Source: Pseudomonadota bacterium
GTDB lineage: Bacteria > Pseudomonadota > Alphaproteobacteria > Rhodobacterales > Rhodobacteraceae
NCBI GenBank assembly: GCA_020161615.1
Contig: JAIUPD010000001.1
Coordinates: forward strand, 248,001-312,000
Reading direction: 5' to 3'
DNA: 64,000 nucleotides
This document shows positions 1 through 64,000 of the stretch, piece by piece. Under the pieces are notes generated by a model. The model saw only the letters and a program-made list of their open reading frames with translations, ran no database searches and was not told the origin of the DNA. The position numbers and the translations under genes were made by a program. The number at the start of each line of letters is the position of its first letter. Position 1 is the stretch's first letter.

Positions 1-2
1 AA

Positions 3-1028
3 GACCTGAAGATCAACGGTTGGGCGATGGAAAGCCGTCTCTATGCCGAGGATCCCTACCGCAACTTCCTGCCCTCGATCGGCCGTCTGACCCGCTACCG
101 CCCGCCGGTCGAAGGGCCGACCACCCGCGGCGGCATCGTGCGCAACGATACCGGCGTCTACGAGGGCGGCGAGATCAGCATGTATTACGATCCGATGATC
201 GCCAAGCTCTGCACCTGGGGCAAGACAAGGGCCGAGGCGATCGAGGAGATGCGCCTCGCGCTCGACACGTTCGAGGTCGAGGGGATCGGGCACAACCTGC
301 CGTTCTGCGCGGCGGTGATGGACCATCCGCGCTTCACCTCGGGCAATATCACCACAGCCTTCATCGCCGAGGAATTTCCTGAGGGCTTCCACGGCGTCTC
401 GCTCCCCGCCTCGATGCTGAAACGCGTCTCGGCGGCGGCGGCGGCGATGAACCGGGTGGCCGAGATCCGGCGCACGCGGCTTTCGGGCCGCATGGACAAC
501 CACGAGCGCAAGGTCGGCGACGATTGGGTCGTCTCGATCCAGGGCGAGGATTTCCCGGTGGCGATCCGCGCCGACCGGGGCGGTGCGACCGTGGCCTTCG
601 CCGATGGCGCGGCGATGCGGGTCGAATCGGACTGGACCCCGGGGCAGTCGTTGGCCCGGGTGCTGGTCGATGGCGAGCCGCTGGTGATGAAGGTCGGCCG
701 CGTGACCGGCGGCTACCGCATCCGCGTGCGGGGCGCCGATCTGAAGGTGCATATCCGCACCCCGCGTCAGGCGGAACTGGCGCGGCTGATGCCCGAGAAG
801 ATGCCGCCCGATACCTCGCGGCTGCTGCTCTGCCCGATGCCGGGGCTGATGGTGAAACTCTCGGTCAACGAGGGCGACGAGGTATTCGAGGGCCAAGCGC
901 TCTGCACCGTCGAGGCGATGAAGATGGAGAACATCCTGCGCGCCGAGAAAAAGGGCGTGGTCAAGAAGATCAACGCCACCGTCGGCGGTTCGCTGATGGT
1001 CGACGATGTGATCATGGAGTTCGAATAA
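3..1028 (+). CDS. pccA: Propionyl-CoA carboxylase alpha (biotin-containing) subunit, 3' part
   Basis: This is the C-terminal 341 residues of the subunit that carboxylates biotin and carries it for conversion of propionyl-CoA to methylmalonyl-CoA. The frame is open at the left edge. The fragment begins in the last part of the biotin carboxylase domain (SRLYAEDP at about position 30), continues through the long linker domain typical of PccA, and ends in a biotinyl domain with the motif EAMKMEN. The biotinylated lysine is codon 921-923. The biotin domain sits about 35 residues from the C-terminus, as in the family. mcmA, the next-but-one enzyme of the pathway, follows on the same strand after a convergent gene. 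PccA rather than acetyl- or methylcrotonyl-CoA carboxylase is supported mainly by this linkage. Confidence 0.93.
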   Translation, partial: DLKINGWAMESRLYAEDPYRNFLPSIGRLTRYRPPVEGPTTRGGIVRNDTGVYEGGEISMYYDPMIAKLCTWGKTRAEAIEEMRLALDTFEVEGIGHNLPFCAAVMDHPRFTSGNITTAFIAEEFPEGFHGVSLPASMLKRVSAAAAAMNRVAEIRRTRLSGRMDNHERKVGDDWVVSIQGEDFPVAIRADRGGATVAFADGAAMRVESDWTPGQSLARVLVDGEPLVMKVGRVTGGYRIRVRGADLKVHIRTPRQAELARLMPEKMPPDTSRLLLCPMPGLMVKLSVNEGDEVFEGQALCTVEAMKMENILRAEKKGVVKKINATVGGSLMVDDVIMEFE

Positions 1029-1094
1029 CGTGCTGCCGCGCGCCCCTCATACTGCCGCGAAAACGCCTGTCCGGGCGGGGCAGGGGCGCGCGGG

Positions 1095-1550
1095 CTACCG
1101 TCCCGCGGGCAGCCGTTCCAGCAATTCCTGGCGCCTGAGCGGGAAGCGGTCGATCATGTCGCCAATCTCGCGCACGTCGCGGGGCAGGGGGCGGCGCTGC
1201 TTGATCTCGCCGTCCTTGTCGATGATCGCCAGCATGAAGCCGCGCGGCCTGAGCCTTTGCCGCAGCAGGCTGCCGGAATTGCGGTCACTATCGACCAGAA
1301 CGACGACATCACGCACCAGCAGGTCGCCCGGCCGCTCCATGATGTCGCGCATCTGCCGCTGGAAGGCGGGATCGTTCGGGCTGTCGGCCATGACGGCGAC
1401 GATGCGCAGCGTCCAGAGGAAATCGTCGGGATCGACATCGGCCGCGTCCAGGATCATCAGCTCGGCCACCGCCGCCTGGGGCTCGGCCGTCTGCGCGAGG
1501 GCGACGTGGGGCGTGAGCAGCACGAGCAACGCAACGAGGACGGACTTCAT
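1095..1550 (-). CDS. DUF4174-like secreted protein
   Basis: A 151-residue protein beginning MKSVLVALLVLL and followed by an AxA-type signal peptidase site (VALAQ), so it is probably exported to the periplasm. The mature part has alternating beta and alpha segments (WTLRIVAVMAD, VVVLVDSDR, FMLAIIDKDGEIK), which resembles the thioredoxin-fold-like DUF4174 family. I see no CxxC motif, so a redox role is not supported. The start was chosen at the signal peptide; an in-frame ATG at 1778 would lie inside mcmA. It is convergent with pccA and divergent from mcmA. Its role is unknown. Confidence 0.75.
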   Translation of the reverse strand: MKSVLVALLVLLTPHVALAQTAEPQAAVAELMILDAADVDPDDFLWTLRIVAVMADSPNDPAFQRQMRDIMERPGDLLVRDVVVLVDSDRNSGSLLRQRLRPRGFMLAIIDKDGEIKQRRPLPRDVREIGDMIDRFPLRRQELLERLPAGR

Positions 1551-1668
1551 CGGCGGTAGGACTCCCTTTCGTCCCCATATAAGCGATCCGCCGACGATTG
1601 CACCCGTGATCACACAGATTTCGCCCCGGCCCCGGCTGGCCGCGGCCTGACGCTTTGGAGGAACCCCG

Positions 1669-3804
<2,136 letters not shown>

Positions 3805-3849
3805 GGAACTCCGGCTGGCGGACCCCGGGGGAGGGGTCCCGGCCGAAGG

Positions 3850-3884
3850 GGGCGGCGGCGGGGAGGCCGCCGCCCTTTTCGTTT
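3850..3884 (+). terminator. Rho-independent terminator after mcmA
   Basis: A 10-bp perfect GC stem (3850-3859 with 3866-3875) closes a 6-base loop and is followed by TTTTCGTTT. It starts 45 bases after the mcmA stop codon. A second 7-bp hairpin (3820-3826 with 3833-3839) precedes it. Confidence 0.85.
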
Positions 3885-3923
3885 GCGCCGATCGGGTGCA
3901 GGATGGTGCGACGGAGGGCCGCC

Positions 3924-4550
3924 ATGACCGAACTGATCCTCACCACCTATGATTGGGTGCCCGCCATGCCGCGCGGCTTCGTCCGCGACCTGCGGATCCG
4001 CTGGGCGTTGGAGGAGGCGGGGCTCGCCTACCGCGTCGCTTCGGTCCCGTTCCGCGACCGGGGCGCCGCGCATCTGGCGCATCAACCTTTCTGGCAAGTG
4101 CCCTGGCTGACGGATGGCGATCTGTCGGTCTTCGAATCGGGCGCGATCCTGCTTCATCTTGGCGCGAAAAGCCCCGCCCTGATGCCCGGGGATGCCGAGG
4201 GGCGCTCGCTGGTCACGCAATGGGTCTTCGCCGCGCTCAATTCCGTCGAGATGGCGAGCCTGCCCTGGGCGCTGCTGCGCTTCGGCGACAGGCCGGTGCC
4301 CGAGGCGATGACCCGCTTCCTGTCCCTGCGGCTGGACCGGATGGAGGCCGTTCTGGCCGGGGTCGAGTGGTTGCCCGGGGGATTTTCGGTCGCCGACATC
4401 CTGATGGCCGATGTGCTGCGCCTCGTTGACCGGTTCGACGGGCTCGCCGGGCATCCCGCCTGCAAGGCCTATGTCGCCCGCGCCACCGCCAGGCCCGCCT
4501 TCCAGACGGCGCTGGCAGATCAGATGGCCCATTTCGCCGCCGCCGATTGA
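3924..4550 (+). CDS. Glutathione S-transferase family protein
   Basis: About 208 residues with the two-part layout of a GST: an N-terminal thioredoxin-like half (LILTTYDWVP, then VPWLTDGDLSVFESGAI, which supplies the cis-proline and the glutathione-binding Glu-Ser pair) and an all-helical C-terminal half containing the N-capping segment FSVADILMADVL. The ATG at 3924 was preferred over the in-frame ATG at 3903 because a GGAGGG ribosome site lies at the right distance from it. The substrate cannot be told from sequence. It stands alone between mcmA and a VOC/GNAT pair. Confidence 0.85.
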   Translation: MTELILTTYDWVPAMPRGFVRDLRIRWALEEAGLAYRVASVPFRDRGAAHLAHQPFWQVPWLTDGDLSVFESGAILLHLGAKSPALMPGDAEGRSLVTQWVFAALNSVEMASLPWALLRFGDRPVPEAMTRFLSLRLDRMEAVLAGVEWLPGGFSVADILMADVLRLVDRFDGLAGHPACKAYVARATARPAFQTALADQMAHFAAAD

Positions 4551-4606
4551 TCCCCCTTCCGCTTGACGAAAGACCGGGGCAGGATGCCGGGAAAACGGAG
4601 GCGGCG

Positions 4607-4693
4607 ATGGGCGACCGAGGGCAAGTGATCGAGGGACCGCTGGCGCTTGCTCCGCTCTGGGCGCTTCCGTCCCGCATCGGAGCGCCGTCATGA
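4607..4693 (+). CDS. Possible 28-codon leader ORF before the VOC gene
   Basis: An ATG 6 bases after a GGAGG sequence opens a 28-codon frame that runs through the 5' region of the next gene and stops with TGA at 4691-4693, overlapping the ATG at 4690 as ATGA. The peptide (MGDRGQVIEGPLALAPLW...) matches nothing I recognise. It could couple translation to the VOC gene or be chance; the VOC start has no clear ribosome site of its own. Confidence 0.25.
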   Translation: MGDRGQVIEGPLALAPLWALPSRIGAPS

Positions 4694-5307
4694 TCGCCCT
4701 CGACCATATCGCCCTTGCCGCCCGCAGCCTGGAGGAAGGCACCGCCGCGCTGGAACAGGCGCTGGGCCTGCCGTTGGAGCCCGGCGGGCGCCATGCGCAG
4801 ATGGGGACGCACAACCGGCTTTTGTCGATGGGTCCGGGGGAATACCTCGAACTCATCGCCATCGACCCCGAGGGGCGGGTGCCCGACCGCCCCCGCTGGT
4901 TCGACCTCGACGCCTTTGCCGGCGAGACGCGGCCGCAATGCTGGATCCTGCGCACCGACGACATCGCGACCGCGCTGGCCCGGGCGCCCGCCGGGACCGG
5001 CACGCCCACGCTTTTTCGCCGCGACGCGCTGAGCTGGACCTTCGCGCTGCCCGACAGTGGCCAGCAGCCCTTTGACGGCACCGCCCCCGCCCTCATCGAA
5101 TGGGGCGAGGGCGTGCCGCATCCGTCCACCCGCCTGCCCGACCGGGGCCTGCGGCTGACCGGCATCACCCTGCGCCATCCCCGGCCCGCGGCGCTGCAAA
5201 AGGCACTGGCCGGGCTGATCGAGGATCCGCGGCTCAGCGTCGAGACGGGCGCGCCGGGCATCGCCTTTGCCTTCGACACCCCGGACGGGCCGCGGGTGCT
5301 GGCATGA
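4690..5307 (+). CDS. VOC-superfamily (glyoxalase-like domain) protein
   Basis: A 205-residue protein opening with IALDHIALAARSLEEGTAAL, the usual first beta-alpha unit of the vicinal-oxygen-chelate fold with a metal-ligand type histidine at residue 6. The GLPLEPGGRHAQMGTHNRL and YLELIAID segments match the glyoxalase-like family (PF13468 type), in which one half carries the recognisable motif and the second half is diverged. The substrate is unknown. The stop codon overlaps the start of the GNAT gene (ATGA), so the two are probably co-translated. Confidence 0.82.
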   Translation: MIALDHIALAARSLEEGTAALEQALGLPLEPGGRHAQMGTHNRLLSMGPGEYLELIAIDPEGRVPDRPRWFDLDAFAGETRPQCWILRTDDIATALARAPAGTGTPTLFRRDALSWTFALPDSGQQPFDGTAPALIEWGEGVPHPSTRLPDRGLRLTGITLRHPRPAALQKALAGLIEDPRLSVETGAPGIAFAFDTPDGPRVLA

Positions 5308-5777
5308 TCCGGCCCGCGCGCGCAGGCGATGCGCCAGTCATCGCCGCCTTCTGGAACCCGATCATTCGCGACACCACGGTCACCTTCTCGCCCCTCGAAA
5401 AGACCGTGGCCGACATCGAGGCGATGATCGCCACCCGCCAGGCCTTTCTGGTCATCGACCGCGGACAGGGGGCCGAGGGCTTCGCGACCTACACCCAGTT
5501 CCGCAGCGGCCCGGGCTATGTCTTTGCGCAGGAACACACGGTGATTCTGGCGCCCGGGGGCCGGGGGCAGGGGGCCGGGCGGGCGCTGATGACGGCGCTG
5601 GAGGATCGCGCGCGCCAGCACGGCCACCACGCCATGATCGGCGGCGTCTCGGGGTCGAACCCGCAGGGAATCGCCTTTCATGCCAGAATCGGCTATGCCG
5701 AGGTCGCACGGATGCCGCAAGTCGGCTGGAAACTGGGCACTTGGCACGATCTTGTGTTCATGCAGAAATTGTTGTGA
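5304..5777 (+). CDS. GNAT family N-acetyltransferase (phosphinothricin acetyltransferase-like)
   Basis: 157 residues, beginning IRPARAGDAPVIAAFWNPII. This is the pattern of the Pat/Bar-type GNAT proteins that acetylate small amines such as phosphinothricin or methionine sulfoximine. The acetyl-CoA pyrophosphate loop is GGRGQGAGRALM at about residue 84, and the late motif SNPQGIAFHARIGY is typical of this subgroup. The start overlaps the VOC stop by 4 bases. The true substrate is not determined by these motifs. Confidence 0.88.
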   Translation: MIRPARAGDAPVIAAFWNPIIRDTTVTFSPLEKTVADIEAMIATRQAFLVIDRGQGAEGFATYTQFRSGPGYVFAQEHTVILAPGGRGQGAGRALMTALEDRARQHGHHAMIGGVSGSNPQGIAFHARIGYAEVARMPQVGWKLGTWHDLVFMQKLL

Positions 5778-5820
5778 ACGTCGCATGTTCAAGCGCCCGG
5801 GGCGGCGCTAGAATGCGCGC

Positions 5821-6504
5821 ATGTCCCTCTGGTCCCGGATCTCTGACGCCGTTGAAGCGCTCCGTGCGGGCGAACCGCTCAGCGCGGTTTTCGACCGGCT
5901 GCGCGTGCGTCCCGAGCGCACCGTGGCCTTCACCATCGGCGTGATCGCGCTGGGCGCGAAGCTCGCCAAGGCCGATGGCACCGTCACCCGCGACGAGGTG
6001 GCGATGTTCCGCGAGGTCTTCACCATCCCCAAGGAGGACGAGGCGAGCGCGGCGCGGGTCTTCAACCTCGCCCGGCAGGACGTGGCCGGCTATGATTCCT
6101 ATGCCCGCAAGATCGCCGGGCTGTTTCCGCCCAACGATCCGGTGCTCCGCGACCTGATCGAGGGGCTTTTCTACGTCGCCGTGGCGGATGGCGATTTCCA
6201 CCCGGCCGAGGATGCCTTCCTGCGCGAGGTTTCGGGCATCTTCGGGCTGGGCGAGGCCTGCTACCGCGCAATCTATGCCCGCAATGTTCCCGGCGCGGCG
6301 CCCGATCCCTATGAATTGCTGGAGCTTCCGCACGATGCCTCGCTCGATCAGGCGCGGGCGGCGTTCCGGCGGATGGTGCGCGAATCCCATCCCGATGCGC
6401 TGCGTGCCCGCGGTGTCCCGGACGAGGCGGTGCGGCTGGCCGAGGATCGTCTCAAGGCGCTCAATTCCGCGTGGGAAGAGGTCCAGCAGCGCCACGCGGC
6501 TTAA
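5821..6504 (+). CDS. TerB / J-domain (DjlA-like) protein
   Basis: 227 residues with two recognisable parts. Residues about 30-150 form a helical TerB-like domain (acidic motif AKADGTVTRDEVAMF and its repeat AVADGDFHPAEDAF). Residues about 160-227 form a J domain (YELLELPHDASLDQARAAF, with HPD in the helix II-III loop), so it should stimulate a DnaK-type chaperone. This is the layout of DjlA without an obvious N-terminal membrane anchor. Specific partners are unknown. Confidence 0.88.
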   Translation: MSLWSRISDAVEALRAGEPLSAVFDRLRVRPERTVAFTIGVIALGAKLAKADGTVTRDEVAMFREVFTIPKEDEASAARVFNLARQDVAGYDSYARKIAGLFPPNDPVLRDLIEGLFYVAVADGDFHPAEDAFLREVSGIFGLGEACYRAIYARNVPGAAPDPYELLELPHDASLDQARAAFRRMVRESHPDALRARGVPDEAVRLAEDRLKALNSAWEEVQQRHAA

Positions 6505-6559
6505 GGCTGCGCTGCCGCTGTGCTAGGGTCGCCCCGGTTCCCCCCGGACAGGAGCGCGC

Positions 6560-7009
6560 GTGTCCCTGATCTTTGTCGGCCTTGGCGCCCTTCTGCTGCT
6601 GGCGCTGCTCAAGCGGTCGTTCCGGCTGATGATGGGGCTGGGCGGCGGAATGATCGCGGCCGCGCTGGGGCTGCAGGGCGGCGGGGATTCCGCCACCGCG
6701 CCGCGCCGCTCGCCCCCTGCCGAGGCCCGTCCCTGGGAGACGGCACCCGGAACCGAACGGCTCTGGGTCACGACCGACCGGCTGCACCGCCGGACCTGTC
6801 CCTCGACTGAGTGCGGCAGCGTCGGGCGGCTGGCGCTGGGCGAGGGGGTCACGGTGCGCGAGATCCAGAACGGCTGGGCGCGGATCAGCGATTCCTACGA
6901 CGCCGCCTGCCGGGGCGGCGACAGCGGCATGGTCGAGACGGGGAATGCCGCCTGCACGCCGGACAACGGGATCGAGGGTGGGCGGCTCGCTGAATGGGTC
7001 TCGGCCTAG
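6560..7009 (+). CDS. SH3-like domain protein with N-terminal membrane segment
   Basis: 149 residues starting at GTG 6560, which has GGAG five bases upstream. An N-terminal hydrophobic stretch (residues 2-17 and again 25-37) acts as a membrane anchor or uncleaved signal. A proline- and arginine-rich linker follows, then a small SH3b-like region (VTTDRLHRRTCPSTECG ... LALGEGVTVREIQNGWARI), which usually binds peptidoglycan peptides or partner proteins. Four cysteines (two in that region, two near the C-terminus) suggest disulfides in the periplasm. Function unknown. Confidence 0.7.
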   Translation: MSLIFVGLGALLLLALLKRSFRLMMGLGGGMIAAALGLQGGGDSATAPRRSPPAEARPWETAPGTERLWVTTDRLHRRTCPSTECGSVGRLALGEGVTVREIQNGWARISDSYDAACRGGDSGMVETGNAACTPDNGIEGGRLAEWVSA

Positions 7010-7137
7010 TTCCTGTCCTCGACCCCGCCCGCCGACGCGCCCCGCCGCTGAACCGCGCCCCTCGTCAAAACTGCCGCCCGCGCTATCTTGGCGGTATCCC
7101 GTTCCAACCGCCCGTCACCGTTCCAGGAGCCCCGGCC

Positions 7138-7437
7138 ATGCGTCTTGTCCCCGTTCTCGCCCTGACCCTGACTCTCGCCGCGCCGGTCCAGGCGCAAGAG
7201 GAGGCGCCCGGCAGCTCGCTGCAGGGCATGCTGGACGACATGATGGGTGTGGTGAATCCCTGGCTGGCCGATCTGGTCGACATGCTGGGCGATCTGGCCG
7301 GCTGGCATGCGCCGGAATTCCTGCCCAATGGCGACATCCTGATCCGCCGTCGGCTGCCGGACGAGCCCGGCGGGCAAGAGCCCGAGGTTCAGGACGATGA
7401 GGCGCCCTTGGCCCCGGGCGAAAGCCTGGAATTGTGA
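7138..7437 (+). CDS. Small secreted acidic protein, unknown function
   Basis: 99 residues with a clear signal peptide (MRLVPVLALTLTLAAPVQAQ, cleavage after AQA). The mature part has an amphipathic helical section (LQGMLDDMMGVVNPWLADLV) and an acidic, proline-rich tail. The ATG at 7138 fits the signal peptide better than the upstream in-frame ATG at 6994. The last 49 bases overlap, on the opposite strand, the 3' end of ppx. I do not recognise a characterised family. Confidence 0.6.
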   Translation: MRLVPVLALTLTLAAPVQAQEEAPGSSLQGMLDDMMGVVNPWLADLVDMLGDLAGWHAPEFLPNGDILIRRRLPDEPGGQEPEVQDDEAPLAPGESLEL

Positions 7438-9005
7438 GGCCGCGCGACCCGCTGGATCGTGGTGACGCCCAGCGTCTTGGCCAGCGCCGCGAAGCGTGAG
7501 GCCGCGACTTCGCCAAACAGGTCCTTGCGCTCGGGTTGCAGGATCAGCTCCAGCACCTTTTTCTTGGGAAAATAGCGCAGCTCGCCCGCCTCATCCGGTC
7601 CCGCCAGCGAGAACATGGCGCCAAAGCGCATGGCCCGGCCGATCATGATGGCGTGGCGGATTTCCTCTTCGTCCAGCAGTTTCAGAAGCGGCGTAAGGCG
7701 GCTGTCGGCGCCGGGCGATTTGTAGCGGTTCATCAGCGCCAGACCCAGATAGACCCGCCCCTTGTGGTCGAGCCCGCCCAGATTGGCCCGCGTCGCCGTG
7801 TCGAAACAGCTTTCCGAGCGGTAATCGGGATGCGCCCGCCAATTCACGTCATGCAGCAGGCAGGCGGCCTTGACCAGCCGCAGCCGTTCGTCAGGGACGT
7901 TCTTGTAAAGCGGCATCAGGAATTCGAACATCCGCCGCCCGAAACCGGGGATGCGGGCCGAGGAGTTTTCCAGATGGCGGCAGGCCTCGATCAGCGGATC
8001 GCGGGCGCGCAATTCCTCGGGCATCTGTTCGTAGAGGATCCCCTCGCGGATCCCGTAGCTGGAGATATAGATCTCGCGCGGGCGGAACACGGTCAGCATC
8101 TGGCGCAGGACGACCGTGGCCAGCGGCACCAGCACGATCCGCTCGGGCGAAATCCCGGTCTTGTCGCGCAGCTTCTTCAGGTCCTGGGTTTCCAGCCAGT
8201 CGATGGTCTTGCGGATCGACTTCGGCGTCATCTCGTATTCGTGCAGCACCGTCAGCGGATAGCCGCGCCGCTCCATGTCGAGCCGCGCCAGCGCCCGCCA
8301 GGATCCACCCACCAGATAAAGCGCCTTGTGATCGGCCCCCACCTCGTCGCGGAGCTTTTTCAGCGTCTCGGTGATATGGAGGCGCAGGCCCTTCTTGCCG
8401 CCCGGCACTTGTTGCAGGCGGAAGGGCCCCAGGGGCGAGCTGACCCGCCGCCCGACCGTGGCATCGCCGATCTCGGCCAGTTCCATGGACGAGCCGCCGA
8501 TGTCGCAGACCAGCCCCCGTGCGCCCGGCCAGCCCAGCAGCACGCCTTGGGCGGAAAGCCGCGCCTCCTCGGTCCCGGGGATGATCAGCATCTCGATGCC
8601 GGTGGCCGCTTCGACTTCGGTCTTGAACTCGATCCCGTCCTCGGCCTCGCGCACGGCGGCGGTGGCGACCATGGTCAGGCTGGTGAGCTTCATATCGGCC
8701 GAGAGCAGCGCGAAGCGCTTGATCGCGGCCAGCGCCCGGGCGCGGCCCTCGGGGTGCAGGCGGTTGGTCTGCGCCAGATCGCGGCCCAGCCCGCAGAGCA
8801 CCTTTTCGTTGAAGAAATAGGCCGGTGAGCGGGCCGCGCCGTCGAAGACCACCATCCGCACCGAGTTGGAGCCGACGTCGATCACGCCCACCCGGTCCAG
8901 CGCCCGCACCGATTCGTCATCGAAGAGCGATTGTCCGCCGAAATAGCCACGCACCGGCGGAGGCGATACGGGCGGGGTGGTCATGGTCTCGCTGTCTGCA
9001 TCCAT
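7389..9005 (-). CDS. ppx: Exopolyphosphatase, Ppx/GppA family
   Basis: 538 residues. It hydrolyses terminal phosphates from polyphosphate (or pppGpp in GppA-type members). The N-terminal ASKHA-fold motifs are visible: VGVIDVGSNSVRMVVFDG near residue 40 and the second phosphate loop CDIGGSSMELAEIG near residue 165. The C-terminal half carries an HD-like helical domain (AACLLHDVNWRAHPDY), as in full-length bacterial Ppx. It lies 70 bases downstream of ppk on the same strand, so the kinase and the phosphatase for the same polymer are probably co-expressed. ATG 9005 was used; ATG 8984 is a possible alternative. Confidence 0.95.
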   Translation of the reverse strand: MDADSETMTTPPVSPPPVRGYFGGQSLFDDESVRALDRVGVIDVGSNSVRMVVFDGAARSPAYFFNEKVLCGLGRDLAQTNRLHPEGRARALAAIKRFALLSADMKLTSLTMVATAAVREAEDGIEFKTEVEAATGIEMLIIPGTEEARLSAQGVLLGWPGARGLVCDIGGSSMELAEIGDATVGRRVSSPLGPFRLQQVPGGKKGLRLHITETLKKLRDEVGADHKALYLVGGSWRALARLDMERRGYPLTVLHEYEMTPKSIRKTIDWLETQDLKKLRDKTGISPERIVLVPLATVVLRQMLTVFRPREIYISSYGIREGILYEQMPEELRARDPLIEACRHLENSSARIPGFGRRMFEFLMPLYKNVPDERLRLVKAACLLHDVNWRAHPDYRSESCFDTATRANLGGLDHKGRVYLGLALMNRYKSPGADSRLTPLLKLLDEEEIRHAIMIGRAMRFGAMFSLAGPDEAGELRYFPKKKVLELILQPERKDLFGEVAASRFAALAKTLGVTTIQRVARPHNSRLSPGAKGASSS

Positions 9006-9075
9006 GGCCTGTCTCTTTCGTCAAAGGCAGCTGGGTCATCTAGTCAGTGCCGCGGCGCGGCGTCAACCGCGGCGG

Positions 9076-11259
9076 TCAGTCCGGGGTATGCGCAAGCTCG
9101 GGCACATCCCGCGCCCCGGCTGATCCACGGCCCGACAGCGAGGGGTTCTCCATGAAGAACCGGTGGCACGAGAACATGGGCCTGTCGGGATCGGCGCCCT
9201 GCGGATCGCGCAGATAGCGACCGTTGCCGTCCAGCACCCAGCTCTGTGCCTCGTCATAGAGATTGGCGGCCATGATCTGGCTGACGATCTGCGCCTTGAC
9301 GGTCTTGTTCTTGATCTCGACCAAGGTCTCCACCCGCCTGAGCAGGTTGCGCCCCATCCAGTCGGCCGAGGACATGAAGACCCGCGCCTGATCGGAGGGC
9401 AGGCCGAAGCCCGAGCCGAAACAGACGATGCGCGAATGTTCCAGGAACCGGCCGACGATGGACTTGACGCGGATGTTCTCCGAGAAACCCTTGATCCCGG
9501 GTCTGAGCCCGCAGATCCCGCGCACCACGAGGCTGATCTGCACCCCGGCCTGACCGGCGGCATAAAGGGCGTCGATCACGTCCTCGTCGACCACGGAATT
9601 CATCTTGGCCCAGATCTGCGCCGGCCGCCCGGCGCGGGCGTGATCGGCTTCGCGCGCGATCAGTTCCAGCAGTCGGGGTTTCAGCGTCAGCGGCGAGATG
9701 GCGAGGTTTTCCAGCGTCTCGGGCTCGGCATAGCCCGAGAGGAAGTTGAACACCCGCGCCGCGTCGCGCCCGATGGGGGCGTTGCAGGTGAAGAGGCTGA
9801 GGTCGGTATAGATCCGCGCGGTGATCGGGTGGTAATTGCCGGTGCCCCAATGGGTATAGGTGACCAGCTTGTCCCCCTCGCGCCGCACCACGGCCGAGAT
9901 CTTGGCATGGGTCTTGTACTGGATGAAGCCATAGACGACATGCGCGCCCGCCCGTTCCAGACGGCGCGACTGGCGGATGTTGGCGGCCTCGTCGAAGCGG
10001 GCTTTCAGTTCCACAAAGGCGGTGACGGATTTGCCCGCCTCGGCCGCTTCGCAGAGCGCGTCGACAATCGGGCTGTCGCGGCTGGTGCGGTAGAGCGTCT
10101 GCTTGATGGCCAGGACATTGGGGTCGGACGCCGCCTGCGTCAGGAAGCGGACCACCATGTCGAAGGTCTCGTAGGGGTGGTGCAGCAGCATGTCCTTCTG
10201 GCGGATCGCCGCGAACATGTCGCCGTCGTGGTCTTGCACCCGCTCAGGCACGCGCGGCGTGAAGGGCGGCCATTGCAGGTCGCGTCGCCCGTCCACCACC
10301 AATTCCTTGAGGTCGGCCATGCCCAGCACGCCGTCCAACTCGATCACCTCGTCGGCGTTAACCTCCAGCTCCTGCATGACCAGCGCCTTGAGCGTGGGCT
10401 CGGCGCCCGCGGTCAGCGTCAGGCGCACCACCTCGCCGCGGCGACGGCGCTTCAGCGCCACCTCGAACTCGCGGACCAGATCCTCGGCCTCTTCCTCGAC
10501 CTCCATGTCCGAATCGCGCAGCACCCGGAAGGCGCAGGAATTGAGCGCGACATAGCCCGGGAAAAGCGCCTGCAACTGGTCGAGCAGCAGTTCCTCCAGC
10601 GGCAGGAAGCGATAGGCCAGCCCCTCGGCCGGCAGGCGGATGAACCGGTCGATCTGCTGCGGCACGGGCAGCAGAGCGCTGCGCCGCAGCCCGTCCGCGC
10701 GGCGTTCGATGGTCAATGCCAGACAGAAGCCCGCGTTCGGGATGAAGGGGAAGGGATGCGCCGGGTCGATGGCCAGCGGCGAGAGCATCGGGAAGACGTT
10801 CGACAGGAAATATTCGCCCAGGAAGGCGCGGTCGGCCTCGGTCAGGGCCTGGCGATCCAGGATCACCATCTTCTCGTTTTCCAACTCGCTGCGCAGGGCG
10901 CGGAACGTCTCCTGCTGGGTCAGCATGAGGCGGCGGGCATCTTCGTTGATCAGCGTCAGTTGTTCATAGGCGGTCAGCCCGTCCAGCGAGGGCGTCATAT
11001 TCCCCGACCGATGGAGTTCGCGCAGGCCCGCCACACGGACGGTGTAGAATTCGTCCAGGTTGGTGGCCGAGATCGACAGGAACCGCACCCGCTCCAGCAG
11101 CGGCACGCGGGGGTTCGAGGCCTCGTCCAGAACCCGCCAGTTGAAGGCGATCCACGACAGCTCGCGGTTGAAGAAACGCCCCGGCGCCGCCGGATCGAAA
11201 CCTTCGGGCGGATCGATGGGCGCGGGGAACGGGCCATGGAGGAAATCGGCGGTGCTCAT
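9076..11259 (-). CDS. ppk: Polyphosphate kinase 1
   Basis: A 727-residue enzyme that polymerises ATP gamma-phosphate into polyphosphate. The N domain starts with RFFNRELSWIAFNWRVLDEA. The autophosphorylated histidine is in THWGTGNYHP (His-470) and the second active-site histidine in RFLEHSRIV (His-608), in the PLD-like C1/C2 domains; the arginine-rich segment RGICGLRPGIKGFSEN lies between them. The length is typical of Ppk1. It is between hdaA (43 bases upstream) and ppx (70 bases downstream) in one minus-strand run. Confidence 0.97.
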   Translation of the reverse strand: MSTADFLHGPFPAPIDPPEGFDPAAPGRFFNRELSWIAFNWRVLDEASNPRVPLLERVRFLSISATNLDEFYTVRVAGLRELHRSGNMTPSLDGLTAYEQLTLINEDARRLMLTQQETFRALRSELENEKMVILDRQALTEADRAFLGEYFLSNVFPMLSPLAIDPAHPFPFIPNAGFCLALTIERRADGLRRSALLPVPQQIDRFIRLPAEGLAYRFLPLEELLLDQLQALFPGYVALNSCAFRVLRDSDMEVEEEAEDLVREFEVALKRRRRGEVVRLTLTAGAEPTLKALVMQELEVNADEVIELDGVLGMADLKELVVDGRRDLQWPPFTPRVPERVQDHDGDMFAAIRQKDMLLHHPYETFDMVVRFLTQAASDPNVLAIKQTLYRTSRDSPIVDALCEAAEAGKSVTAFVELKARFDEAANIRQSRRLERAGAHVVYGFIQYKTHAKISAVVRREGDKLVTYTHWGTGNYHPITARIYTDLSLFTCNAPIGRDAARVFNFLSGYAEPETLENLAISPLTLKPRLLELIAREADHARAGRPAQIWAKMNSVVDEDVIDALYAAGQAGVQISLVVRGICGLRPGIKGFSENIRVKSIVGRFLEHSRIVCFGSGFGLPSDQARVFMSSADWMGRNLLRRVETLVEIKNKTVKAQIVSQIMAANLYDEAQSWVLDGNGRYLRDPQGADPDRPMFSCHRFFMENPSLSGRGSAGARDVPELAHTPD

Positions 11260-11302
11260 GAGCGTTCGTTAGCCCGCAATTGCGACACTTGGGTGACGGT
11301 GG

Positions 11303-12019
11303 TCATGATGCCTGCGGCTCCCCGGGATTGTCGAGGTCCAGGGCCAGAACCTCGCTCGCCAGCCGCACTGTGACGGGCCGCTTCAGTTGCAGCGCGCGGC
11401 GGTCGATCCGGGCGACCAGCGCGCCGGCTGCGGCCAGCGACCGCTCCATCCGCGGCAGCAGGAAGTCGATGAGGCCGGGGTCCACCTGCAACTGCCGGTC
11501 GGTGAACAGCTTGACCAGAACGGCGGCCAGCAGCGCCTCGTCCGGCTCGGCCAGCGCCGGATGCGCGGCGGCCGAGAGGCGGGAATAGAGGTCGGGCAGG
11601 GCCAGGCCCCAGTCGCGGGCCGGCCTCGGCGCGGTCAGCAGCAACTCGCCCCGGCCCCGCAGATGGTTGATGAGGTGAAAGAGCGCCTCCTCGCCACCGG
11701 TCCCGGCCAGCGTCGCGGCGTCGTCGATCACGATCTTCAAGGGTGCGCCGGGCTCCAGCAGGGCGGGCAGGTCGGCGCGGAAACTCTGGACCGGCTGCCA
11801 ACGGGCGCCGACACGCCGCGCCCAGACATGCGCCAGATGCGTCTTGCCCGAGCCCGGCGGCCCGACCAGCACCGACAGCCCGTTGGGCAGCCCGCGCGGA
11901 TCGTCGAGCGCCGCCACCGCCTGCGCGTTGGACGGCGCCTCGAGGAAATCCTCGCGCCCCATGGCCGCGTCGCTGGGCAGGGCCAGCGGCAATTGTTCAG
12001 GGGATTTCCGGTCCGTCAT
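11303..12019 (-). CDS. hdaA: DnaA-related regulatory protein HdaA
   Basis: About 238 residues. Hda proteins bind the sliding clamp and stimulate ATP hydrolysis by DnaA after initiation, preventing re-initiation. The N-terminus has the clamp-binding-like segment EQLPLALP; the AAA+ Walker A is GPPGSGKTHLAHVWA, the Walker B region KIVIDDAATL, and the DnaA-type arginine-finger/sensor region DLYSRLSAA. There is no C-terminal DNA-binding domain, which separates Hda from DnaA. ATG 12019 is preferred to GTG 12022 because GGAG lies 6 bases before it. The start overlaps the upstream permease gene by 23 bases. Confidence 0.88.
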   Translation of the reverse strand: MTDRKSPEQLPLALPSDAAMGREDFLEAPSNAQAVAALDDPRGLPNGLSVLVGPPGSGKTHLAHVWARRVGARWQPVQSFRADLPALLEPGAPLKIVIDDAATLAGTGGEEALFHLINHLRGRGELLLTAPRPARDWGLALPDLYSRLSAAAHPALAEPDEALLAAVLVKLFTDRQLQVDPGLIDFLLPRMERSLAAAGALVARIDRRALQLKRPVTVRLASEVLALDLDNPGEPQAS

Positions 12020-13133
12020 CACCGTCTCCGGCCACCCGGGGCGGCGTGTCGCGCAGAACCCAGGAGCGCGGCGCGCTGCCGCTCTCGGTCCCGGCGTAGA
12101 GCGCGCTGTCGCGATAGACCCCGGCGAAATGACGGGCGATCACACCGATCGCCGCCGCCACGGGCACCGCCACCAGCATGCCGACGAAGCCGAAGGCCGC
12201 ACCGAAGACGCTGAGCGCGAAGATCAGCCAGACCGGATGCAGGCCGACCGAGCGGCCGACCAGCTTCGGCGTCAGCACATTGCCCTCGATGGCCTGCCCG
12301 GCGACAAAGACCGCTGCGACCAGACCCAGCTGCATCCAGTCGCCCCAGAATTGCACCAGGCCCAGCCCCAGCGCCAGCACGCCGCCGATCACCGCGCCGA
12401 CATAGGGAATGAAGGTGATGAGCCCCGTGATCGCGCCGATCACCAGCCCGAATTGCAGCCCGACCAGCATCAGCCCGACTGCGTAATAGATCCCCATCAG
12501 CAGGCAGACCGTGCCCATTCCGCGCACGAAGGCGGCAACGGTGCGATCAATCTCGAAGGCGAGCTTGCGGATCGTCGGCGCATGGTCCCGTGGCAGCATC
12601 TCGTCGATGCGGGCGATCATGCGGTCCCAGTCGAGCAGCAGGTAGAAGGCCACAACCGGCACCACGACGATCAGCAGGACGATGTTGATCACCGACAGCG
12701 CCGAGCCCAGCACCGCATTCGCCAGCTCGCCACCCCGTTCCTGGGCCGCCTCGCCCAGGCTGGCCAGCGAGCGGCGCAGCGTGGAGTCCGGATCGGCCAG
12801 CGACGGCAACCGCTCGGTCGCCAGCGAATAGGCGCGCTCGACCAGACCGGGGATCGCCTCGCGCAGGGCCTGGAACTGGTCGACCAGCAGCGGCACGACC
12901 AGCAGGATCGCCAGCACGAAGATCAGCAGCACGATCAGCGAGATCAGCACCGTCGCCACGGTCCGGCTGACGCCCGTCCGCTCCAGCCGGTCCGCCAGCG
13001 GGTCGAGGAAATAGGCCAGCGCCGCCCCCAGTACGAAGGGCAGGATGACATCGCCCAGCCGCCACAGCGCCAGAATCAGCAGGGCGGCCAGCACCCCCCA
13101 GATCTGCAACTGTCGCTTGACGCTGAGCGCCAT
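11997..13133 (-). CDS. AI-2E/PerM family membrane permease
   Basis: 378 residues with about seven to eight hydrophobic segments in the usual arrangement: two near the N-terminus (QIWGVLAALLILALW; VILPFVLGAALAYFLDPL), a soluble helical middle (about 100-150), then a cluster including PVVAFYLLLDWDRM, the family signature, and GLITFIPYVGAVIGGVLAL. Members are proposed exporters of small molecules or ions; the substrate is not known. It starts 3 bases after the ferredoxin stop and overlaps hdaA, so it belongs to the same operon. Linkage with hdaA is common in Rhodobacterales. Confidence 0.9.
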   Translation of the reverse strand: MALSVKRQLQIWGVLAALLILALWRLGDVILPFVLGAALAYFLDPLADRLERTGVSRTVATVLISLIVLLIFVLAILLVVPLLVDQFQALREAIPGLVERAYSLATERLPSLADPDSTLRRSLASLGEAAQERGGELANAVLGSALSVINIVLLIVVVPVVAFYLLLDWDRMIARIDEMLPRDHAPTIRKLAFEIDRTVAAFVRGMGTVCLLMGIYYAVGLMLVGLQFGLVIGAITGLITFIPYVGAVIGGVLALGLGLVQFWGDWMQLGLVAAVFVAGQAIEGNVLTPKLVGRSVGLHPVWLIFALSVFGAAFGFVGMLVAVPVAAAIGVIARHFAGVYRDSALYAGTESGSAPRSWVLRDTPPRVAGDGDDGPEIP

Positions 13134-13136
13134 GGC

Positions 13137-13481
<345 letters not shown>

Positions 13482-13676
13482 TCAGCCCCGACATAAAACA
13501 CGCCGGGGCGTTTGACCAGAGTTGCGGCGGCCCGGCCCGCCGCGCGGCGGGCGCCCCGAAATGGTGCCGTCTCTGCCCTTGGGGTGCCGTTTCTCTGCCC
13601 GGAAAATGCCCGGTTCCGACGCCAGATTATTCGCATGTCAGGAAACAATACGCCGAATCGCGCGTTTGAGGTCGTC

Positions 13677-14153
13677 ATGCTCCGCTTCGCTTTCCCGCTT
13701 CTGGTCACCCTCGCCCTCGGCGCCTGTCAGGCCGCCGAGCCCGAGGCTGCCGTGAGCCGGGCGCAGCCCGCGCCCGAGGCGGGGCGTGCGGATGTGGTGC
13801 CGGCGGGGGCCTGCTGGGCGACCGACCGGGTGCCGGCGCTGACCGAAACCCGCTTCGTCCCGGTCGAGGGCCACAGCGGTCTCCAGCCCGAGGAGACCAC
13901 GCTGCGCCCGGCCGAGGATCGCCTGTTCGCCGTGCCTTGCCCCGACCAGATGACCGCCGATATGACCGCCTCGCTGCAGCGGGCGCTCAGCGCGCGGGGC
14001 CTTTATGCCGGGCCGATCACCGGCACGATGGACGCCGAGACCGCCGAGGCCGTGCGCCGCTATCAGGCGCCGCAGGGGTTGGACAGCGGTGTGCTGTCGC
14101 TCGACGCTGCGCAGCAGATGGGTCTGATCGCCATCCCGCGCGACCGTCTTTGA
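13677..14153 (+). CDS. Peptidoglycan-binding domain lipoprotein
   Basis: 158 residues. The N-terminus MLRFAFPLLVTLALGAC is a lipoprotein signal with lipobox LGAC, so the protein is probably membrane anchored in the periplasm. The C-terminal third is a PG_binding_1-like helical bundle (SLQRALSARGLYAGPITG ... TAEAVRRYQAP). The ATG at 13677, six bases after GAGG, was preferred over ATG 13635 because it begins exactly at the signal peptide. Convergent with riboflavin synthase, four bases apart. Confidence 0.8.
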   Translation: MLRFAFPLLVTLALGACQAAEPEAAVSRAQPAPEAGRADVVPAGACWATDRVPALTETRFVPVEGHSGLQPEETTLRPAEDRLFAVPCPDQMTADMTASLQRALSARGLYAGPITGTMDAETAEAVRRYQAPQGLDSGVLSLDAAQQMGLIAIPRDRL

Positions 14154-14157
14154 ACCC

Positions 14158-14769
14158 TTACAGGCCCTTGTCCCAATCCTGCATCCGCGCCACGTAGCGC
14201 GCCAGCGTGTCGATCTCCAGATTGATCGGCTGACCCACGGCGATCTCGCCCCAGGTGGTAACCTGCTGGGTATGCGGGATCAGGTTGACGGTAAACTCCG
14301 CCCCCTCGACCTCGTTCACCGTCAGCGAGGTGCCGTTCAGCGCCACCGACCCCTTGGGCGCGATGAACCGGGCCAGATCCTGCGGCGCGCGGAACCGGAC
14401 GCGGGTGCTGTCGCCCTCGGTCGCGATCTCGGTGATCTCGGCCACGCCGTCGACATGGCCGGACACGATATGCCCGCCCAGCTCGTCCCCCACCTTCAGC
14501 GCGCGTTCCAGGTTCAGCCGCTTGCCCGGCGTCCAGCCCTCGCGTCCCAGCGCGGTCTTGCGCACCGTCTCGGCCGAGATGTCGACGTCGAACCAGTTCT
14601 GGGGCGTGCGACCCAGCGCGACCACGGTCAGGCAGATCCCCGAACAGGCGATCGAGGCGCCGATCTCGATCCCCTCCACGTCATAGGCGGTGGCGATCCG
14701 CGCGCGCAGGTCGCCGCGCTGCTCGACCGACAGGACCCGGCCGATATCGGTGATGATTCCCGTGAACAT
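14158..14769 (-). CDS. ribE: Riboflavin synthase, alpha chain
   Basis: 203 residues; it dismutates 6,7-dimethyl-8-ribityllumazine to riboflavin. The protein consists of two similar beta-barrel lumazine-binding repeats: the first opens with MFTGIITDIGRV and contains CSGICLTV; the second contains GHIVSGHVDGVAEI and LNGTSLTVNEV. The MFTGI start is diagnostic. The gene is alone rather than in a rib operon, and is divergent from kpsS across 124 bases. I see no FMN riboswitch-like structure upstream. Confidence 0.97.
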   Translation of the reverse strand: MFTGIITDIGRVLSVEQRGDLRARIATAYDVEGIEIGASIACSGICLTVVALGRTPQNWFDVDISAETVRKTALGREGWTPGKRLNLERALKVGDELGGHIVSGHVDGVAEITEIATEGDSTRVRFRAPQDLARFIAPKGSVALNGTSLTVNEVEGAEFTVNLIPHTQQVTTWGEIAVGQPINLEIDTLARYVARMQDWDKGL

Positions 14770-14893
14770 GCGCCTCTCTCCGTTCCAGGGCCCCGGATGG
14801 GCCAAAATTCGGCCATCATCGGGGTTTATCGCTGAACTCCTCTCTGGCATCCTTTTCCACAAAGGGGAACACCCCAAGGGCAGAGGCAGGCAC

Positions 14894-16183
14894 ATGATAC
14901 GCACCACCGGCGAGGGGCGCCGTTTCCTTTTTCTGCAAGGCCCGCACGGACCGTTTTTCCGCGATCTGGGTGGCATGCTGCGCCGCACCGGGGCCGAGGT
15001 CCGGCGCATCGGCTTCAACCGCGGCGATCAGGCCTATTGGGGGCGTGAGGGCTACGTGCCCTATACCGGCACGCCCGAGGATTGGCCCGCCGCCATCGCC
15101 GCCGAATTCGAAGGCCAGGGGACCACGGATCTTGTCCTCTATGGCGATACCCGCTTCATCCATGCCGAAGCGGTGCGGCAGGCCCATGCGCGGGGCATCA
15201 CCGTCCATGTCTTCGAGGAAGGCTATCTGCGCCCCTGGTGGGTGACGTACGAGCGGGGCGGCGCCAACGGCCATTCGCGGCTGATGGAGCTGTCCATCCC
15301 GCAGATGCGCCAGGCGCTGGAGAATTGCGAAACCGACCTGATCGACGCACCGGCCCATTGGGGCGACATGCGTCAGCATGTCTATTACGGCTTCGCCTAT
15401 CACGCGCGGATCCTATTGGCGAACGGCGCCTACAAGGGTTTCCGCCCGCACCGGGCGCTGAATGTGGTGCAGGAATTCCGGCTGCACCTGAACCGGCTGG
15501 TGATGATGCCCTTCCACGCCATCGAGCGGCGGCTGGCCACCTGGCGGGTTCGGACCGGCGGTTTCCCCTATCACCTGGCGCTGTTGCAGCTGGAACATGA
15601 CGCGAGCTTTCAGCAGCATTCGCCCTTCCGCACCATGACCGAGTTTCTGGAGGTCGCGATCAAGGGCTTCGCCGAGGGCGCGCCGCGCCATCATCACCTG
15701 GTCTTCAAGGCCCATCCGCTGGAGGATGGCCGGACCAGGCTGAAGGCCGATATCGCCCGCATCGCCGGGGCTTTGGGCGTGGCGGATCGCGTGCATTTCA
15801 TCCGCGGCGGCAAGCTGGCGGGGCTGTTGAACCACGCACGCTCGGCCGTTACCGTCAATTCCACCGCCGCACAGCAGGTGCTCTGGCGGGGCATGCCGCT
15901 GAAGGTCTTCGGCGCGGCGGTCTATGACAAGCCGGAATTCGTTTCGACCCAGCCGCTGCCCGAGTTCTTCGCCCATCCGACCCGGCCCGACCTGCGCGCC
16001 TATCGCGACTACCGGCGCTTCCTGCTGGAGACCTCGCAACTGCCGGGGGGGTTCTATTCCGCAGCAGGGCGGCGGCAGCTTCTAAGGCAGGTGGTCGACC
16101 TGATCCTCTCGCCCGAGGATCCCTATACCGCGCTGATCTCTGGACGTGCGGCGCCACGGCAACACCTGCGGCTCGTGCCCTGA
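14894..16183 (+). CDS. kpsS: Capsule polysaccharide beta-Kdo glycosyltransferase KpsS-like
   Basis: 429 residues. KpsS adds the first Kdo of the conserved lipid-linked poly-Kdo anchor of group-2-type capsules. Typical segments are RFLFLQGPHGPFFRDLG at the N-terminus, DLVLYGDTRFIHAEA, VHVFEEGYLRPWWVTYE and, near the end, VNSTAAQQVLWRGMPLKVFG. The ATG at 14894 was chosen because the upstream in-frame ATG (14690) lies within ribE on the other strand. It is followed by an outer-membrane export gene and kpsC, a coherent capsule set. Confidence 0.9.
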   Translation: MIRTTGEGRRFLFLQGPHGPFFRDLGGMLRRTGAEVRRIGFNRGDQAYWGREGYVPYTGTPEDWPAAIAAEFEGQGTTDLVLYGDTRFIHAEAVRQAHARGITVHVFEEGYLRPWWVTYERGGANGHSRLMELSIPQMRQALENCETDLIDAPAHWGDMRQHVYYGFAYHARILLANGAYKGFRPHRALNVVQEFRLHLNRLVMMPFHAIERRLATWRVRTGGFPYHLALLQLEHDASFQQHSPFRTMTEFLEVAIKGFAEGAPRHHHLVFKAHPLEDGRTRLKADIARIAGALGVADRVHFIRGGKLAGLLNHARSAVTVNSTAAQQVLWRGMPLKVFGAAVYDKPEFVSTQPLPEFFAHPTRPDLRAYRDYRRFLLETSQLPGGFYSAAGRRQLLRQVVDLILSPEDPYTALISGRAAPRQHLRLVP

Positions 16184-16296
16184 GGGCCGGGGGCACAAGA
16201 TGCGGGAGGCCTCCGGCGGACGCCACCTGTATCTTGCCGCGCCCGCCCGGCCGTCTGACCTTTGACCGCCAGACAGCGGCCCGCGGCAATCCCCAC

Positions 16297-16325
16297 TTGG
16301 AAATTCTGCCGCTTCTGCGTATACT
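16297..16325 (+). promoter_or_regulatory. Sigma-70-type promoter of the capsule export gene
   Basis: TTGGAA (16297-16302), an exact 17-base spacer and TATACT (16320-16325). It lies in the 185-base gap between kpsS and the export gene, about 44 bases before the GTG start. This suggests the export gene and kpsC have their own promoter. Confidence 0.6.
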
Positions 16326-16368
16326 TGCGTAAAAAACTTGAGGCAGATCCATCAAAGGAGCCCGAGCA

Positions 16369-17514
16369 GTGTTTGTCAGACCTTCCCGCCGCGTTCGCGC
16401 GCTGGCGCTCGGTGTCCTTGTTGCGGGAGTCGCGGCTTGCACCGCGCCACGCCCGGGACCCACCATGAACGAGATCTTCGCAGGCTCGGTCCTGCGCGAG
16501 GGCGACAGCTATATCGTCGCCGTCGGAGACCGGGTGAACCGGGCCGCGAATGTGCCGACCTCGCTGGGCTTCTCGGACGCGCTGCGCCACGCGCGGCTTC
16601 TGGGCGGCGACACGATCCGCACCGGCGACACCGTGTCGGTCACCGTGTTCGAGAACGTGCCCGAGGGGTTGCTGACCTCGGCCGACACCCCCGGCGCCCG
16701 GCTGACCGAGCTTCAGGTCGACGATCAGGGCTATATCTTCGTTCCCTTCGCCGGCCGCGTCCGCGCCGCGGGCCAGTCGCCCGAGGGGCTGCGCTCGGCC
16801 ATCGCCGAACAGCTCGACCAGCAGACGCCTGACCCGCAGGTCTATGTCAGCCGCACCGGCGGCGACGGGGCCACGGTCAGCGTCGTCGGCCGGGTCGGCG
16901 CCCAGGGCGTCTATCCGATCGAGCGTCCGAACCGCCGCCTGACCGCCATGCTCGCCACCGCGGGCGGGGTCAGCGTGCCCACGCAGACCGCCATGGTCAC
17001 TGTCGCCCGCGGCTCGGTCATCGACCGGGTCTGGCTTGACGATCTCTTCCAATATCCGCAGCTTGACATCGCCATGCGGGGCGGCGACCGCATCTTTGTC
17101 GAACAGGACCAACGGCGCTTCACCGTCATGGGCGCGACCGGCACCCAGGCGCTGATCACCTTCGACCAGCGCGAGCTGACGGCGATCGAGGCTCTGGCCC
17201 AGGTCGGCGGGCTCGATGCCGCGCGGGCCGATCCGACCGGCGTCTTCGTCTTCCGCGACGAACCGGCCGAAGTGGCGCGCAACGTGCTGGGCATGCCGAA
17301 CATTCAGGGCGACACGCGCATCGTCTATGTGCTGGACCTGACGGCCCCGAACGGCATGTTCATGGCCCGTGACTTCCAGATCCGCGACGGCGATTCGATC
17401 TATGTGACCGAGGCTTCTGCCGTGCGCTGGAACCGCCAGATCGCCACGCTCACCGGCGCGCTCAGCGCCACCGGCTCGGCGATCACGGCCATCGACCGGG
17501 CGGCCAACCCCTGA
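16369..17514 (+). CDS. Polysaccharide export outer-membrane lipoprotein (Wza/KpsD/BexD type)
   Basis: 381 residues starting at GTG 16369, eight bases after AAAGGAG. The leader ends in the lipobox VAAC, giving a lipoprotein. The poly-export domain follows (RTGDTVSVTVFENVPEGLL, then LTELQVDDQGYIFVPFAGRV), then SLBB-like beta-grasp repeats (VSVVGRVGAQGVYPIE and VMGATGTQALITF). Such proteins form the outer-membrane channel for capsule export. The gene is 16 bases upstream of kpsC. No inner-membrane ABC transporter genes (kpsM/kpsT) or kpsE are in the window. Confidence 0.92.
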   Translation: MFVRPSRRVRALALGVLVAGVAACTAPRPGPTMNEIFAGSVLREGDSYIVAVGDRVNRAANVPTSLGFSDALRHARLLGGDTIRTGDTVSVTVFENVPEGLLTSADTPGARLTELQVDDQGYIFVPFAGRVRAAGQSPEGLRSAIAEQLDQQTPDPQVYVSRTGGDGATVSVVGRVGAQGVYPIERPNRRLTAMLATAGGVSVPTQTAMVTVARGSVIDRVWLDDLFQYPQLDIAMRGGDRIFVEQDQRRFTVMGATGTQALITFDQRELTAIEALAQVGGLDAARADPTGVFVFRDEPAEVARNVLGMPNIQGDTRIVYVLDLTAPNGMFMARDFQIRDGDSIYVTEASAVRWNRQIATLTGALSATGSAITAIDRAANP

Positions 17515-17530
17515 CCGGCCAGGGCCCGCG

Positions 17531-19555
17531 ATGCCGGGTGACAGCCGCCCTCCACGCCGCCTGATCGCCGCCAGCGGCGGGTTCCTGGGCCCGGGCGCCA
17601 CCGCAAGGCGCCTGCGCCGGATCCTGGAGCTGGCGGTTGCGCGCCCCGTCCTGGGCTGGCCGGGCGGGGGTGACGCGGTGATCGCCTGGGGCCATGCCCC
17701 CCGCGCCCACCGGGCCGAGAGGCTGGCCGCCCGCACCGGCGTGCCCCTCTGGCGGATCGAGGATGCCTGGATCCGCTCGATCAGGCCGGGCCGCGCCGGG
17801 GGCGGGCCGCCGATGGGCCTGCTGATCGACCGGCGCGGCATGCATTACGACCCCACGCAGCCCTCGGACCTTGAGGTCCTGCTGGCCAGTCACGCGCTGG
17901 ACGACGGCGCGCTGATCGCCCGCGCGCGGTTGGCGCTGGAGCGGCTGCGCGCGCTGCATCTGTCCAAGTACAACACCCACGATCCGGGACTGGAGCCGCC
18001 GCCGCCCGGCTATGTGCTGGTGGTGGACCAGGTGCGGGGCGATGCCTCGCTGACCCATGGCGGGCTGGCGCGGCCCGAGCGGCGCTTTCGCGAGATGCTG
18101 GTCATGGCGCAGGAGGAGAACCCCGGCGCCCGCGTCCTGATCCGCGCCCATCCCGAAAGCGCCTCTGGCGCCCGGCCGGGCTATTACGGGCCCGACGATG
18201 CCACGGGGCGCGTCGCTTTCATCGACGGGCCGCATTCGCCCTGGTCGCTCTTCGAGGGGGCGGTCGGCGTCTACACCGTCTCGTCCCAGATGGGGTTCGA
18301 GGCGATTCTGGCCGGACATCGCCCCCGGGTATTCGGCCAGCCCTTCTATGCCGGCTGGGGCCTTTCCGCCGACGAGGACGCTCCGCCCCGGCGCCAGCGC
18401 GTCCTGACCCGGGTGCAGCTTTTCGCCTTGGCGATGCTGGTCTATCCGTTCTGGTACGATCCGCTCCGCGACCGGCTTTGCGCCTTCGAGGAGGTTCTGG
18501 ACCAGATGGAGGCCCGCCTCACCGCCTTTCGGCAGGACCGCGACGGCCATGTCGCCATCGGGATGCGCCGCTGGAAACGGGCGCATTTGCAGGATTTCTT
18601 CGGACGCGAGAAGCCCCTGCGCTTCAGGGCCGAGGGGGCGACGCTGGCCTGGGCCTCGCAGGCGCCGGCGGATTTCAGGGGGCTGAGGGTCGAGGACGGG
18701 TTCCTGCGCTCGCGCGGGCTGGGGGCTGAACTGGTGCCGCCCCTGTCGCTGGCGGTCGATGACCTGGGGATTTACTACGATCCGACCCGGGAAAGCCGCC
18801 TGGAACGGCTGATCGCCGGGCCCCTGCCGCCGGGGGGCGCCGCCCGGGCCGAGCGGCTGCGGCAGGTGATCCGGGCGGCGGGGGTGACCAAGTACAACCT
18901 CGGTCCCGGGGCGGATGCGGCGGGGGCGCTGGCGGCGCTGAGGGCCGAGCGACCGGGCGCGCCGGTGATCCTGATCCCCGGGCAGGTCGAGGACGATGCC
19001 TCGATCCGGCTGGGGGCGGGGGAGGTGCGGACCAACCGCGACCTGATCCTCAGCGCCCGGGCCGCGCATCCCGGGGCGATCCTGCTCTACAAGCCGCACC
19101 CGGATGTGGAGGCGGGCCTGCGGCCGGGCAAGGTGGCGGATGCGGCGACGCTGGCCGATCTGGTGCTGGATGGGGTCGAGGCGGGCGCGGCGCTGGCGCT
19201 GGCGGACCGCGTCTGGACCATCACCTCCGGGCTGGGCTTCGAGGCCCTGCTCAGGGGCATCCCGGTCACCACGCTGGGGGCACCGTTCTATGCGGGCTGG
19301 GGCCTGACCGAGGATCGGGGGCCGGTGCCCGAGCGTCGGCTGGGTGTCTATCCGCGCCCGGACCTGGACCGGCTGACCCATGCGGCGCTGATTGCCTATC
19401 CACGGTATCTGGACCCGGTGACGCGCGAACCCTGCCCGCCGGAACTGGCGGTCGAGCGGCTGGCGAGCGGCAGGACGGCGCGGGGCGGCTGGCGGCTGAG
19501 GCTGCTGGCAAAGCTGCAGGGAAGCGTGGCGAGCTACGCGCATTGGTGGCGGTGA
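17531..19555 (+). CDS. kpsC: Capsule polysaccharide beta-Kdo transferase KpsC
   Basis: 674 residues, the normal KpsC length. KpsC is a bifunctional enzyme that extends the poly-Kdo linker, and the two tandem glycosyltransferase halves are visible. Each half has a motif of the form DGFLRSRGLGAEL or EDAWIRSIRPG near its start, a YDPT motif (HYDPTQPSDLE; YYDPTRESRLE), a KYN motif, VLVVDQVRGDASL or VILIPGQVEDDASI, and GFEAxL followed by PFYAGWGL. It is the last gene of the capsule block. It faces an acyl-CoA synthetase across 141 bases. Confidence 0.95.
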   Translation: MPGDSRPPRRLIAASGGFLGPGATARRLRRILELAVARPVLGWPGGGDAVIAWGHAPRAHRAERLAARTGVPLWRIEDAWIRSIRPGRAGGGPPMGLLIDRRGMHYDPTQPSDLEVLLASHALDDGALIARARLALERLRALHLSKYNTHDPGLEPPPPGYVLVVDQVRGDASLTHGGLARPERRFREMLVMAQEENPGARVLIRAHPESASGARPGYYGPDDATGRVAFIDGPHSPWSLFEGAVGVYTVSSQMGFEAILAGHRPRVFGQPFYAGWGLSADEDAPPRRQRVLTRVQLFALAMLVYPFWYDPLRDRLCAFEEVLDQMEARLTAFRQDRDGHVAIGMRRWKRAHLQDFFGREKPLRFRAEGATLAWASQAPADFRGLRVEDGFLRSRGLGAELVPPLSLAVDDLGIYYDPTRESRLERLIAGPLPPGGAARAERLRQVIRAAGVTKYNLGPGADAAGALAALRAERPGAPVILIPGQVEDDASIRLGAGEVRTNRDLILSARAAHPGAILLYKPHPDVEAGLRPGKVADAATLADLVLDGVEAGAALALADRVWTITSGLGFEALLRGIPVTTLGAPFYAGWGLTEDRGPVPERRLGVYPRPDLDRLTHAALIAYPRYLDPVTREPCPPELAVERLASGRTARGGWRLRLLAKLQGSVASYAHWWR

Positions 19556-19659
19556 GGGGGGGACCATGGTGGGGTTGGCGCGTCTCGCCCACCCCGGCGG
19601 TGCGGGCGCTGCCCTCGTTCTGAAACACCGGGGCAAAGGTCCGTCACCGCCCCCGGCCC

Positions 19660-19689
19660 CAAGACAAAGGGGCGGCTCGCGCCGCCCCT
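19660..19689 (-). terminator. Terminator of the acyl-CoA synthetase gene
   Basis: A 9-bp perfect stem (19668-19676 with 19681-19689) and TCGC loop. Read on the minus strand it is followed by TTTGTCTT, so it mainly serves the minus-strand gene, whose stop codon is 8 bases away. Confidence 0.65.
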
Positions 19690-19696
19690 CCCTCCG

Positions 19697-21340
19697 TCAC
19701 ACCGTCGGCAGGACGTAATCCTTGAACTCGTCCCTGAGCTTGTTCTTCTGCATCTTGCCGGTCGCCCCCAGCGGGATCGTCTCGACAAAGACCACATCGT
19801 CGGGCAGCCACCATTTGGCGATCTTGCCGTCGAACCAGGCCAGCACGTCCTCTTTCGTCACCTTGGCATCGGGCTTCTTCATCACCACCAGCAGCGGGCG
19901 CTCGTCCCATTTCGGGTGATGCGCGGCGATGCAGGCGGCCATGGCGATGCCGGGATGGCCCATGGCGATGTTCTCAAGGTCGATCGAGGAAATCCACTCG
20001 CCGCCCGACTTGATCACGTCCTTGGTCCGGTCGGTGATCTGCATGAAACCGTCCGGGTCGATGGCCGAGACGTCGCCCGTCGGGAACCAGCCCAGCCCCG
20101 CGTCGTCGAAGCGCAGGTTGTCCTCGCCATGGCGGTTGTAATAGCTGTCGACGATCCAGGGACCGCGGACCAGCAACTCGCCCGAAGTCTTGCCGTCCCA
20201 GGGCAGTTCCTTGCCATCGGCCCCGACGATTTTCATGTCGACGCCATAGATGGCGCGGCCCTGTTTCGACAACACCCTGTAGCGGTCCTCGCCCTCAAGT
20301 CCCTCCTGGCCGCCCTTCAGTGTACAGACGGTGCCCAGGGGCGACATTTCGGTCATGCCCCAGGCGTGCAGCACCTGCACCTTGTATTTCTGGTCGAAGG
20401 CCCGCAGCATGGCGGGCGGGCAGGCCGAGCCGCCGATCACCGTGCGCCGCATGGTCGAGAAGCTGAGCCCGTTCGCCTCGGTATGGGCCAGCAGCCCCTG
20501 CCAGACGGTCGGCACGCCGGCGGAAAGCGTCACGCCCTCACCCTCGAAGAGGTCATAGAGCGACTTTCCGTCCATCGCCGCGCCCGGGAAGACGATCTTG
20601 GCGCCGGTCATCGCCGCGGCATAGGGCAGGCCCCAGGCGTTGACGTGGAACATCGGCACCACCGGCAGGATCGTGTCGCGCGAGCTGAGGTTCAGCGCAT
20701 CGGGGGCGACGGCGGCATAGGCATGCAGCACGGTTGAGCGGTGCGAGTAGAGCACGCCCTTGGGGTTGCCCGTGGTCCCCGAGGTATAGCACAGCGACGA
20801 GGCGAGATTCTCGTCGAGCTGCGGCCAGTCATAGGTATCCGACGCCCCGTCGAGCAAATCCTCGTAGCAGATCAGGCCGGGGATCTTGGTGGCCGCCGGC
20901 ATATGCGCGCGATCCGACATCAGGATGAAATGCTTGACGGTGGCATAGCGCGCCGCCGTCGCCTCGACCAGCGGCAGGAAGGTGATGTCGAAGAACAGCG
21001 CCTGATCGCCCGCATTGTCGGCGATCCACACCAGTTGGTCGGGATGCAGCCGCGGGTTCAGCGTGTGCAGCACCATGCCCGCGCCCGAAGCCCCGTAATA
21101 CAGCTCCATATGCCGGTCGGTGTTCCAGGCCAGCGTCGCCACGCGCTGCGTCTGCTTGATGCCCAACCCCTCCAGCGCATTCGCCACACGGCGGGCGCGG
21201 CCCGCGATGCCGCGCCAGGTGGTGCGATGGATCTCGCCTTCCGGGCGGCGTGTGACGATCTCGCGGTTGCCGTGGTGACGGTCGGCATGCACCAGCAGGC
21301 TGGAAATCAGCAGCGGCTGGCTCATCATCTGCCCAAGCAT
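19697..21340 (-). CDS. Long/medium-chain acyl-CoA synthetase (AMP-binding)
   Basis: 547 residues of the ANL superfamily, which activates a carboxylic acid to acyl-AMP and then acyl-CoA. The P-loop is [20 protein letters not shown] at about residue 180; also visible are [24 protein letters not shown], the A8 region [20 protein letters not shown] and the A10 lysine region [13 protein letters not shown]. The ATG at 21340 has an AGGGAGG ribosome site and was preferred over the upstream ATG 21394. The chain-length preference cannot be read from sequence; its similarity is to fatty-acid-CoA ligases of about 540 residues. Confidence 0.93.
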
Positions 21341-21433
21341 TCTCGGTCCTCCCTTTGGGTGTCCTATGCCTAAAGCCTGCGCCGGAACGGTCAAGCGGGC
21401 TAACGTAGCGTCACGTCGGTCCGTGACTTTGCG

Positions 21434-21928
21434 TTAGGGTCCGGGCGTGCCGGCTGGCAGGGAAAGCCAGGTATCGACATGGGCGATGCAGGCCTGCCGG
21501 ACGGCGAAAGGCTGGCTCAGGCTGCGACAGGTGGCGTGCATCGACTCGCGTGCCTCGCGGATCCGGGGACTGACCGAGAAGAGCGCCGCCGCTGCCAGAA
21601 CCGCCCCGAGGGCGAGGCAGGCGGCGATCAGCGCCTCTTGCCGCGGCAGCCGGGCCGGGGGGATCATCAGCGGCAGGCCAGTGGCCACGGCAGCCAGCAG
21701 CAGCAGCCACAGCGTGGGCGGGCTTTCGAAATCGATCAGCCCCAGGAACACCGCCAGGGCGGGCAGGCAGGCAAGGATCGTCGTGGCATAGACGGCAAAC
21801 CAGGCGGGCCAGCGCAGCCGGTCCGTCTGGCCGCGCCAGGGCACAAGCCGCATCGCCAGCGCCAGCCCCCCGGCGAGGCAGCCCGCCAGTGCCAGCGCGG
21901 CATAGAGGAGGAAGGCCGAGATCAGCAT
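21434..21928 (-). CDS. Small multi-pass membrane protein, unknown
   Basis: 164 residues with four hydrophobic segments (LISAFLLYAALALAGCLAG at the start; FAVYATTILACLPALAVFLG; TLWLLLLAAVATGLPL; ALIAACLALGAVLAAAALF), then a soluble tail with cysteines flanking HATCRSLSQ and RQACIAHVDTW. The start at ATG 21928 coincides with the first membrane segment. It is divergent from acetoacetyl-CoA synthetase. No family recognised. Confidence 0.6.
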   Translation of the reverse strand: MLISAFLLYAALALAGCLAGGLALAMRLVPWRGQTDRLRWPAWFAVYATTILACLPALAVFLGLIDFESPPTLWLLLLAAVATGLPLMIPPARLPRQEALIAACLALGAVLAAAALFSVSPRIREARESMHATCRSLSQPFAVRQACIAHVDTWLSLPAGTPGP

Positions 21929-22033
21929 CGCGCCCAAGCCTGACACAGCCCGGGCGTAACCGGAAGCCCGATCACGCGCCGGGCTTGATCCGCTGCCCGC
22001 TTCGGGCGACGAAGGGGCAACAGGGAGGACAGC

Positions 22034-23980
22034 ATGACCGAGGCACGGCCCATCCTCTGGGCGCCATCGCCCGAGCGGGCGCAAGCAACCCGCATGGCGG
22101 ATTTTATCCGCTGGCTAGACGCCGAACGCGGCCTTTCCTTCGCCGATTACAACGCGCTCTGGCGCTGGTCGGTCGGCGATCTGCCGGGCTTCTGGTCGGC
22201 ACTGGTCGAGTACGCCGGGCTCGATATCCGGGGCCATGGCGCGGTTCTGGGGCGGCGCGAGATGCCCGGGGCGGAATGGTTCCCGGGCGCCCTCTGCTCT
22301 TTCGCCGGGCAGGTGCTGGCCAACGCCCGAATACATCCCGACGAGCCGGCGCTGATCGGGATTTCCGAGACCTTCGGCCGCCGGGTGCTGACCTGGCATG
22401 CGCTGGCACGGGAGGTGGCGGTCAAGGCGGGCGGTCTCAGGTCGCTGGGCGTGGGGCAGGGGGACCGGGTGGTCGCCATCCTGCCCAACACGATGGACTC
22501 CATGGTCGCTTTCCTGGCGGTCACCAGCCTGGGCGCGATCTGGTCGCAGGCGGCGCCCGACATGGGGCCGACCGCGGTGCTGGACCGTTTCCGCCAGATC
22601 GAGCCCAAGGTGCTGATCGCACAGGACAGCTACACCCTGGCCGGCAAGCCCGTCGACCGCCGACCCCAAATCGAGGGGATCGCTGCGGGCCTGCCCTCGC
22701 TCGTCGCGCGGCTGATGGTGCCGGGGCTGAACGGCCTTTCCCCCGGCTGGGCGGATTGGGCGGCGCTGGCAGGCGAGCCCGTGGCGCCGGTCCCGGTGCC
22801 CTTCGATCACCCGCTCTGGATCGTCTATTCCTCGGGCACCACCGGGAACCCCAAGCCCATCGTGCATGGCCATGGCGGGGTCCTGGTGGAATGCGCGAAA
22901 TCGGCGCTGCACATGGATCTGCACCCGGGCGACCGCTATTGCTGGCTGACCTCCTCGGGCTGGATCATGTGGAACACCCAGTTCTTCGCGCTGATGAACG
23001 GCGCGGCGGTGGTGCTCTTCGACGTGGCGCCGGGCTATCCCGACCTGATGGCGCTGTGGCGCGCCGCGGCGGATGAAAGGCTGACGCATCTGGGCGCGGG
23101 CGCGGCCTTCTATCAATCCTGCCTCAAGGCCGGGATCCAGCCGAAAACGCTGGATCTTTCGGCGCTCAGGCACCTCGGTTCGACCGGCTCGCCTCTCTCG
23201 CCCGAGGGCTATGACTGGATCTATTCTGCGGTGAAATCCGACCTCTGGCTTGCGCCCCTGTCGGGCGGAACCGACCTCTGCGGGGCGTTTGTCGGCGGCA
23301 ATCCGATGCTGCCGGTCAGGGCGGGCGAGATGCAATGCCGCTTCCTCGGCAACGCCGTCCGGGCGTTCGACGAAGCGGGCAACGAGGTTTTCGACCAGGT
23401 GGGCGAGTTGGTCTGCACCGAGCCTTTGCCCGCCATGCCCCTGTATTTCTGGAACGATCCCGGCAACCGCCGCTATCTGGACAGCTATTTCGACACCTAC
23501 CCGGGCGTCTGGCGCCACGGCGACTGGATCGAGATCACGGCCGAAGGCGGCGCGGTGATCTATGGCCGCTCGGATGCGACGATCAACCGGCACGGGCTGC
23601 GGCTGGGCTCGTCCGAGATCTATCGCGTGGTCGAGGCGCTGGACGAGATCGCCGATTCGCTGGTCATTGATTGCGAATATCTGGGGCGGGCCAGCTTCAT
23701 GCCGCTTTTCGTCGTGCCCGCCCCGGGCGTGACGCTGGACGAGGCGCTGAAAGACCGCATCCGCGCCCGGATCCGGTCCGAGGTTTCGCCCCGCTTCGTG
23801 CCCGACCTGATCGAGGCTCTGCCCGAGGTGCCGCGCACCCTGTCGGGGAAAAAGCTGGAAGTGCCGGTAAAGAAACTCTTCCTCGGCGGCGATCCGGCCC
23901 GGGTGGTGAACCGCGATTCCATGGCCAACCCGGACAGCTTCGACTGGTTCGTCGCTTGGCACCGCGCACGCGGGGCTTGA
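22034..23980 (+). CDS. Acetoacetate-CoA ligase (acetoacetyl-CoA synthetase)
   Basis: 648 residues, in the long subclass of AMP-forming synthetases (acetyl-CoA synthetase-like). The P-loop is [20 protein letters not shown] at about residue 270; LTSSGWIMWNTQFFAL and GSTGSPLSPEGYDWIYSAV follow and are typical of acetoacetyl-CoA synthetases; the C-terminal catalytic lysine region is RTLSGKKLEVPVKKL. A GGAGG ribosome site lies before ATG 22034. It activates acetoacetate for ketone-body or polyhydroxybutyrate metabolism. It is the last chromosomal protein gene before the prophage. Confidence 0.95.
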   Translation: MTEARPILWAPSPERAQATRMADFIRWLDAERGLSFADYNALWRWSVGDLPGFWSALVEYAGLDIRGHGAVLGRREMPGAEWFPGALCSFAGQVLANARIHPDEPALIGISETFGRRVLTWHALAREVAVKAGGLRSLGVGQGDRVVAILPNTMDSMVAFLAVTSLGAIWSQAAPDMGPTAVLDRFRQIEPKVLIAQDSYTLAGKPVDRRPQIEGIAAGLPSLVARLMVPGLNGLSPGWADWAALAGEPVAPVPVPFDHPLWIVYSSGTTGNPKPIVHGHGGVLVECAKSALHMDLHPGDRYCWLTSSGWIMWNTQFFALMNGAAVVLFDVAPGYPDLMALWRAAADERLTHLGAGAAFYQSCLKAGIQPKTLDLSALRHLGSTGSPLSPEGYDWIYSAVKSDLWLAPLSGGTDLCGAFVGGNPMLPVRAGEMQCRFLGNAVRAFDEAGNEVFDQVGELVCTEPLPAMPLYFWNDPGNRRYLDSYFDTYPGVWRHGDWIEITAEGGAVIYGRSDATINRHGLRLGSSEIYRVVEALDEIADSLVIDCEYLGRASFMPLFVVPAPGVTLDEALKDRIRARIRSEVSPRFVPDLIEALPEVPRTLSGKKLEVPVKKLFLGGDPARVVNRDSMANPDSFDWFVAWHRARGA

Positions 23981-24011
23981 GCGCCCCGGCCCGCCTGCTA
24001 TGAGGGGACGG

Positions 24012-24097
24012 GGCCGCTTGCTGGAATGGTAGACAGACCGGACTTAAAATCCGTTGCCCGGATGGGCGTGAGGGTTCGAGTCCCTCAGCGGCTACCA
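24012..24097 (+). tRNA. tRNA-Leu (anticodon UAA)
   Basis: A complete cloverleaf: a 7-bp acceptor stem GGCCGCT with AGCGGCT (one G-U pair), anticodon loop CTTAAAA with anticodon TAA at 24045-24047, a long variable arm with stem GCCC/GGGC, T-arm GAGGG/CCCTC with TTCGAGT, and an encoded CCA end at 24095-24097. The long variable arm is a class II (Leu/Ser) feature. An integrase gene begins its 3' end 91 bases downstream, so the 3' half of this tRNA is the likely attachment site. Confidence 0.93.
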
Positions 24098-24147
24098 CCA
24101 CCCATGAACGATGCACGAACATGCTTTGAAAACATTGGGTAATTTTC

Positions 24148-24181
24148 GGCGTGGTACAGTCGCGCCTTTTGGCGTGGTACA
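24148..24181. repeat. Pair of 11-bp direct repeats near attL (integrase arm-site candidates)
   Basis: GGCGTGGTACA occurs at 24148-24158 and 24171-24181, 23 bp apart (about two helical turns), between the tRNA end and the integrase stop. Position and spacing fit arm-type integrase or excisionase sites. Confidence 0.5.
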
Positions 24182-24187
24182 CTTTTC

Positions 24188-25231
24188 TCAGCCGAGAAGC
24201 CCGTCGATCCGGTCAACGACCGATTCCGCCAGTCCTGCCCGGGCGGCGCTGCGGACATAGATCTTGGTTTCGGGGCTGCCCATTTCGTGGCCCAGCAGGA
24301 CGTCAATTTCGCCCGAGGGCGCGCCGCCGGCTGTAAGCATGGCAGCGATACCCTTGCGTACACCGTGCAGGCTGCGACCCTTTAGCCCGGCGGCATCGGC
24401 CCAGCCACGGAAGGCGTTGCCAAGACCGGCCGCGGTGTAGGGGGCGCCGAATGACGTCAGCACGTAGGTCATGTTCCCATGTCCCGCCAGATCGGCGAGC
24501 AGGGCGCGGGACATGGGCATTTCGACCACGTCATGGGGCGCCTTGTTCTGGGTCCAGCGAAGCCACCGGCGCCCGTCCCTGGTGAACTCGTGCTGCCGCC
24601 CCAACTGGCACAGGTCGCCGCGCCGCGCGGTCGTGCAGGCCGCAAGGATCAGCGCGCGGCGGGCCATGGTTCCGGCCCCGTGGTGGTCAAGATAGGCGGC
24701 AATGTCCTCGGCCGACCACGGCGCGAAGCCGGGCGTCTTCTTGCTGAGCCGCTTCACGTCGCGGGCCGGGTTTTCGCAGGTCACGTACTCGCGCTGGATC
24801 GCCCAGAGGTAGAGGCCCGAAATCGCCTTCAGCAGATTGTCGGCCGCTGCCGGCGTGCCAGCGAACTTGTCGGCCAGCTTGATCACTGCCGACCGCGGCA
24901 TGTTGGCGTCCTTGGCCCCGTATTCGTCGACCAGCCGCCCCAGGTGGTGCCGCTTGCCTTTCAGTGTGAGGGGCGAGGCGAGCCGGGCTGCGACCTTGCG
25001 TTCCAGATCCGCGAGGAACAGACCGACCAGCCATTCGACCGAGCCGCGCGTGGCCTTGGGGGTCACCACCGGCACGTTGTCGATCAGCGCGGCATAGTGT
25101 TCGTGGAACTCCCGGCTGCCGGGCTCGCCCCGCAGCGTCGTGACCTTCCCGTCCCGCCGGAAGCGGTAACGAACCGCGCCCGATGGCAGGCGTTCGGTGG
25201 TCACGTATTTCAGGCGCACGTCGTCTACCAT
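24188..25231 (-). CDS. int: Tyrosine recombinase (prophage integrase)
   Basis: 347 residues. The C-terminal catalytic domain shows the tyrosine recombinase residues: Arg-203 in ACTTARRGDLCQL, His-289 and Arg-292 in SLHGVRKG, His-315 in LLGHEMGSPETKIY and the nucleophile Tyr-325. The N-terminal part contains an AP2-like arm-binding region (RYRFRRDGKVTTLRGEPGS) and a SAM-like core-binding helical domain (about 62-165). The gene points toward the tRNA-Leu attachment site, the usual layout. Its start overlaps a 58-residue gene by 7 bases. Confidence 0.95.
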   Translation of the reverse strand: MVDDVRLKYVTTERLPSGAVRYRFRRDGKVTTLRGEPGSREFHEHYAALIDNVPVVTPKATRGSVEWLVGLFLADLERKVAARLASPLTLKGKRHHLGRLVDEYGAKDANMPRSAVIKLADKFAGTPAAADNLLKAISGLYLWAIQREYVTCENPARDVKRLSKKTPGFAPWSAEDIAAYLDHHGAGTMARRALILAACTTARRGDLCQLGRQHEFTRDGRRWLRWTQNKAPHDVVEMPMSRALLADLAGHGNMTYVLTSFGAPYTAAGLGNAFRGWADAAGLKGRSLHGVRKGIAAMLTAGGAPSGEIDVLLGHEMGSPETKIYVRSAARAGLAESVVDRIDGLLG

Positions 25232-25401
25232 GGCTCGGGCTTTCGCTTATCGTGCTGCGGTTCGGGTTTGCGGTCAACCTGAGCCTCGACCCGGATCGAG
25301 TCGTCGGGCATCAGCACGACGGCGCCGACCGGCCCGACCTGCGCCACGAACGCAGCGATCGTGCGTTCGATCTTTGCTTGGGTGACGCGCCGCGCTCCCA
25401 T
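25225..25401 (-). CDS. Small phage protein upstream of integrase
   Basis: 58 residues with an excellent GAGGAG ribosome site 6 bases before ATG 25401. A helical N-terminal part (RRVTQAKIERTIAAFVAQVG) is followed by a short beta strand pair (AVVLMPDDSIRVEAQV) and a charged tail. Its position directly ahead of int, overlapping it, suggests a role in recombination such as excisionase-like or accessory factor, but there is no recognisable excisionase fold. Confidence 0.6.
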   Translation of the reverse strand: MGARRVTQAKIERTIAAFVAQVGPVGAVVLMPDDSIRVEAQVDRKPEPQHDKRKPEPW

Positions 25402-25474
25402 GGTCAGCTCCTCGTGGCGACGGCCTCGTCGCTGCTCAACAGGGGTTCGGCGGGGGTGAAAGAGCGGATTGTGT

Positions 25475-25699
25475 TCATCCTGATTGCCATCCGCCAGTGT
25501 TGTAACCCACCTTGAAGCCGGTGTTTCTTGCATCCGAGACCATGTCAGCGACGATCACGAGGGCTGCATGCAGCGGAACCGGTCGGGCACCCTCGTCCAG
25601 ACGACCCTGGCACCACTCGATCAACGCCGCGCGTAAGCGCTCCTCCTCAGAGGTCAGGCTTTCGCTGCCGAAGAGCAGCGCCCTGTTTCCGTCGCTCAT
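25475..25699 (-). CDS. Small phage protein, unknown
   Basis: 74 residues. The start overlaps the stop of the ParB-domain gene as ATGA, so translation is likely coupled. The sequence has an acidic helix (SEEERLRAALIEWCQGRL) and a second helix (HAALVIVADMVSDARN). No family is recognised. Confidence 0.55.
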   Translation of the reverse strand: MSDGNRALLFGSESLTSEEERLRAALIEWCQGRLDEGARPVPLHAALVIVADMVSDARNTGFKVGYNTGGWQSG

Positions 25700-27546
25700 T
25701 CGTTGCCCTCCTCCACCGCCGGCCACTGCAGCTGCTCGGGCAGCCAGGCGTCGAGGCGGGCGTTGGTGGCGCGGTCGAGGCCGAGGGCTTCGCGGAAGTC
25801 TGCCTCGTTGAACAGGCGATGCAGGATCGTGGCCTTTTCGCCCTTCTTCTTGGTCTGGAAATCCATCCCCTCGCGGCGGTCGGCCGGGACCAGCTCGTCC
25901 CAAAGGCTGTCCAGATGCGGCACCGGCAGGCGCTTGAAGAAGTCGTCGGCCGTGGGGGTCCAGATCTCACGCGGGTTCGGCTTCAGCTGGGCAGCAAGGA
26001 CCGGTGCGAGTTCGCGGTGTGGGGTCAGCGTGCGGGCAAGCCCTCGGGTCATGTCCTCATTGCGGTGCTTCTTGCCCAGGGCGCGAAAGGCTGCGAAGCC
26101 CTCGGCCGTGACGCGGCCGAGATCGCGCGCAGGGTCGGCCAGCGACTCGGGCAGTTCCAGCCCGTCTGCCTTCTCCGGGGTGATGGGCTGGCGGTCTAGG
26201 GTGATGCGAAGGGGCGTGTCCCATGCCGAGAAGCCACCCGACGCTAGATACCCCAGCAAGTCCAGCATCAGCTCGGGTTGTGTCGCCGCACGGTGCTGCA
26301 AAGCGGCAAGGCGGATCTTGTGCAGGTCCTCGATCAGCCCGGAGGACAGCGCCTTGGTTTCGACCTTGCCGCCGCCCGTGGCGCGCTCGGCCGGGGTTGC
26401 CTCGGGATCGTCCTGTGGGTGGCGGTAGGGGCCTTCGATCTCGAACTTGCCGCTGTGGTCGAGGTAGAGCCAGAGGCCCGATGTCTCGCGGTCCTCGTCC
26501 GACCAGTCGCCATTGGCGCGGTCTTCCAGCGCTTCCATCCGGGCGAACTCAGCAGGGGTCATTCCCCCTCTCTCGCTGCGGGCGTGCAGTTCCTCCAGCT
26601 CGGCCGCGTCAGCCTCGGGCAGATCCATCGGCTGACGATAGACACGCTGCAGGCGCATCTTGTGGGCAATGTTGTAGCTGTCCGCGGGCCGTTCCTCGAC
26701 CCATTTCCAGCCCTCGGCCAGCCGCGCCTCGATCTCGGCCGCCATGCGCTGTGCGACCAGCTCGTCCAGGATACCCTCGTCCAAGAGCCGCACCTGGTCA
26801 GAAAACAGATCCTCCTGCAGCGTGCCGCCAGCGGCGCGATAGGCCTCGATGCCCACCAGCTTCACGCGCCGGTCGTCGGTGCGGATCGAGGCTTTCTGCA
26901 GCCGGTCGCGGATGAAGCTGGCGGTGGTCTCCCAGCTCGCCGCGCCGGGGCGCAGGACCTGCTGCAGGACCTCGGCCGCCGCCTCGTTGGTCGGGGCCAG
27001 GGTCAGGGCCGCGGCATGGTCGAGGCCGATCTTACCCTCGCGCAGGGCGTCCAGTGCGCTGGGTGGCAACTGTGCGAGTTTCAGGCGCTGGCGAACGTGG
27101 CGCCCGGACACGGCAAAGGCGCGGGCGATGGTGTCGGGGTCGGCACCCTTCGCGGCCATCCGACCGTAGGCGCGGACCTCGTCGGCCGGGTGCAGCGCGG
27201 CGCGGGCGGCATTCTCGGCGCTCGCCCAGAGGCGGGCGGTGTCTTCGTCGGGCGCAACCTTGACCGGGACGCGGGTTTCGTCGAGCGAGCGGTCTTCCCG
27301 CATCGCCAGCAGGATCATCGCGCGTAGGCGGCGGCCGCCGGCAACGATGCCGAGTTTGCCCGGTTGTGCTGGATCGAACCACCCGTTGAGGTTCTGCAGG
27401 AGGCCGATCGCCTCGATCGAGGAGGCCAGGGCCTCGATATCGGCGGGCGGCGGTTCGGAGCGGGTGTTAAGCGGGTGCAGGTAGCAGTCGGCCAGCGGGA
27501 CGAGGGCGGTGGTGGCCTCGGCCGAAGGGGGCGGGGATTGCAGCAT
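25696..27546 (-). CDS. ParB/Srx N-terminal-domain protein of prophage
   Basis: 616 residues. The first 110 residues have the ParB-N pattern: VPLADCYLHPLNTRSEPPP, then IEALASSIEAIGLLQNLNG and the phosphate-binding box VAGGRRLRAMILL. A helix-turn-helix region follows (DPDTIARAFAVSGRHVRQRL, about residues 135-155). The remaining 450 residues are long, charged and helical, unlike short plasmid ParB proteins. No parA is nearby, so a partition role is not supported; related proteins in phages are CTPases, nucleases or regulators. The gene sits in the repressor-controlled left operon. It shares an identical 18-bp start region with the next upstream gene. Confidence 0.8.
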   Translation of the reverse strand: MLQSPPPSAEATTALVPLADCYLHPLNTRSEPPPADIEALASSIEAIGLLQNLNGWFDPAQPGKLGIVAGGRRLRAMILLAMREDRSLDETRVPVKVAPDEDTARLWASAENAARAALHPADEVRAYGRMAAKGADPDTIARAFAVSGRHVRQRLKLAQLPPSALDALREGKIGLDHAAALTLAPTNEAAAEVLQQVLRPGAASWETTASFIRDRLQKASIRTDDRRVKLVGIEAYRAAGGTLQEDLFSDQVRLLDEGILDELVAQRMAAEIEARLAEGWKWVEERPADSYNIAHKMRLQRVYRQPMDLPEADAAELEELHARSERGGMTPAEFARMEALEDRANGDWSDEDRETSGLWLYLDHSGKFEIEGPYRHPQDDPEATPAERATGGGKVETKALSSGLIEDLHKIRLAALQHRAATQPELMLDLLGYLASGGFSAWDTPLRITLDRQPITPEKADGLELPESLADPARDLGRVTAEGFAAFRALGKKHRNEDMTRGLARTLTPHRELAPVLAAQLKPNPREIWTPTADDFFKRLPVPHLDSLWDELVPADRREGMDFQTKKKGEKATILHRLFNEADFREALGLDRATNARLDAWLPEQLQWPAVEEGNE

Positions 27547-27885
27547 GGGGACCTCTGGGGAAAGAGGGGCGGTTTAAACCGTCCGGATGTTGATGCCGTA
27601 CCGAGCGGCCAGCTCGTTCTCATAGGCTTCGGCCTCGCGCTCGGCGCCGTCGGCCATCGCCTCGAAGTACTCCAGCTCACTGAACACGCCCTTGGCGATC
27701 AGGAGGCGCGCAAGACCGCCCATGTCCGCCTTCGACATATCGATCCCGACCCGAAGGTGCTTCGGGCTGCGGTTCTCGTGCTCGGGGAACGCCCAGATGG
27801 CAGTCTGGACGCGATGGGCGGCGCGCTCATAGCGTTCCTTTGCTTGGATCTTCCTTGCTTGGTCGGACATGGGGACCTCTGGGGA
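27544..27885 (-). repeat. Duplicated 18-bp translation-start leader
   Basis: CATGGGGACCTCTGGGGA occurs at 27544-27561 and at 27868-27885. On the minus strand each copy ends in the ATG of a gene (the ParB-domain protein and the 98-residue protein) and supplies the AGAGG ribosome site. Confidence 0.7.
27574..27870 (-). CDS. Hypothetical phage protein
   Basis: 98 residues, mostly charged and helical (RKIQAKERYERAAHRVQTAI; then a C-terminal helix ELEYFEAMADGAEREAEAY). It starts with an AGAGG leader identical to that of the ParB-domain gene downstream. It belongs to the left operon. No family recognised; a regulatory or DNA-associated role is only a guess. Confidence 0.6.
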   Translation of the reverse strand: MSDQARKIQAKERYERAAHRVQTAIWAFPEHENRSPKHLRVGIDMSKADMGGLARLLIAKGVFSELEYFEAMADGAEREAEAYENELAARYGINIRTV

Positions 27886-27962
27886 TGAAAAGGCCCCGGC
27901 GGCGGGACAGAGGTCGCCGGGGCAGGTGCGCGCCGGAGAGGCTTCAACGGCGCGGGGTGGGA

Positions 27963-28160
27963 TCAGGCGGGGAGGCCGAGGTCGCGCAGAAAACGGCGGG
28001 CGCGGCCAATGTCGAAGGCGGTGCCGAGGTCGATCATGACGCGGGCGGCGTCTGCCCGGGCCTCGTTACCGGCCGAGTGATCCTCGAACTGCTGGCGGGC
28101 GGCGACCAGCTGGCCCGCGCGAGGCATGAGGGCGAGGGCGCCGTGAGCGTCAGCGTTCAT
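27963..28160 (-). CDS. Small phage protein, unknown
   Basis: 65 residues, helical. Its start overlaps the stop of the acyl-carrier-like gene (ATGA), which supports it being real. The C-terminal section (DIGRARRFLRDLGLPA) is preceded by a hydrophobic helix (AARVMIDLGTAF). No family is recognised. Confidence 0.5.
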   Translation of the reverse strand: MNADAHGALALMPRAGQLVAARQQFEDHSAGNEARADAARVMIDLGTAFDIGRARRFLRDLGLPA

Positions 28161-28477
28161 GCGGCATCCTCCGGCAGCAGGGCCGCGCCGTCGGCCTCGG
28201 CATCGCGGTAGAGGGCCGGGTTATCGACGGGCCCCCGAGGCCGGGCGGTCCGCGCGGCGATCACCTGGGCGAGGTCGCCGACGGTGGCGATCTCTTCAAC
28301 CGCCGCATCCTCGATGTCGATGCCGTGCGCTTCTTCGGCCGCGACGACCAGCTGCCATTTGTCGAGGCTGTCGATCTGCAGGTCGGGCAGGGCCGTGTCG
28401 GCGGTCAGGAAGCGGCCTTCGAGGCGTGGGAACTCGGCGACGATCAGGTCGGCCGCGCGGGCGATAGCGGCATCCAT
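28157..28477 (-). CDS. Acyl carrier protein-like protein of prophage
   Basis: About 106 residues. The centre matches the acyl carrier protein fold closely: a helix I region (IARAADLIVAEF), a loop, then the phosphopantetheine attachment motif LQIDSLDKWQLV with the serine in DSL, followed by AAEEAHGIDIEDAAVEEI and TVGDLAQVIAAR, which align with helices II-IV of bacterial ACP (compare the known ADSLDTVELV and TTVxDAxxYI patterns). The modified serine is residue 37 from ATG 28477 (38 from GTG 28480). It lies second in the left operon and is coupled to both neighbours. No acyltransferase, synthetase or ACP synthase is seen in the prophage part of the window, so any cargo would have to be loaded by host enzymes. 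Confidence 0.72.
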   Translation of the reverse strand: MDAAIARAADLIVAEFPRLEGRFLTADTALPDLQIDSLDKWQLVVAAEEAHGIDIEDAAVEEIATVGDLAQVIAARTARPRGPVDNPALYRDAEADGAALLPEDAA

Positions 28478-28605
28478 CACGCGGCCCTCCGGCAGGAGCG
28501 GAAAGGGAAATTCAGCTGGCGGCGCTCACGCTGGCGGACGCGCCAGGCGATCCAGCGGCCTCGGGCCTCGGGATCGGCGACGATGGCAGGAAGGGGGTTG
28601 GGCAT
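28477..28605 (-). CDS. Short basic phage peptide, first gene of the left operon
   Basis: 42 residues: MPNPLPAIVADPEARGRWI followed by a strongly basic stretch (WRVRQRERRQ). The stop overlaps the next start as TGATG. ATG 28605 lies about 63 bases after the predicted transcription start. Longer in-frame versions (ATG 28710) would include the promoter and operator and are rejected. Function unknown; it might bind nucleic acid. Confidence 0.45.
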   Translation of the reverse strand: MPNPLPAIVADPEARGRWIAWRVRQRERRQLNFPFRSCRRAA

Positions 28606-28675
28606 GGTGGCGCTCCATCGGTTGGGCCGCGATCTGCCCGGGGTGGGCTTCTTCGGCGGCGGGTGATGGAGGGGG

Positions 28676-28703
28676 AGAATAGCGGTTAAAAAACCGCTGT
28701 CAA
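28676..28703 (-). promoter_or_regulatory. Left early promoter with operator O1 in the spacer
   Basis: On the minus strand TTGACA (28698-28703), a 16-base spacer and TATTCT (28676-28681). The spacer is filled by the palindrome at 28681-28698, so repressor binding should block polymerase. It drives the left operon (short peptide, ACP-like, 65-aa, 98-aa, ParB-domain protein and on toward int). Confidence 0.7.
28681..28698. promoter_or_regulatory. Operator O1
   Basis: AGCGGTT-AAAA-AACCGCT, a perfect inverted repeat with 7-bp arms and 4-bp centre, located inside the left early promoter. Confidence 0.7.
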
Positions 28704-28710
28704 CAAACAA

Positions 28711-28728
28711 TGCGGTATTATAACCGCA
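28711..28728. promoter_or_regulatory. Operator O2
   Basis: TGCGGTA-TTAT-AACCGCA, the same 7-4-7 design as O1 with one arm mismatch, centred 30 bp from O1. It overlaps a TATAAT sequence on the minus strand. Confidence 0.65.
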
Positions 28729-28760
28729 GTCGAGACGGGGTCGAGCTGGGACTGGACATC

Positions 28761-28785
28761 GAAAAGCCCCGCCGTTGGCGGGGCT
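28761..28785 (-). terminator. Rho-independent terminator after the lipoprotein gene
   Basis: A 9-bp perfect stem (28765-28773 with 28777-28785), loop GTT, followed on the minus strand by TTTTC. It lies 25 bases after the lipoprotein stop and before the left promoter, separating the repressor/lipoprotein transcript from the left operon. Confidence 0.8.
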
Positions 28786-28809
28786 GCTCAGGTTTGTGAG
28801 AGAGGTCGA

Positions 28810-29226
28810 TCAGGCCCGGCCTAGGTCATTTAGGACGCGGTGGCCACGATCTTCCATGCAACGATCGACCACGCGCCTCGGGCCATACGTAACAAGGTCG
28901 TTCGAATACTCGCTCGCACCGGCGCCGGCAGCTGCGCCGCTCGCCGCCCCGTATGCCGCCCAGTCACTGTTTCCACCGATCGCCGCACCGGCAACTGCGC
29001 CGACTAGGATCCCAATCATCAGGTTCCGCCCGAGTTCCTCGTTCTGGCGCCGTTGGTAGTCTGCCTCGACTTGGGTCGCGATGGCGAGGCAGGCGTCCAA
29101 ATCGGATTCGTATCGCGCTTGATTCGAGCGAGACGGATCGACGACGGGGCGGTAGTCGGTCAATGGCTGAGGCGGCGCGCACGCGGCGAGGGCGAGGGCT
29201 GCGAGGGGGACAAGAATAATCTTCAT
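28810..29226 (-). CDS. Prophage lipoprotein with glycine-zipper segment
   Basis: 138 residues. The N-terminus MKIILVPLAALALAAC is a lipoprotein signal (lipobox LAAC). A soluble helical region with ARYESDLDACLAIATQ follows, then a glycine-rich hydrophobic segment (GILVGAVAGAAIGG; AYGAASGAAAGAGASEY) of the glycine-zipper type, and a C-terminal RCMEDRGHRVLN. It lies downstream of the repressor on the same strand with its own terminator, so it is probably expressed in the lysogen. A role in superinfection exclusion or envelope change is inferred from the position only. Confidence 0.75.
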   Translation of the reverse strand: MKIILVPLAALALAACAPPQPLTDYRPVVDPSRSNQARYESDLDACLAIATQVEADYQRRQNEELGRNLMIGILVGAVAGAAIGGNSDWAAYGAASGAAAGAGASEYSNDLVTYGPRRVVDRCMEDRGHRVLNDLGRA

Positions 29227-29301
29227 GCGAGAGTCTTTCACAGGGTAACAACTACCCATAGAACCGCTTCGTTCACAGGAATGTCAACTCGGCGAATCCG
29301 C

Positions 29302-29940
29302 TCACACGCGGCGAACAAACTCCGCAGGCAGGTGAAGTCGGACTGGCGCTGCCCATCTGAGATGAACGTCCAGCAGGTTTTGTCCTGTCGGATTGGCAGA
29401 GAGCAGGTTGAAGAGGCCCTTTGCAGTGCCGGTTTTCACTTGCTTTACCCATGCCCGGCCTTCCGAATCCTCGGCAATACAGATGCGATTGAGGGCCTCC
29501 GTGGGCACACCCAGAGCCGGACGGGTATAGAGCAGGATGTCACCTGGTTGATAGACCGGCTCCATCGACGTGCCTTCGATCTCGACGGCGACCATGCCCG
29601 ACGGCTCGATCTGCGGCGGGCAGGCGATATGATAGAGGCCATCTCCCTTGGCATGATCATCTACCAGATGGACAGTGGCGCCCGCGCCTACCTTGCCTGC
29701 CACCGCTACCGATCTCGCAGGGAAGTCTTGGCCGAGAAGCCATTCTGTCGTGACCCCGAGGACCGGAGCCAGTTCCACCAGCTTGGACAGCTTCCCTGGG
29801 AACGGCTTGCCATCGAGCCTGGTACGCTGCCAGTTTCGAATCAGGTCGGCCGAATTGCCGCTCTGAATTGATGCCTGCCGGGCGGTGAGTCCCGTGGCTT
29901 CCAGTCTGCTCTCGATCCGGTCAAGAATATCGTAGTCCAT
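29302..29940 (-). CDS. LexA/CI-type prophage repressor with S24 peptidase domain
   Basis: 212 residues. An N-terminal helix-turn-helix (ILDRIESRLEATGLTARQAS ... ADLIRNW, ending with TEWLLG) is followed by an S24 domain: Ser-125 in EGTSMEPVYQPGD and Lys-166 in RAWVKQVKTG form the catalytic dyad, and an Ala-Gly pair (Ala-81/Gly-82 in VAVAGKVGAG) is the likely self-cleavage site. The prophage should therefore be induced by DNA damage through RecA. ATG 29940 was chosen: the upstream extension would read through the operators. No strong ribosome site precedes it, and operator O3 begins next to the start codon, which suggests autoregulation. Confidence 0.9.
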   Translation of the reverse strand: MDYDILDRIESRLEATGLTARQASIQSGNSADLIRNWQRTRLDGKPFPGKLSKLVELAPVLGVTTEWLLGQDFPARSVAVAGKVGAGATVHLVDDHAKGDGLYHIACPPQIEPSGMVAVEIEGTSMEPVYQPGDILLYTRPALGVPTEALNRICIAEDSEGRAWVKQVKTGTAKGLFNLLSANPTGQNLLDVHLRWAAPVRLHLPAEFVRRV

Positions 29941-29941
29941 T

Positions 29942-29959
29942 TGCGGTTTTTCTACCGCG
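29942..29959. promoter_or_regulatory. Operator O3
   Basis: TGCGGTT-TTTC-TACCGCG, same layout as the other operators with imperfect arms, directly beside the repressor start codon. Confidence 0.55.
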
Positions 29960-29976
29960 AAAGGCTCGCCTGCGCA

Positions 29977-29994
29977 CGCGGTTATAAAACCGTT
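29977..29994. promoter_or_regulatory. Operator O4
   Basis: CGCGGTT-ATAA-AACCGTT, a degenerate copy centred 23 bp from O5. It overlaps a TATAAC sequence on the minus strand that could be the -10 box of the repressor gene. Confidence 0.6.
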
Positions 29995-30021
29995 GACGAT
30001 GCGGTTATTAAACCGCATAAC
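29993..30021 (+). promoter_or_regulatory. Right early promoter with operator O5 in the spacer
   Basis: TTGACG (29993-29998), a 17-base spacer and CATAAC (30016-30021). O5 fills the spacer, the mirror image of the left promoter. The next gene starts at 30029, only 7 bases after the -10 box. Confidence 0.6.
29999..30018. promoter_or_regulatory. Operator O5
   Basis: ATGCGGTT-ATTA-AACCGCAT, perfect 8-bp arms and the best match of the five copies to a consensus TGCGGTTnnnnAACCGCA. Confidence 0.75.
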
Positions 30022-30028
30022 GGGCGGC

Positions 30029-30310
30029 ATGCTGACGCTCTCAGATCTACTAACCATCTCCGACCGCTTCCGTGAGTTGCATGGCATCGAGCGCGAAACG
30101 ACGCTGTCGCATCGCATGTTCGGGGACTCCAAGAAGCTAACGCAGCTGCGCGGCAACGCGGATCTTACAGTGAGCCGGTTCCGGGACTCGCTGGATTACT
30201 TGGTTGCCCACTGGCCGCCAGGCGAGCGGTTGCATCCTCTTCTCGACCACTACGTCACCTCCAAGGTGGCCCTTGTTCAATGCAAGACGGCGACCGAGGC
30301 GGCCGAATGA
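30029..30310 (+). CDS. Cro-like small regulator (predicted helix-turn-helix)
   Basis: 93 residues. The position (first rightward gene opposite the repressor, sharing operators) is that of cro. The segment TTLSHRMFGDSKKLTQLRG then LTVSRFRDSLDYLVAHWP resembles the short regulators found at this place in alphaproteobacterial prophages. ATG 30029 lies about where transcription from the right promoter should begin, so the message may be leaderless; no clear ribosome site is present. An earlier in-frame ATG (29993) overlaps the -35 box and is rejected. Confidence 0.65.
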   Translation: MLTLSDLLTISDRFRELHGIERETTLSHRMFGDSKKLTQLRGNADLTVSRFRDSLDYLVAHWPPGERLHPLLDHYVTSKVALVQCKTATEAAE

Positions 30311-30359
30311 TCCTTCCTGTTCCATGTCGCCACCCTGTCTCACCCGCGGGTTTCCCCCA

Positions 30360-30809
30360 ATGAAAAAAGCCCCCCTCATTCCGCAAGATGCCGCCAACGC
30401 CGCCTTCGCCCGGGCGCTTCGCCTGCGTGTCGGTCGCGGAAAGCTGTATGGGTTCGCCGCCTTGGCTGAGGCGACCGAGCTGCCGGAACGCAATCTTCGG
30501 GCCTATGCCGACGAGGAGAACGCGCCTCCGCTGCATGCGGTCCTCAGCGTCTTTTCGGCGCTCGGCCCGGGTTTCGCCAGCGACGTGCTGGCTGCGGCGG
30601 GGATGGAAGCGCAGCTCGTCGAGCCCGCCGCGCCTGAGCATCAGAAGCTGCTGACCGCGATGATGCGGCTGGCGAGCGATCTGTCCGAGGCGCTGGAAGA
30701 CGGCCGCGTCGATCACCGCGAGGAGGCCGCGTTGCGCGGGCCCGCCCAGCAACTGCTGGAAATGCTGGGCGCGATGGCTGCCAAGCGCGGCAATCGGTCC
30801 GGCAGATGA
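30360..30809 (+). CDS. CII-like phage regulatory protein
   Basis: 149 residues. An N-terminal domain (NAAFARALRLRVGRGK, LYGFAALAEATELPERNLRA) looks like the helix-turn-helix of phage CII-type regulators, followed by a segment on age or dose (PPLHAVLSVFSALGPGFASD) common to that family, and a C-terminal helix. Start chosen at ATG 30360. The upstream ORF extension to 30204 overlaps the previous gene and is rejected. The direct target is not known. Confidence 0.6.
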   Translation: MKKAPLIPQDAANAAFARALRLRVGRGKLYGFAALAEATELPERNLRAYADEENAPPLHAVLSVFSALGPGFASDVLAAAGMEAQLVEPAAPEHQKLLTAMMRLASDLSEALEDGRVDHREEAALRGPAQQLLEMLGAMAAKRGNRSGR

Positions 30810-31099
30810 CTGACTTCCGCCCCCTCGGCCTCCTCGCTGACGACCAGGTGATGCGTCTGGCCAGCTGCTGCGGGCATTCGTCGGTGCGGATCGTGACCTC
30901 GCTGCGCCGTCATGGCGGCGTGCGGACCCTTGCCGAGATCTGGGCCGAGGTCGAGCGGCCGGTGCCCGAACTGACCGAGACGCTGGATCGCCTGGTGCGC
31001 GCGGGGCTGATCCAGTGGCGCGACATGGTGATGGACCACGGGACCGAGCCGGTCTGGTGGGCGCCGCGCGTGGTGCATCAAACGGAGGGCAGGGCATGA
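30806..31099 (+). CDS. Winged-helix DNA-binding protein
   Basis: 97 residues, overlapping the previous stop by 4 bases. The middle reads as a winged helix: VRIVTSLRRHGGVRTLAEIW, then the recognition helix region VPELTETLDRLVRAGLIQWRD and a wing (TEPVWWAPRV). This is the MarR/ArsR-like three-helix pattern of small phage regulators. The next gene overlaps its stop. Confidence 0.6.
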   Translation: MTDFRPLGLLADDQVMRLASCCGHSSVRIVTSLRRHGGVRTLAEIWAEVERPVPELTETLDRLVRAGLIQWRDMVMDHGTEPVWWAPRVVHQTEGRA

Positions 31100-32370
31100 C
31101 CCGGTTTCATTTCGGCCTCAGTCAATTGAACGATTTTCGCAAGGATCTGGGCGGCGTGGCGAAGGCGGCCGAGGTCCTGGACGCAGCCAGCCTCGGGCCG
31201 CTGATCACCCTGAGCGAGGCTGAGACCCTGATCCATCTGCGCCCGATCCTGCCGCTGTCCGACGGGGATGCCGACGCCGGGGACGATCCACCGATCCTGA
31301 TCGAGGATTGCGCCGACGAACCGGACAGCCCGGGCGCAGCGGACGCGGGCCTGCAGGAGCGTCTGGCCGCACTCGAAGGGGAACTCTCTATCCAGCGCGG
31401 TCAACTCACAGCCTGCGAGGTCGAGATTGAAGTCGCGCGCGCCGAGCTCTTGGCCGCAACGGTGCAGATTGAAGTCGCGATCGCCGAGCTCACGGCCGCA
31501 ACGGTGCAGCGCATGGAGGTCCTTGAGACCGCCGTCACCGAACTGACCCGTCAGATCGCCGCCCCGGCCGAGCCACTCCGCACCGGGCCCTTCGACCCCG
31601 CCGAAAAGGCGCGCGCGCTGGAGCTCCATGCGGCGGGGTGCAGCAATGCCGAGATCGCGGCGGACCTCGGCCGGTCGGTCGGCGGGATCAACATGGTGCT
31701 GCGGCGCTGGCTGCAGGCCGACCAGAAACAGGCAAGCGGGGGCGGTTCTGTCGGGCTTGACGCCCCCGCTCCGCCCTCCGGCGAAGAGGACGCGGCGGGG
31801 TTGGCCGCCGCGGACCCGGAGCCCGCCGTGCCCGCGCGTCTTGACCGCGCCGGGTCGGCCGAGGCCACGCCGGGGGGCGTCGAACATCAGACTTCCGGGT
31901 CCGGGGATGCGCCGCAGAGCGCCCCCGGGGCAGCAGGCACCCGGAAGCACCCGCCGGCATCGGGCGATCCCTCGTCCCGCGCCGGCGGGGTTGCGGCCCC
32001 TGCGGCGGCTCAGGTCCCCCCGCCTGGCCCGCCGCAGGAGGTCGCGGCGAAACCCGCGAAGGGACCCGCGCCGCCCGCCGATTTCACGGTGCTGGATCGC
32101 GCGCTGTGGCGGCATGTGGTGACCTTGCCGTCCGGCGCCTTCGGTCCGGGCGATGATCTGGAACTGGTCGAAGGGCTGGCCCGTGGGCGGAAGCTGGCCG
32201 AGATCGCACTCGACCTCGATATCGATGCGGCGGCCCTGCAATCCCGGTTTCACGCGCTCACTGCCACAATCCGGACCGACAGGGGCGTCGTGACCGGTGA
32301 CGGTCAGCCGCGCCTGCTCAAGGTCCTGCGCGCACGGGTTGCCCAGATCTCGGGTGAGCCCTCGGCATGA
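31096..32370 (+). CDS. Coiled-coil protein with GcrA-like helix-turn-helix
   Basis: 424 residues in four parts: a short N-terminal domain, a coiled coil (about 93-160), a helix-turn-helix (EKARALELHAAGCSNAEIAA, then LGRSVGGINMVLRRWL, about 180-215), a proline/alanine-rich low-complexity linker of about 120 residues and a C-terminal helical domain with a second helix-turn-helix-like unit (LVEGLARGRKLAEIALDLDI). The first helix-turn-helix resembles that of GcrA. The coiled coil contains a 14-residue exact-frame duplication. Likely a DNA-binding regulator or replication organiser; unproved. Confidence 0.6.
   Translation: MTRFHFGLSQLNDFRKDLGGVAKAAEVLDAASLGPLITLSEAETLIHLRPILPLSDGDADAGDDPPILIEDCADEPDSPGAADAGLQERLAALEGELSIQRGQLTACEVEIEVARAELLAATVQIEVAIAELTAATVQRMEVLETAVTELTRQIAAPAEPLRTGPFDPAEKARALELHAAGCSNAEIAADLGRSVGGINMVLRRWLQADQKQASGGGSVGLDAPAPPSGEEDAAGLAAADPEPAVPARLDRAGSAEATPGGVEHQTSGSGDAPQSAPGAAGTRKHPPASGDPSSRAGGVAAPAAAQVPPPGPPQEVAAKPAKGPAPPADFTVLDRALWRHVVTLPSGAFGPGDDLELVEGLARGRKLAEIALDLDIDAAALQSRFHALTATIRTDRGVVTGDGQPRLLKVLRARVAQISGEPSA
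31426..31509 (+). repeat. 42-bp tandem duplication inside the coiled coil
   Basis: Two adjacent 42-bp units (31426-31467, 31468-31509) encode IEVARAELLAATVQ and IEVAIAELTAATVQ, that is two heptads each. Confidence 0.85.
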
Positions 32371-32891
32371 CGCGCAAGACCTCCCCCGCGCCGGCGCGGA
32401 TCCCGCAGGAGGCGCGGATCGACTGGCGGCCTGTCCTCAATCCCCGCGGTCCCTGGTCGGCGCTGGTCACCCCAGGGTCGGGTCCTGAGCGTGTCGCCAA
32501 GCACGCGGCCGGTCTGGTCTATGTCTCGGCGCCCTACCTCGAGAAAGTCCAGATCCGTGGCGCCTGGCGCTTTGAGAAGTCGGTGGGGTGCTCGACCGAG
32601 GCCTCGCGCGAACGGCTGAGGCTGGCGGCCTGCGGGGTCACGACGGTTTGCCCCGCGGTCGATATGGCCGAAATGGCCCATGCCCGCGCGGCCTTGCACC
32701 GCGAAGACGAGGCCCCCGATCCGCTGGACGCCGCCTATTGGAGGGCCTGGAGCAACCCGCTGCTGAGCGCCGCGCGTCTGATCGCGGTGCCGGCGATCCC
32801 CGGCTGGGACAGCTGCGCCCTGGTCTGGCGCGATCTCAGGTTCGCGCTGACCTACAACCTGCCGGTGCATGTTTACGGGGGGCTGGACTGA
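32367..32891 (+). CDS. DUF1937-like protein (possible deoxyribosyltransferase fold)
   Basis: 174 residues. The segment AAGLVYVSAPYLEKV near residue 47 followed by a helical part and VPAIPGWDSCALVWRDLRFA resembles DUF1937, a family with a nucleoside 2-deoxyribosyltransferase-like fold that occurs in phages. If so, it might act on nucleotides. The start overlaps the previous stop (ATGA) and the stop overlaps the next start (TGATG). Confidence 0.55.
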   Translation: MTRKTSPAPARIPQEARIDWRPVLNPRGPWSALVTPGSGPERVAKHAAGLVYVSAPYLEKVQIRGAWRFEKSVGCSTEASRERLRLAACGVTTVCPAVDMAEMAHARAALHREDEAPDPLDAAYWRAWSNPLLSAARLIAVPAIPGWDSCALVWRDLRFALTYNLPVHVYGGLD

Positions 32892-33067
32892 TGCTGGCCG
32901 CGATTGGTGCCGTTGTCCTGGCTGGCGGTCTGGGTGCCGCTGCCTTCGTCCTCATCTTCTTCTCGGCCGCCCTGCGGGGTCTTGGCCCGGCGCTGGACTC
33001 GCTGCCCTGGGCGATCGCTGCCTTCCTGGTCGTCTCGCTGCTGGTCTTGTGCGGCGTGAGCCCATGA
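32891..33067 (+). CDS. Small two-pass membrane protein
   Basis: 58 residues composed of two hydrophobic helices (LAAIGAVVLAGGLGAAAFVL and WAIAAFLVVSLLVLCG) joined by a short loop. It overlaps the genes on both sides by ATGA-type junctions, so it is very likely translated. A membrane protein between nucleotide and primase genes is unexpected; it is not clearly a holin because no endolysin is near. Confidence 0.6.
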   Translation: MLAAIGAVVLAGGLGAAAFVLIFFSAALRGLGPALDSLPWAIAAFLVVSLLVLCGVSP

Positions 33068-34200
33068 TCCGCGACGACGCCCGCCTCGAGGAAGCCAAGG
33101 CCAAGCCGATCGCCGAGATCGCTGAGCAGCTGCATGTCAGCGGCCTGAAGCGGGCCGGGCGTGAGCTGACCGGACCCTGCCCGGAATGCGGGGGCGACGA
33201 CCGCTTTTCGATCAACACGGCTAAGGGCCTCTATCAATGCCGCAAGTGTGGCGCGAAGGGCGATGTAATCGCACTGGTCTGCTGGCTGCGCCGCTGCAGC
33301 CTGCCCGAGGCGCTGACCTGGCTCTGCGGCGAACGGCAGGAACTGAGCCCGGCCGAGATCGAGGAACGCCGCCGCAAGGATCGTCTCCGCCGTGAAAAGG
33401 CCGACCGGCAGGAGGCGCGGCGCCGCACCCAGGCGATCGCCGAGGCCCGGGCGATCTGGCGCGCGGGCCTGCCGGCCGAGGATAGCCCGGTGCGCGACTA
33501 TCTCGCCCTGCGCGGCCTGACCCGCGAGCGGCTGCCCACCATGCCCCGGGTGCTGCGGTATCACCCGGACCTGCCCTATATGGCTCACTCGGCCGAGGGC
33601 TGGGTCGAGGCGCACCGGGGCCCAGCCATGCTGGCGGTGATCCAGCAGCCGGACGGCAACGGGACCGCCGTGCATCGCACATGGTTCGATCTGTCGCGCC
33701 CGCGCGGCAAGGCGCTGATCCTGCCGCCGGGCGGTGACGAACCCCTCGTGGTCAAGAAGGCCTGGGGCTCGAAGAAGGGCGCGGCGATCCGTCTTCACAC
33801 CCCGGCCGAGCCCTGGGACACGCTGGTCATAGGCGAGGGGATCGAAACGACGCTGACCGCTCTGGTCTCCGGCCTCTTTCCTGGTGCCGCTTTCTGGGCG
33901 GGCATCGACCTTGGCAACATCGCCGGGCGCATGCAGCAGGGCAAAGGGCTGCGCTATGCGGGCCTGCCGGACCTGACCGATACCGAGGCCTTCGTGCCCC
34001 CGCCCTGGGTGCGCGAGCTGCTGCTGATCGAGGACGGCGACAGCGAGCCGAAGATGACCCGCGCCAAGCTCCAGTCCGGCGCCCGCCGCGCCATGGCGCT
34101 GGTGCCAGGCCTTTCCGCCCGGGTGGTGCCCTGCCCGCCAGGGCTCGATCTCAACGATGTGCTGATGGAGGATGGCAATGAGCCTGGACCAGATCTTTGA
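33064..34200 (+). CDS. Phage DNA primase (zinc finger plus Toprim)
   Basis: 378 residues. Residues about 30-60 carry the CHC2-like zinc finger CPECGGDDRFSI ... LYQCRKCGAKGDV. A charged helical linker follows, then a Toprim domain with the acidic motif DTLVIGEGIETTLTAL and the later LLLIEDGDSEPKM. This is the compact primase type without a helicase; the D5-like helicase is encoded 1.1 kb downstream. ATG 33064 overlaps the previous stop. Confidence 0.88.
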   Translation: MIRDDARLEEAKAKPIAEIAEQLHVSGLKRAGRELTGPCPECGGDDRFSINTAKGLYQCRKCGAKGDVIALVCWLRRCSLPEALTWLCGERQELSPAEIEERRRKDRLRREKADRQEARRRTQAIAEARAIWRAGLPAEDSPVRDYLALRGLTRERLPTMPRVLRYHPDLPYMAHSAEGWVEAHRGPAMLAVIQQPDGNGTAVHRTWFDLSRPRGKALILPPGGDEPLVVKKAWGSKKGAAIRLHTPAEPWDTLVIGEGIETTLTALVSGLFPGAAFWAGIDLGNIAGRMQQGKGLRYAGLPDLTDTEAFVPPPWVRELLLIEDGDSEPKMTRAKLQSGARRAMALVPGLSARVVPCPPGLDLNDVLMEDGNEPGPDL

Positions 34201-34885
34201 CGTGGATGCGCCGCTGTTCATGGCGGTGCGCCGCGCGGTCGGGGATGAGCTGGGCAGGATCGCCCTGACCGGCGTGCTGATCGAGCCGATCCCCGAAGGT
34301 GGCGCCTGGCTGGTGGCCACCGACGGTATCACCATGCTGGTTGGCAAGGATCAGACAGCCGTCGCCCCCTATCCCGCCGTTGTCGATCTGCGCCTGCTGA
34401 AGGCCAGTCCTGATTGCGACGATGATACCCGCGACGGGCCTGCCCGCGATTGGGAGGGCCTGCGTTTGCGCTTCGCCGTGACCGAGGAAGGGTCCGTCGC
34501 GACGGCCAAGAGCGCGACGACCTATCGCTGGCAGGAGCCTGTCGGCGTCGTGTCGGACCTCTGCCCCGTGGAACGGTTCGTCCCCTGGAGGCAGGTATGG
34601 GCGGATCCACAGTCGCTTGTCGGGCGAGCGGATCCCATTCTGGCCCGCAAGAGCGATTCCTTCGGCTATCGCTGCGATATGATCGCCAAGATGGCCGGGG
34701 ATCTTGGTTTCCGGCTGATCACCGAGGTCGAGGGTGGCCCGTCCGTTGCGCTCTTCGACAATATGCCCAATCTGGTGGGGCTGATCGCGCCGATCGTTTT
34801 CAGGTCGGCGGGCCTCGCACTTGCCACAGAGCTCAGGACCGGTGCTGTCGCGCCAGGGGAGCAAGCGGGGGCCAGCGATGCCTGA
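34178..34885 (+). CDS. Possible phage sliding-clamp-like protein
   Basis: 235 residues. The start is ATG 34178, six bases after GGAGG; the in-frame ATG 34172 is too close to that site. The N-terminal half (AVRRAVGDELGRIALTGVLI, then GGAWLVATDGITMLVGKD) has the beta-alpha pattern of DNA polymerase III beta-clamp domains, where a similar TATDxxxxI box occurs. The C-terminal half (FGYRCDMIAKMAGDLGFRL) is not assigned. The location between primase and helicase genes supports a replication role. The assignment rests on a weak pattern only. Confidence 0.4.
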   Translation: MSLDQIFDVDAPLFMAVRRAVGDELGRIALTGVLIEPIPEGGAWLVATDGITMLVGKDQTAVAPYPAVVDLRLLKASPDCDDDTRDGPARDWEGLRLRFAVTEEGSVATAKSATTYRWQEPVGVVSDLCPVERFVPWRQVWADPQSLVGRADPILARKSDSFGYRCDMIAKMAGDLGFRLITEVEGGPSVALFDNMPNLVGLIAPIVFRSAGLALATELRTGAVAPGEQAGASDA

Positions 34886-35057
34886 CGAAAGGGGGCGCCC
34901 CTCCGCCGATGAGATCCTGGGCGCAATGATCACCCTTTACCACGCGGCCGACGCGGGCGTCCTGGACGATTCCGTCTATGCCGACCTCGCGCGGATGCGC
35001 ATCGCATACGTGCTCGCCTTTCCGCCTTCGGCCGAGCCATGCGAGCCGCAGTTCTGA
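34878..35057 (+). CDS. Small phage protein, unknown
   Basis: 59 residues overlapping the previous gene by 8 bases and the next by 19. It consists mainly of two helices (SADEILGAMITLYHAADAG and VYADLARMRIAYVLAF). No family is recognised; its tight packing supports it as a real gene. Confidence 0.5.
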   Translation: MPDERGRPSADEILGAMITLYHAADAGVLDDSVYADLARMRIAYVLAFPPSAEPCEPQF

Positions 35058-35275
35058 CCATCACCCTCGATCGCGCCGCCGGCGCGGCCGAGCTGCGCAA
35101 GGGCGCCTGGTGCCAGCGCATCGCCATCACCGACCTGCCGAGCTGGCGTGCGCTCTATCGCCGGCTCTGGATGCGCGGGTCGAAAACCACCAACGGACCG
35201 GGCCCCTGGGCGCGGTTTTACGCAGACGACCTCGCGGCGCTCGACCGGGCGATCGCCGAGGCGGGACAGGACTGA
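35039..35275 (+). CDS. Small phage protein, unknown
   Basis: 78 residues, starting with a beta strand (RAAVLTITLDRA) and ending in a helix (DDLAALDRAIAEAG). The middle is basic and aromatic (WRALYRRLWMRGSKTTNGPG), which may suit nucleic-acid contact. It ends 10 bases before the D5-like gene. No family is recognised. Confidence 0.5.
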   Translation: MRAAVLTITLDRAAGAAELRKGAWCQRIAITDLPSWRALYRRLWMRGSKTTNGPGPWARFYADDLAALDRAIAEAGQD

Positions 35276-35285
35276 GGAGGCCCAT

Positions 35286-37121
35286 GTGACCAGTGGAATC
35301 GAGCGCGTGCGCGGCATCATGGCCGGTGCCGTTGATGTCGACATGCCCGAAGGCCTGAGCCCGCCGGCCGATGACGCCTCGCCCGACATGCCGGGCTGGG
35401 ACGACGGCGACCTGCCGCCGCCCCGCACCCCGGATCAGGATGAAGAGCAACCGCCCGCCGCCCGCTGCGTCGATCTCGCGCTGAACGACCATGGCAACGG
35501 CCAGCGCCTGCTGGTGCATGCCGGCGAGGATCTGGTCTATGTCAGCCGGGTTGGCTGGTTCGTCTGGGACGGGGCGCGTTTCGTGGCGGACCCCGACGGC
35601 ATCGCCGTGCGCCGGCGGGCCCATCTTCTGACCGAACTGATCAGTCAAGAGGTCTGGTTCCTGCCCGTCGATGAGGAGGATGAGGCCGTCCTTCGCGAGG
35701 TGGAAGAGGCCAAGGAAGAGGTCGCTGAGCTGCTCGACAAGGGCAAGGAACGCGATCAGATCGACGAGAAACGGCTCGCGTTCCTGGTGGCGCTGCGCAA
35801 GGAAGCCGACCGGATCCGCGAAAAGCGCGACAAGTCGATCGGCCGGCGCCTGACCCATGCCAAGAACGCGGGCAACACCAACGCGATCAAGAACCTCATG
35901 ATCGAGGCCGGCACGATCATCGCTCGGCCGCTCGATGACCTGGACCGCGATCCGCTGGTGATTAACACCCTGGGCGGGGTCTTGCGGTTCCGGACGGAAC
36001 CCGGCGAGGATGACGGGGGCATGTATGGCCCGCCGCCCGTGGTGCGCGTCGATCGCCTCGATCACGACCGGGCCCAGCTGCTGAGCAAGGTCATGCCGGT
36101 CGATCTGGACCCCCAGGCCCGCTGCCCGCAGTTCCTGGCTTTTCTCGAGCGGATCCAACCGGTGCCTGACATGCGGCGCTTCCTGCAGCGTTGGTTCGGC
36201 TATTGCATGACTGGCCTCACGGCCGAGCAGAAGTTCGCCTTCTTCTACGGTTCCGGAGCGAACGGCAAATCCGTGCTGGTCGACCTTATGGCCAAGATCA
36301 TGGGGGATTACGCCGCCTCGGCCAAGATCGAGTCAATCACCGGTCGGTCGCGTCGGGGCGGGGGCGATGCGACCCCGGATCTCGTCCCTCTGATCGGGGC
36401 CCGTTTCGTTCGGACCTCCGAGCCGGATGATGGCCAGCGCCTGCAGGAGGGGCTGATCAAGGAACTGACGGGCGGTGAGCCGATCCTGGTGCGGGCGCTC
36501 AACGAAAACTTCGTCCTGGTCTATCCGATATTCAAGCTGACCATTTCGGGCAACCACAAGCCCGAGATCCACGGCGGCGATGACGGGATTTGGCGGCGTG
36601 TCATGCTGGTGCCCTACGATGTGCAGATCCCGCCCGAGGAGCGCGATCCCGAGCTTGGCGCCAAGCTCTGGGAGGAGCGTCCTGGCATCCTCAACTGGCT
36701 GATCGAGGGTCTGAAGGACTACCTCGCCCATGGCCTCCAGGTGCCCGACCAGGTGCTCGCCGCCACGGCCGAGTATCGCGACGACAGCGACCCGCTGGCG
36801 ACCTTCCTGACCAGTTGCTGCGGGGTGAGCGGCAACCCCGATCACTCGATGCGCTCCAAGGATCTCTGCGACGCCTTCGCCTTCTGGCTTGACGAAAGCG
36901 GGCAGGGCGCCTGGACACCGCGCACGATCTTCAAGCGGCTGAAGGCCAAGGCCGGGAAATGGAAAAGCCCGGGCACCGGCCAGAGCTTCACAGCCCGCAA
37001 GTCCTCTGACCCCTTCTATGACGGGATTTCTCTGATCTCGCCCTTCCGTGAGCGCTTCGAACAGCACCAGAGCGACAGGGCCCGCGCTGACATGCGCCGG
37101 CAGGGCGGCGAGCTTCTGTGA
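35286..37121 (+). CDS. D5/P4-type primase-helicase
   Basis: 611 residues from GTG 35286, five bases after GAGGAGG. An N-terminal D5-N-type domain (VSRVGWFVWDGARFV) and a long charged helical region (about 120-190) precede a superfamily 3 helicase core: Walker A FFYGSGANGKSVLVDLMA, then FKLTISGNHKPEIHGGDDGI with the sensor asparagine, and WRRVMLVPYDVQIP. The C-terminus has a winged-helix-like part (SKDLCDAFAFWL). It should open the phage origin, and a repeat-rich non-coding block follows directly. Confidence 0.9.
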   Translation: MTSGIERVRGIMAGAVDVDMPEGLSPPADDASPDMPGWDDGDLPPPRTPDQDEEQPPAARCVDLALNDHGNGQRLLVHAGEDLVYVSRVGWFVWDGARFVADPDGIAVRRRAHLLTELISQEVWFLPVDEEDEAVLREVEEAKEEVAELLDKGKERDQIDEKRLAFLVALRKEADRIREKRDKSIGRRLTHAKNAGNTNAIKNLMIEAGTIIARPLDDLDRDPLVINTLGGVLRFRTEPGEDDGGMYGPPPVVRVDRLDHDRAQLLSKVMPVDLDPQARCPQFLAFLERIQPVPDMRRFLQRWFGYCMTGLTAEQKFAFFYGSGANGKSVLVDLMAKIMGDYAASAKIESITGRSRRGGGDATPDLVPLIGARFVRTSEPDDGQRLQEGLIKELTGGEPILVRALNENFVLVYPIFKLTISGNHKPEIHGGDDGIWRRVMLVPYDVQIPPEERDPELGAKLWEERPGILNWLIEGLKDYLAHGLQVPDQVLAATAEYRDDSDPLATFLTSCCGVSGNPDHSMRSKDLCDAFAFWLDESGQGAWTPRTIFKRLKAKAGKWKSPGTGQSFTARKSSDPFYDGISLISPFRERFEQHQSDRARADMRRQGGELL

Positions 37122-37525
37122 TGCCCCGCACCCCATTTCCGATGAATTGCGGGTCGTCAGGGACGTCCCGACACGTCGGGTGGGTCGTAACGCTCTGGCG
37201 AGGGGTTCGGGGGAAGTGCTGGCGGATCAACGGTTTGCGGTCATTCATGGGTCGTCAGGGTCGTATGGGAGCTTGGCCCCCGCGTGTATGTGGGAAGGGG
37301 ACTGCCGAGGGGTTCGGGGGATGATGTCTCTTATATAGCGCGAGGATTGACGTCCCATACGACCCTGACGACCCGCGATTGCGCCAAGCCCCTGTTATCC
37401 CGCGCTTTCTCCTCGCTAAGGCAGTCTGCCTTACAACCCGTTCCTTTCCTCTCACGACCCTGACGACCCTAACTAATCCATCGAGAATCAAGAAGCTGTT
37501 TGAAGAGAAGAAGGAGGCACAAGAT
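37122..37525. other. Non-coding repeat block, candidate phage origin of replication
   Basis: About 400 bases without a convincing gene. GGGTCGTCAGGG occurs on the plus strand at 37151-37162 and 37249-37260 and on the minus strand at 37363-37374 and 37458-37469. The two inner copies extend into a perfect 22-bp inverted repeat (37249-37270 with 37353-37374). CGAGGGGTTCGGGGGA occurs twice (37199-37214, 37306-37321). An AT-richer patch (TTATATAG, 37331-37338) lies between the inverted repeat arms. Symmetric iterons plus an easily melted patch behind a helicase gene suggest an origin. Confidence 0.55.
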
Positions 37526-38287
37526 ATGGTTTCAGTGTGTGTGGATGATGCGACGATGGCGGCGGCGGTGGCGCAGATCGCCAAGATGAAGCTCGCCGCG
37601 GTACGCGTCCTCGCCGACAGCCTGGGCATCGCCCGGCCCGGCAAGGATGAGGGCGAGCGCCTGCAGTTCATGCTGGATGCGGCGCGGGCGCCCGGGAGTT
37701 GCGGTCCCGAGATCCCCGTCGCCCCGGCCCGTGGCCGTATCCTCGCCTATGCCCCCCAGGCGGTCCGACCCACGGCGACGGGCTATGAGGTCCAGCATGA
37801 CGGGTTCCGGGGCAGGGATGCGGCCCGGGCGGCTGACGTGTTCGACGTCATGCTCCAGCAGGTGGCGCGCCGTGGAGGGGAGGCGCCGTTCACCCCCGGC
37901 CAGATCGAGGCGGGCCGCACCTATGCGATGCTGGTCGAGCGGCATTCCTCGGTCGGGCTGCGCTGCATATCGGTCGAGTCCCAGCGCGGCGGCGGCTCGG
38001 CCGGTGGCGCCTTCATGGACGCGGTCTTGGCCGAGGGCGAGGTGATCCGGCGGATGCAGGCGGCGATCGGGCCGGGAATGGCGCTGGAGGTCCAGCGTGA
38101 GACCGGCGTGCGGCGGGATATCCCGATCCGGCGCCTGGTCGACATGGTCTGCCTCGAAGGGCGGTCGGTATCAGCGGTGCTCAAGTGGAGCGGCTGGTCG
38201 GTGAAGGGGAGCACCCGGGAACTGGCTTATCAAGCCCTGGCCTCGGCGCTGGACCGGATGGCCGGGGCCGCCCCGGGTCTGCGATGA
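37526..38287 (+). CDS. Possible late transcription regulator, unknown family
   Basis: 253 residues from ATG 37526, eight bases after AAGGAGG. The N-terminal third has helices (AAAVAQIAKMKLAAVRVLAD); the C-terminal 60 residues look like a helix-turn-helix of the sigma-region-4 or antiterminator type (PIRRLVDMVCLEGRSVSAV, then LKWSGWSVKGSTRELAYQAL). It is the last gene before the terminase, the place of gene Q in lambdoid phages. The upstream in-frame extension to 37379 is repeat sequence and is rejected. The role is inferred from the position and the helix-turn-helix only. Confidence 0.5.
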   Translation: MVSVCVDDATMAAAVAQIAKMKLAAVRVLADSLGIARPGKDEGERLQFMLDAARAPGSCGPEIPVAPARGRILAYAPQAVRPTATGYEVQHDGFRGRDAARAADVFDVMLQQVARRGGEAPFTPGQIEAGRTYAMLVERHSSVGLRCISVESQRGGGSAGGAFMDAVLAEGEVIRRMQAAIGPGMALEVQRETGVRRDIPIRRLVDMVCLEGRSVSAVLKWSGWSVKGSTRELAYQALASALDRMAGAAPGLR

Positions 38288-38297
38288 AGAAAGGGGA

Positions 38298-38327
38298 TTG
38301 ACTGCTAGGTCCACCGGATCGTATCTC
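38298..38327 (+). promoter_or_regulatory. Candidate late promoter
   Basis: TTGACT (38298-38303), 18-base spacer and TATCTC (38322-38327), in the gap between the putative late regulator and the terminase. The -10 box is weak. Confidence 0.35.
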
Positions 38328-38344
38328 TTTGTCATCATCTAAAG

Positions 38345-38379
38345 CTGCGCCCGGAGGGATCATCCCCTGCCGGGCGCAG
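38345..38379 (+). terminator. Hairpin in the late leader, possible early terminator
   Basis: A 10-bp perfect stem, CTGCGCCCGG (38345-38354) with CCGGGCGCAG (38370-38379), 15-base loop, then TGCGTTTC. The T run is short, so termination may be partial or conditional. Confidence 0.45.
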
Positions 38380-38470
38380 TGCGTTTCAGAGGGTCGCGGG
38401 TCCTTCCGGCCAGATCCCCTATACGGCGGGCAGAGGCGTGTTGGTTTTTCGCATGCAGGGTTCCGCGAGG

Positions 38471-38519
38471 GTGCAACAGTGCAACAGAATCGCTGTTGCA
38501 CAACACAGAGGTGCAACAG
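38471..38519. repeat. GTGCAACAG repeats upstream of the small terminase
   Basis: GTGCAACAG at 38471-38479, TGCAACAG directly behind it at 38480-38487, the inverted copy CTGTTGCAC at 38493-38501 and another direct copy at 38511-38519. All four lie within 55 bases of the small-terminase start; the position suits a terminase recognition (cos/pac) or autoregulatory site. Confidence 0.65.
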
Positions 38520-38525
38520 CAGGTC

Positions 38526-39062
38526 ATGGAACGGGTCACGCGCGCTGAGGCTGCGCGGATGCTCAACATCAACAGGTCGACCCTAACGCGATGGATTGAG
38601 AAGCATCCGGCCCTTCTGGGCGACGACGGCCTCGTCGATCCTGCTGTGCTTCAGGAACATCGCGATTCGGTCGCGAACCCGAAACTGCAGACCCGGGGAA
38701 ACCCTGTCCGCCTCAGCGAATCGCCAAGCGAAAGGCCTGCAGCCGGAAACCAGGCGCTCAACGATCACCGCGCACGCGGCGAGGCGGCGAAGGCGATCAC
38801 CGCCGAGTTGGACCTGGCCGATCGGCTGAAGATGACGCTTGAACGGTCGCGGGTCGAATCAGAGATCGCTGCGGCGGGCGAGATCCTGAAGCGCAAGGCT
38901 TCCGAGATCGCCAAGGATCGCGCCGAGCCGCTGGCACGGATCGATGATCCCAGGGCCATGGAACGCGCGCTGGAGGATCTGATGCACCGGCTCCTCGAGC
39001 AGGGCGCCAAGGCGCTGATCCTGGCGATGTCGCCGGTGGATTCGGAAGACGATGCGGCCTGA
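38526..39062 (+). CDS. Terminase small subunit (Nu1-like)
   Basis: 178 residues. The N-terminal helix-turn-helix (VTRAEAARMLNINRSTLTRW) is of the winged MerR/excisionase type seen in lambda Nu1, which binds cosB. A long helical region (about 90-150) probably mediates oligomerisation. ATG 38526 is used; GTG 38511 is an in-frame alternative that lies inside the GTGCAACAG repeats. The large-subunit gene starts 11 bases before its end. Confidence 0.82.
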   Translation: MERVTRAEAARMLNINRSTLTRWIEKHPALLGDDGLVDPAVLQEHRDSVANPKLQTRGNPVRLSESPSERPAAGNQALNDHRARGEAAKAITAELDLADRLKMTLERSRVESEIAAAGEILKRKASEIAKDRAEPLARIDDPRAMERALEDLMHRLLEQGAKALILAMSPVDSEDDAA

Positions 39063-41115
39063 GGCCCTGGAGCTGTGCCACCCGGCGCGGCCCGTTGTCT
39101 TCAAGGCGCTTGCGGAGGCCATCCGCCCGCAGAAGCGCATGAGCGTGCCCGAATGGGCCGAGGCCCGGCGGGTCATCTCGTCCGAGAGCGGGGCGCGGCA
39201 TACCGGCAGATGGCGTCATGATCGGGCGCCGCATCTGATCGGGATCATGGAGGCGCTCGGCCCGGAGGATCCTGCCGAGGATGTCGTGTTCATCAAATCC
39301 GCCCAGGTGGGCGGGTCTGAGGTCGGTATCAATTTCTTCGGCTATGTCGTCGAGCAGGATCCCGGCCCGGTGATGATCGTTCTGCCGAGCCATGACGAGG
39401 CAACGAAATACGTCAGGACCAAGCTGCAGCCGACGATCGACGAAACGCCGAGCCTGCGTCGCCGGGTCTTGGAGCTGACGACGAAGACCGAGCGCGGCAG
39501 CACCGCCAGTTACAAGCGGTTTCACGGCGGGTTCGCACAGATCACCTTCGCGGGCTCGTCAAAGGGCCTGCAGATGCTGTCGGCGCGGTACACGATCGGC
39601 GACGAGGTCAGCGAATGGCCGGCCGAGGCAGGGGAGCGGGGCGATCCAGTCGCCCAGCTGAAGGCCCGGACCGAGATCTATGAACGGGATCGCAAGCGGC
39701 TCTGGGTTTCCACGCCCGGCCACCTCGGAAGCTGCCGGATCACCGCTGACTATGAGCGCAGCGACAAGCAGCGGCGCTATGTTCCGTGCCCGCATTGCGG
39801 CGCCTACCAGCTGCTGCGCTTCGATCGCCTCAAATGGGAGAGCGACGGCTGGCCGCATCGCGCCTGGTTCGAATGCGCGGCGAATGGGTGCGTGATCGAC
39901 CACATGGATAAGCATGCGATGATGCAGGCCGGCGTCTGGATACCGACCGCGGGCGACGATGGCCCGGGCGACGTGATCGCCCCGGAAGATCTGCCGACCT
40001 GGAAGGCTCGGGTCGTTCCTACGCGGGTGCGAGGGTTCCATATCTGGCGCGGCTATACGCTGTTCTCGAGCTGGGATTCGATCGTCGCCGAGTACCTGGA
40101 CGCAAAGCGCGCAGGTCATGATCGGCTGAAGGTGTTCTCGCAGCAGGTTCTGGGCGAGGCCTGGGAAGACAAGGGCGACGCGCCCGACGCCGAGAAGCTG
40201 CACAAGAGCCGGGTGGCCGAGCTCGCGCGGGGGGTGCTGCCGCATGGCCCCGTCGTGCTGACCGGCGCCACCGACGTTCAGGGCAACCGCCTGGAATGGG
40301 CGGTCTGGGGCTGGTCGGAGGGCATGACCCGCTGGCTGGTCGATTGGGGCGTGATCGAAGGGGATCCCTACGACGCCGGAACCTGGGTGCGGCACACGGC
40401 GATGATGGAGGCCCGGCGTTACCGGCTGGGTGCGGGTGGCGAGATCGGAGTCGACGCCTGGGCCATCGACTCGGGCTATGCGAGCCACGCGGTCTACCAC
40501 TATTGCCGGGGCAGGCCGGGCGTCTTTGCCGTTGATGGTCGCGACGGGCGCACCGAGCCGTTCATCGGGACGCCCCGCAAGGTCGATGTGAAATGGAACG
40601 GCAAGCGGGTGCCGAAAGGGGCGGTCCTCTGGCCGGTGGGCACCTTCGCGCTAAAATCGGATCTCTACGCCTCGATCCGCAAGGCGATCCATCACGCAGA
40701 AGCCCGCTCGGCCTCGCCAGAAGAGGTGACGCCCTGGGCGCCAGGATCGATGATCCTGCCGGGCGATGTCGATCTTGCCTATGCCGAGCAGCTGACCTCG
40801 GAGCACCTGGCCGAGATCGAGACCAAATCCGGGCAGATCGTCCGTCGCTGGGAAAAGCTGACGGGGCGCCCGAACGAGGCGCTCGACATCGCGGGCTATG
40901 CGCGAGCCATGGCCCACCACCTGCGCCTCGACCGGCTGACGCCTGATCAATGGGCGCAGCTGCGCCTCGAGCGTTTCGGCAATGCGCCGCCCGACGATCC
41001 GCAGGGGGATCTCTTCGAGGTCGCGGTCGCTGCGCCGGTGGTCGAGGCACCCAAAGACACAAAAGGCCCGGAAGGGCAGAAACCCGGCCGCCGCGTGCGG
41101 GGCCGAGCGAGGTAA
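39052..41115 (+). CDS. Terminase large subunit (lambda gpA type)
   Basis: 687 residues; the ATPase and nuclease that packages DNA. The lambda gpA family is recognised from SVPEWAEARRVISSESGA near residue 30, the Walker-A-like FIKSAQVGGSEVGINF, the motor-domain segment GPVMIVLPSHDEATKYV, a zinc-ribbon-like region (VPCPHCGAYQLLRFD ... ECAANGC) and the nuclease region containing TGATDVQGNRLEW and AIDSGYASHAVY. The length is normal for the family. lambda-type terminases usually cut cos sites, giving unit-length genomes. Confidence 0.95.
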   Translation: MRPEALELCHPARPVVFKALAEAIRPQKRMSVPEWAEARRVISSESGARHTGRWRHDRAPHLIGIMEALGPEDPAEDVVFIKSAQVGGSEVGINFFGYVVEQDPGPVMIVLPSHDEATKYVRTKLQPTIDETPSLRRRVLELTTKTERGSTASYKRFHGGFAQITFAGSSKGLQMLSARYTIGDEVSEWPAEAGERGDPVAQLKARTEIYERDRKRLWVSTPGHLGSCRITADYERSDKQRRYVPCPHCGAYQLLRFDRLKWESDGWPHRAWFECAANGCVIDHMDKHAMMQAGVWIPTAGDDGPGDVIAPEDLPTWKARVVPTRVRGFHIWRGYTLFSSWDSIVAEYLDAKRAGHDRLKVFSQQVLGEAWEDKGDAPDAEKLHKSRVAELARGVLPHGPVVLTGATDVQGNRLEWAVWGWSEGMTRWLVDWGVIEGDPYDAGTWVRHTAMMEARRYRLGAGGEIGVDAWAIDSGYASHAVYHYCRGRPGVFAVDGRDGRTEPFIGTPRKVDVKWNGKRVPKGAVLWPVGTFALKSDLYASIRKAIHHAEARSASPEEVTPWAPGSMILPGDVDLAYAEQLTSEHLAEIETKSGQIVRRWEKLTGRPNEALDIAGYARAMAHHLRLDRLTPDQWAQLRLERFGNAPPDDPQGDLFEVAVAAPVVEAPKDTKGPEGQKPGRRVRGRAR

Positions 41116-41122
41116 GACCGAC

Positions 41123-41329
41123 ATGGCGATCGACTACGCGGCGCGGCTTGCTTTGGTGCAGGCGGCGATCAACGGCCTGCTGACCGGCGGGATGCAGAGC
41201 TACGAAATCGAGGGCCAGAAGGTCACCAGGCTCGATCTCGGGTGGCTCTCGAAAGAAGAGGCCCGCCTCGAGGCGAAACTGCGCCGGCAGCAGGGTCGGG
41301 GCGGCTTCCGCGCGGCGGTGCCGCGATGA
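41123..41329 (+). CDS. gpW-like head-tail connector
   Basis: 68 residues, the size and place of lambda gpW. Two helices are visible (IDYAARLALVQAAINGLLTG and LSKEEARLEAKLRRQQ), separated by a beta turn (SYEIEGQKVTRLDL), as in gpW. It overlaps the portal start by ATGA. Confidence 0.8.
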   Translation: MAIDYAARLALVQAAINGLLTGGMQSYEIEGQKVTRLDLGWLSKEEARLEAKLRRQQGRGGFRAAVPR

Positions 41330-42963
41330 GCAGGCGCCGCGGGCCGCGCGCGCCGATCCGGCTGAATGCGCTGGATCGGGCGATCGGCTTCTTCGCGCCG
41401 GAGCGTGCCGTGTTGCGCGGCGCCGCCCGTTTCGTGCTCACCGCTGCGTCGGGATATGCCGGTGCGCGCCGCGACAGGAACGCGACGAAGGGATGGGCGG
41501 CGAAAGCCGGCGCCAGCGCGGATTACGAGACGCTGCCCGACCTCGACATTCTGCGGGCCCGGTCGCGGGATCTGGTGCGCAACGACCCGCTCGCCCGCAG
41601 TGCGGTCACCACCAAGGTGGTCAATGTCATCGGCCCGGGCCATGTGCTGCGGCCGGAAGTCGACGCCGACCGCCTGGGGCTCACGCCCGAGCAGGCCGAG
41701 GAATGGGAGGCGCTTGCGCTCGATATCTGGACAGACTGGGCCTGGTCGACCGACTGCGACATCACCCGTCACCAGACCTTCGCCGAGCTCGAGGACCTGG
41801 TCTATCGCTCGCGCCTGAAGTCCGGCGACTGCTTTGTTGTGCGCCGTTTCAAGACGCGGAAGGGCCGCCTGCTGGCGACCGCGTTGCAGGTGATCGAGGC
41901 GGACCGGCTGTCGAATCCGAATTGGGCCGCTGACACTGAGACGCTCGCGGGCGGCGTCGAGATGGACGAGGACGGGGCCCCGATCGCCTATCACTTCGCT
42001 GATCGCTATGCGCTCGATCGTCATGGTGCCGGTGCGCCGACCTGGACGCGCGTTCCGGCCTATGACGCCAACGGGCGGAAGCTGGTCCTGCACATCCACG
42101 GTCCCCGCGAGCGTCCGGACATGACGCGCTATGCGCCCATGCTGGCGCCGGTGATCGAGGGCCTGAAACAGCGCTCGCGCTATACCGAGGCCGAACTCAT
42201 GGCGGCCGTGGTGTCGGCAATCTTCGCGATCACCACCAAATCCGAGGATGGCGATCTGTCAGAATCGCTGGCGAGGCTCGCCACCAGCAAAGGGGCCGCG
42301 ACAGCCGACAGGTCGGAGATCACGCTGGACGAACCGGGGCTGGTCTATGACCTGCTGCCTGACGAGTCGATTGAGAACTTCGCACCGAACCGGCCGAACC
42401 CCCAATTCGGACCCTTTATCGATGCCGTCGCCCGGGAAGTCGGCGCTGGCACCGACCTGCCTTTCGAGCTGCTCGTGAAGCAGTTTCAGGCCAGCTACTC
42501 AGCCAGCCGGGCGGCCATGGAAATGGCCTGGCAGTTCTTTCGTGCGGACAGGGAACTGCATGTCTCGCAGTTCTGCGCGCCTGTCTATGAGGACGTGATC
42601 ACCGAAGCGGTTGCGCGCGGCCTCCTGAAGGCACCGGGCTTGCTGACCAACCCGCTGCGCCGGCAGGCCTGGCTCGGTGCCGCCTGGATGGGGCCTGCGC
42701 GCCCGACCATCGATCCGGTCAAGGATGCGACGGCGGACGAGAAGTACCTCGACATGGGCGTCACCAGCCTGACCCGCGTGGCGGCCGAGCGCTTCGGCAC
42801 CGATTACCGGACGGTGCGTCGGCGCCGGGCGCTGGACGGAACGGACGAGCGCGAGGCGTCGCGCGCACCAGCCCCGGCACCGGGCCCGTCCGAAGAGACC
42901 ACACAACAATCCGACGACGACAAGACCGATGGCAACGACCAGGAGAAGCCCGATGCTGATTGA
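41326..42963 (+). CDS. Phage portal protein (lambda gpB family)
   Basis: 545 residues. The lambda portal family is recognised by the ARSRDLVRNDPLARSAVTTK segment near residue 75, WSTDCDITRHQTFAELEDLV, DSxx-type middle region (HIHGPRERPDMTRYAPML) and QASYSASRAAMEMAWQFF near residue 400. The C-terminal tail (about 60 residues) is acidic and alanine-rich, unlike the core. Twelve copies would form the DNA entry ring at one capsid vertex. Confidence 0.95.
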   Translation: MSRRRGPRAPIRLNALDRAIGFFAPERAVLRGAARFVLTAASGYAGARRDRNATKGWAAKAGASADYETLPDLDILRARSRDLVRNDPLARSAVTTKVVNVIGPGHVLRPEVDADRLGLTPEQAEEWEALALDIWTDWAWSTDCDITRHQTFAELEDLVYRSRLKSGDCFVVRRFKTRKGRLLATALQVIEADRLSNPNWAADTETLAGGVEMDEDGAPIAYHFADRYALDRHGAGAPTWTRVPAYDANGRKLVLHIHGPRERPDMTRYAPMLAPVIEGLKQRSRYTEAELMAAVVSAIFAITTKSEDGDLSESLARLATSKGAATADRSEITLDEPGLVYDLLPDESIENFAPNRPNPQFGPFIDAVAREVGAGTDLPFELLVKQFQASYSASRAAMEMAWQFFRADRELHVSQFCAPVYEDVITEAVARGLLKAPGLLTNPLRRQAWLGAAWMGPARPTIDPVKDATADEKYLDMGVTSLTRVAAERFGTDYRTVRRRRALDGTDEREASRAPAPAPGPSEETTQQSDDDKTDGNDQEKPDAD

Positions 42964-44290
42964 CCGATCCTCGCGCGTCTGGGCGATGCGCCGTGACGAC
43001 GTTGTTTCGGCGCAGGTCCTGCAGACCCGGGCCGAGCGGTTCTCTGATGATGCCGCTCCGCGCGCGCTGATCAGTGGCGAATGGCTCGACGGGTCGGATT
43101 TCGCGCGGCTCGTCGATGGCGTTGCCATTGTGCCGGTCTACGGCCCGCTCATGCGATCCTTCAGCTTCTGGTCCTGGAGCTATGAGGAGATCGAGCGCGA
43201 TCTGCGGCTGGCCGAGGCGCATCCCAAGGTCCGGCAGATCGTCCTCGACATCGACAGCCCCGGCGGCCTGGCCTCTGGCTGTGGCGATTGCGCTGCGCTG
43301 ATCCGTTCGCTGGGCAAGCCCGTGAGCGCGTTCGTCGGCGGCATGGCGGCCTCGGGCGCCTATTGGCTGGCCAGCGCGGCGCCTCGGATCGAGGTGGGGT
43401 CGGGCGCGATCCTCGGCTCCATCGGCAGCGTGATCGAGTATGTCGATATGGAGCCTTATTTCGAGAAGCTCGGCGCGCGGATCATCCGCGTCGTGGCCGA
43501 GCAATCCCCGAACAAGCGCCTCGATCCGGCAAGCGCCGAGGGCCAGGCCGAACTGCAGGCCCTGGTCGATGCGACGGGCGCGGCCTTTGTGGCTGGCGTC
43601 GCCGAGGGCCGGGGCGTGACCGAGGCTGAAGTCCTCGATCGGTTCGGGCGCGGCCTGGTCTTCGACGGCGCAGAAGCCATCGCTCGCGGCATGGCCGACG
43701 GAAAATCCACCCTTTCAGCACTTGTCGCGGGCTTGGCGGGCCGCGGCCATTCCTCTCACGCGGTTTCCGCCTCCGCAGCACAGGAGACCCCCATGGATTG
43801 GGCATCCCTCACCCTGGCCGCGCTGCGCGAGCACCGGCCGGACCTTGTCACCGCGGTGGAAACCGCGGCGACGCAAGCGGCCACCGCCACCCAGACGCAG
43901 GCGGTCGCGGACGCCGCCGCCGCCGAACGTGCGCGGATCCTCGGCATCGAGGATATCGACGATGGCTCGCACCCGGACCTCGTGTCGGCGGCCAAGGCGG
44001 ACGGCAAGACCACGCCCGAGCAGCTCGCCTTCGCGATCATGAAGGCCGAGAAGAACGCCGGATCGGACCTGCTCAGGACCCGTGCCGAGGCCGATGCCAG
44101 TGCCGCCGTTCCGCCCGCCGCCCCGCGCACCACCACCGGCAAACCCCAAGGCTCGATCGAGGATCAGGCCAAGGCGGAATGGGACCGCGACGGCGATCTG
44201 CGCGCCGAGTTCCAGGACAACTTCACCAGCTACCTCGCCTTCCGCAAGGCCGAGGCCTCCGGCTCGGCGCGCATCAAGCGCGCCGGCTGA
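42953..44290 (+). CDS. S49 (ClpP-fold) capsid maturation protease with C-terminal scaffold
   Basis: 445 residues from ATG 42953, with AGGAG upstream. The first 280 residues are the S49/SppA-type protease: IVPVYGPLM, VLDIDSPGGLASG, the nucleophile serine in GGMAASGAYWLASAA and the lysine base region EQSPNKRLDPASAEGQAEL. Residues 281-445 are alanine- and charge-rich helices, as in a scaffold protein. This is the lambda gpC arrangement. An internal in-frame start at 43793 could give the scaffold alone. Confidence 0.92.
   Translation: MLIDRSSRVWAMRRDDVVSAQVLQTRAERFSDDAAPRALISGEWLDGSDFARLVDGVAIVPVYGPLMRSFSFWSWSYEEIERDLRLAEAHPKVRQIVLDIDSPGGLASGCGDCAALIRSLGKPVSAFVGGMAASGAYWLASAAPRIEVGSGAILGSIGSVIEYVDMEPYFEKLGARIIRVVAEQSPNKRLDPASAEGQAELQALVDATGAAFVAGVAEGRGVTEAEVLDRFGRGLVFDGAEAIARGMADGKSTLSALVAGLAGRGHSSHAVSASAAQETPMDWASLTLAALREHRPDLVTAVETAATQAATATQTQAVADAAAAERARILGIEDIDDGSHPDLVSAAKADGKTTPEQLAFAIMKAEKNAGSDLLRTRAEADASAAVPPAAPRTTTGKPQGSIEDQAKAEWDRDGDLRAEFQDNFTSYLAFRKAEASGSARIKRAG
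43793..44290 (+). CDS. Nested in-frame scaffold protein (Nu3-like)
   Basis: 165 residues read from ATG 43793 in the same frame as the protease gene. An AGGAG ribosome site lies 6 bases upstream, in a place where the protease frame has no need of one. The product (MDWASLTLAALREHRPDLV ... then alanine-rich helices) has scaffold character. In lambda the Nu3 scaffold is made in the same way from within gene C. Production from this start is inferred. Confidence 0.65.
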   Translation: MDWASLTLAALREHRPDLVTAVETAATQAATATQTQAVADAAAAERARILGIEDIDDGSHPDLVSAAKADGKTTPEQLAFAIMKAEKNAGSDLLRTRAEADASAAVPPAAPRTTTGKPQGSIEDQAKAEWDRDGDLRAEFQDNFTSYLAFRKAEASGSARIKRAG

Positions 44291-44317
44291 TCACCCCCTG
44301 ACCAGAGGAGAAGGGCA

Positions 44318-44743
44318 ATGGCTACCTTGAGCGCGGATCTCGTCCGCGACTTCCAGCTCGGCGACTTCGAGGAATATCCGGCCGTCGCCGCCGACATCAT
44401 CTATCAGGGCGCGGCCGTGGGCGAAAATGCCTCCGGCTATTCGCGTCCGCTCGTCGCCGGCGATGTCTTCCAGGGCTTCGCCGTCGAGCAATGCGACAAT
44501 GCCGCCGGCTCGGCCGGGGACAAGCGCGTCAAGGTCCGCACCCGCGGCCGGGTCGTGCTGCCGATCGCCGGCATCGGTATCACCGCCAACGATCGGCCGG
44601 CGGTTTACGCCTCGGACGACAACACCTTCACCCTGACCGCGAGCACCAACTCGCTCATCGGCTATGTCAGCCGCTGGGAGAGCACCGGCTTCGCCGTGGT
44701 CGAATATGACGCTGCGCTCGTTCGCGCCGCGCTGCAGGCCTGA
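44318..44743 (+). CDS. Capsid decoration / structural cement protein
   Basis: 141 residues, beta-rich (VFQGFAVEQCDNAAGSAGDK, VKVRTRGRVVLPIAG, IGYVSRWESTGFAVVEYD). Its size, its place between protease and capsid gene and the repeating GxxxxPLVAGDVFQGF pattern fit phage head decoration proteins (DUF2190-like cement type). A GAGGAGAAGG ribosome site suggests strong expression. Confidence 0.72.
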   Translation: MATLSADLVRDFQLGDFEEYPAVAADIIYQGAAVGENASGYSRPLVAGDVFQGFAVEQCDNAAGSAGDKRVKVRTRGRVVLPIAGIGITANDRPAVYASDDNTFTLTASTNSLIGYVSRWESTGFAVVEYDAALVRAALQA

Positions 44744-44754
44744 AAGGAGCAACC

Positions 44755-45693
44755 ATGAAGGGTCTTTCCTCGCGTGCCATCATCGGCACGTTCTACGCCC
44801 GGCTGGCCGTTGCCACGGCTGCCAGCTGGATCAACGGAATCTCGATGGAGTTCCAGTCCGATCAGGAATCCGAGACCTACAAATGGCTGGGCATGTCGCC
44901 GGCCATGCGGGAATGGGTGGGTGGCCGTCAGGCCAAGGGGCTGCGCGAGAACGGCATCACCGTCGTGAACAAGCCGTTCGAAGCCACGCTCGAAATCCCG
45001 CTCGACTGGATGCGCCGTGACAAGACCGGCCAGATCCAGGTGCGGGTCAACGAGATGGCGGCGCGGGCGGTGACGCATTGGCAGAGCCTGCTGTCGGGCC
45101 TGATCGCCAACGCCGAGACGGGGATCTGCTACGACGGGCAGTATTTCTTCGACACCGACCACGCTGAGGGGAAATCCGGCAGCCAGTCGAACGACATCAC
45201 GGTCGATATCTCGGCCGTGCCGGCGGTGCTTCATGGGACCCCCACCAATCCCTCGCCCGAAGAGATCCGCGCGATGGTCTTCGCAGGCGTCACGCAGATC
45301 CTGGGATTCAAGGACGATCAGGCGGAGCCGATGAACGAACTGGCGCGGCAGTTCCAGGTGCAGGTGCCGACGGCCTGGTTCACCAACGCCGCCGCCGCCC
45401 TGAAGAACCCGATCGTCGGCGGGGACACCAACACGGTCACCAGCCTCGACGGCTTCAGCTTCGATCTTGCGGTGAACCCGAGGCTCACCTGGACCGACAA
45501 GCTGGCCGTGTTCCGGTCGGACGGCGACACCAAGCCCTTCATCCGCCAGTCGGAAACGGGCGTCGAGGTCGATGCGATCGCCGAAGGCTCCGAACTGGAG
45601 TTCGAGCATCGCATGCACCATTACGGCATCTATGCCAGCCGCAACGTCGGCTATGGCTATTGGCAGCACGGCTGCCTGGTGCAGGCGGTCTGA
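44755..45693 (+). CDS. Major capsid protein, Mu gpT type
   Basis: 312 residues. It resembles Mu gpT rather than lambda gpE: ETYKWLGMSPAMREWVGGRQ near residue 40 and VVNKPFEATLEIPLDWMRRD near residue 75 match the gpT pattern of TYGWLG, EWVG and NKTFEGT..., and YDGQYFFDTDHAE near 140 matches the gpT YDGQNFFD box. It forms an HK97-fold shell. The gene is followed by small connector genes. This gives a mosaic with a lambda-type terminase, portal and protease. Confidence 0.9.
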   Translation: MKGLSSRAIIGTFYARLAVATAASWINGISMEFQSDQESETYKWLGMSPAMREWVGGRQAKGLRENGITVVNKPFEATLEIPLDWMRRDKTGQIQVRVNEMAARAVTHWQSLLSGLIANAETGICYDGQYFFDTDHAEGKSGSQSNDITVDISAVPAVLHGTPTNPSPEEIRAMVFAGVTQILGFKDDQAEPMNELARQFQVQVPTAWFTNAAAALKNPIVGGDTNTVTSLDGFSFDLAVNPRLTWTDKLAVFRSDGDTKPFIRQSETGVEVDAIAEGSELEFEHRMHHYGIYASRNVGYGYWQHGCLVQAV

Positions 45694-45695
45694 CC

Positions 45696-46130
45696 ATGAA
45701 ACAGATCCGCGTGATCGCGCCGCAGGGCGCGACGATCAGGGGGCCGGCCGTCCTGGCGCTGACGGCCGACCAGGCCAAGCGGCGGACCGGCATCCTGACG
45801 CCCGCGAAGGGCAAAGGTCGCTACCAGCTCGCCGCCGGCGTCAGCGCCATGTTCAAGCATGGCGAGGTGCTGGGCCTGGGCGTCGATGGTCTGGACCGGC
45901 TGAACCTGCAGCTGTTCGAGGACATCGATGCGGCTGAGAAGGCGGCCGCTGCCGCCAAGGCTGAGGCGGAAGCCAAAGCGGCGGCAGAGGCGGAAGCCCA
46001 GGCCAAGGCCGAAGCTGAAGCCAAGGCGGCGGCGGAGGCGGCTGAGAAGGCGGCGGCAGAGGCCAAGCCGGACGGCCATGCGGGCAATGGCACGCTGCCC
46101 CTCGGCGACGGCCAGGGCGCCGGGAAATGA
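45696..46130 (+). CDS. Small head protein with alanine/lysine/glutamate helix
   Basis: 144 residues. The N-terminal 75 residues are a small beta-rich domain (IRVIAPQGATIRGPAVLAL). The C-terminal half is a long helix made almost only of A, K and E (about residues 87-130), then a Gly-rich tail. It occupies the place of lambda FI, a DNA packaging stimulator, but no sequence similarity is evident. Its stop overlaps the next start. Confidence 0.6.
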   Translation: MKQIRVIAPQGATIRGPAVLALTADQAKRRTGILTPAKGKGRYQLAAGVSAMFKHGEVLGLGVDGLDRLNLQLFEDIDAAEKAAAAAKAEAEAKAAAEAEAQAKAEAEAKAAAEAAEKAAAEAKPDGHAGNGTLPLGDGQGAGK

Positions 46131-46441
46131 ACCCGATCTTCGCGGCGGATGCCGCCGCGATCTTCGACGGCCCCTTGTCCGTGGCGGCGATCTACACGCC
46201 CGCCACGGGCGCTCCCCTTCCGATCCGGGTCATTCCGTCGATTGGTGACCAGGCCCTGAGCTTCGCGAGCAGCAGCTTCGTCGCTGGGTCCGGCATTTTC
46301 CTTGTTCAGGTTGCTTCTGTGCCCGCACCTGCAGAGGGCGATGTCATTGCCATTGCTGAGGTCGGCGAGTTCCGCGTGCAGGGGCGGCCGGAACGTCATG
46401 AGCGGCGCCTCTGGTGGCGCGTGGAGGCGAAGCCGCTGTGA
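46127..46441 (+). CDS. Head-tail joining protein (gpFII-like)
   Basis: 104 residues, beta-rich, beginning NPIFAADAAAIFDGPLSVAA, then RVIPSIGDQALSF and a C-terminal FRVQGRPERHERRLWWRVEA. The opening with Ala/Asp pairs and the size match phage head-tail attachment proteins of the lambda FII (Gifsy-2) group. Overlaps both neighbours by 4 bases. Confidence 0.6.
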   Translation: MNPIFAADAAAIFDGPLSVAAIYTPATGAPLPIRVIPSIGDQALSFASSSFVAGSGIFLVQVASVPAPAEGDVIAIAEVGEFRVQGRPERHERRLWWRVEAKPL

Positions 46442-47082
46442 GGTTCAATCTGGTGATCGACGGCAGCTTTGCCGAGATCTTCAAGGGCGAGGAACGGGCG
46501 GCCCGCGTCGCCGTGCGCGGCGGCATCAAGGACGGGACCGAGCAGATCAAAGGGCTCTGGCGAGGCCAGGTGACCAGCGCCGGACTTGGAGACCGTCTGG
46601 CGCGCACCGTGCGATCAAACGTCTATCCGAACAAACCTTCGACCAACGCGGCAGGGCTCGTCTGGTCCCGAGCGCCGAAGATCATCGACGCCTTTGACCG
46701 GGGCGTCACGATCCGCTCGGCAGACGGGTTCTGGCTGGCGATCCCGACGCGGAACGTCCGCCTGTCCGGGGGCGCCAGAGGCCGCAAGATGACCCCCGCG
46801 GAATGGGAGCGCAAGAACAACCGGCGCCTGCATTTCGTCTACCAGAAGACGGGTCCCTCGTTCTTGGTAGACAAGGGCGGCGACCCGCTCAGGGACCGGA
46901 TCATGGGCCGCCGTGGCGTTCACCGCGCCGCTCGTCGGCGGAAATTCCGCGAGATCGGCGAGATCATCTTCATCCTCGTGCCTCAGGTACGCTTGAAAAA
47001 ACGCCTCGATCTGGAGCGCGATGCGCGCGCCGTCGGCAACCGTCTTCCCTCCCTTGTCGTCAGCAACTGGCCGAGGTCCTGA
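46438..47082 (+). CDS. DUF6441-like minor tail/connector protein
   Basis: 214 residues from GTG 46438, which overlaps the previous stop. The pattern GLWRGQVTSAGLGDRLARTV, then VYPNKPSTNAAGLVWSRAPK and PAEWERKNNRRLHFVYQKTG fits the DUF6441 family found in Rhodobacterales phages, in the place of HK97 gp10 or lambda Z tail-completion proteins. The function is inferred from position. The C-terminal extension (about 50 residues) is basic. Confidence 0.65.
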   Translation: MRFNLVIDGSFAEIFKGEERAARVAVRGGIKDGTEQIKGLWRGQVTSAGLGDRLARTVRSNVYPNKPSTNAAGLVWSRAPKIIDAFDRGVTIRSADGFWLAIPTRNVRLSGGARGRKMTPAEWERKNNRRLHFVYQKTGPSFLVDKGGDPLRDRIMGRRGVHRAARRRKFREIGEIIFILVPQVRLKKRLDLERDARAVGNRLPSLVVSNWPRS

Positions 47083-47507
47083 TGCGCAAATCCGAGACCA
47101 TCCTGCAGGCGCTGCTCGCGGCCCTCAGCGCGGCGGCGCCGAGCGGTGCCGCCGTTCACCGGAACGTGGCGGTTTCCCTGGATGTACCGCCGGCGGGCGT
47201 CCTCATTCTTCGAGATGGCGACGCCGGGGACCCGGAGGTCCTCTTGTCGCCGCTCACCTTTCTTTTCGACCATGCGGCCGAGATCGACGTGATCACCGAG
47301 GGCGATGATCGGGACAACCGGTTCGACGTCCTCGTGACCGCGGTCTCTGGCGTCCTGCAGGCTGACCCGACGCTGGGGGGCCTCTGCGACTGGGCCGAGG
47401 CGCGGGCCCCGGTCCCGGTCGATCTGGCGGAGGCCGGCACCGACAGCTTCAAGGCCGCCACCCTCGTCGTCGTTCTTTCCTACGCCACGACCTCACCGGT
47501 CGGTTAA
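47082..47507 (+). CDS. Tail terminator/completion-like protein
   Basis: 141 residues. Helix 1 (SETILQALLAALSAAAPSGA) followed by beta strands (VLILRDGDAGDPEVLLSPL, FLFDHAAEIDVITEGDDRDN) and a C-terminal ATLVVVLSYATTSP is the pattern of small tail terminator proteins (gpU-like), which sit just before the tail tube gene, as here. The assignment depends on gene order. It overlaps its upstream neighbour (TGATG). Confidence 0.6.
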   Translation: MRKSETILQALLAALSAAAPSGAAVHRNVAVSLDVPPAGVLILRDGDAGDPEVLLSPLTFLFDHAAEIDVITEGDDRDNRFDVLVTAVSGVLQADPTLGGLCDWAEARAPVPVDLAEAGTDSFKAATLVVVLSYATTSPVG

Positions 47508-47522
47508 CCACAGGAGACACCT

Positions 47523-48461
47523 ATGGCACGTGCTCACGGCGCGCGGTCGCAAGCCGCTTTCGCCTTCGAATCCACCTATGGCACCCCGCCAGCGAACGGA
47601 TTCACCAAGATCCCTTTCGCGACCTGCAACCTCGGCGCCGTCCAGGGGCTGCTGGATAACGAGCTGCTGGGCTATGGCCGTGATCCGCTCGATCCGACGC
47701 AGGACGTGATCAACGTCGACGGCGACATCGCGGTTCCGGTCGATGCGCGCTTCTTCGGGCTCTGGCTCAAGGCGCTGTTCGGCACTCCGGTCACCACCGG
47801 GACGGAGCCGGAGTTCACCCATGTCTTCAAGACGGGCAACTGGTCGTTGCCCAGCGTGGCGCTGGAGATCGGTCTTCCGGATGTCCCCAGCTTCGCGATG
47901 AACGCTGGGATCCGCGCCAACGAGATGTCGATCTCGATGACCCGCAGCGGCCAGCTGACCGCCGGTTTGTCGCTGATCGGTCAGTCCGAGACCCTCGCGA
48001 CCAGTGCGCAGAGCGGCACCCTGGCGACGATGGACCTGCTGCGCTTCGGCCAGTTCCACGGTTATGTGAACCGGGAGGGCGCCGCCCTGGCGGCCGTCAC
48101 CGGCGCGACGGTGCGTTATTCGAATGGCCTCGAGCGGATCGAAACCATCCGCGCCGATGGCCTGATCGAGGCGGCGGATCCCGGCATGGCGGCGATGACC
48201 GGCCAGCTGGTGACGCGCTTCGACTCGACCACGCTGCTGTCGCAGGCGATTTCCGGCGCCCCCTGCAGCCTGGAGTTCGGCTGGTCCCGGCCAGGTGCCA
48301 GTCTCAAGGTCGAGGTCCACGAGGTCTATCTGCCCCGGCCAAAGCGCGAGCTGTCGGGACCGCAGGGGGTGCAGGCGAGTTTCGACTGGCAGGCAGCCCT
48401 GAACGCGGCCGAGGGCTGCATGGCGACCGTGACGCTGGCCAATGACGTGGAGACCTATTGA
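47523..48461 (+). CDS. Phage tail tube protein
   Basis: 312 residues. The opening RAHGARSQAAFAFESTYGTP followed by FTKIPFATCNLG, then FTHVFKTGNWSLPSVALEIG and ASFDWQAALNAAEGCMATVT is characteristic of major tail (tube) proteins of long-tailed phages. Its place before the frameshifted chaperone pair and the tape measure fits. Probably the most abundant tail protein. Confidence 0.88.
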   Translation: MARAHGARSQAAFAFESTYGTPPANGFTKIPFATCNLGAVQGLLDNELLGYGRDPLDPTQDVINVDGDIAVPVDARFFGLWLKALFGTPVTTGTEPEFTHVFKTGNWSLPSVALEIGLPDVPSFAMNAGIRANEMSISMTRSGQLTAGLSLIGQSETLATSAQSGTLATMDLLRFGQFHGYVNREGAALAAVTGATVRYSNGLERIETIRADGLIEAADPGMAAMTGQLVTRFDSTTLLSQAISGAPCSLEFGWSRPGASLKVEVHEVYLPRPKRELSGPQGVQASFDWQAALNAAEGCMATVTLANDVETY

Positions 48462-48847
48462 TGCTGCGCCTCAACCTCAGCCGCGAACCGGCCTGGCACG
48501 ATCTGGGCCATGGCGTGCGCCTGCTTTGCGCGCCGATCACCACCGCGGTGCGCTACCAGGTGCGCCACGATCCGCAGGTCGTCGCCTTGCGCGGCGAAAC
48601 CGTCGATGAGGACGGCCTGCCTGTGCTCGACGATCTCGGCCGCGCCTTGGTGGCCCTGGCTGCCGCGAAGGCCATGGCCAAAGCCATCGTGCTGGATTGG
48701 GAAGGGGTCGGCGATGCCGAGGGCAATCCGGCGGCACTGTGCCCTGAAGGCATCGATGCGCTGCTCGACATCCAGATCTTCTTCATCGCCTTCCAGCTGA
48801 AAGTGGTCGCACAGGCCGATCTGTTGGTCACGGAAAAAAACGTCTGA
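48461..48847 (+). CDS. Tail assembly chaperone, upstream frame (gpG-like)
   Basis: 128 residues. It ends just after the slippery sequence A-AAA-AAC (48835-48841), stopping with TGA at 48845-48847. Helical content (GRALVALAAAKAMAKAIVLD; LDIQIFFIAFQLKVV) fits a tail chaperone that coats the tape measure protein. Like lambda G it lies between the tail tube and tape measure genes. Most ribosomes make this short form; a fraction should shift and make the G-GT-like fusion. Confidence 0.85.
   Translation: MLRLNLSREPAWHDLGHGVRLLCAPITTAVRYQVRHDPQVVALRGETVDEDGLPVLDDLGRALVALAAAKAMAKAIVLDWEGVGDAEGNPAALCPEGIDALLDIQIFFIAFQLKVVAQADLLVTEKNV
48835..48841 (+). promoter_or_regulatory. Programmed -1 frameshift slippery site
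   Basis: A AAA AAC in the zero frame of the upstream gene (codons GAA AAA AAC), the standard X XXY YYZ heptamer. After a -1 slip the reading frame continues with CGT CTG AGC to a stop at 49168-49170. Confidence 0.85.
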
Positions 48848-49170
48848 GCGCCCTCGCCGCCTGGCACTACGGCGGGGGCGATGACTATTGCGCGGGCTGC
48901 TCTGGCCTGTGCGACGAGTGCCCAAGGCTGGTGAGCCGCCCGCAGACGGTCGAGGGTCATGAGGTCTGGGACCTCGCCATGAAGCTCGGCGGGCAGCTCA
49001 GGGTCGTCGGCGGTGGTCTTGGTCGATCGCGGATCATCGGCTTCGACATGACGGCCGCCATGGCGCTGGCGCGCGCCCTGGAGATCGACCGCAAGGCAGC
49101 GGCAGAGCTGCTGCCGGTGATCGAGGCGCAGATGGTGCGAGAGTTCAACGGGGGTGAACAGGATGGCTGA
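48841..49170 (+). CDS. Tail assembly chaperone, downstream frame (gpGT-like)
   Basis: 109 residues that should be made only as a fusion with the upstream frame (about 236 residues in total). Evidence: the frame is open from before the slippery site, and the part before GTG 48931 encodes a cysteine motif CAGCSGLCDEC (CxxC-x3-CxxC, codons from 48889) that an independent start at 48931 would lose. The rest (HEVWDLAMKLGGQLRVVGG; MTAAMALARALEIDRKAAAE) is helical. In lambda, GT binds the tape measure and recruits the tail tube protein. The motif may bind zinc. Confidence 0.8.
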   Translation, partial: RLSALAAWHYGGGDDYCAGCSGLCDECPRLVSRPQTVEGHEVWDLAMKLGGQLRVVGGGLGRSRIIGFDMTAAMALARALEIDRKAAAELLPVIEAQMVREFNGGEQDG

Positions 49171-51469
49171 GAAGCGGGTCTCCGTCCGGCTCGTCGCCGA
49201 AGGGGGCGGGCAGTTCCGGGCGGAACTGGAGGCAACGGGCGCGGCAGGCGACCGCTCGTTTTCCCGGGCGCAGGAAAGCGCCCAGGTCTTCAGCACCGAA
49301 ATGGAGCGCCTGCGCCAGAAGCACGATCCTCTCTATGCGGCGTCGAAGCGCTACGAAACCCAGCTCGAGGAACTGAACCGGGCCCAGACGCTGGGTATCC
49401 AGATCGTGGGCGGCTACGAGGCCCGCCTCGAGCAGCTGAATGCCGAATACGCCCGCCTGTCGACCGCAACGCAGGTTGGCGTCGGGCAGCTGGGGCTCAT
49501 GTCGCGCGGCGCGGGCGGCTTGTCCGCCGCATTGGGCCGGTCGGCGCCAGTCATCCAGCAGGCGAGCTATCAGGTCCAGGACTTCGCCGTTCAAGTCGCC
49601 TCGGGAACCGATGTTTCGCGCGCTTTCGCGCAGCAGGCGCCCCAGCTGGTCAGCGCGCTCGGACCGGTCGGCGGCCGGTTTGCTGCGGTGGCTGGCCTGA
49701 TCGGCGTTGCCATCGCCGTCGGCGTGCCGCTGATCGCCATGCTCGCCAGCACGGGCGAGGAAGCCAAAAGCCTCGACGAACAGCTTGAGGATCTCGAAGG
49801 CGCGGTCGATTCCTACCGCAACGCAGTCGAGGCGGCGAGCGCGCCGACGTCCGACCTGGAGGAGCGCTTCGGCACCGCAACGGCTGCAGCCCGGGAACTG
49901 CTGTTGGTCGAGCGCGAGATCGCCCGCGTCGATGCACTGGAGCGCATGCGGTCCACGCTCACGTCGATCGCCCAGCAATACGGGACCTTCCAGGCCTCGA
50001 CGGGCGATGCCGAATGGGTGACCAGTCCCATTGAAGAGACCTTTGCCCGTGTGCGCGAAACGCTGACGGGCCTCTCGCGCGAGGACGTGCCAGAGGTCGT
50101 GGCAGCACTGCGTCGGCTGAGCGAGGCCTCGGGTCCGGACGAGGCGGTCGAGGCTTCCCGCGCCCTGCTGGATCTGCTGACCAGTACGCTCGGCCCCTTT
50201 GAAAGCATGAGCGAAGAGGCGCGGACGCTCTACCGCAACGTGCGCCAGGCCGGCGAGGATGCTGCGACACTGCAGGGGGCCGCCGAAGGGGCTGGTGGCG
50301 CGCTCGCCGCTGCCGCGGCCGAGGCGCGGCGCATTGCGGACGCCCTGGACCGGGCCGTCGGTGCCGCCGCCGATCTGGCAGCGCAAAGCGTCACGGACCT
50401 TGAGCGGGCGCGCATCGAATATGAGTTCCGCGACGACCCGATTGGCCGGGCAAGGGCATTGGCTGCGGCGGAGTTCGACGCCCGGACGGCCTTCGACGGT
50501 GCGATGCCGGACGGCGCCCGGCGTCAGATGGAGCAGGATCGTGAGGCGGCGCTCAACAACGCGGAAGCGATTGCCCGCTACGTCGAAGCGACCCGGGAAT
50601 GGCGATCGCAGCAACGCGATGCCGATCGAGCCGGGCGTCGCGACGCAAGGGCCGAGGATCAGTTCTCCCGGGAGATGGCCGAGCAGATCGAGGCGGCGCA
50701 GTTGCAGCTCGATCTGGTCGGCCGCTCGACCGAGGCGATCGCAGAGCTTACCGCGCGGCAGGAGCTGCTGAACGACGCCCGTCGGCGCGGGCTCGATCTG
50801 GACCGTGTCGTCGGCGAGAACGGCGAGACGCTGATCGAGCAAATTGACCGGCAGGCCGCCGCCATGGGGCGCCTGGCGCTGCAGACAGAGCAGGCGAGCG
50901 AGCGGTCGAGCTTTTTCACCGATATCCAGACCGACCTGCAGGAAGGGTTGCTCGACGCGATCACCGAGGGCGAGAATTTCGAGGACACGTTGGGCAACGT
51001 GGCCAAGGCGCTGGAGCGGGCTGCCTATCAGGCGCTGCTCTTCGGAGAGGGTCCGCTCGCCAACCTGTTTGGCGGTGGCGGAAAGGGCGGCGGCGGCCTG
51101 CTTGGCGGTATCCTGGCCGGTATCTTTCATTCGGGGGGTACTGTCGGCGGCACGTCGATGAGCCGGCAAGTTTCGCCGCTGGTTTTTGCCGACGCGGAAC
51201 GGATGCATGACGGCGCTTACCTCGGGCTCAGGCACGACGAAGTGCCGGCGATCCTGCAGAAAGGAGAGCGGGTGCTCTCGCGCGCCGAGGTCGCCGGTGC
51301 CGGCAACCAGTCGGCACCGGCGTCGATCATTATCAATGTCGAAGGCGCCAATGGCGATCAGCATGTGATGGACCTGGTCCGCGAGGGGGTCAGCCAGGGC
51401 CTCGAACTCTATGATCGCCGTCTGCCGGACCGTGTGTCTCAAATCCAGCGAAACCCGAGGGCGCGCTAA
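49163..51469 (+). CDS. Tail length tape measure protein
   Basis: 768 residues. The N-terminal domain (EKRVSVRLVAEGGGQFRAEL) and long charged coiled coils are interrupted by a hydrophobic membrane segment (VAGLIGVAIAVGVPLIAML, about residues 175-195). The C-terminus carries a glycine-rich region (LFGGGGKGGGGLLGGILAG) and the segment GAYLGLRHDEVPAILQKGE then RVLSRAEV that ends many tape measures. By the usual rule of 0.15 nm per residue the tail would be about 115 nm. ATG 49163 is preferred to GTG 49154. Confidence 0.92.
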   Translation: MAEKRVSVRLVAEGGGQFRAELEATGAAGDRSFSRAQESAQVFSTEMERLRQKHDPLYAASKRYETQLEELNRAQTLGIQIVGGYEARLEQLNAEYARLSTATQVGVGQLGLMSRGAGGLSAALGRSAPVIQQASYQVQDFAVQVASGTDVSRAFAQQAPQLVSALGPVGGRFAAVAGLIGVAIAVGVPLIAMLASTGEEAKSLDEQLEDLEGAVDSYRNAVEAASAPTSDLEERFGTATAAARELLLVEREIARVDALERMRSTLTSIAQQYGTFQASTGDAEWVTSPIEETFARVRETLTGLSREDVPEVVAALRRLSEASGPDEAVEASRALLDLLTSTLGPFESMSEEARTLYRNVRQAGEDAATLQGAAEGAGGALAAAAAEARRIADALDRAVGAAADLAAQSVTDLERARIEYEFRDDPIGRARALAAAEFDARTAFDGAMPDGARRQMEQDREAALNNAEAIARYVEATREWRSQQRDADRAGRRDARAEDQFSREMAEQIEAAQLQLDLVGRSTEAIAELTARQELLNDARRRGLDLDRVVGENGETLIEQIDRQAAAMGRLALQTEQASERSSFFTDIQTDLQEGLLDAITEGENFEDTLGNVAKALERAAYQALLFGEGPLANLFGGGGKGGGGLLGGILAGIFHSGGTVGGTSMSRQVSPLVFADAERMHDGAYLGLRHDEVPAILQKGERVLSRAEVAGAGNQSAPASIIINVEGANGDQHVMDLVREGVSQGLELYDRRLPDRVSQIQRNPRAR

Positions 51470-52122
51470 TGGCACTGTCGTTTCCGCTGCCGCAGGAGGC
51501 CTTCTTCGCGGGCCTGCCGGTCAGCGAATGCACCTTTCATCTGCCTTCGAACCTGAGTGTCAGCCGGACGCGGGGCGGAGGCATTCGTACGGCAACCCGA
51601 GGCGTGCGGCTCTGGACCGGCCAGATCGTCATTCCACCGCGCCGCTTTGCGGAAGTCGCCGGGATCGAGGCGCAGATTTCTGTCCTCTCGGAGGCTGGTC
51701 GTAGTTTTCTGGCGCATCCGCTGCCGCTTTGGGCGCCGATTTCGGATCCTTCCGGCGCGGCGCTCGCGGGATTCTCGCCGGTCATTTACGCGCTGCAGGA
51801 GGGGGGGCGCGAGCTGCGCATTGCCGGTCTGCCGGCCGGCTTCGCGCTGACCCCGGGCGACATGCTGGGCTGGACCTATGGCAGCAATCCGACCCGCTAT
51901 GCCCTGCATCGGCTGGTTGGCGTGGCTGTAGCAAGCGAGGCGGGCGTCACGCCTCTGGTCGAGGTGACGCCGCCGATTCGGCCCGGAGTAGCGACCGGTG
52001 CCGCTGTTTCGCTGGTCAAACCGCCCGTCAAGGCGGTCCTGATCCCGGGGCAGGGCAGCAAGACCCGTCGTCGAGTCTTTACCGACGGCCTCACCCTCGA
52101 TTTCATCCAGACCCTGAGCTGA
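51469..52122 (+). CDS. Minor tail (distal tail) protein
   Basis: 217 residues, beta-rich. RLWTGQIVIPPRRFAEVAGI near residue 45 and LQEGGRELRIAGLPAGFALT, then PGDMLGWTYGSNPTRYAL resemble tail-tip adaptor proteins between tube and hub. The TAATG overlap with the tape measure gene and the place before the hub-like gene support this. The exact family is not certain. Confidence 0.7.
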   Translation: MALSFPLPQEAFFAGLPVSECTFHLPSNLSVSRTRGGGIRTATRGVRLWTGQIVIPPRRFAEVAGIEAQISVLSEAGRSFLAHPLPLWAPISDPSGAALAGFSPVIYALQEGGRELRIAGLPAGFALTPGDMLGWTYGSNPTRYALHRLVGVAVASEAGVTPLVEVTPPIRPGVATGAAVSLVKPPVKAVLIPGQGSKTRRRVFTDGLTLDFIQTLS

Positions 52123-52125
52123 TCC

Positions 52126-52794
52126 ATGCGAAACCTCCCCTCGGCCGTCGCCGCGCATCTTGCAGCGGCCGGTACCGGCATGCACGTCGAGATACTGGTC
52201 TGGCTGGTGGCCCGGGACCGTGCGACGGGCGCGCCTGAGCCGTTCGGCTTCTGGACCGGCGCCGATCACCAGGTCATCACTGTCGCGGGCGAGGGCCGCA
52301 CCTATTATGGGGCGGGGGCGCTCCTTGAGGTGGATCCGGTCACCTCCTCCACGGCGCAGCTGTCGCGCAGCTGGCAGTTCAAGGTCTCGCAGCTCGACCC
52401 GATTGTCGCGGAAGCCGTGCGCACCTACGACGCCCGCCTTGCGCCCGTCGAGGTGCACGAATGGCACTGGAATCCCGAGACCAACCTGCCGCTGGCCGAG
52501 CCGGTGCGCGTGATCCGCGGCACCGTCATGGATCTGTCGGTGCCGACGCCCCCGGCAGGGCAGCAGGCCGAGGCCACCGTACGGATCGTGACCGATGCCT
52601 GGCGCCTCACGCGCGGTCTGCCGCTGATGCGCTCGCATGAGGCGCTGCTGGCGCGCACCGCTGGCGCCGATAGCTTCCGTCGCTACGGCAATCTGACCGG
52701 CGTCTCAGTTGCCTGGGGGGAGCGCACGGCCTCGGGCAAGGACCTCCTTGGCGGCGCCAGCGCCGCGCCAGCCTGGACCGGCGGCAACCGATGA
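52126..52794 (+). CDS. Tail-tip / hub-associated protein
   Basis: 222 residues. The N-terminus NLPSAVAAHLAAAGTGMHVE resembles DUF2163-type hub proteins, and FGFWTGADHQVITVAGEGRT with VRVIRGTVMDLSVPTPPAG forms a beta-rich body. The C-terminus (YGNLTGVSVAWGERTASGKD) fits phage tail-tip proteins. The next gene overlaps its stop by ATGA. Confidence 0.65.
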   Translation: MRNLPSAVAAHLAAAGTGMHVEILVWLVARDRATGAPEPFGFWTGADHQVITVAGEGRTYYGAGALLEVDPVTSSTAQLSRSWQFKVSQLDPIVAEAVRTYDARLAPVEVHEWHWNPETNLPLAEPVRVIRGTVMDLSVPTPPAGQQAEATVRIVTDAWRLTRGLPLMRSHEALLARTAGADSFRRYGNLTGVSVAWGERTASGKDLLGGASAAPAWTGGNR

Positions 52795-53204
52795 TCCGTA
52801 AGACCCCCGGCTGGCAGGCGCGACTGGCGGCCTGCCTCGCGGCCTCGGCGCGATCCGACTTTGCGCTCGGTCAGCTCGATTGCGCCCTGCACGGCGCCTC
52901 GGCGCTGGCGGCAATGACCGGCGTTGACCTGGCCGCGCCCTATCGCGGCCGCTACCGCACCCTGCTCGGCGGGCTGCGGCACCTGCGGCGCGACGGCTAT
53001 GCCGATCACATCGCTCTCGCCGCGGCGCATCTGCGCCAGCGCGACCCGGGTGAGGCGCCCCGGCCGGGCGACCTGGCCGTGGTCGAGACCGACGCGGGGC
53101 CCGCGCTCGGCGTCGTGCAGGGGGCGTCACTCTACCTCCGCAGCCCCGCGGGGCTGGGTCTGCTGCCCGTGAGCCGGGCCTCCATCATCTTCGAGGTGCC
53201 GTAA
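52791..53204 (+). CDS. DUF6950/NlpC-P60-like tail protein
   Basis: 137 residues. FALGQLDCALHGASALAAMTG with VDLAAPYRGRYRTLLGG is the pattern of DUF6950 and of NlpC/P60-like tail-tip peptidases, in which the Asp-Cys pair (Cys-31 region) supplies the catalytic cysteine. A histidine near PGDLAVVETDAGPALGVVQG, usual for the active protease, is not evident, so the enzyme may be inactive and purely structural. It overlaps both neighbours. Confidence 0.65.
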   Translation: MIRKTPGWQARLAACLAASARSDFALGQLDCALHGASALAAMTGVDLAAPYRGRYRTLLGGLRHLRRDGYADHIALAAAHLRQRDPGEAPRPGDLAVVETDAGPALGVVQGASLYLRSPAGLGLLPVSRASIIFEVP

Positions 53205-56200
53205 TGCCAGCCGTCGTCAGCGCGATCAGTGGGGTCTTTGCCGCGGTCAGCTCCAGCGCGATCGGCTCGATCGCCTTGCGCTTGCTCGGCTCCGTGGCGC
53301 TGTCGGCGCTCTCCCAGGCTCTGGCGCCTCAGCCCAAGCCCTCGGGCCTGCGCACCGAGGACACGCTGTCCGGCGGCACCACGCCCGAGGCCTTCATGCT
53401 GGGCGCCACGGCGACCGGCGGGACCATGGTCTGCCCGCCGATGTCGCACGGCAGCGCGGGCAAGACGCCCAACGCCTACCTCACCTATGTGATCGAGCTG
53501 GCGGGGATCCCGGGGCACCAGCTGGACGGGCTGATCCTCAACGGCGAGCGGGTCGCGATCCTGACCGACGCGCCGCACCCGGATTACGGCCAGCGGATCG
53601 GCGGAGCCTACGAGGGGCGGGCCTGGATCCGCTATCATGACGGCAGCCAGACCACCGCCGACGCGATGCTGCTGGCGAAATACCCCGCGCCCTTTGTCCG
53701 GCCCTGGTCGGCCGACATGGTGGCTGAGGGCATTTGCTACGCTGTCCTGACCTTCCGCTATGACCGGGAGGTGTTTCAGGGCTGGCCGCAATGCCGGTTC
53801 GAGGTGAGCAGCGTCCCGCTCTACGACCCGCGCCGGGACAGCTCGGTTGGCGGGGAGGGCGTCCACCGTTGGGGGCAGCGTGAGACCTATGTGCCGTCGA
53901 ACAACACGGCGGTGCAGATCTACAACGCGGCGCGGGGCATTGCGCTGCCGTCGGGCGACATCTGGGGGGGCGATATCCCGGCCGAGGACCTGCCGCTGGC
54001 GGTCTGGATCGCTGCCATGGACGCTGCCGATTCCGCGGCGGACGATGGCGCGGGCGGCACCGAAGCCGCCTTCCGCTCGGGGATCGAGGTGCAGGTCGCC
54101 GATGAGCCGTTCGCGGTGATCGAGGAGCTGCTCAAAGGCTGCACGGGCGTCCTGACGGAGACCGGCGGCGTCTGGTCGCTGCGCCTCGGCGGGCCCGGCC
54201 TGCCGGTCCTGTTCCTTGAGGATGACGGGATCATCGCCGATGAGCCGGAGGATTTCGCGCCGTTTCCGCCGATTGAGCAGATCTTCAACGCGATCTCGGC
54301 CACACATCCGGACCCGGCGAGCCTCTGGGAAAGCCGGGAATCCGAGCTGCGGACCAACCCGACCTGGGAGGCCGAGGACGGTGGGCGCCGCCTGCCGACC
54401 GCGCTGTCCATGCCGACCGTGCCCTATCCGGTGCAGGTCGATCGTGTCTGCGCCGCCCTGATCGCCGATCACCGGCGGATGCGCCGCCATGTCATCACGC
54501 TCGACACGCCTGGCGCGGTGCTGGAGGCGGGCGATACCATCGCCTGGACGAGCGCGGCCAATGGATATGACGGCAAGCTCTTCGAGGTGACCGAACCCAT
54601 CCGCGACCTGATCACCCAGCAGGTGCGGGCCTCGCTGCGCGAGGTCGATCCCGGGGATTACGACCCGCCCTCCGGACTGGTGCGGCCGAACGTGCCGGTG
54701 CCCACCCCGGTGCGCCCGGCCGTGCAATCGGTGCCCGGCTTTGCGGTCAGCCCCTATGTTCTTGATGTGGAGGGCGAGGCGCGTCGCGCGGGCATCCTGG
54801 CGCTCTGGGATCCCGAGGGCGCAGATGATGCCCGCGGCCTCAGGATTGCCATCCGCCGGGCAGGGGAGGGTGGCGACGGCGACGAGCGGCCGCCCTATCT
54901 GGTGCCCGCCGGTATGGCCGTCATCACCGAGGGCCTGGTCGCCGGGGACTATGAGGTTCGCGCGCGGCTCAGGGTGGACCGGCCGACCAGCTGGACCGCC
55001 TGGCTGCCCGTCACCGTGGCCGACGTGCGCCTGGGGCTGGTCGAGCTTTCGACCGAGATCGTCGGCTGGCTGGGCTCGCTGCAGGAATGGATCGACGGCG
55101 GCGTCACCGACCTGCCGGGCGATCTGGCCTCGCTGAGCGAGGCGCTGAGCGCCGAAGCCCTGGCCCGCGCCGCAGCGATCGCGGCCGAGGCCGAGGCTCG
55201 CGCCACCGCTCTTGCCGCCGAAGCGCAGGCCCGGGCCGATGGCCTGCTCGCCGCCGCCAATGCCCTGGCGGCCGAATCGCAGGCCCGGGCCGAGGCGATC
55301 GCGGCAGAAGCCGCGACCCGCGCCGCCGCCCTGGCGAATGAGGCCTCGACCCGCGCCGCAGGGCTGCTTGAGGTGTCGGAGGCCGTCGAAGCGGAAGCCG
55401 AAGCGCGCGCCGACGGCCTGGCCGCCGAGGCTCAGGCCCGGGCGGAGGATATCGCCGGGGTCAACGTCGATCTCTCGGCCGAGACCGCCGCCCGCGTGGC
55501 GCTCGCGCAAGAGACCGCCGCGACCCTCCGGGACCAACGTGACCGGATTCGCGCTGTCGCGCTCGAGGTCGTGGAGCTGGGCAGCCAGGCCCATCTGGCG
55601 CGGGAGGAGTTGCGGCAGTCGATCAGCGCCCAGGTCGGCGACATCCGCGCGACCTATGACGCGCAGATCCTGACCCTTGCCGACGAGGCCTCGGCGCTGG
55701 CCGCGCGGCTGGTGACGATTGAGGCGAGCTCGGACGCGCTGGCGGTGCAGATCGCCCAGGTGGATCAGGCGCGCATCGCCGGCGACGAGGCCCTGGGCCA
55801 GCTGATCACCGCGGTCAGCGTCGGCACGGCCACGCAATTCGATCACGCGCGGATCTGGTACTGGGATGACGCACCCGAGGGCTGGACCGGTGAGCCTGTC
55901 GCGCCCTCGGTCACTGCCTCCGGGTGGCTGCGCCCCGGGCCTGCCTCCTCTGTGCTGTCTCCCGGGGGCCTTGCCATTGCTGGCGGCGCCTATCGCCAAG
56001 TCCGGGCGCGGATCCGCCGCGTCGGCGTCCCGGTCTGGGAGGGGGCGCTGTGGTGGGCCGGCGAGGGCGAGACCTGGGACGAGGCCCGTCGCGTGGTGCT
56101 GGGGGTGCCCGATTACGACGACAATATCGGCCTTCTGACTTGGGCGCCACAATGGACCGGCCAGATTGACCGGATCCGCATCGATCTCGCTGACGGTGCC

Positions 56201-59200
56201 GACGCCTCCAATTATTTCGAGCTCGACTGGTTGGCGATTGGCCGACCGGCTCCCGGCGCATCCTCGGCCGAACTGCTGGCCGAGCAGGTGGCGCGCATCG
56301 CGGCCGACGAGGCCGAAGCTGCCGAGCGCCTCCTCCTGGCCGCGCGGCTCTCCGGTGTCGAGGGTGTGGCGGCTGGTGCGGCCGAGGCGGCGGAAGAGCT
56401 GGACGCCCGGGTCACCGAGACGGAGGGCGGGATCGAGGCGCTGTCCGGCCGAACCGCCGCGCTTGAGGCGACGGTCGATGACCCGACCTCGGGCCTCGCG
56501 GCGACGGCCGCCGCGCTGGAGACGCTGGTGTCCCGGGTCGAGGCGCTGGACGATGGCTCGCAGGTCCTGCTGGCCGAGGCGATCCGCAACCTCAGGACCT
56601 CGCTCCGTCAGGTTGCACTGGAAAATCTGGAGGCTGATGCACAGGCCGCGCTGGAGACGCAGGCCGTCCGCGAATATATCGCCGAGGCCTCCGAGACCCT
56701 GACCACGCGGATCGACGCGACCGACGGCGTGGTCGAGGTCCTGGCCGAGGCCGTCACCCTGCTGCAGGCGGCGATCCCGGGCCTCGCCACGGCCGAGGCC
56801 CTGGCCGCGCTCAGCGCCAGCGTCACTGACCAGGGCGGGATCCTGGAGGCGGTGGTCGCGGCCCAAGACAGCCTGACGGTCTCGGTCGAGGATCTGACGA
56901 CCGGCCTTGCCGCCAATGGCGCTGCCATCGACGCGGTGGAGGTCCGCACGACCGCGGCCGAGGGCGAGATCGCTTCCCAGGGTACGCGGCTTTCCAGCGT
57001 GGAGACTGGGGTCTCTGACCTGGAAACCGGCCAGGCCGCGAACGGCGCGGCGATCGAGGCGGTCGAGATCCGCACCACGGCGGCCGAAGGCGAGATCGCC
57101 TCGCAGGGCACGCGGCTGTCGAGCGTCGAGACGGGCGTCTCGGATCTGGAGACCGGCCAGGCCGCCAACGGCGCTGCCATCGAGGCGGTCGAGCTGCGCA
57201 CCACCGCGGCCGAGGGCGAGATCGCCTCGATGGGCACGCGCCTGTCCAGCGTCGAGACCGGGGTGTCGGATCTGGAGAACGGCCAGGCCGCCAATGGCGC
57301 GGCGATCGAGGCGGTCGAGATCCGCACCACGGCGGCCGAGGGCGAGCTGGCCTCGCAGGGCACGCGGCTGTCGAGCGTCGAGACCGGTGTGTCGGATCTG
57401 GAAACCGGCCAGGCCGCCAACGGCGCTGCGATCGAGGCGGTCGAGATCCGCACCACGGCGGCAGAGGGCGAACTGGCCTCCCAGGGCACGCGGCTGTCGA
57501 GCGTGGAAACCGGGGTCTCGGATCTGGAAACCGGGCAAGCCGCGAACGGCGCGGCGATCGAGGCTGTTGAGGTCCGTACCACGGCGGCCGAGGGCGGGAT
57601 CGAGGCGCTGTCCGGTCGGACGGCCGCGCTGGAGGCGACGGTCGATGATCCGGCCTCGGGCCTCGCGGCGACGGCCGCCGCGCTCGAGACCCTGGTGTCC
57701 CGGGTCGAGGCGCTGGACGATGGCTCGCAGGTCCTGCTGGCCGAGGCGATCCGCAATCTCAGGAGCTCGCTCCGCCAGGTTGCGCTGGAAAATCTGGAGG
57801 CTGATGCACAGGCCGCGCTGGAGACGCAGGCCGTGCGGGAGTACATCGCCGAGGCCTCCGAGACCCTGACCACGCGGATCGACGCGACCGACGGCGTGGT
57901 CGAGGTCCTGGCCGAGGCCGTCACCCTGCTGCAGGCGGCGATCCCGGGCCTCGCCACGGCCGAGGCGCTGGCCGCGCTCAGCGCCAGCGTCACCGATCAG
58001 GGCGGGATCCTGGAGGCGGTGGTCGCGGCCCAAGACAGCCTGACGGTCTCGGTCGAGGATCTGACGACTGGCCTCGCCGCCAACGGCGCTGCCATCGACG
58101 CGGTGGAGCTGCGCACGACGGCGGCCGAGGGCGAGATCGCCTCGCAAGGCACGCGGTTATCCAGCGTCGAGACCGGGGTTTCGGATCTGGAGACCGGGCA
58201 AGCCGCGAACGGCGCTGCGATCGAGGCGGTGGAGATCCGAACGACGGCAGCCGAGGGCGAGATCGCTTCGCAGGGCACCCGGCTGTCGAGCGTCGAGACC
58301 GGCGTCTCTGACCTGGAAACCGGACAGGCCGCCAATGGCGCCGCGATCGAGGCGGTCGAGATCCGCACCACCGCGGCCGAGGGCGAGATTGCCTCGATGG
58401 GCACGCGGCTGTCGAGCGTCGAGACCGGCGTCTCGGACCTGGAGACCGGACAGGCCGCGAACGGCGCGGCGATCGACGCGGTGGAGCTGCGCACGACGGC
58501 GGCCGAGGGCGAGATCGCTTCGCAGGGCACGCGGCTGTCGAGCGTCGAGACCGGCGTCTCGGATCTGGAAACCGGCCAGGCGGCCAACGGTGCTGCCATC
58601 GAGGCGGTCGAGCTGCGCACCACCGCGGCCGAGGGCGAGATCGCCTCGCAAGGCACGCGCCTGTCGAGTGTCGAGACCGGTGTCTCAGACCTGGAGACAG
58701 GCCAGGCCGCCAACGGCGCCGCCATCGACGCGGTGGAGGTCCGCACGACAGCGGCCGAGGGCGAGATCGCCTCGCAGGGTACGCGGCTGTCGAGCGTGGA
58801 AACCGGCGTCTCGGACCTGGAGACCGGCCAAGCCGCCAATGGCGCTGCCATCGAGGCGGTGGAGATCCGCACCACGGCCGCCGAGGGCGAGATCGCCTCG
58901 CAAGGGACCCGCCTGTCGAGCGTCGAGACCGGTGTGTCGGATTTGGAGACCGGGCAGGCCGCCAATGGCGCTGCCATCGAGGCGGTCGAGCTGCGCACCA
59001 CCGCGGCCGAGGGCGAGATCGCCTCGCAAGGCACCCGGCTATCCAGCGTCGAGACCGGCGTCTCGGACCTGGAGACCGGGCAAGCCGCCAATGGTGCGGC
59101 GATCGAGGCCGTCGAGGTCCGTACCACGGCCGCCGAGGGTGAGATCGCCAGCCTGGTCGTGGCGCAGACGGCTCTGTCCGCAGAGATCGCTGACAAGGCG

Positions 59201-60202
59201 GATGCCGCAGTCGTCGCCGGGCTGACCGCCCAGGTGACCGAGATCGACGGCGAGGTCGCGGCGCTCTCGGGCGCGACGACCATCGTGCAGGCGGCGGTGC
59301 AAGGGGCCAACCTGATCGCCAACGGCAGTTTCGCGGGTGGAACGCTCACAGGCTGGGCCGCGGTTGCGCCGGGGATGATGGTGATCGCCCGCGATCCCGG
59401 GTCGGTGACCCCGGCCGAGGCCCTGGCGCCGACGCCGCATGTCCTGCGGATCGCTCAGTCGGCCAGCGCCCAGACGGCGGATGTCGCGGTCGCCGTGCCG
59501 GTGACGCCGGGCGAGATGCTGCGCGCCTCGCTGCTGCGGGCGGCCAGCGGGTCCACACGCAACGTGACACTCAGCCTGTCAGCGATCTGGCTCGATGCCT
59601 CGGGGGCGGCGGTCGGCTCGCCCCAGACGCTGCTGACGACGCTGGTCACCGCGACCGCCTGGGCGCGGGCCACGGGCGATGGGGTCGCGGTCCCGGCCGG
59701 GGCCGTCGCGGTGACGCTGCGCCTGACCCGGGCCGGGGGCGGCGCGGGCAATGGCTGGGTGACCGGCCTCAAGGCCGAGCGCGACGGGCTCGGCCTGTCG
59801 GACATCACTGCCAGTGGCCTCTTCAAGATGGAATCGGTCGCGGGTCCCTCAGGCTACAGCCGCCTCCGTCTGGTCGGCCGCACCAGCACGGCGGAAATCT
59901 ACCGCGAGGCAGGGCTCTATATCGACACGCCGGTTGATCCCGGCGAGCCCTCGCGCGTGGCGGTCCAGGCCGATCAATTCGCGATCCTCGGCCCCAGCGG
60001 CGCGATCACGCCGTTTATCGTCGACGGCAGCGCGATCTACCTGACCGGCTCGGCGATCCGCCTGACCGGGGACACCGAGGTCGACGGGACCTTTGGTATC
60101 CGCTCCGGCACCAGTGGGGAGAGGGTCGAGATCGATGCAAGCGGCCTCAAGGTCTTCGATGCAGCGAACGTCCTTCGTGTCTTGATCGGAGATCTGAGCT
60201 GA
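53204..60202 (+). CDS. Giant tail-tip/fibre protein (gpJ-like) with repeat coiled coil
   Basis: 2,332 residues, by far the longest gene. Residues 1 to about 620 resemble the gpJ/hub attachment part: hydrophobic start (AISGVFAAVSSSAIGSIALR), FMLGATATGGTMVCPPMSHG, DGLILNGERVAI, YNAARGIALPSGDIWGGDIP and TGVLTETGGVWSLRLGGPGL. Residues about 640-760 are an alanine-rich coiled coil (AARATALAAEAQARADGL-like units). Then come a 179-residue module present twice and two arrays of a 42-residue repeat. Residues about 2040-2180 include a jelly-roll-like carbohydrate-binding section (NLIANGSFAGGTLTGW). The last 130 residues (FKMESVAGPSGYSRLRLVGR; VAVQADQFAILGPSGAITPF) resemble the end of lambda gpJ. It should reach from the tail tip toward the cell surface. 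Confidence 0.9.
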   Translation: MPAVVSAISGVFAAVSSSAIGSIALRLLGSVALSALSQALAPQPKPSGLRTEDTLSGGTTPEAFMLGATATGGTMVCPPMSHGSAGKTPNAYLTYVIELAGIPGHQLDGLILNGERVAILTDAPHPDYGQRIGGAYEGRAWIRYHDGSQTTADAMLLAKYPAPFVRPWSADMVAEGICYAVLTFRYDREVFQGWPQCRFEVSSVPLYDPRRDSSVGGEGVHRWGQRETYVPSNNTAVQIYNAARGIALPSGDIWGGDIPAEDLPLAVWIAAMDAADSAADDGAGGTEAAFRSGIEVQVADEPFAVIEELLKGCTGVLTETGGVWSLRLGGPGLPVLFLEDDGIIADEPEDFAPFPPIEQIFNAISATHPDPASLWESRESELRTNPTWEAEDGGRRLPTALSMPTVPYPVQVDRVCAALIADHRRMRRHVITLDTPGAVLEAGDTIAWTSAANGYDGKLFEVTEPIRDLITQQVRASLREVDPGDYDPPSGLVRPNVPVPTPVRPAVQSVPGFAVSPYVLDVEGEARRAGILALWDPEGADDARGLRIAIRRAGEGGDGDERPPYLVPAGMAVITEGLVAGDYEVRARLRVDRPTSWTAWLPVTVADVRLGLVELSTEIVGWLGSLQEWIDGGVTDLPGDLASLSEALSAEALARAAAIAAEAEARATALAAEAQARADGLLAAANALAAESQARAEAIAAEAATRAAALANEASTRAAGLLEVSEAVEAEAEARADGLAAEAQARAEDIAGVNVDLSAETAARVALAQETAATLRDQRDRIRAVALEVVELGSQAHLAREELRQSISAQVGDIRATYDAQILTLADEASALAARLVTIEASSDALAVQIAQVDQARIAGDEALGQLITAVSVGTATQFDHARIWYWDDAPEGWTGEPVAPSVTASGWLRPGPASSVLSPGGLAIAGGAYRQVRARIRRVGVPVWEGALWWAGEGETWDEARRVVLGVPDYDDNIGLLTWAPQWTGQIDRIRIDLADGADASNYFELDWLAIGRPAPGASSAELLAEQVARIAADEAEAAERLLLAARLSGVEGVAAGAAEAAEELDARVTETEGGIEALSGRTAALEATVDDPTSGLAATAAALETLVSRVEALDDGSQVLLAEAIRNLRTSLRQVALENLEADAQAALETQAVREYIAEASETLTTRIDATDGVVEVLAEAVTLLQAAIPGLATAEALAALSASVTDQGGILEAVVAAQDSLTVSVEDLTTGLAANGAAIDAVEVRTTAAEGEIASQGTRLSSVETGVSDLETGQAANGAAIEAVEIRTTAAEGEIASQGTRLSSVETGVSDLETGQAANGAAIEAVELRTTAAEGEIASMGTRLSSVETGVSDLENGQAANGAAIEAVEIRTTAAEGELASQGTRLSSVETGVSDLETGQAANGAAIEAVEIRTTAAEGELASQGTRLSSVETGVSDLETGQAANGAAIEAVEVRTTAAEGGIEALSGRTAALEATVDDPASGLAATAAALETLVSRVEALDDGSQVLLAEAIRNLRSSLRQVALENLEADAQAALETQAVREYIAEASETLTTRIDATDGVVEVLAEAVTLLQAAIPGLATAEALAALSASVTDQGGILEAVVAAQDSLTVSVEDLTTGLAANGAAIDAVELRTTAAEGEIASQGTRLSSVETGVSDLETGQAANGAAIEAVEIRTTAAEGEIASQGTRLSSVETGVSDLETGQAANGAAIEAVEIRTTAAEGEIASMGTRLSSVETGVSDLETGQAANGAAIDAVELRTTAAEGEIASQGTRLSSVETGVSDLETGQAANGAAIEAVELRTTAAEGEIASQGTRLSSVETGVSDLETGQAANGAAIDAVEVRTTAAEGEIASQGTRLSSVETGVSDLETGQAANGAAIEAVEIRTTAAEGEIASQGTRLSSVETGVSDLETGQAANGAAIEAVELRTTAAEGEIASQGTRLSSVETGVSDLETGQAANGAAIEAVEVRTTAAEGEIASLVVAQTALSAEIADKADAAVVAGLTAQVTEIDGEVAALSGATTIVQAAVQGANLIANGSFAGGTLTGWAAVAPGMMVIARDPGSVTPAEALAPTPHVLRIAQSASAQTADVAVAVPVTPGEMLRASLLRAASGSTRNVTLSLSAIWLDASGAAVGSPQTLLTTLVTATAWARATGDGVAVPAGAVAVTLRLTRAGGGAGNGWVTGLKAERDGLGLSDITASGLFKMESVAGPSGYSRLRLVGRTSTAEIYREAGLYIDTPVDPGEPSRVAVQADQFAILGPSGAITPFIVDGSAIYLTGSAIRLTGDTEVDGTFGIRSGTSGERVEIDASGLKVFDAANVLRVLIGDLS
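56423..58112 (+). repeat. Large duplicated module in the fibre gene
   Basis: A segment of about 520 bp starting at 56423 recurs at 57590, exactly 1,167 bp (389 codons) later. By eye the encoded modules differ at only two residues (DPTSGL/DPASGL; LRTSL/LRSSL) and at a number of silent sites. The offset equals the 179-residue module plus five 42-residue repeats. Confidence 0.9.
56909..57595 (+). repeat. 42-residue repeat array 1 (five full units plus a partial)
   Basis: 126-bp units beginning at 56909 encode AANGAAI(D/E)AVE(V/I/L)R followed by TTAAEGE(I/L)AS(Q/M)G and TRLSSVETGVSDLE(T/N)GQ. Five complete units are followed by a partial sixth from 57539. Six heptads per unit suggest a trimeric coiled coil. 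Confidence 0.95.
58076..59152 (+). repeat. 42-residue repeat array 2 (eight full units plus a partial)
   Basis: The same 126-bp unit from 58076, eight full copies and a partial ninth from 59084. Within-array protein identity is nearly complete while the codons differ at many third positions. Confidence 0.95.
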
Positions 60203-60699
60203 TGGCCTACGGATTTCTCTTCCGGGACGCCGACGGGAACGAAACGCTGCGCATGGTCGATGGCATGCCACTTCTTGTTCATAGCGAGCGGAAAGCCTGG
60301 GACTTCAACGGAACGATCTCTGTGCCGAACTTCGATGTGAACTTCGGTTTCTTCTACGTGTCGTTCTGCATGTACAAGGGGATCTACGGTTATGGGGGCA
60401 GCGGGTGGAGCCCAAGCGGCACCTATCCCGGGCAGACTTACCTCCGCCAACCGGAAGACCGTGACCTGACCGAGATCGGCTATCTGGGCCCGGCTGGGAT
60501 TAACTACCCGCGCGCAGAGAAGATCCTGGCCATCGCGAACCATATGGTTCCGACCATCGCCTGGGATAACGCCACACGGATCGCAACGATCACCCCGGCG
60601 GTAACCCCGGCAGGCTGGCCGAACTTCAATTCCGGCGCCGGCGCCATGCCGGACTACTACATCAACTTCCTTCAGGTACAGGAGGTTACGCTGCCATGA
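60202..60699 (+). CDS. Putative accessory tail fibre protein
   Basis: 165 residues, aromatic- and glycine-rich (FGFFYVSFCMYKGIYGYGGS). It begins AYGFLFRDADGNETLRMVDG, which resembles the N-terminus of the next gene (TYGIELRNTFGAPVLSSKMR). Such proteins after gpJ are often receptor-binding or assembly parts. The gene starts within the stop of the giant gene. Its base composition looks less GC-rich than that of its neighbours. No family recognised. Confidence 0.65.
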   Translation: MAYGFLFRDADGNETLRMVDGMPLLVHSERKAWDFNGTISVPNFDVNFGFFYVSFCMYKGIYGYGGSGWSPSGTYPGQTYLRQPEDRDLTEIGYLGPAGINYPRAEKILAIANHMVPTIAWDNATRIATITPAVTPAGWPNFNSGAGAMPDYYINFLQVQEVTLP

Positions 60700-61592
60700 C
60701 CTATGGTATCGAGCTCCGCAACACCTTCGGGGCCCCCGTGCTGTCCTCCAAGATGCGTGTGCTCCATCGCCTGGCGGCGGGGAATACGATCGACCTGGAG
60801 GCTGCGCATTCCAGCGTTGTATCCGCGATGAATAGCGCCGGCATGAACTGGCTTGAGCGCTGGGAATGGCGAGGTGAGTTCGGCTGCTTCTACACGCATG
60901 TCGATGTGTCAGGAGCACGCGTGGCTTTCCCCCATGCCGCCCTCTCTGGCCTTACCTATCAGACCTTCGGCGATGTGGGAGTTGTGGTTCCCCAACAAGA
61001 CAGCCTCGTCGGGTTCGACAGCAGCGTGTTCTATCAGCTCGGCACGGCCGGGCGGATCCTGTTCCGGTCTGCCGAAATCTGCATGGACCTGTGGGACGCT
61101 TCGCTACCCAAGACGCTGATCCCGATTGCCTGGTTGGATTCCGCTTGGTCCTGCCCTTACCGCATCATCGGACCTGGCGTGAATCCCGCTGACATCTCAG
61201 GCACCTACGGGATGAAGATCTGGGACCAGACGGGGGAACTCGCGTTCGACTCTCGGGCGCCGATCATGCCCATCAGGTATGCCTTCATCTTCACGAAGGC
61301 CCAGATGGACGATGTGATCGAGAACGGGGCGGTGGTGACCATTACCTTGCCCGAAGCCATGCCTGATGCCTGGATCTCGGCGCCGTTTTTCTCGGCCTAT
61401 CGCCTCGAGTGGTACCGCAGGTTGGGCGGCCAGGAACGCTACCGCTGCTTCTACATCGGCCTTCGCCAGACCAGCGATACCACGCTTCAGTTTTCCCGCT
61501 TCACCCATGCCGCAGATGTCGGGTCCAACCTCGACAACCTGGGACGCACCTATTCCCACGACGCGATTTTCTACGTCGCCCGCAACTTCTGA
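60696..61592 (+). CDS. Putative tail fibre / receptor-binding protein
   Basis: 298 residues, overlapping the previous stop by 4 bases. Its first 20 residues share the M-x-YG-xx-(F/L)R-xxx-G pattern of the upstream protein, so the two may attach to the same site. The remainder is rich in aromatic residues and cysteines (GEFGCFYTHVDVSGARVAF; WSCPYRIIGPG; YRCFYIGLRQTSDT). Base composition is lower in GC, as in the previous gene. No enzyme motif is seen. Confidence 0.65.
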   Translation: MTYGIELRNTFGAPVLSSKMRVLHRLAAGNTIDLEAAHSSVVSAMNSAGMNWLERWEWRGEFGCFYTHVDVSGARVAFPHAALSGLTYQTFGDVGVVVPQQDSLVGFDSSVFYQLGTAGRILFRSAEICMDLWDASLPKTLIPIAWLDSAWSCPYRIIGPGVNPADISGTYGMKIWDQTGELAFDSRAPIMPIRYAFIFTKAQMDDVIENGAVVTITLPEAMPDAWISAPFFSAYRLEWYRRLGGQERYRCFYIGLRQTSDTTLQFSRFTHAADVGSNLDNLGRTYSHDAIFYVARNF

Positions 61593-61607
61593 ACCCCGGA
61601 GGCTCCT

Positions 61608-64000
61608 TTGGCACTCGACACCCTTTACAGCATTGGCACCATCAGCGTCGGGGCGGGCAGCACCACCGTCACCGGGGTCGGCACCGCCTGGAACACCTCG
61701 AACACGCGGCAGGGCGACGATTTCCGTGCGCTTGGCCTCACGGTGCCGATCGCCTCGATCGACAGCGCCACCCAGATCACCCTGGCCCGGCCCTGGCCCG
61801 GGGCGGCGATCGCCGCCGGCAACTACGATATCCGGCAGATCGACGACGGTGCGCGTGCGCTGACGGCGGCCAATATCATGCGCCAGTCGCTCGGCTCGGG
61901 CACGCTGACCTCGCTGGCGGCGCTGACCAGCGGGGCCAATCTGCTGCCCTATTGGAGCGGCGTCGGCGTCATGGCGACCACGCCGCTTTCGGCCGCCGCC
62001 CGGACCCTGCTGGCAGGGGCCTCGGTCGCGGCCATGCGCGATGTCCTGGAGGTCGGCACCCCGGAGGACTATGCCACGGCCGAGGATGTCGAGCGGATCG
62101 AGGGCGGCCTGACGCTCGCGGCGCTGGCCGCGAGCAAGGCGGTCACGGCGGTGGATGTCCTGGTCTATGACACCAGCCGCGACAGCGGTGGCGGGGCCTG
62201 GCGCAAGCGCTGCCAGCACACGAGCTGGTGGAACGAGACCCTGAACACCGCCACCCGCGGCGCGCGGCGGGAGTTTCCGGCGGTGGCGGTGATCGTCGCC
62301 GAGGCGGCGAAGATCACCATCCATGACGGCGACGATCCGGCGCTGCCGATGTGGCGCGTGCTGGATTTCACCGGCTACAGCCTGAAGGCCATCGCCGCGC
62401 GGAATGGCCAGATCGCGGTGGCGCTGGCGGCGAACGGGCTCTCGGTCCTCGATCTGCCGGGCGATGCGCTGGCGGTTTCGCCGCGCTTCACCACCGCCAC
62501 CACGCCTGCCATCGTCAGCAACGCCACCCATGACGTTGCCATGACCGTCCTGCCCGGTGCGCCGGCCGATCCAGTCGCCGGCCTGCCAGTCCCGACCATC
62601 GCCCTGGCCACCGCCGTGGGCGTTTCGGTGATCAAGGACGACGGCAGCGTCGTCGATATCGCCTATTCCACCTATTCGGTCACCACCCGCGTGGCCTTTC
62701 GCGCCGACGGCGCCCTGGTCTTTTCCACCGGCGCCGCTGCCAGCACGCAGGGCTGGATCCATGTGTTCCGCCGGATCCCCGCTTCCGATGTGCTGGAGAC
62801 CAATGGCTATGCCAAGGGTGCATCGGACGAGCATTATACCGCGCTCTACAACACGGCCTACTTCCTCGACCTGCAATGGCCCGCGTTGTCGGTCAACAGC
62901 GCCGTCACCTGCCTCCTCCCGGATGCCTGGGGCGGGGCGCAGAACCTGATCCGGTTGGCGCCCAATCCCTCGGCCCCGTCGAGGGGGATGCTGGCCGCCA
63001 TCACCGCCAGCCACAACAGCGGCTGGATGGTCGGCGCGACCAAGGGCGCCTTCCTGTCGTCGACCGACAGCGCCGCGCTGGTCGGATCGGGCGAGCTGGT
63101 GACCAACGGCACCTTCGACACGGACCTGACCGGCTGGACGGCGGCAACGCCGGAAACGGTGCTGACCCACAATGCTGGCCGCATCCGGGTCGCAAGCAAC
63201 ACCGCCGGCGTATATGGCAAGGCAGCGGCAACCATCCCGACCGTCATCGGCAAGACCTATGTCCTGCAGCTTGAGGGCTTTGCCGGGACCGGTTCGCCCT
63301 ATGTCTATGTCGGGTCGAGCGCCGGCGCGTCGAACTATGCCGCCGCTGCACCCAGTGCTGGACCCATCACCTTTATCGCGTTGACGGCCACGACCCATAT
63401 CACCCTCTTCAGCAGTGGGGCGCTCGGCGTCTCCTACAGCGAGTACGACAACGTTTCGGTCAAGCTCGTGGATCCCGACCGCTCGACCGGCGCCCGGGGC
63501 ATGATCGCGCACGGCACCCTGACCCGGACGGCGGTCGCGACCGGGGCGCAACTGATGGGCTACAGCGGCTGGTCGGCGGCCAATTACCTGGAGCAGCCCT
63601 ATAACGCGGCGCTCGACTTCGGGACCGGCGATTTCTGCGTCATGGGATGGGTCAATTACCCCGCCGGGGGGGCGCAATATCTCTTCGCCCGGCAGGACGC
63701 TGCCCAATCTGGCCCGCGGCTGCGGATCTACACCGGCGGCGGGTCCATCACCGTCAGCTCGAACGGGGCAACGTTGACCGGGACGCAGGCGCTGACGGTC
63801 GGGGTCTGGGCGCATGTGGTCTATCTGCGGAAGGACGGGGTGGCCCAGCTCTATCTGAACGGGCGGCTGCATCTGTCGACCGCAGATACGGCGAGCATCA
63901 CCAATACCAGCGCGGTGACGCGGCTGGGCGTCAATGTGAACGGGGCGTTCCCGTTAACGGCGGGCTCGCTCGCCCTCTGGCGGATCGGCGCGACGGCGCC
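61608..64000 (+). CDS. Tail protein with lectin-like (LamG) domain, cut by window edge
   Basis: At least 797 codons, open to the right edge with no stop. There is no ATG at the start; TTG 61608 with GGAGG five bases upstream is the likely start, and the first residues (ALDTLYSIGTISVGAGSTTV) are the standard beginning of phage tail fibre proteins. Around 63100 a jelly-roll-like section reads GELVTNGTFDTDLTGWTAAT; around 63620-63850 a concanavalin-A/LamG-like domain reads LDFGTGDFCVMGWVNYP ... VGVWAHVVYLRKDGVAQLYL and NGRLHLST. Both are sugar-binding folds, so this is a strong candidate for host-surface recognition. Confidence 0.85.
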   Translation, partial: MALDTLYSIGTISVGAGSTTVTGVGTAWNTSNTRQGDDFRALGLTVPIASIDSATQITLARPWPGAAIAAGNYDIRQIDDGARALTAANIMRQSLGSGTLTSLAALTSGANLLPYWSGVGVMATTPLSAAARTLLAGASVAAMRDVLEVGTPEDYATAEDVERIEGGLTLAALAASKAVTAVDVLVYDTSRDSGGGAWRKRCQHTSWWNETLNTATRGARREFPAVAVIVAEAAKITIHDGDDPALPMWRVLDFTGYSLKAIAARNGQIAVALAANGLSVLDLPGDALAVSPRFTTATTPAIVSNATHDVAMTVLPGAPADPVAGLPVPTIALATAVGVSVIKDDGSVVDIAYSTYSVTTRVAFRADGALVFSTGAAASTQGWIHVFRRIPASDVLETNGYAKGASDEHYTALYNTAYFLDLQWPALSVNSAVTCLLPDAWGGAQNLIRLAPNPSAPSRGMLAAITASHNSGWMVGATKGAFLSSTDSAALVGSGELVTNGTFDTDLTGWTAATPETVLTHNAGRIRVASNTAGVYGKAAATIPTVIGKTYVLQLEGFAGTGSPYVYVGSSAGASNYAAAAPSAGPITFIALTATTHITLFSSGALGVSYSEYDNVSVKLVDPDRSTGARGMIAHGTLTRTAVATGAQLMGYSGWSAANYLEQPYNAALDFGTGDFCVMGWVNYPAGGAQYLFARQDAAQSGPRLRIYTGGGSITVSSNGATLTGTQALTVGVWAHVVYLRKDGVAQLYLNGRLHLSTADTASITNTSAVTRLGVNVNGAFPLTAGSLALWRIGATA

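Follow-up and report, generated by a model that had tools for sequence, protein, structure and literature searches.

What would a prophage do with an acyl carrier protein (ACP)? The question is raised by the prophage in the stretch of DNA analyzed here, the whole of which (64,000 nucleotides) is referred to below as the window, where an ACP gene lies second in an operon that also encodes a ParB-like protein and the integrase. The genes of this operon that bear on the question are as follows.

28157..28477, minus strand: acyl carrier protein (ACP), 106 aa (PF00550, phrog_5934, fold and relatives)
28477..28605, minus strand: 42-aa Arg-rich peptide, first gene of the operon (six-row alignment, charge, model and junction)
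27963..28160, minus strand: 65-aa protein downstream of the ACP, found together with the ACP tail
27574..27870, minus strand: 98-aa protein of no known family, same operon
25696..27546, minus strand: ParB-like phage protein, same operon (PF17762; phrog_7783, 2.7e-53)
24188..25231, minus strand: tyrosine integrase (phrog_1, 4.9e-23), adjoining tRNA-Leu (24012-24097)

The prophage carries a genuine ACP gene. The protein consists of an ACP domain (approximately residues 1-76) and an extra C-terminal tail (residues 77-106), with a DSLD motif at residues 36-39 (D36-S37-L38) in which Ser-37 is the expected 4'-phosphopantetheine site. An earlier note on this DNA, made by a model from the letters alone, had described an ACP-like protein of 106 residues with a DSL serine, and this is confirmed by PF00550 (30.1 bits, E 5.9e-7, above the curated cut-off of 20.8), by the best PHROG match (phrog_5934, 'acyl carrier protein', 5.9e-10, residues 22-77), by phmmer matches to ACPs in the PDB (2.2e-6) and by several NCBIfam ACP models, the best at 8.1e-11 and all of them below their own cut-offs. 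Among the latter is TIGR00517, the model for the AcpP of fatty-acid synthesis, which gives 39.9 bits against an equivalog cut-off of 70.45. Reading frames on the plus strand that overlap the gene were set aside; the conserved domain comes from the minus frame. The structure model, built from four alignment rows, is only fair (mean pLDDT 69, pTM 0.56) and predicts helices at residues 3-15, 18-23, 37-51, 57-61, 66-77 and 87-95, consistent with the four-helix ACP fold. Foldseek returned 350 PDB matches at E ≤ 10 (best E 1.7e-3, none at E ≤ 0.001), the best 50 of which are, judged by their titles, ACPs or ACP-containing complexes; some of the complexes are taken to contain an ACP. PADLOC gave no match for either the ACP or the ParB-like protein and hence a defense or counter-defense label is not supported.

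Read from the promoter, the operon runs from the 42-aa basic peptide through the ACP, the 65-aa and 98-aa proteins, the ParB-like protein and a 102-aa frame, the start of which is unsure (relatives match residues 45-102 only), to the integrase next to tRNA-Leu. Its description as tightly overlapping holds at three junctions, those of the 42-aa peptide with the ACP (1 nt, TGATG), of the ACP with the 65-aa protein (4 nt) and of the 102-aa frame with the integrase (7 nt), but not elsewhere, where gaps of 92, 27 and 162 nt set apart the 98-aa, ParB-like and 102-aa frames. The 98-aa protein has no match in Pfam or PHROG. The remaining prophage is ordinary, with a primase, terminase gpA, portal, S49 protease, gpT-like head protein and tail proteins, and a Pfam scan of 30 frames in the region shows no acyl- or CoA-handling protein besides the ACP, in agreement with the note's view that no enzyme to load or use an acyl group is visible. 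The integrase and a 2332-aa tail protein were scanned against PHROGs, the integrase also against NCBIfam, and a partner enzyme among the frames outside the Pfam scan could be missed. The tail protein (53204-60202) matches a phage glycerophosphodiester phosphodiesterase (phrog_4896) at about 1910-1993; no other match in the prophage was seen to relate to lipids. No repeat of at least 15 bp that might mark the right end is shared by 23951-24200, around tRNA-Leu, and the window beyond 30000; no DNA relatives were found in plasmids, and the only close phage match at the DNA level is one of 97 bp in the ParB gene, in two records.

Whether the ACP could be made only at certain times depends on its promoter, the control features of which are listed here.

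29302..29940, minus strand: S24-type repressor (PF00717, 31.7 bits; phrog_4), frame start not settled
28682..28697: perfect operator, GCGGTTAAAAAACCGC, occupying the spacer of the operon promoter (minus strand; hexamers TTGACA and TATTCT)
28712..28727: second promoter operator, with one mismatch
29943..30016: three operators where the rightward genes start, close upstream of the repressor gene

The operator consensus GCGGTT-N4-AACCGC occurs perfectly at 28682-28697, where it fills the 16 nt between promoter hexamers read by eye, and at 30001-30016, and with one mismatch at 28712, 29943, 29978 and 11164. Two of these six sites are at the ACP promoter, three are just upstream of the repressor gene, and that at 11164 is outside the prophage. 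With up to two mismatches there are 13 sites in the window, where 4.4 are expected, and none of 100 shuffles reaches 13. The operator in the ACP promoter is therefore real, and its placement supports the repressor control that had been suggested. Another ACP locus (L060) has the same promoter plan with a different palindrome, TGGCCAATTGGCCA, as does a locus with the basic peptide and without the ACP (L138), with the palindrome GGGGATTTTTATCCCC; in the other related loci checked there was no perfect palindrome between promoter-like hexamers, and imperfect ones were seen by eye only. Because operators lie in the promoter and related prophages share the plan, the operon is most likely off in the lysogen and on after induction. 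Between this operon and the repressor lies a small glycine-zipper protein (28810-29259, minus strand) with Pfam matches below cut-off, which by eye is lipoprotein-like (LAAC) and is possibly a lysogenic-conversion gene. In the prophage of genome G395, an HSDR_N-domain protein (L056, 4136-5233) lies just before the operon promoter; it has no PADLOC match.

If the protein functions as a carrier, its serine should be retained among relatives. Of 18 genomes of the genus (taken as Pararhodobacter) that were searched, five yielded intact copies (one each in G000, G394, G395 and G222 and two in G402), six in total with that of the window counted, and all but the nearest have only 31-45% identity to the window ACP. 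In the alignments used, the rows L057 (A2) and L037 (A5) lack the first Met and L064 (A4) spans stop to stop. DSxD, with its Ser and both Asp residues, is present in 6/6 copies, so the serine proposed for survey is kept throughout, and the Leu of DSL in 5/6, the exception being the nearest copy, from Pararhodobacter aggregans, where DSQ replaces DSL. None of the three outcomes that the note had named as refuting it (no significant ACP match, a different fold, the serine lost in most homologues) was thus obtained, the fold being judged from a model that is only fair. The start of the ACP gene overlaps the preceding stop in every intact copy (a 1-nt overlap in four copies, 4 nt in the others), and GGAGG precedes the start in four of the six, with GGGGGG in its place in P. 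aggregans. These counts exclude a seventh copy, that of G409, which falls into two frames; it has SSF for DSL, and thus keeps the Ser and neither the Asp nor the Leu. In this stretch (L061, G409:C1:2062000-2075000) the N-terminal and core parts are in different frames at about 6710-7005, followed by a weak relative of the 65-aa protein (E 0.0014). A 975-aa NACHT-domain protein (L037, 8041-10968, minus strand) adjoins the integrase of the P. aggregans prophage and likewise has no PADLOC match.

Beyond the genus, a profile of the six ACPs was run against 394 genomes that represent the family, in most cases with a single genome per genus, and scored 162.9 and 111.9 bits in the two genomes of the genus and at most 48.4 elsewhere, where the top match is an AcpP; since at most 12 candidates were scored in most genomes, a prophage ACP may have been missed, and one scoring no higher than AcpP would be indistinguishable there. 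Viral contigs yielded the copies of P. aggregans, on a contig that is identical to the genome for 7.9 kb, and of G395, as well as a distant ACP located on a 175-kb contig. Another short ACP (L009, 665-2687, in G348) is located beside frames that by eye resemble a ketosynthase and an acetyltransferase, and no phage gene was noticed within 3.2 kb. A tree of 21 rows, with 2 of 18 inner branches starred, gives the six copies one origin in 18% of 200 bootstraps and does not show a common origin for them.

The host's own AcpP is the obvious protein with which to compare the prophage ACP. The two types are alike in having the ACP domain, DSLD and an acidic pI, and the AcpP of the same genome is 39% identical to the prophage ACP over residues 10-86, but helix II is changed. 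The residues E41, M44 and E49 (AcpP numbering), which take part in partner contacts, are kept in none of the six prophage copies (one has Asp at 49), while 44 of 44 distinct host AcpP-like sequences keep all three, a count that is circular for E41, which lies inside the motif over positions 33-42 by which these 44 were separated from three sequences of another type among 47, but not for M44 or E49. In four ACPs from other phages, position 41 is acidic (4/4) and Met-44 is retained (4/4). Hence the prophage ACPs are not recent copies of AcpP, and their loss of all three residues makes a role as a spare AcpP unlikely; they form a small and varied group that has drifted from the host version. This bears on a published proposal for the acpP of Rhodobacteraceae (roseobacter) prophages, by which it is an auxiliary metabolic gene with which the infecting phage would enhance the lipid or secondary metabolism of its host (Forcone et al., 2021, PMC8224337). 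The residues retained in the other phages would fit a helper of this kind, but those lost from all six copies here would not, nor would the lack of any fab gene among the scanned neighbors, and we consider this reading improbable. The host genome has two matches to the phosphopantetheinyl transferase family PF01648, at 64.8 and 30.2 bits (cut-off 25), and loading of Ser-37 by a host transferase is therefore possible.

The fold might instead have been kept for protein contacts, as a non-enzymatic scaffold or binding protein that does not need the serine. Helix II differs at the very sites common to the AcpPs of the family, the nearest relative has DSQ, and conservation is higher in the tail, beyond the ACP domain, than in the core. 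For the pair of closest copies, dN/dS amounts to 0.28 in the tail (77-106), against 0.65 in residues 1-76, 0.78 in residues 26-76 and 0.61 over the whole gene. By these values constraint on the core is weak between the two copies, while in the tree most of the change is on the P. aggregans branch (0.66 versus 0.053 for the other). The retention of DSxD in six of six intact copies despite heavy divergence would be hard to explain if the serine were dispensable, and although a scaffold is the strongest of the alternatives, we think it rather unlikely.

The locus has also been subject to mosaic exchange. A block of 800 bp with the peptide, ACP and 65-aa genes is common to P. aggregans at 86.6%, and the DNA on either side is unalignable; two more blocks, elsewhere in the window and the P. 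aggregans prophages, align at 87.2% and 69.7%. The window and G395 ACPs are identical at only 28 of 75 core positions but at 25 of 30 in the tail, so that different ACP cores are, on these alignments, joined to one tail and 65-aa gene, and the tail-less copies (G402 twice and G222) also lack a 65-aa match within the stretch fetched. In G222 the ACP is located between the peptide gene and a gene for a 222-aa protein, relatives of which (30-31% identity; E 2e-15 and 1e-17) directly follow the peptide gene in G402 contig 22 and G409. The ACP is thus present at this spot in some loci and absent in others, which would fit an accessory gene. Such exchange, together with the variable presence of the gene, the long P. 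aggregans branch and the split G409 copy, is what one would expect of a passenger that has no function at present and was caught at a hot spot where the early operon recombines, but six intact reading frames, a start that overlaps the preceding stop in each, and GGAGG before four of the six starts would then be surprising, and we judge this reading quite unlikely.

We tentatively favor the view that the prophage encodes an altered mimic of ACP, loaded by the host, that acts on a host partner of ACP after induction, although we would not call this probable. The repressor would keep the operon off in the lysogen, and upon its removal the basic peptide and the ACP would be made together, early after induction, by translational coupling at their overlapping genes. 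A host phosphopantetheinyl transferase would then load Ser-37, and the phage ACP, presumably bearing an acyl group, would engage one or a few host partners of ACP, to the putative benefit of the phage, rather than replace AcpP in fatty-acid synthesis. This reading is favored because the ACP domain and fold, DSxD and the start overlap persist in all six copies despite divergence, because two transferase matches are in the host and an operator is in the promoter spacer, and because E41, M44 and E49 are lost in a prophage with no other acyl or CoA protein among 30 frames. Counted against it are the DSQ and GGGGGG of P. aggregans, the SSF of the split copy, the high core dN/dS between the nearest copies (0.65-0.78), even if the change is mostly on the P. 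aggregans branch, and the partner enzyme that could be missed outside the Pfam scan. On balance we place the mimic ahead of the scaffold, the metabolic helper and the passenger, in that order.

Might the neighboring gene products be partners of the ACP? The 42-aa peptide has a net charge of +7 (+4 to +9 in six loci) and, in a model built from three rows (mean pLDDT 72), a predicted helix at residues 12-31. All six intact ACPs have it upstream, four of them as the adjacent gene and two with a 66-aa gene intervening. It occurs without the ACP in two of eight peptide loci, G402 contig 22 and G409 (10 and 12 kb fetched), and the L061 stretch with the split ACP has no match to it, so that an obligate partnership is ruled out. 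The ParB-like protein was found in 29 of 394 genomes of the family at E ≤ 1e-60, its own genome included, and of 32 loci with a related ParB in other genera, none has an ACP or basic peptide in the fetched stretch, 29 of these having at least 1.7 kb upstream and three (G151, G318 and G072) less than 0.6 kb, which is uninformative. As the G222 locus, in addition, has an ACP without that ParB, the ParB-domain neighbor is not a regular companion of the ACP, and it is rejected as a partner. The same ParB-like protein is present over its whole length, at 38% identity, in two phages labeled as cyanophages, Nostoc phage Nsp-JY21 (L041), in which a XerC integrase ends the run of genes with ParB, and Synechococcus phage Sc-Yong805-1. 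Arg-rich antimicrobial peptides are described as binding helix II of ACP (PMC13256389), and the prophage peptide resembles them in being a predicted basic helix with Arg and Trp, encoded beside an acidic ACP, while its gene occurs also without an ACP. Hence a peptide/ACP pair is conceivable, nothing more. In such a scheme, which we regard as very improbable, the peptide would bind helix II of host AcpP and arrest fatty-acid synthesis after induction, and the phage ACP, an exchangeable core of altered helix II on a constant tail, would be its cognate carrier or buffer and set the dose, so that the phage would reset lipid metabolism or signaling.

The novelty of the prophage ACP is moderate, and that implied by the note was too high, as phage ACP genes, those of Rhodobacteraceae prophages included, have already been reported (PMC8224337; PMC5463345), and the result is modest as it stands. 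Such genes recur in unrelated phages and the published accounts found here are proposals rather than tested functions: for Erythrobacter phage vB_EliS-R6L the authors call the function of ACP in phages unclear (PMC5463345), Vibrio phage R16F carries an ACP gene (PMC10152775), and among the matches listed from the open-licence PMC literature no title or start of an abstract reports an experiment on a phage ACP. The present group is a good case for testing directly whether a phage ACP becomes loaded and which partners it has: it is small and intact, a defined repressor apparently makes it inducible, the DSL motif and helix II vary naturally, and a basic peptide is encoded nearby.

Among the closest known systems, compared by description, are the acpP genes in eight Rhodobacteraceae prophages (Forcone et al., 2021, PMC8224337), which are likewise ACP genes in prophages of the same family. 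Three of the eight are in the arrangement fabG-acpP-fabF, whereas the gene described here is in a repressor-controlled operon with an integrase and a ParB-like gene; since fabG-acpP-fabF is the host order, these three cases may be host DNA, which also weakens the case for a metabolic helper. ACP genes are annotated as well in Vibrio phages helene 12B3 and VMJ710 and in Prochlorococcus phage P-HM2 (PHROG 5934). These lytic-phage ACPs resemble that of the prophage in matching PF00550 with a DSL motif (31.5-36.1 bits in the three scanned) and in having small genes as neighbors, with no acyl enzyme among four neighboring proteins scanned. They are 33-41% identical to the prophage ACP over 48-61% of its length (E 0.005-0.04), and differ from it in helix II, where they retain an acidic residue at 41 and Met-44.
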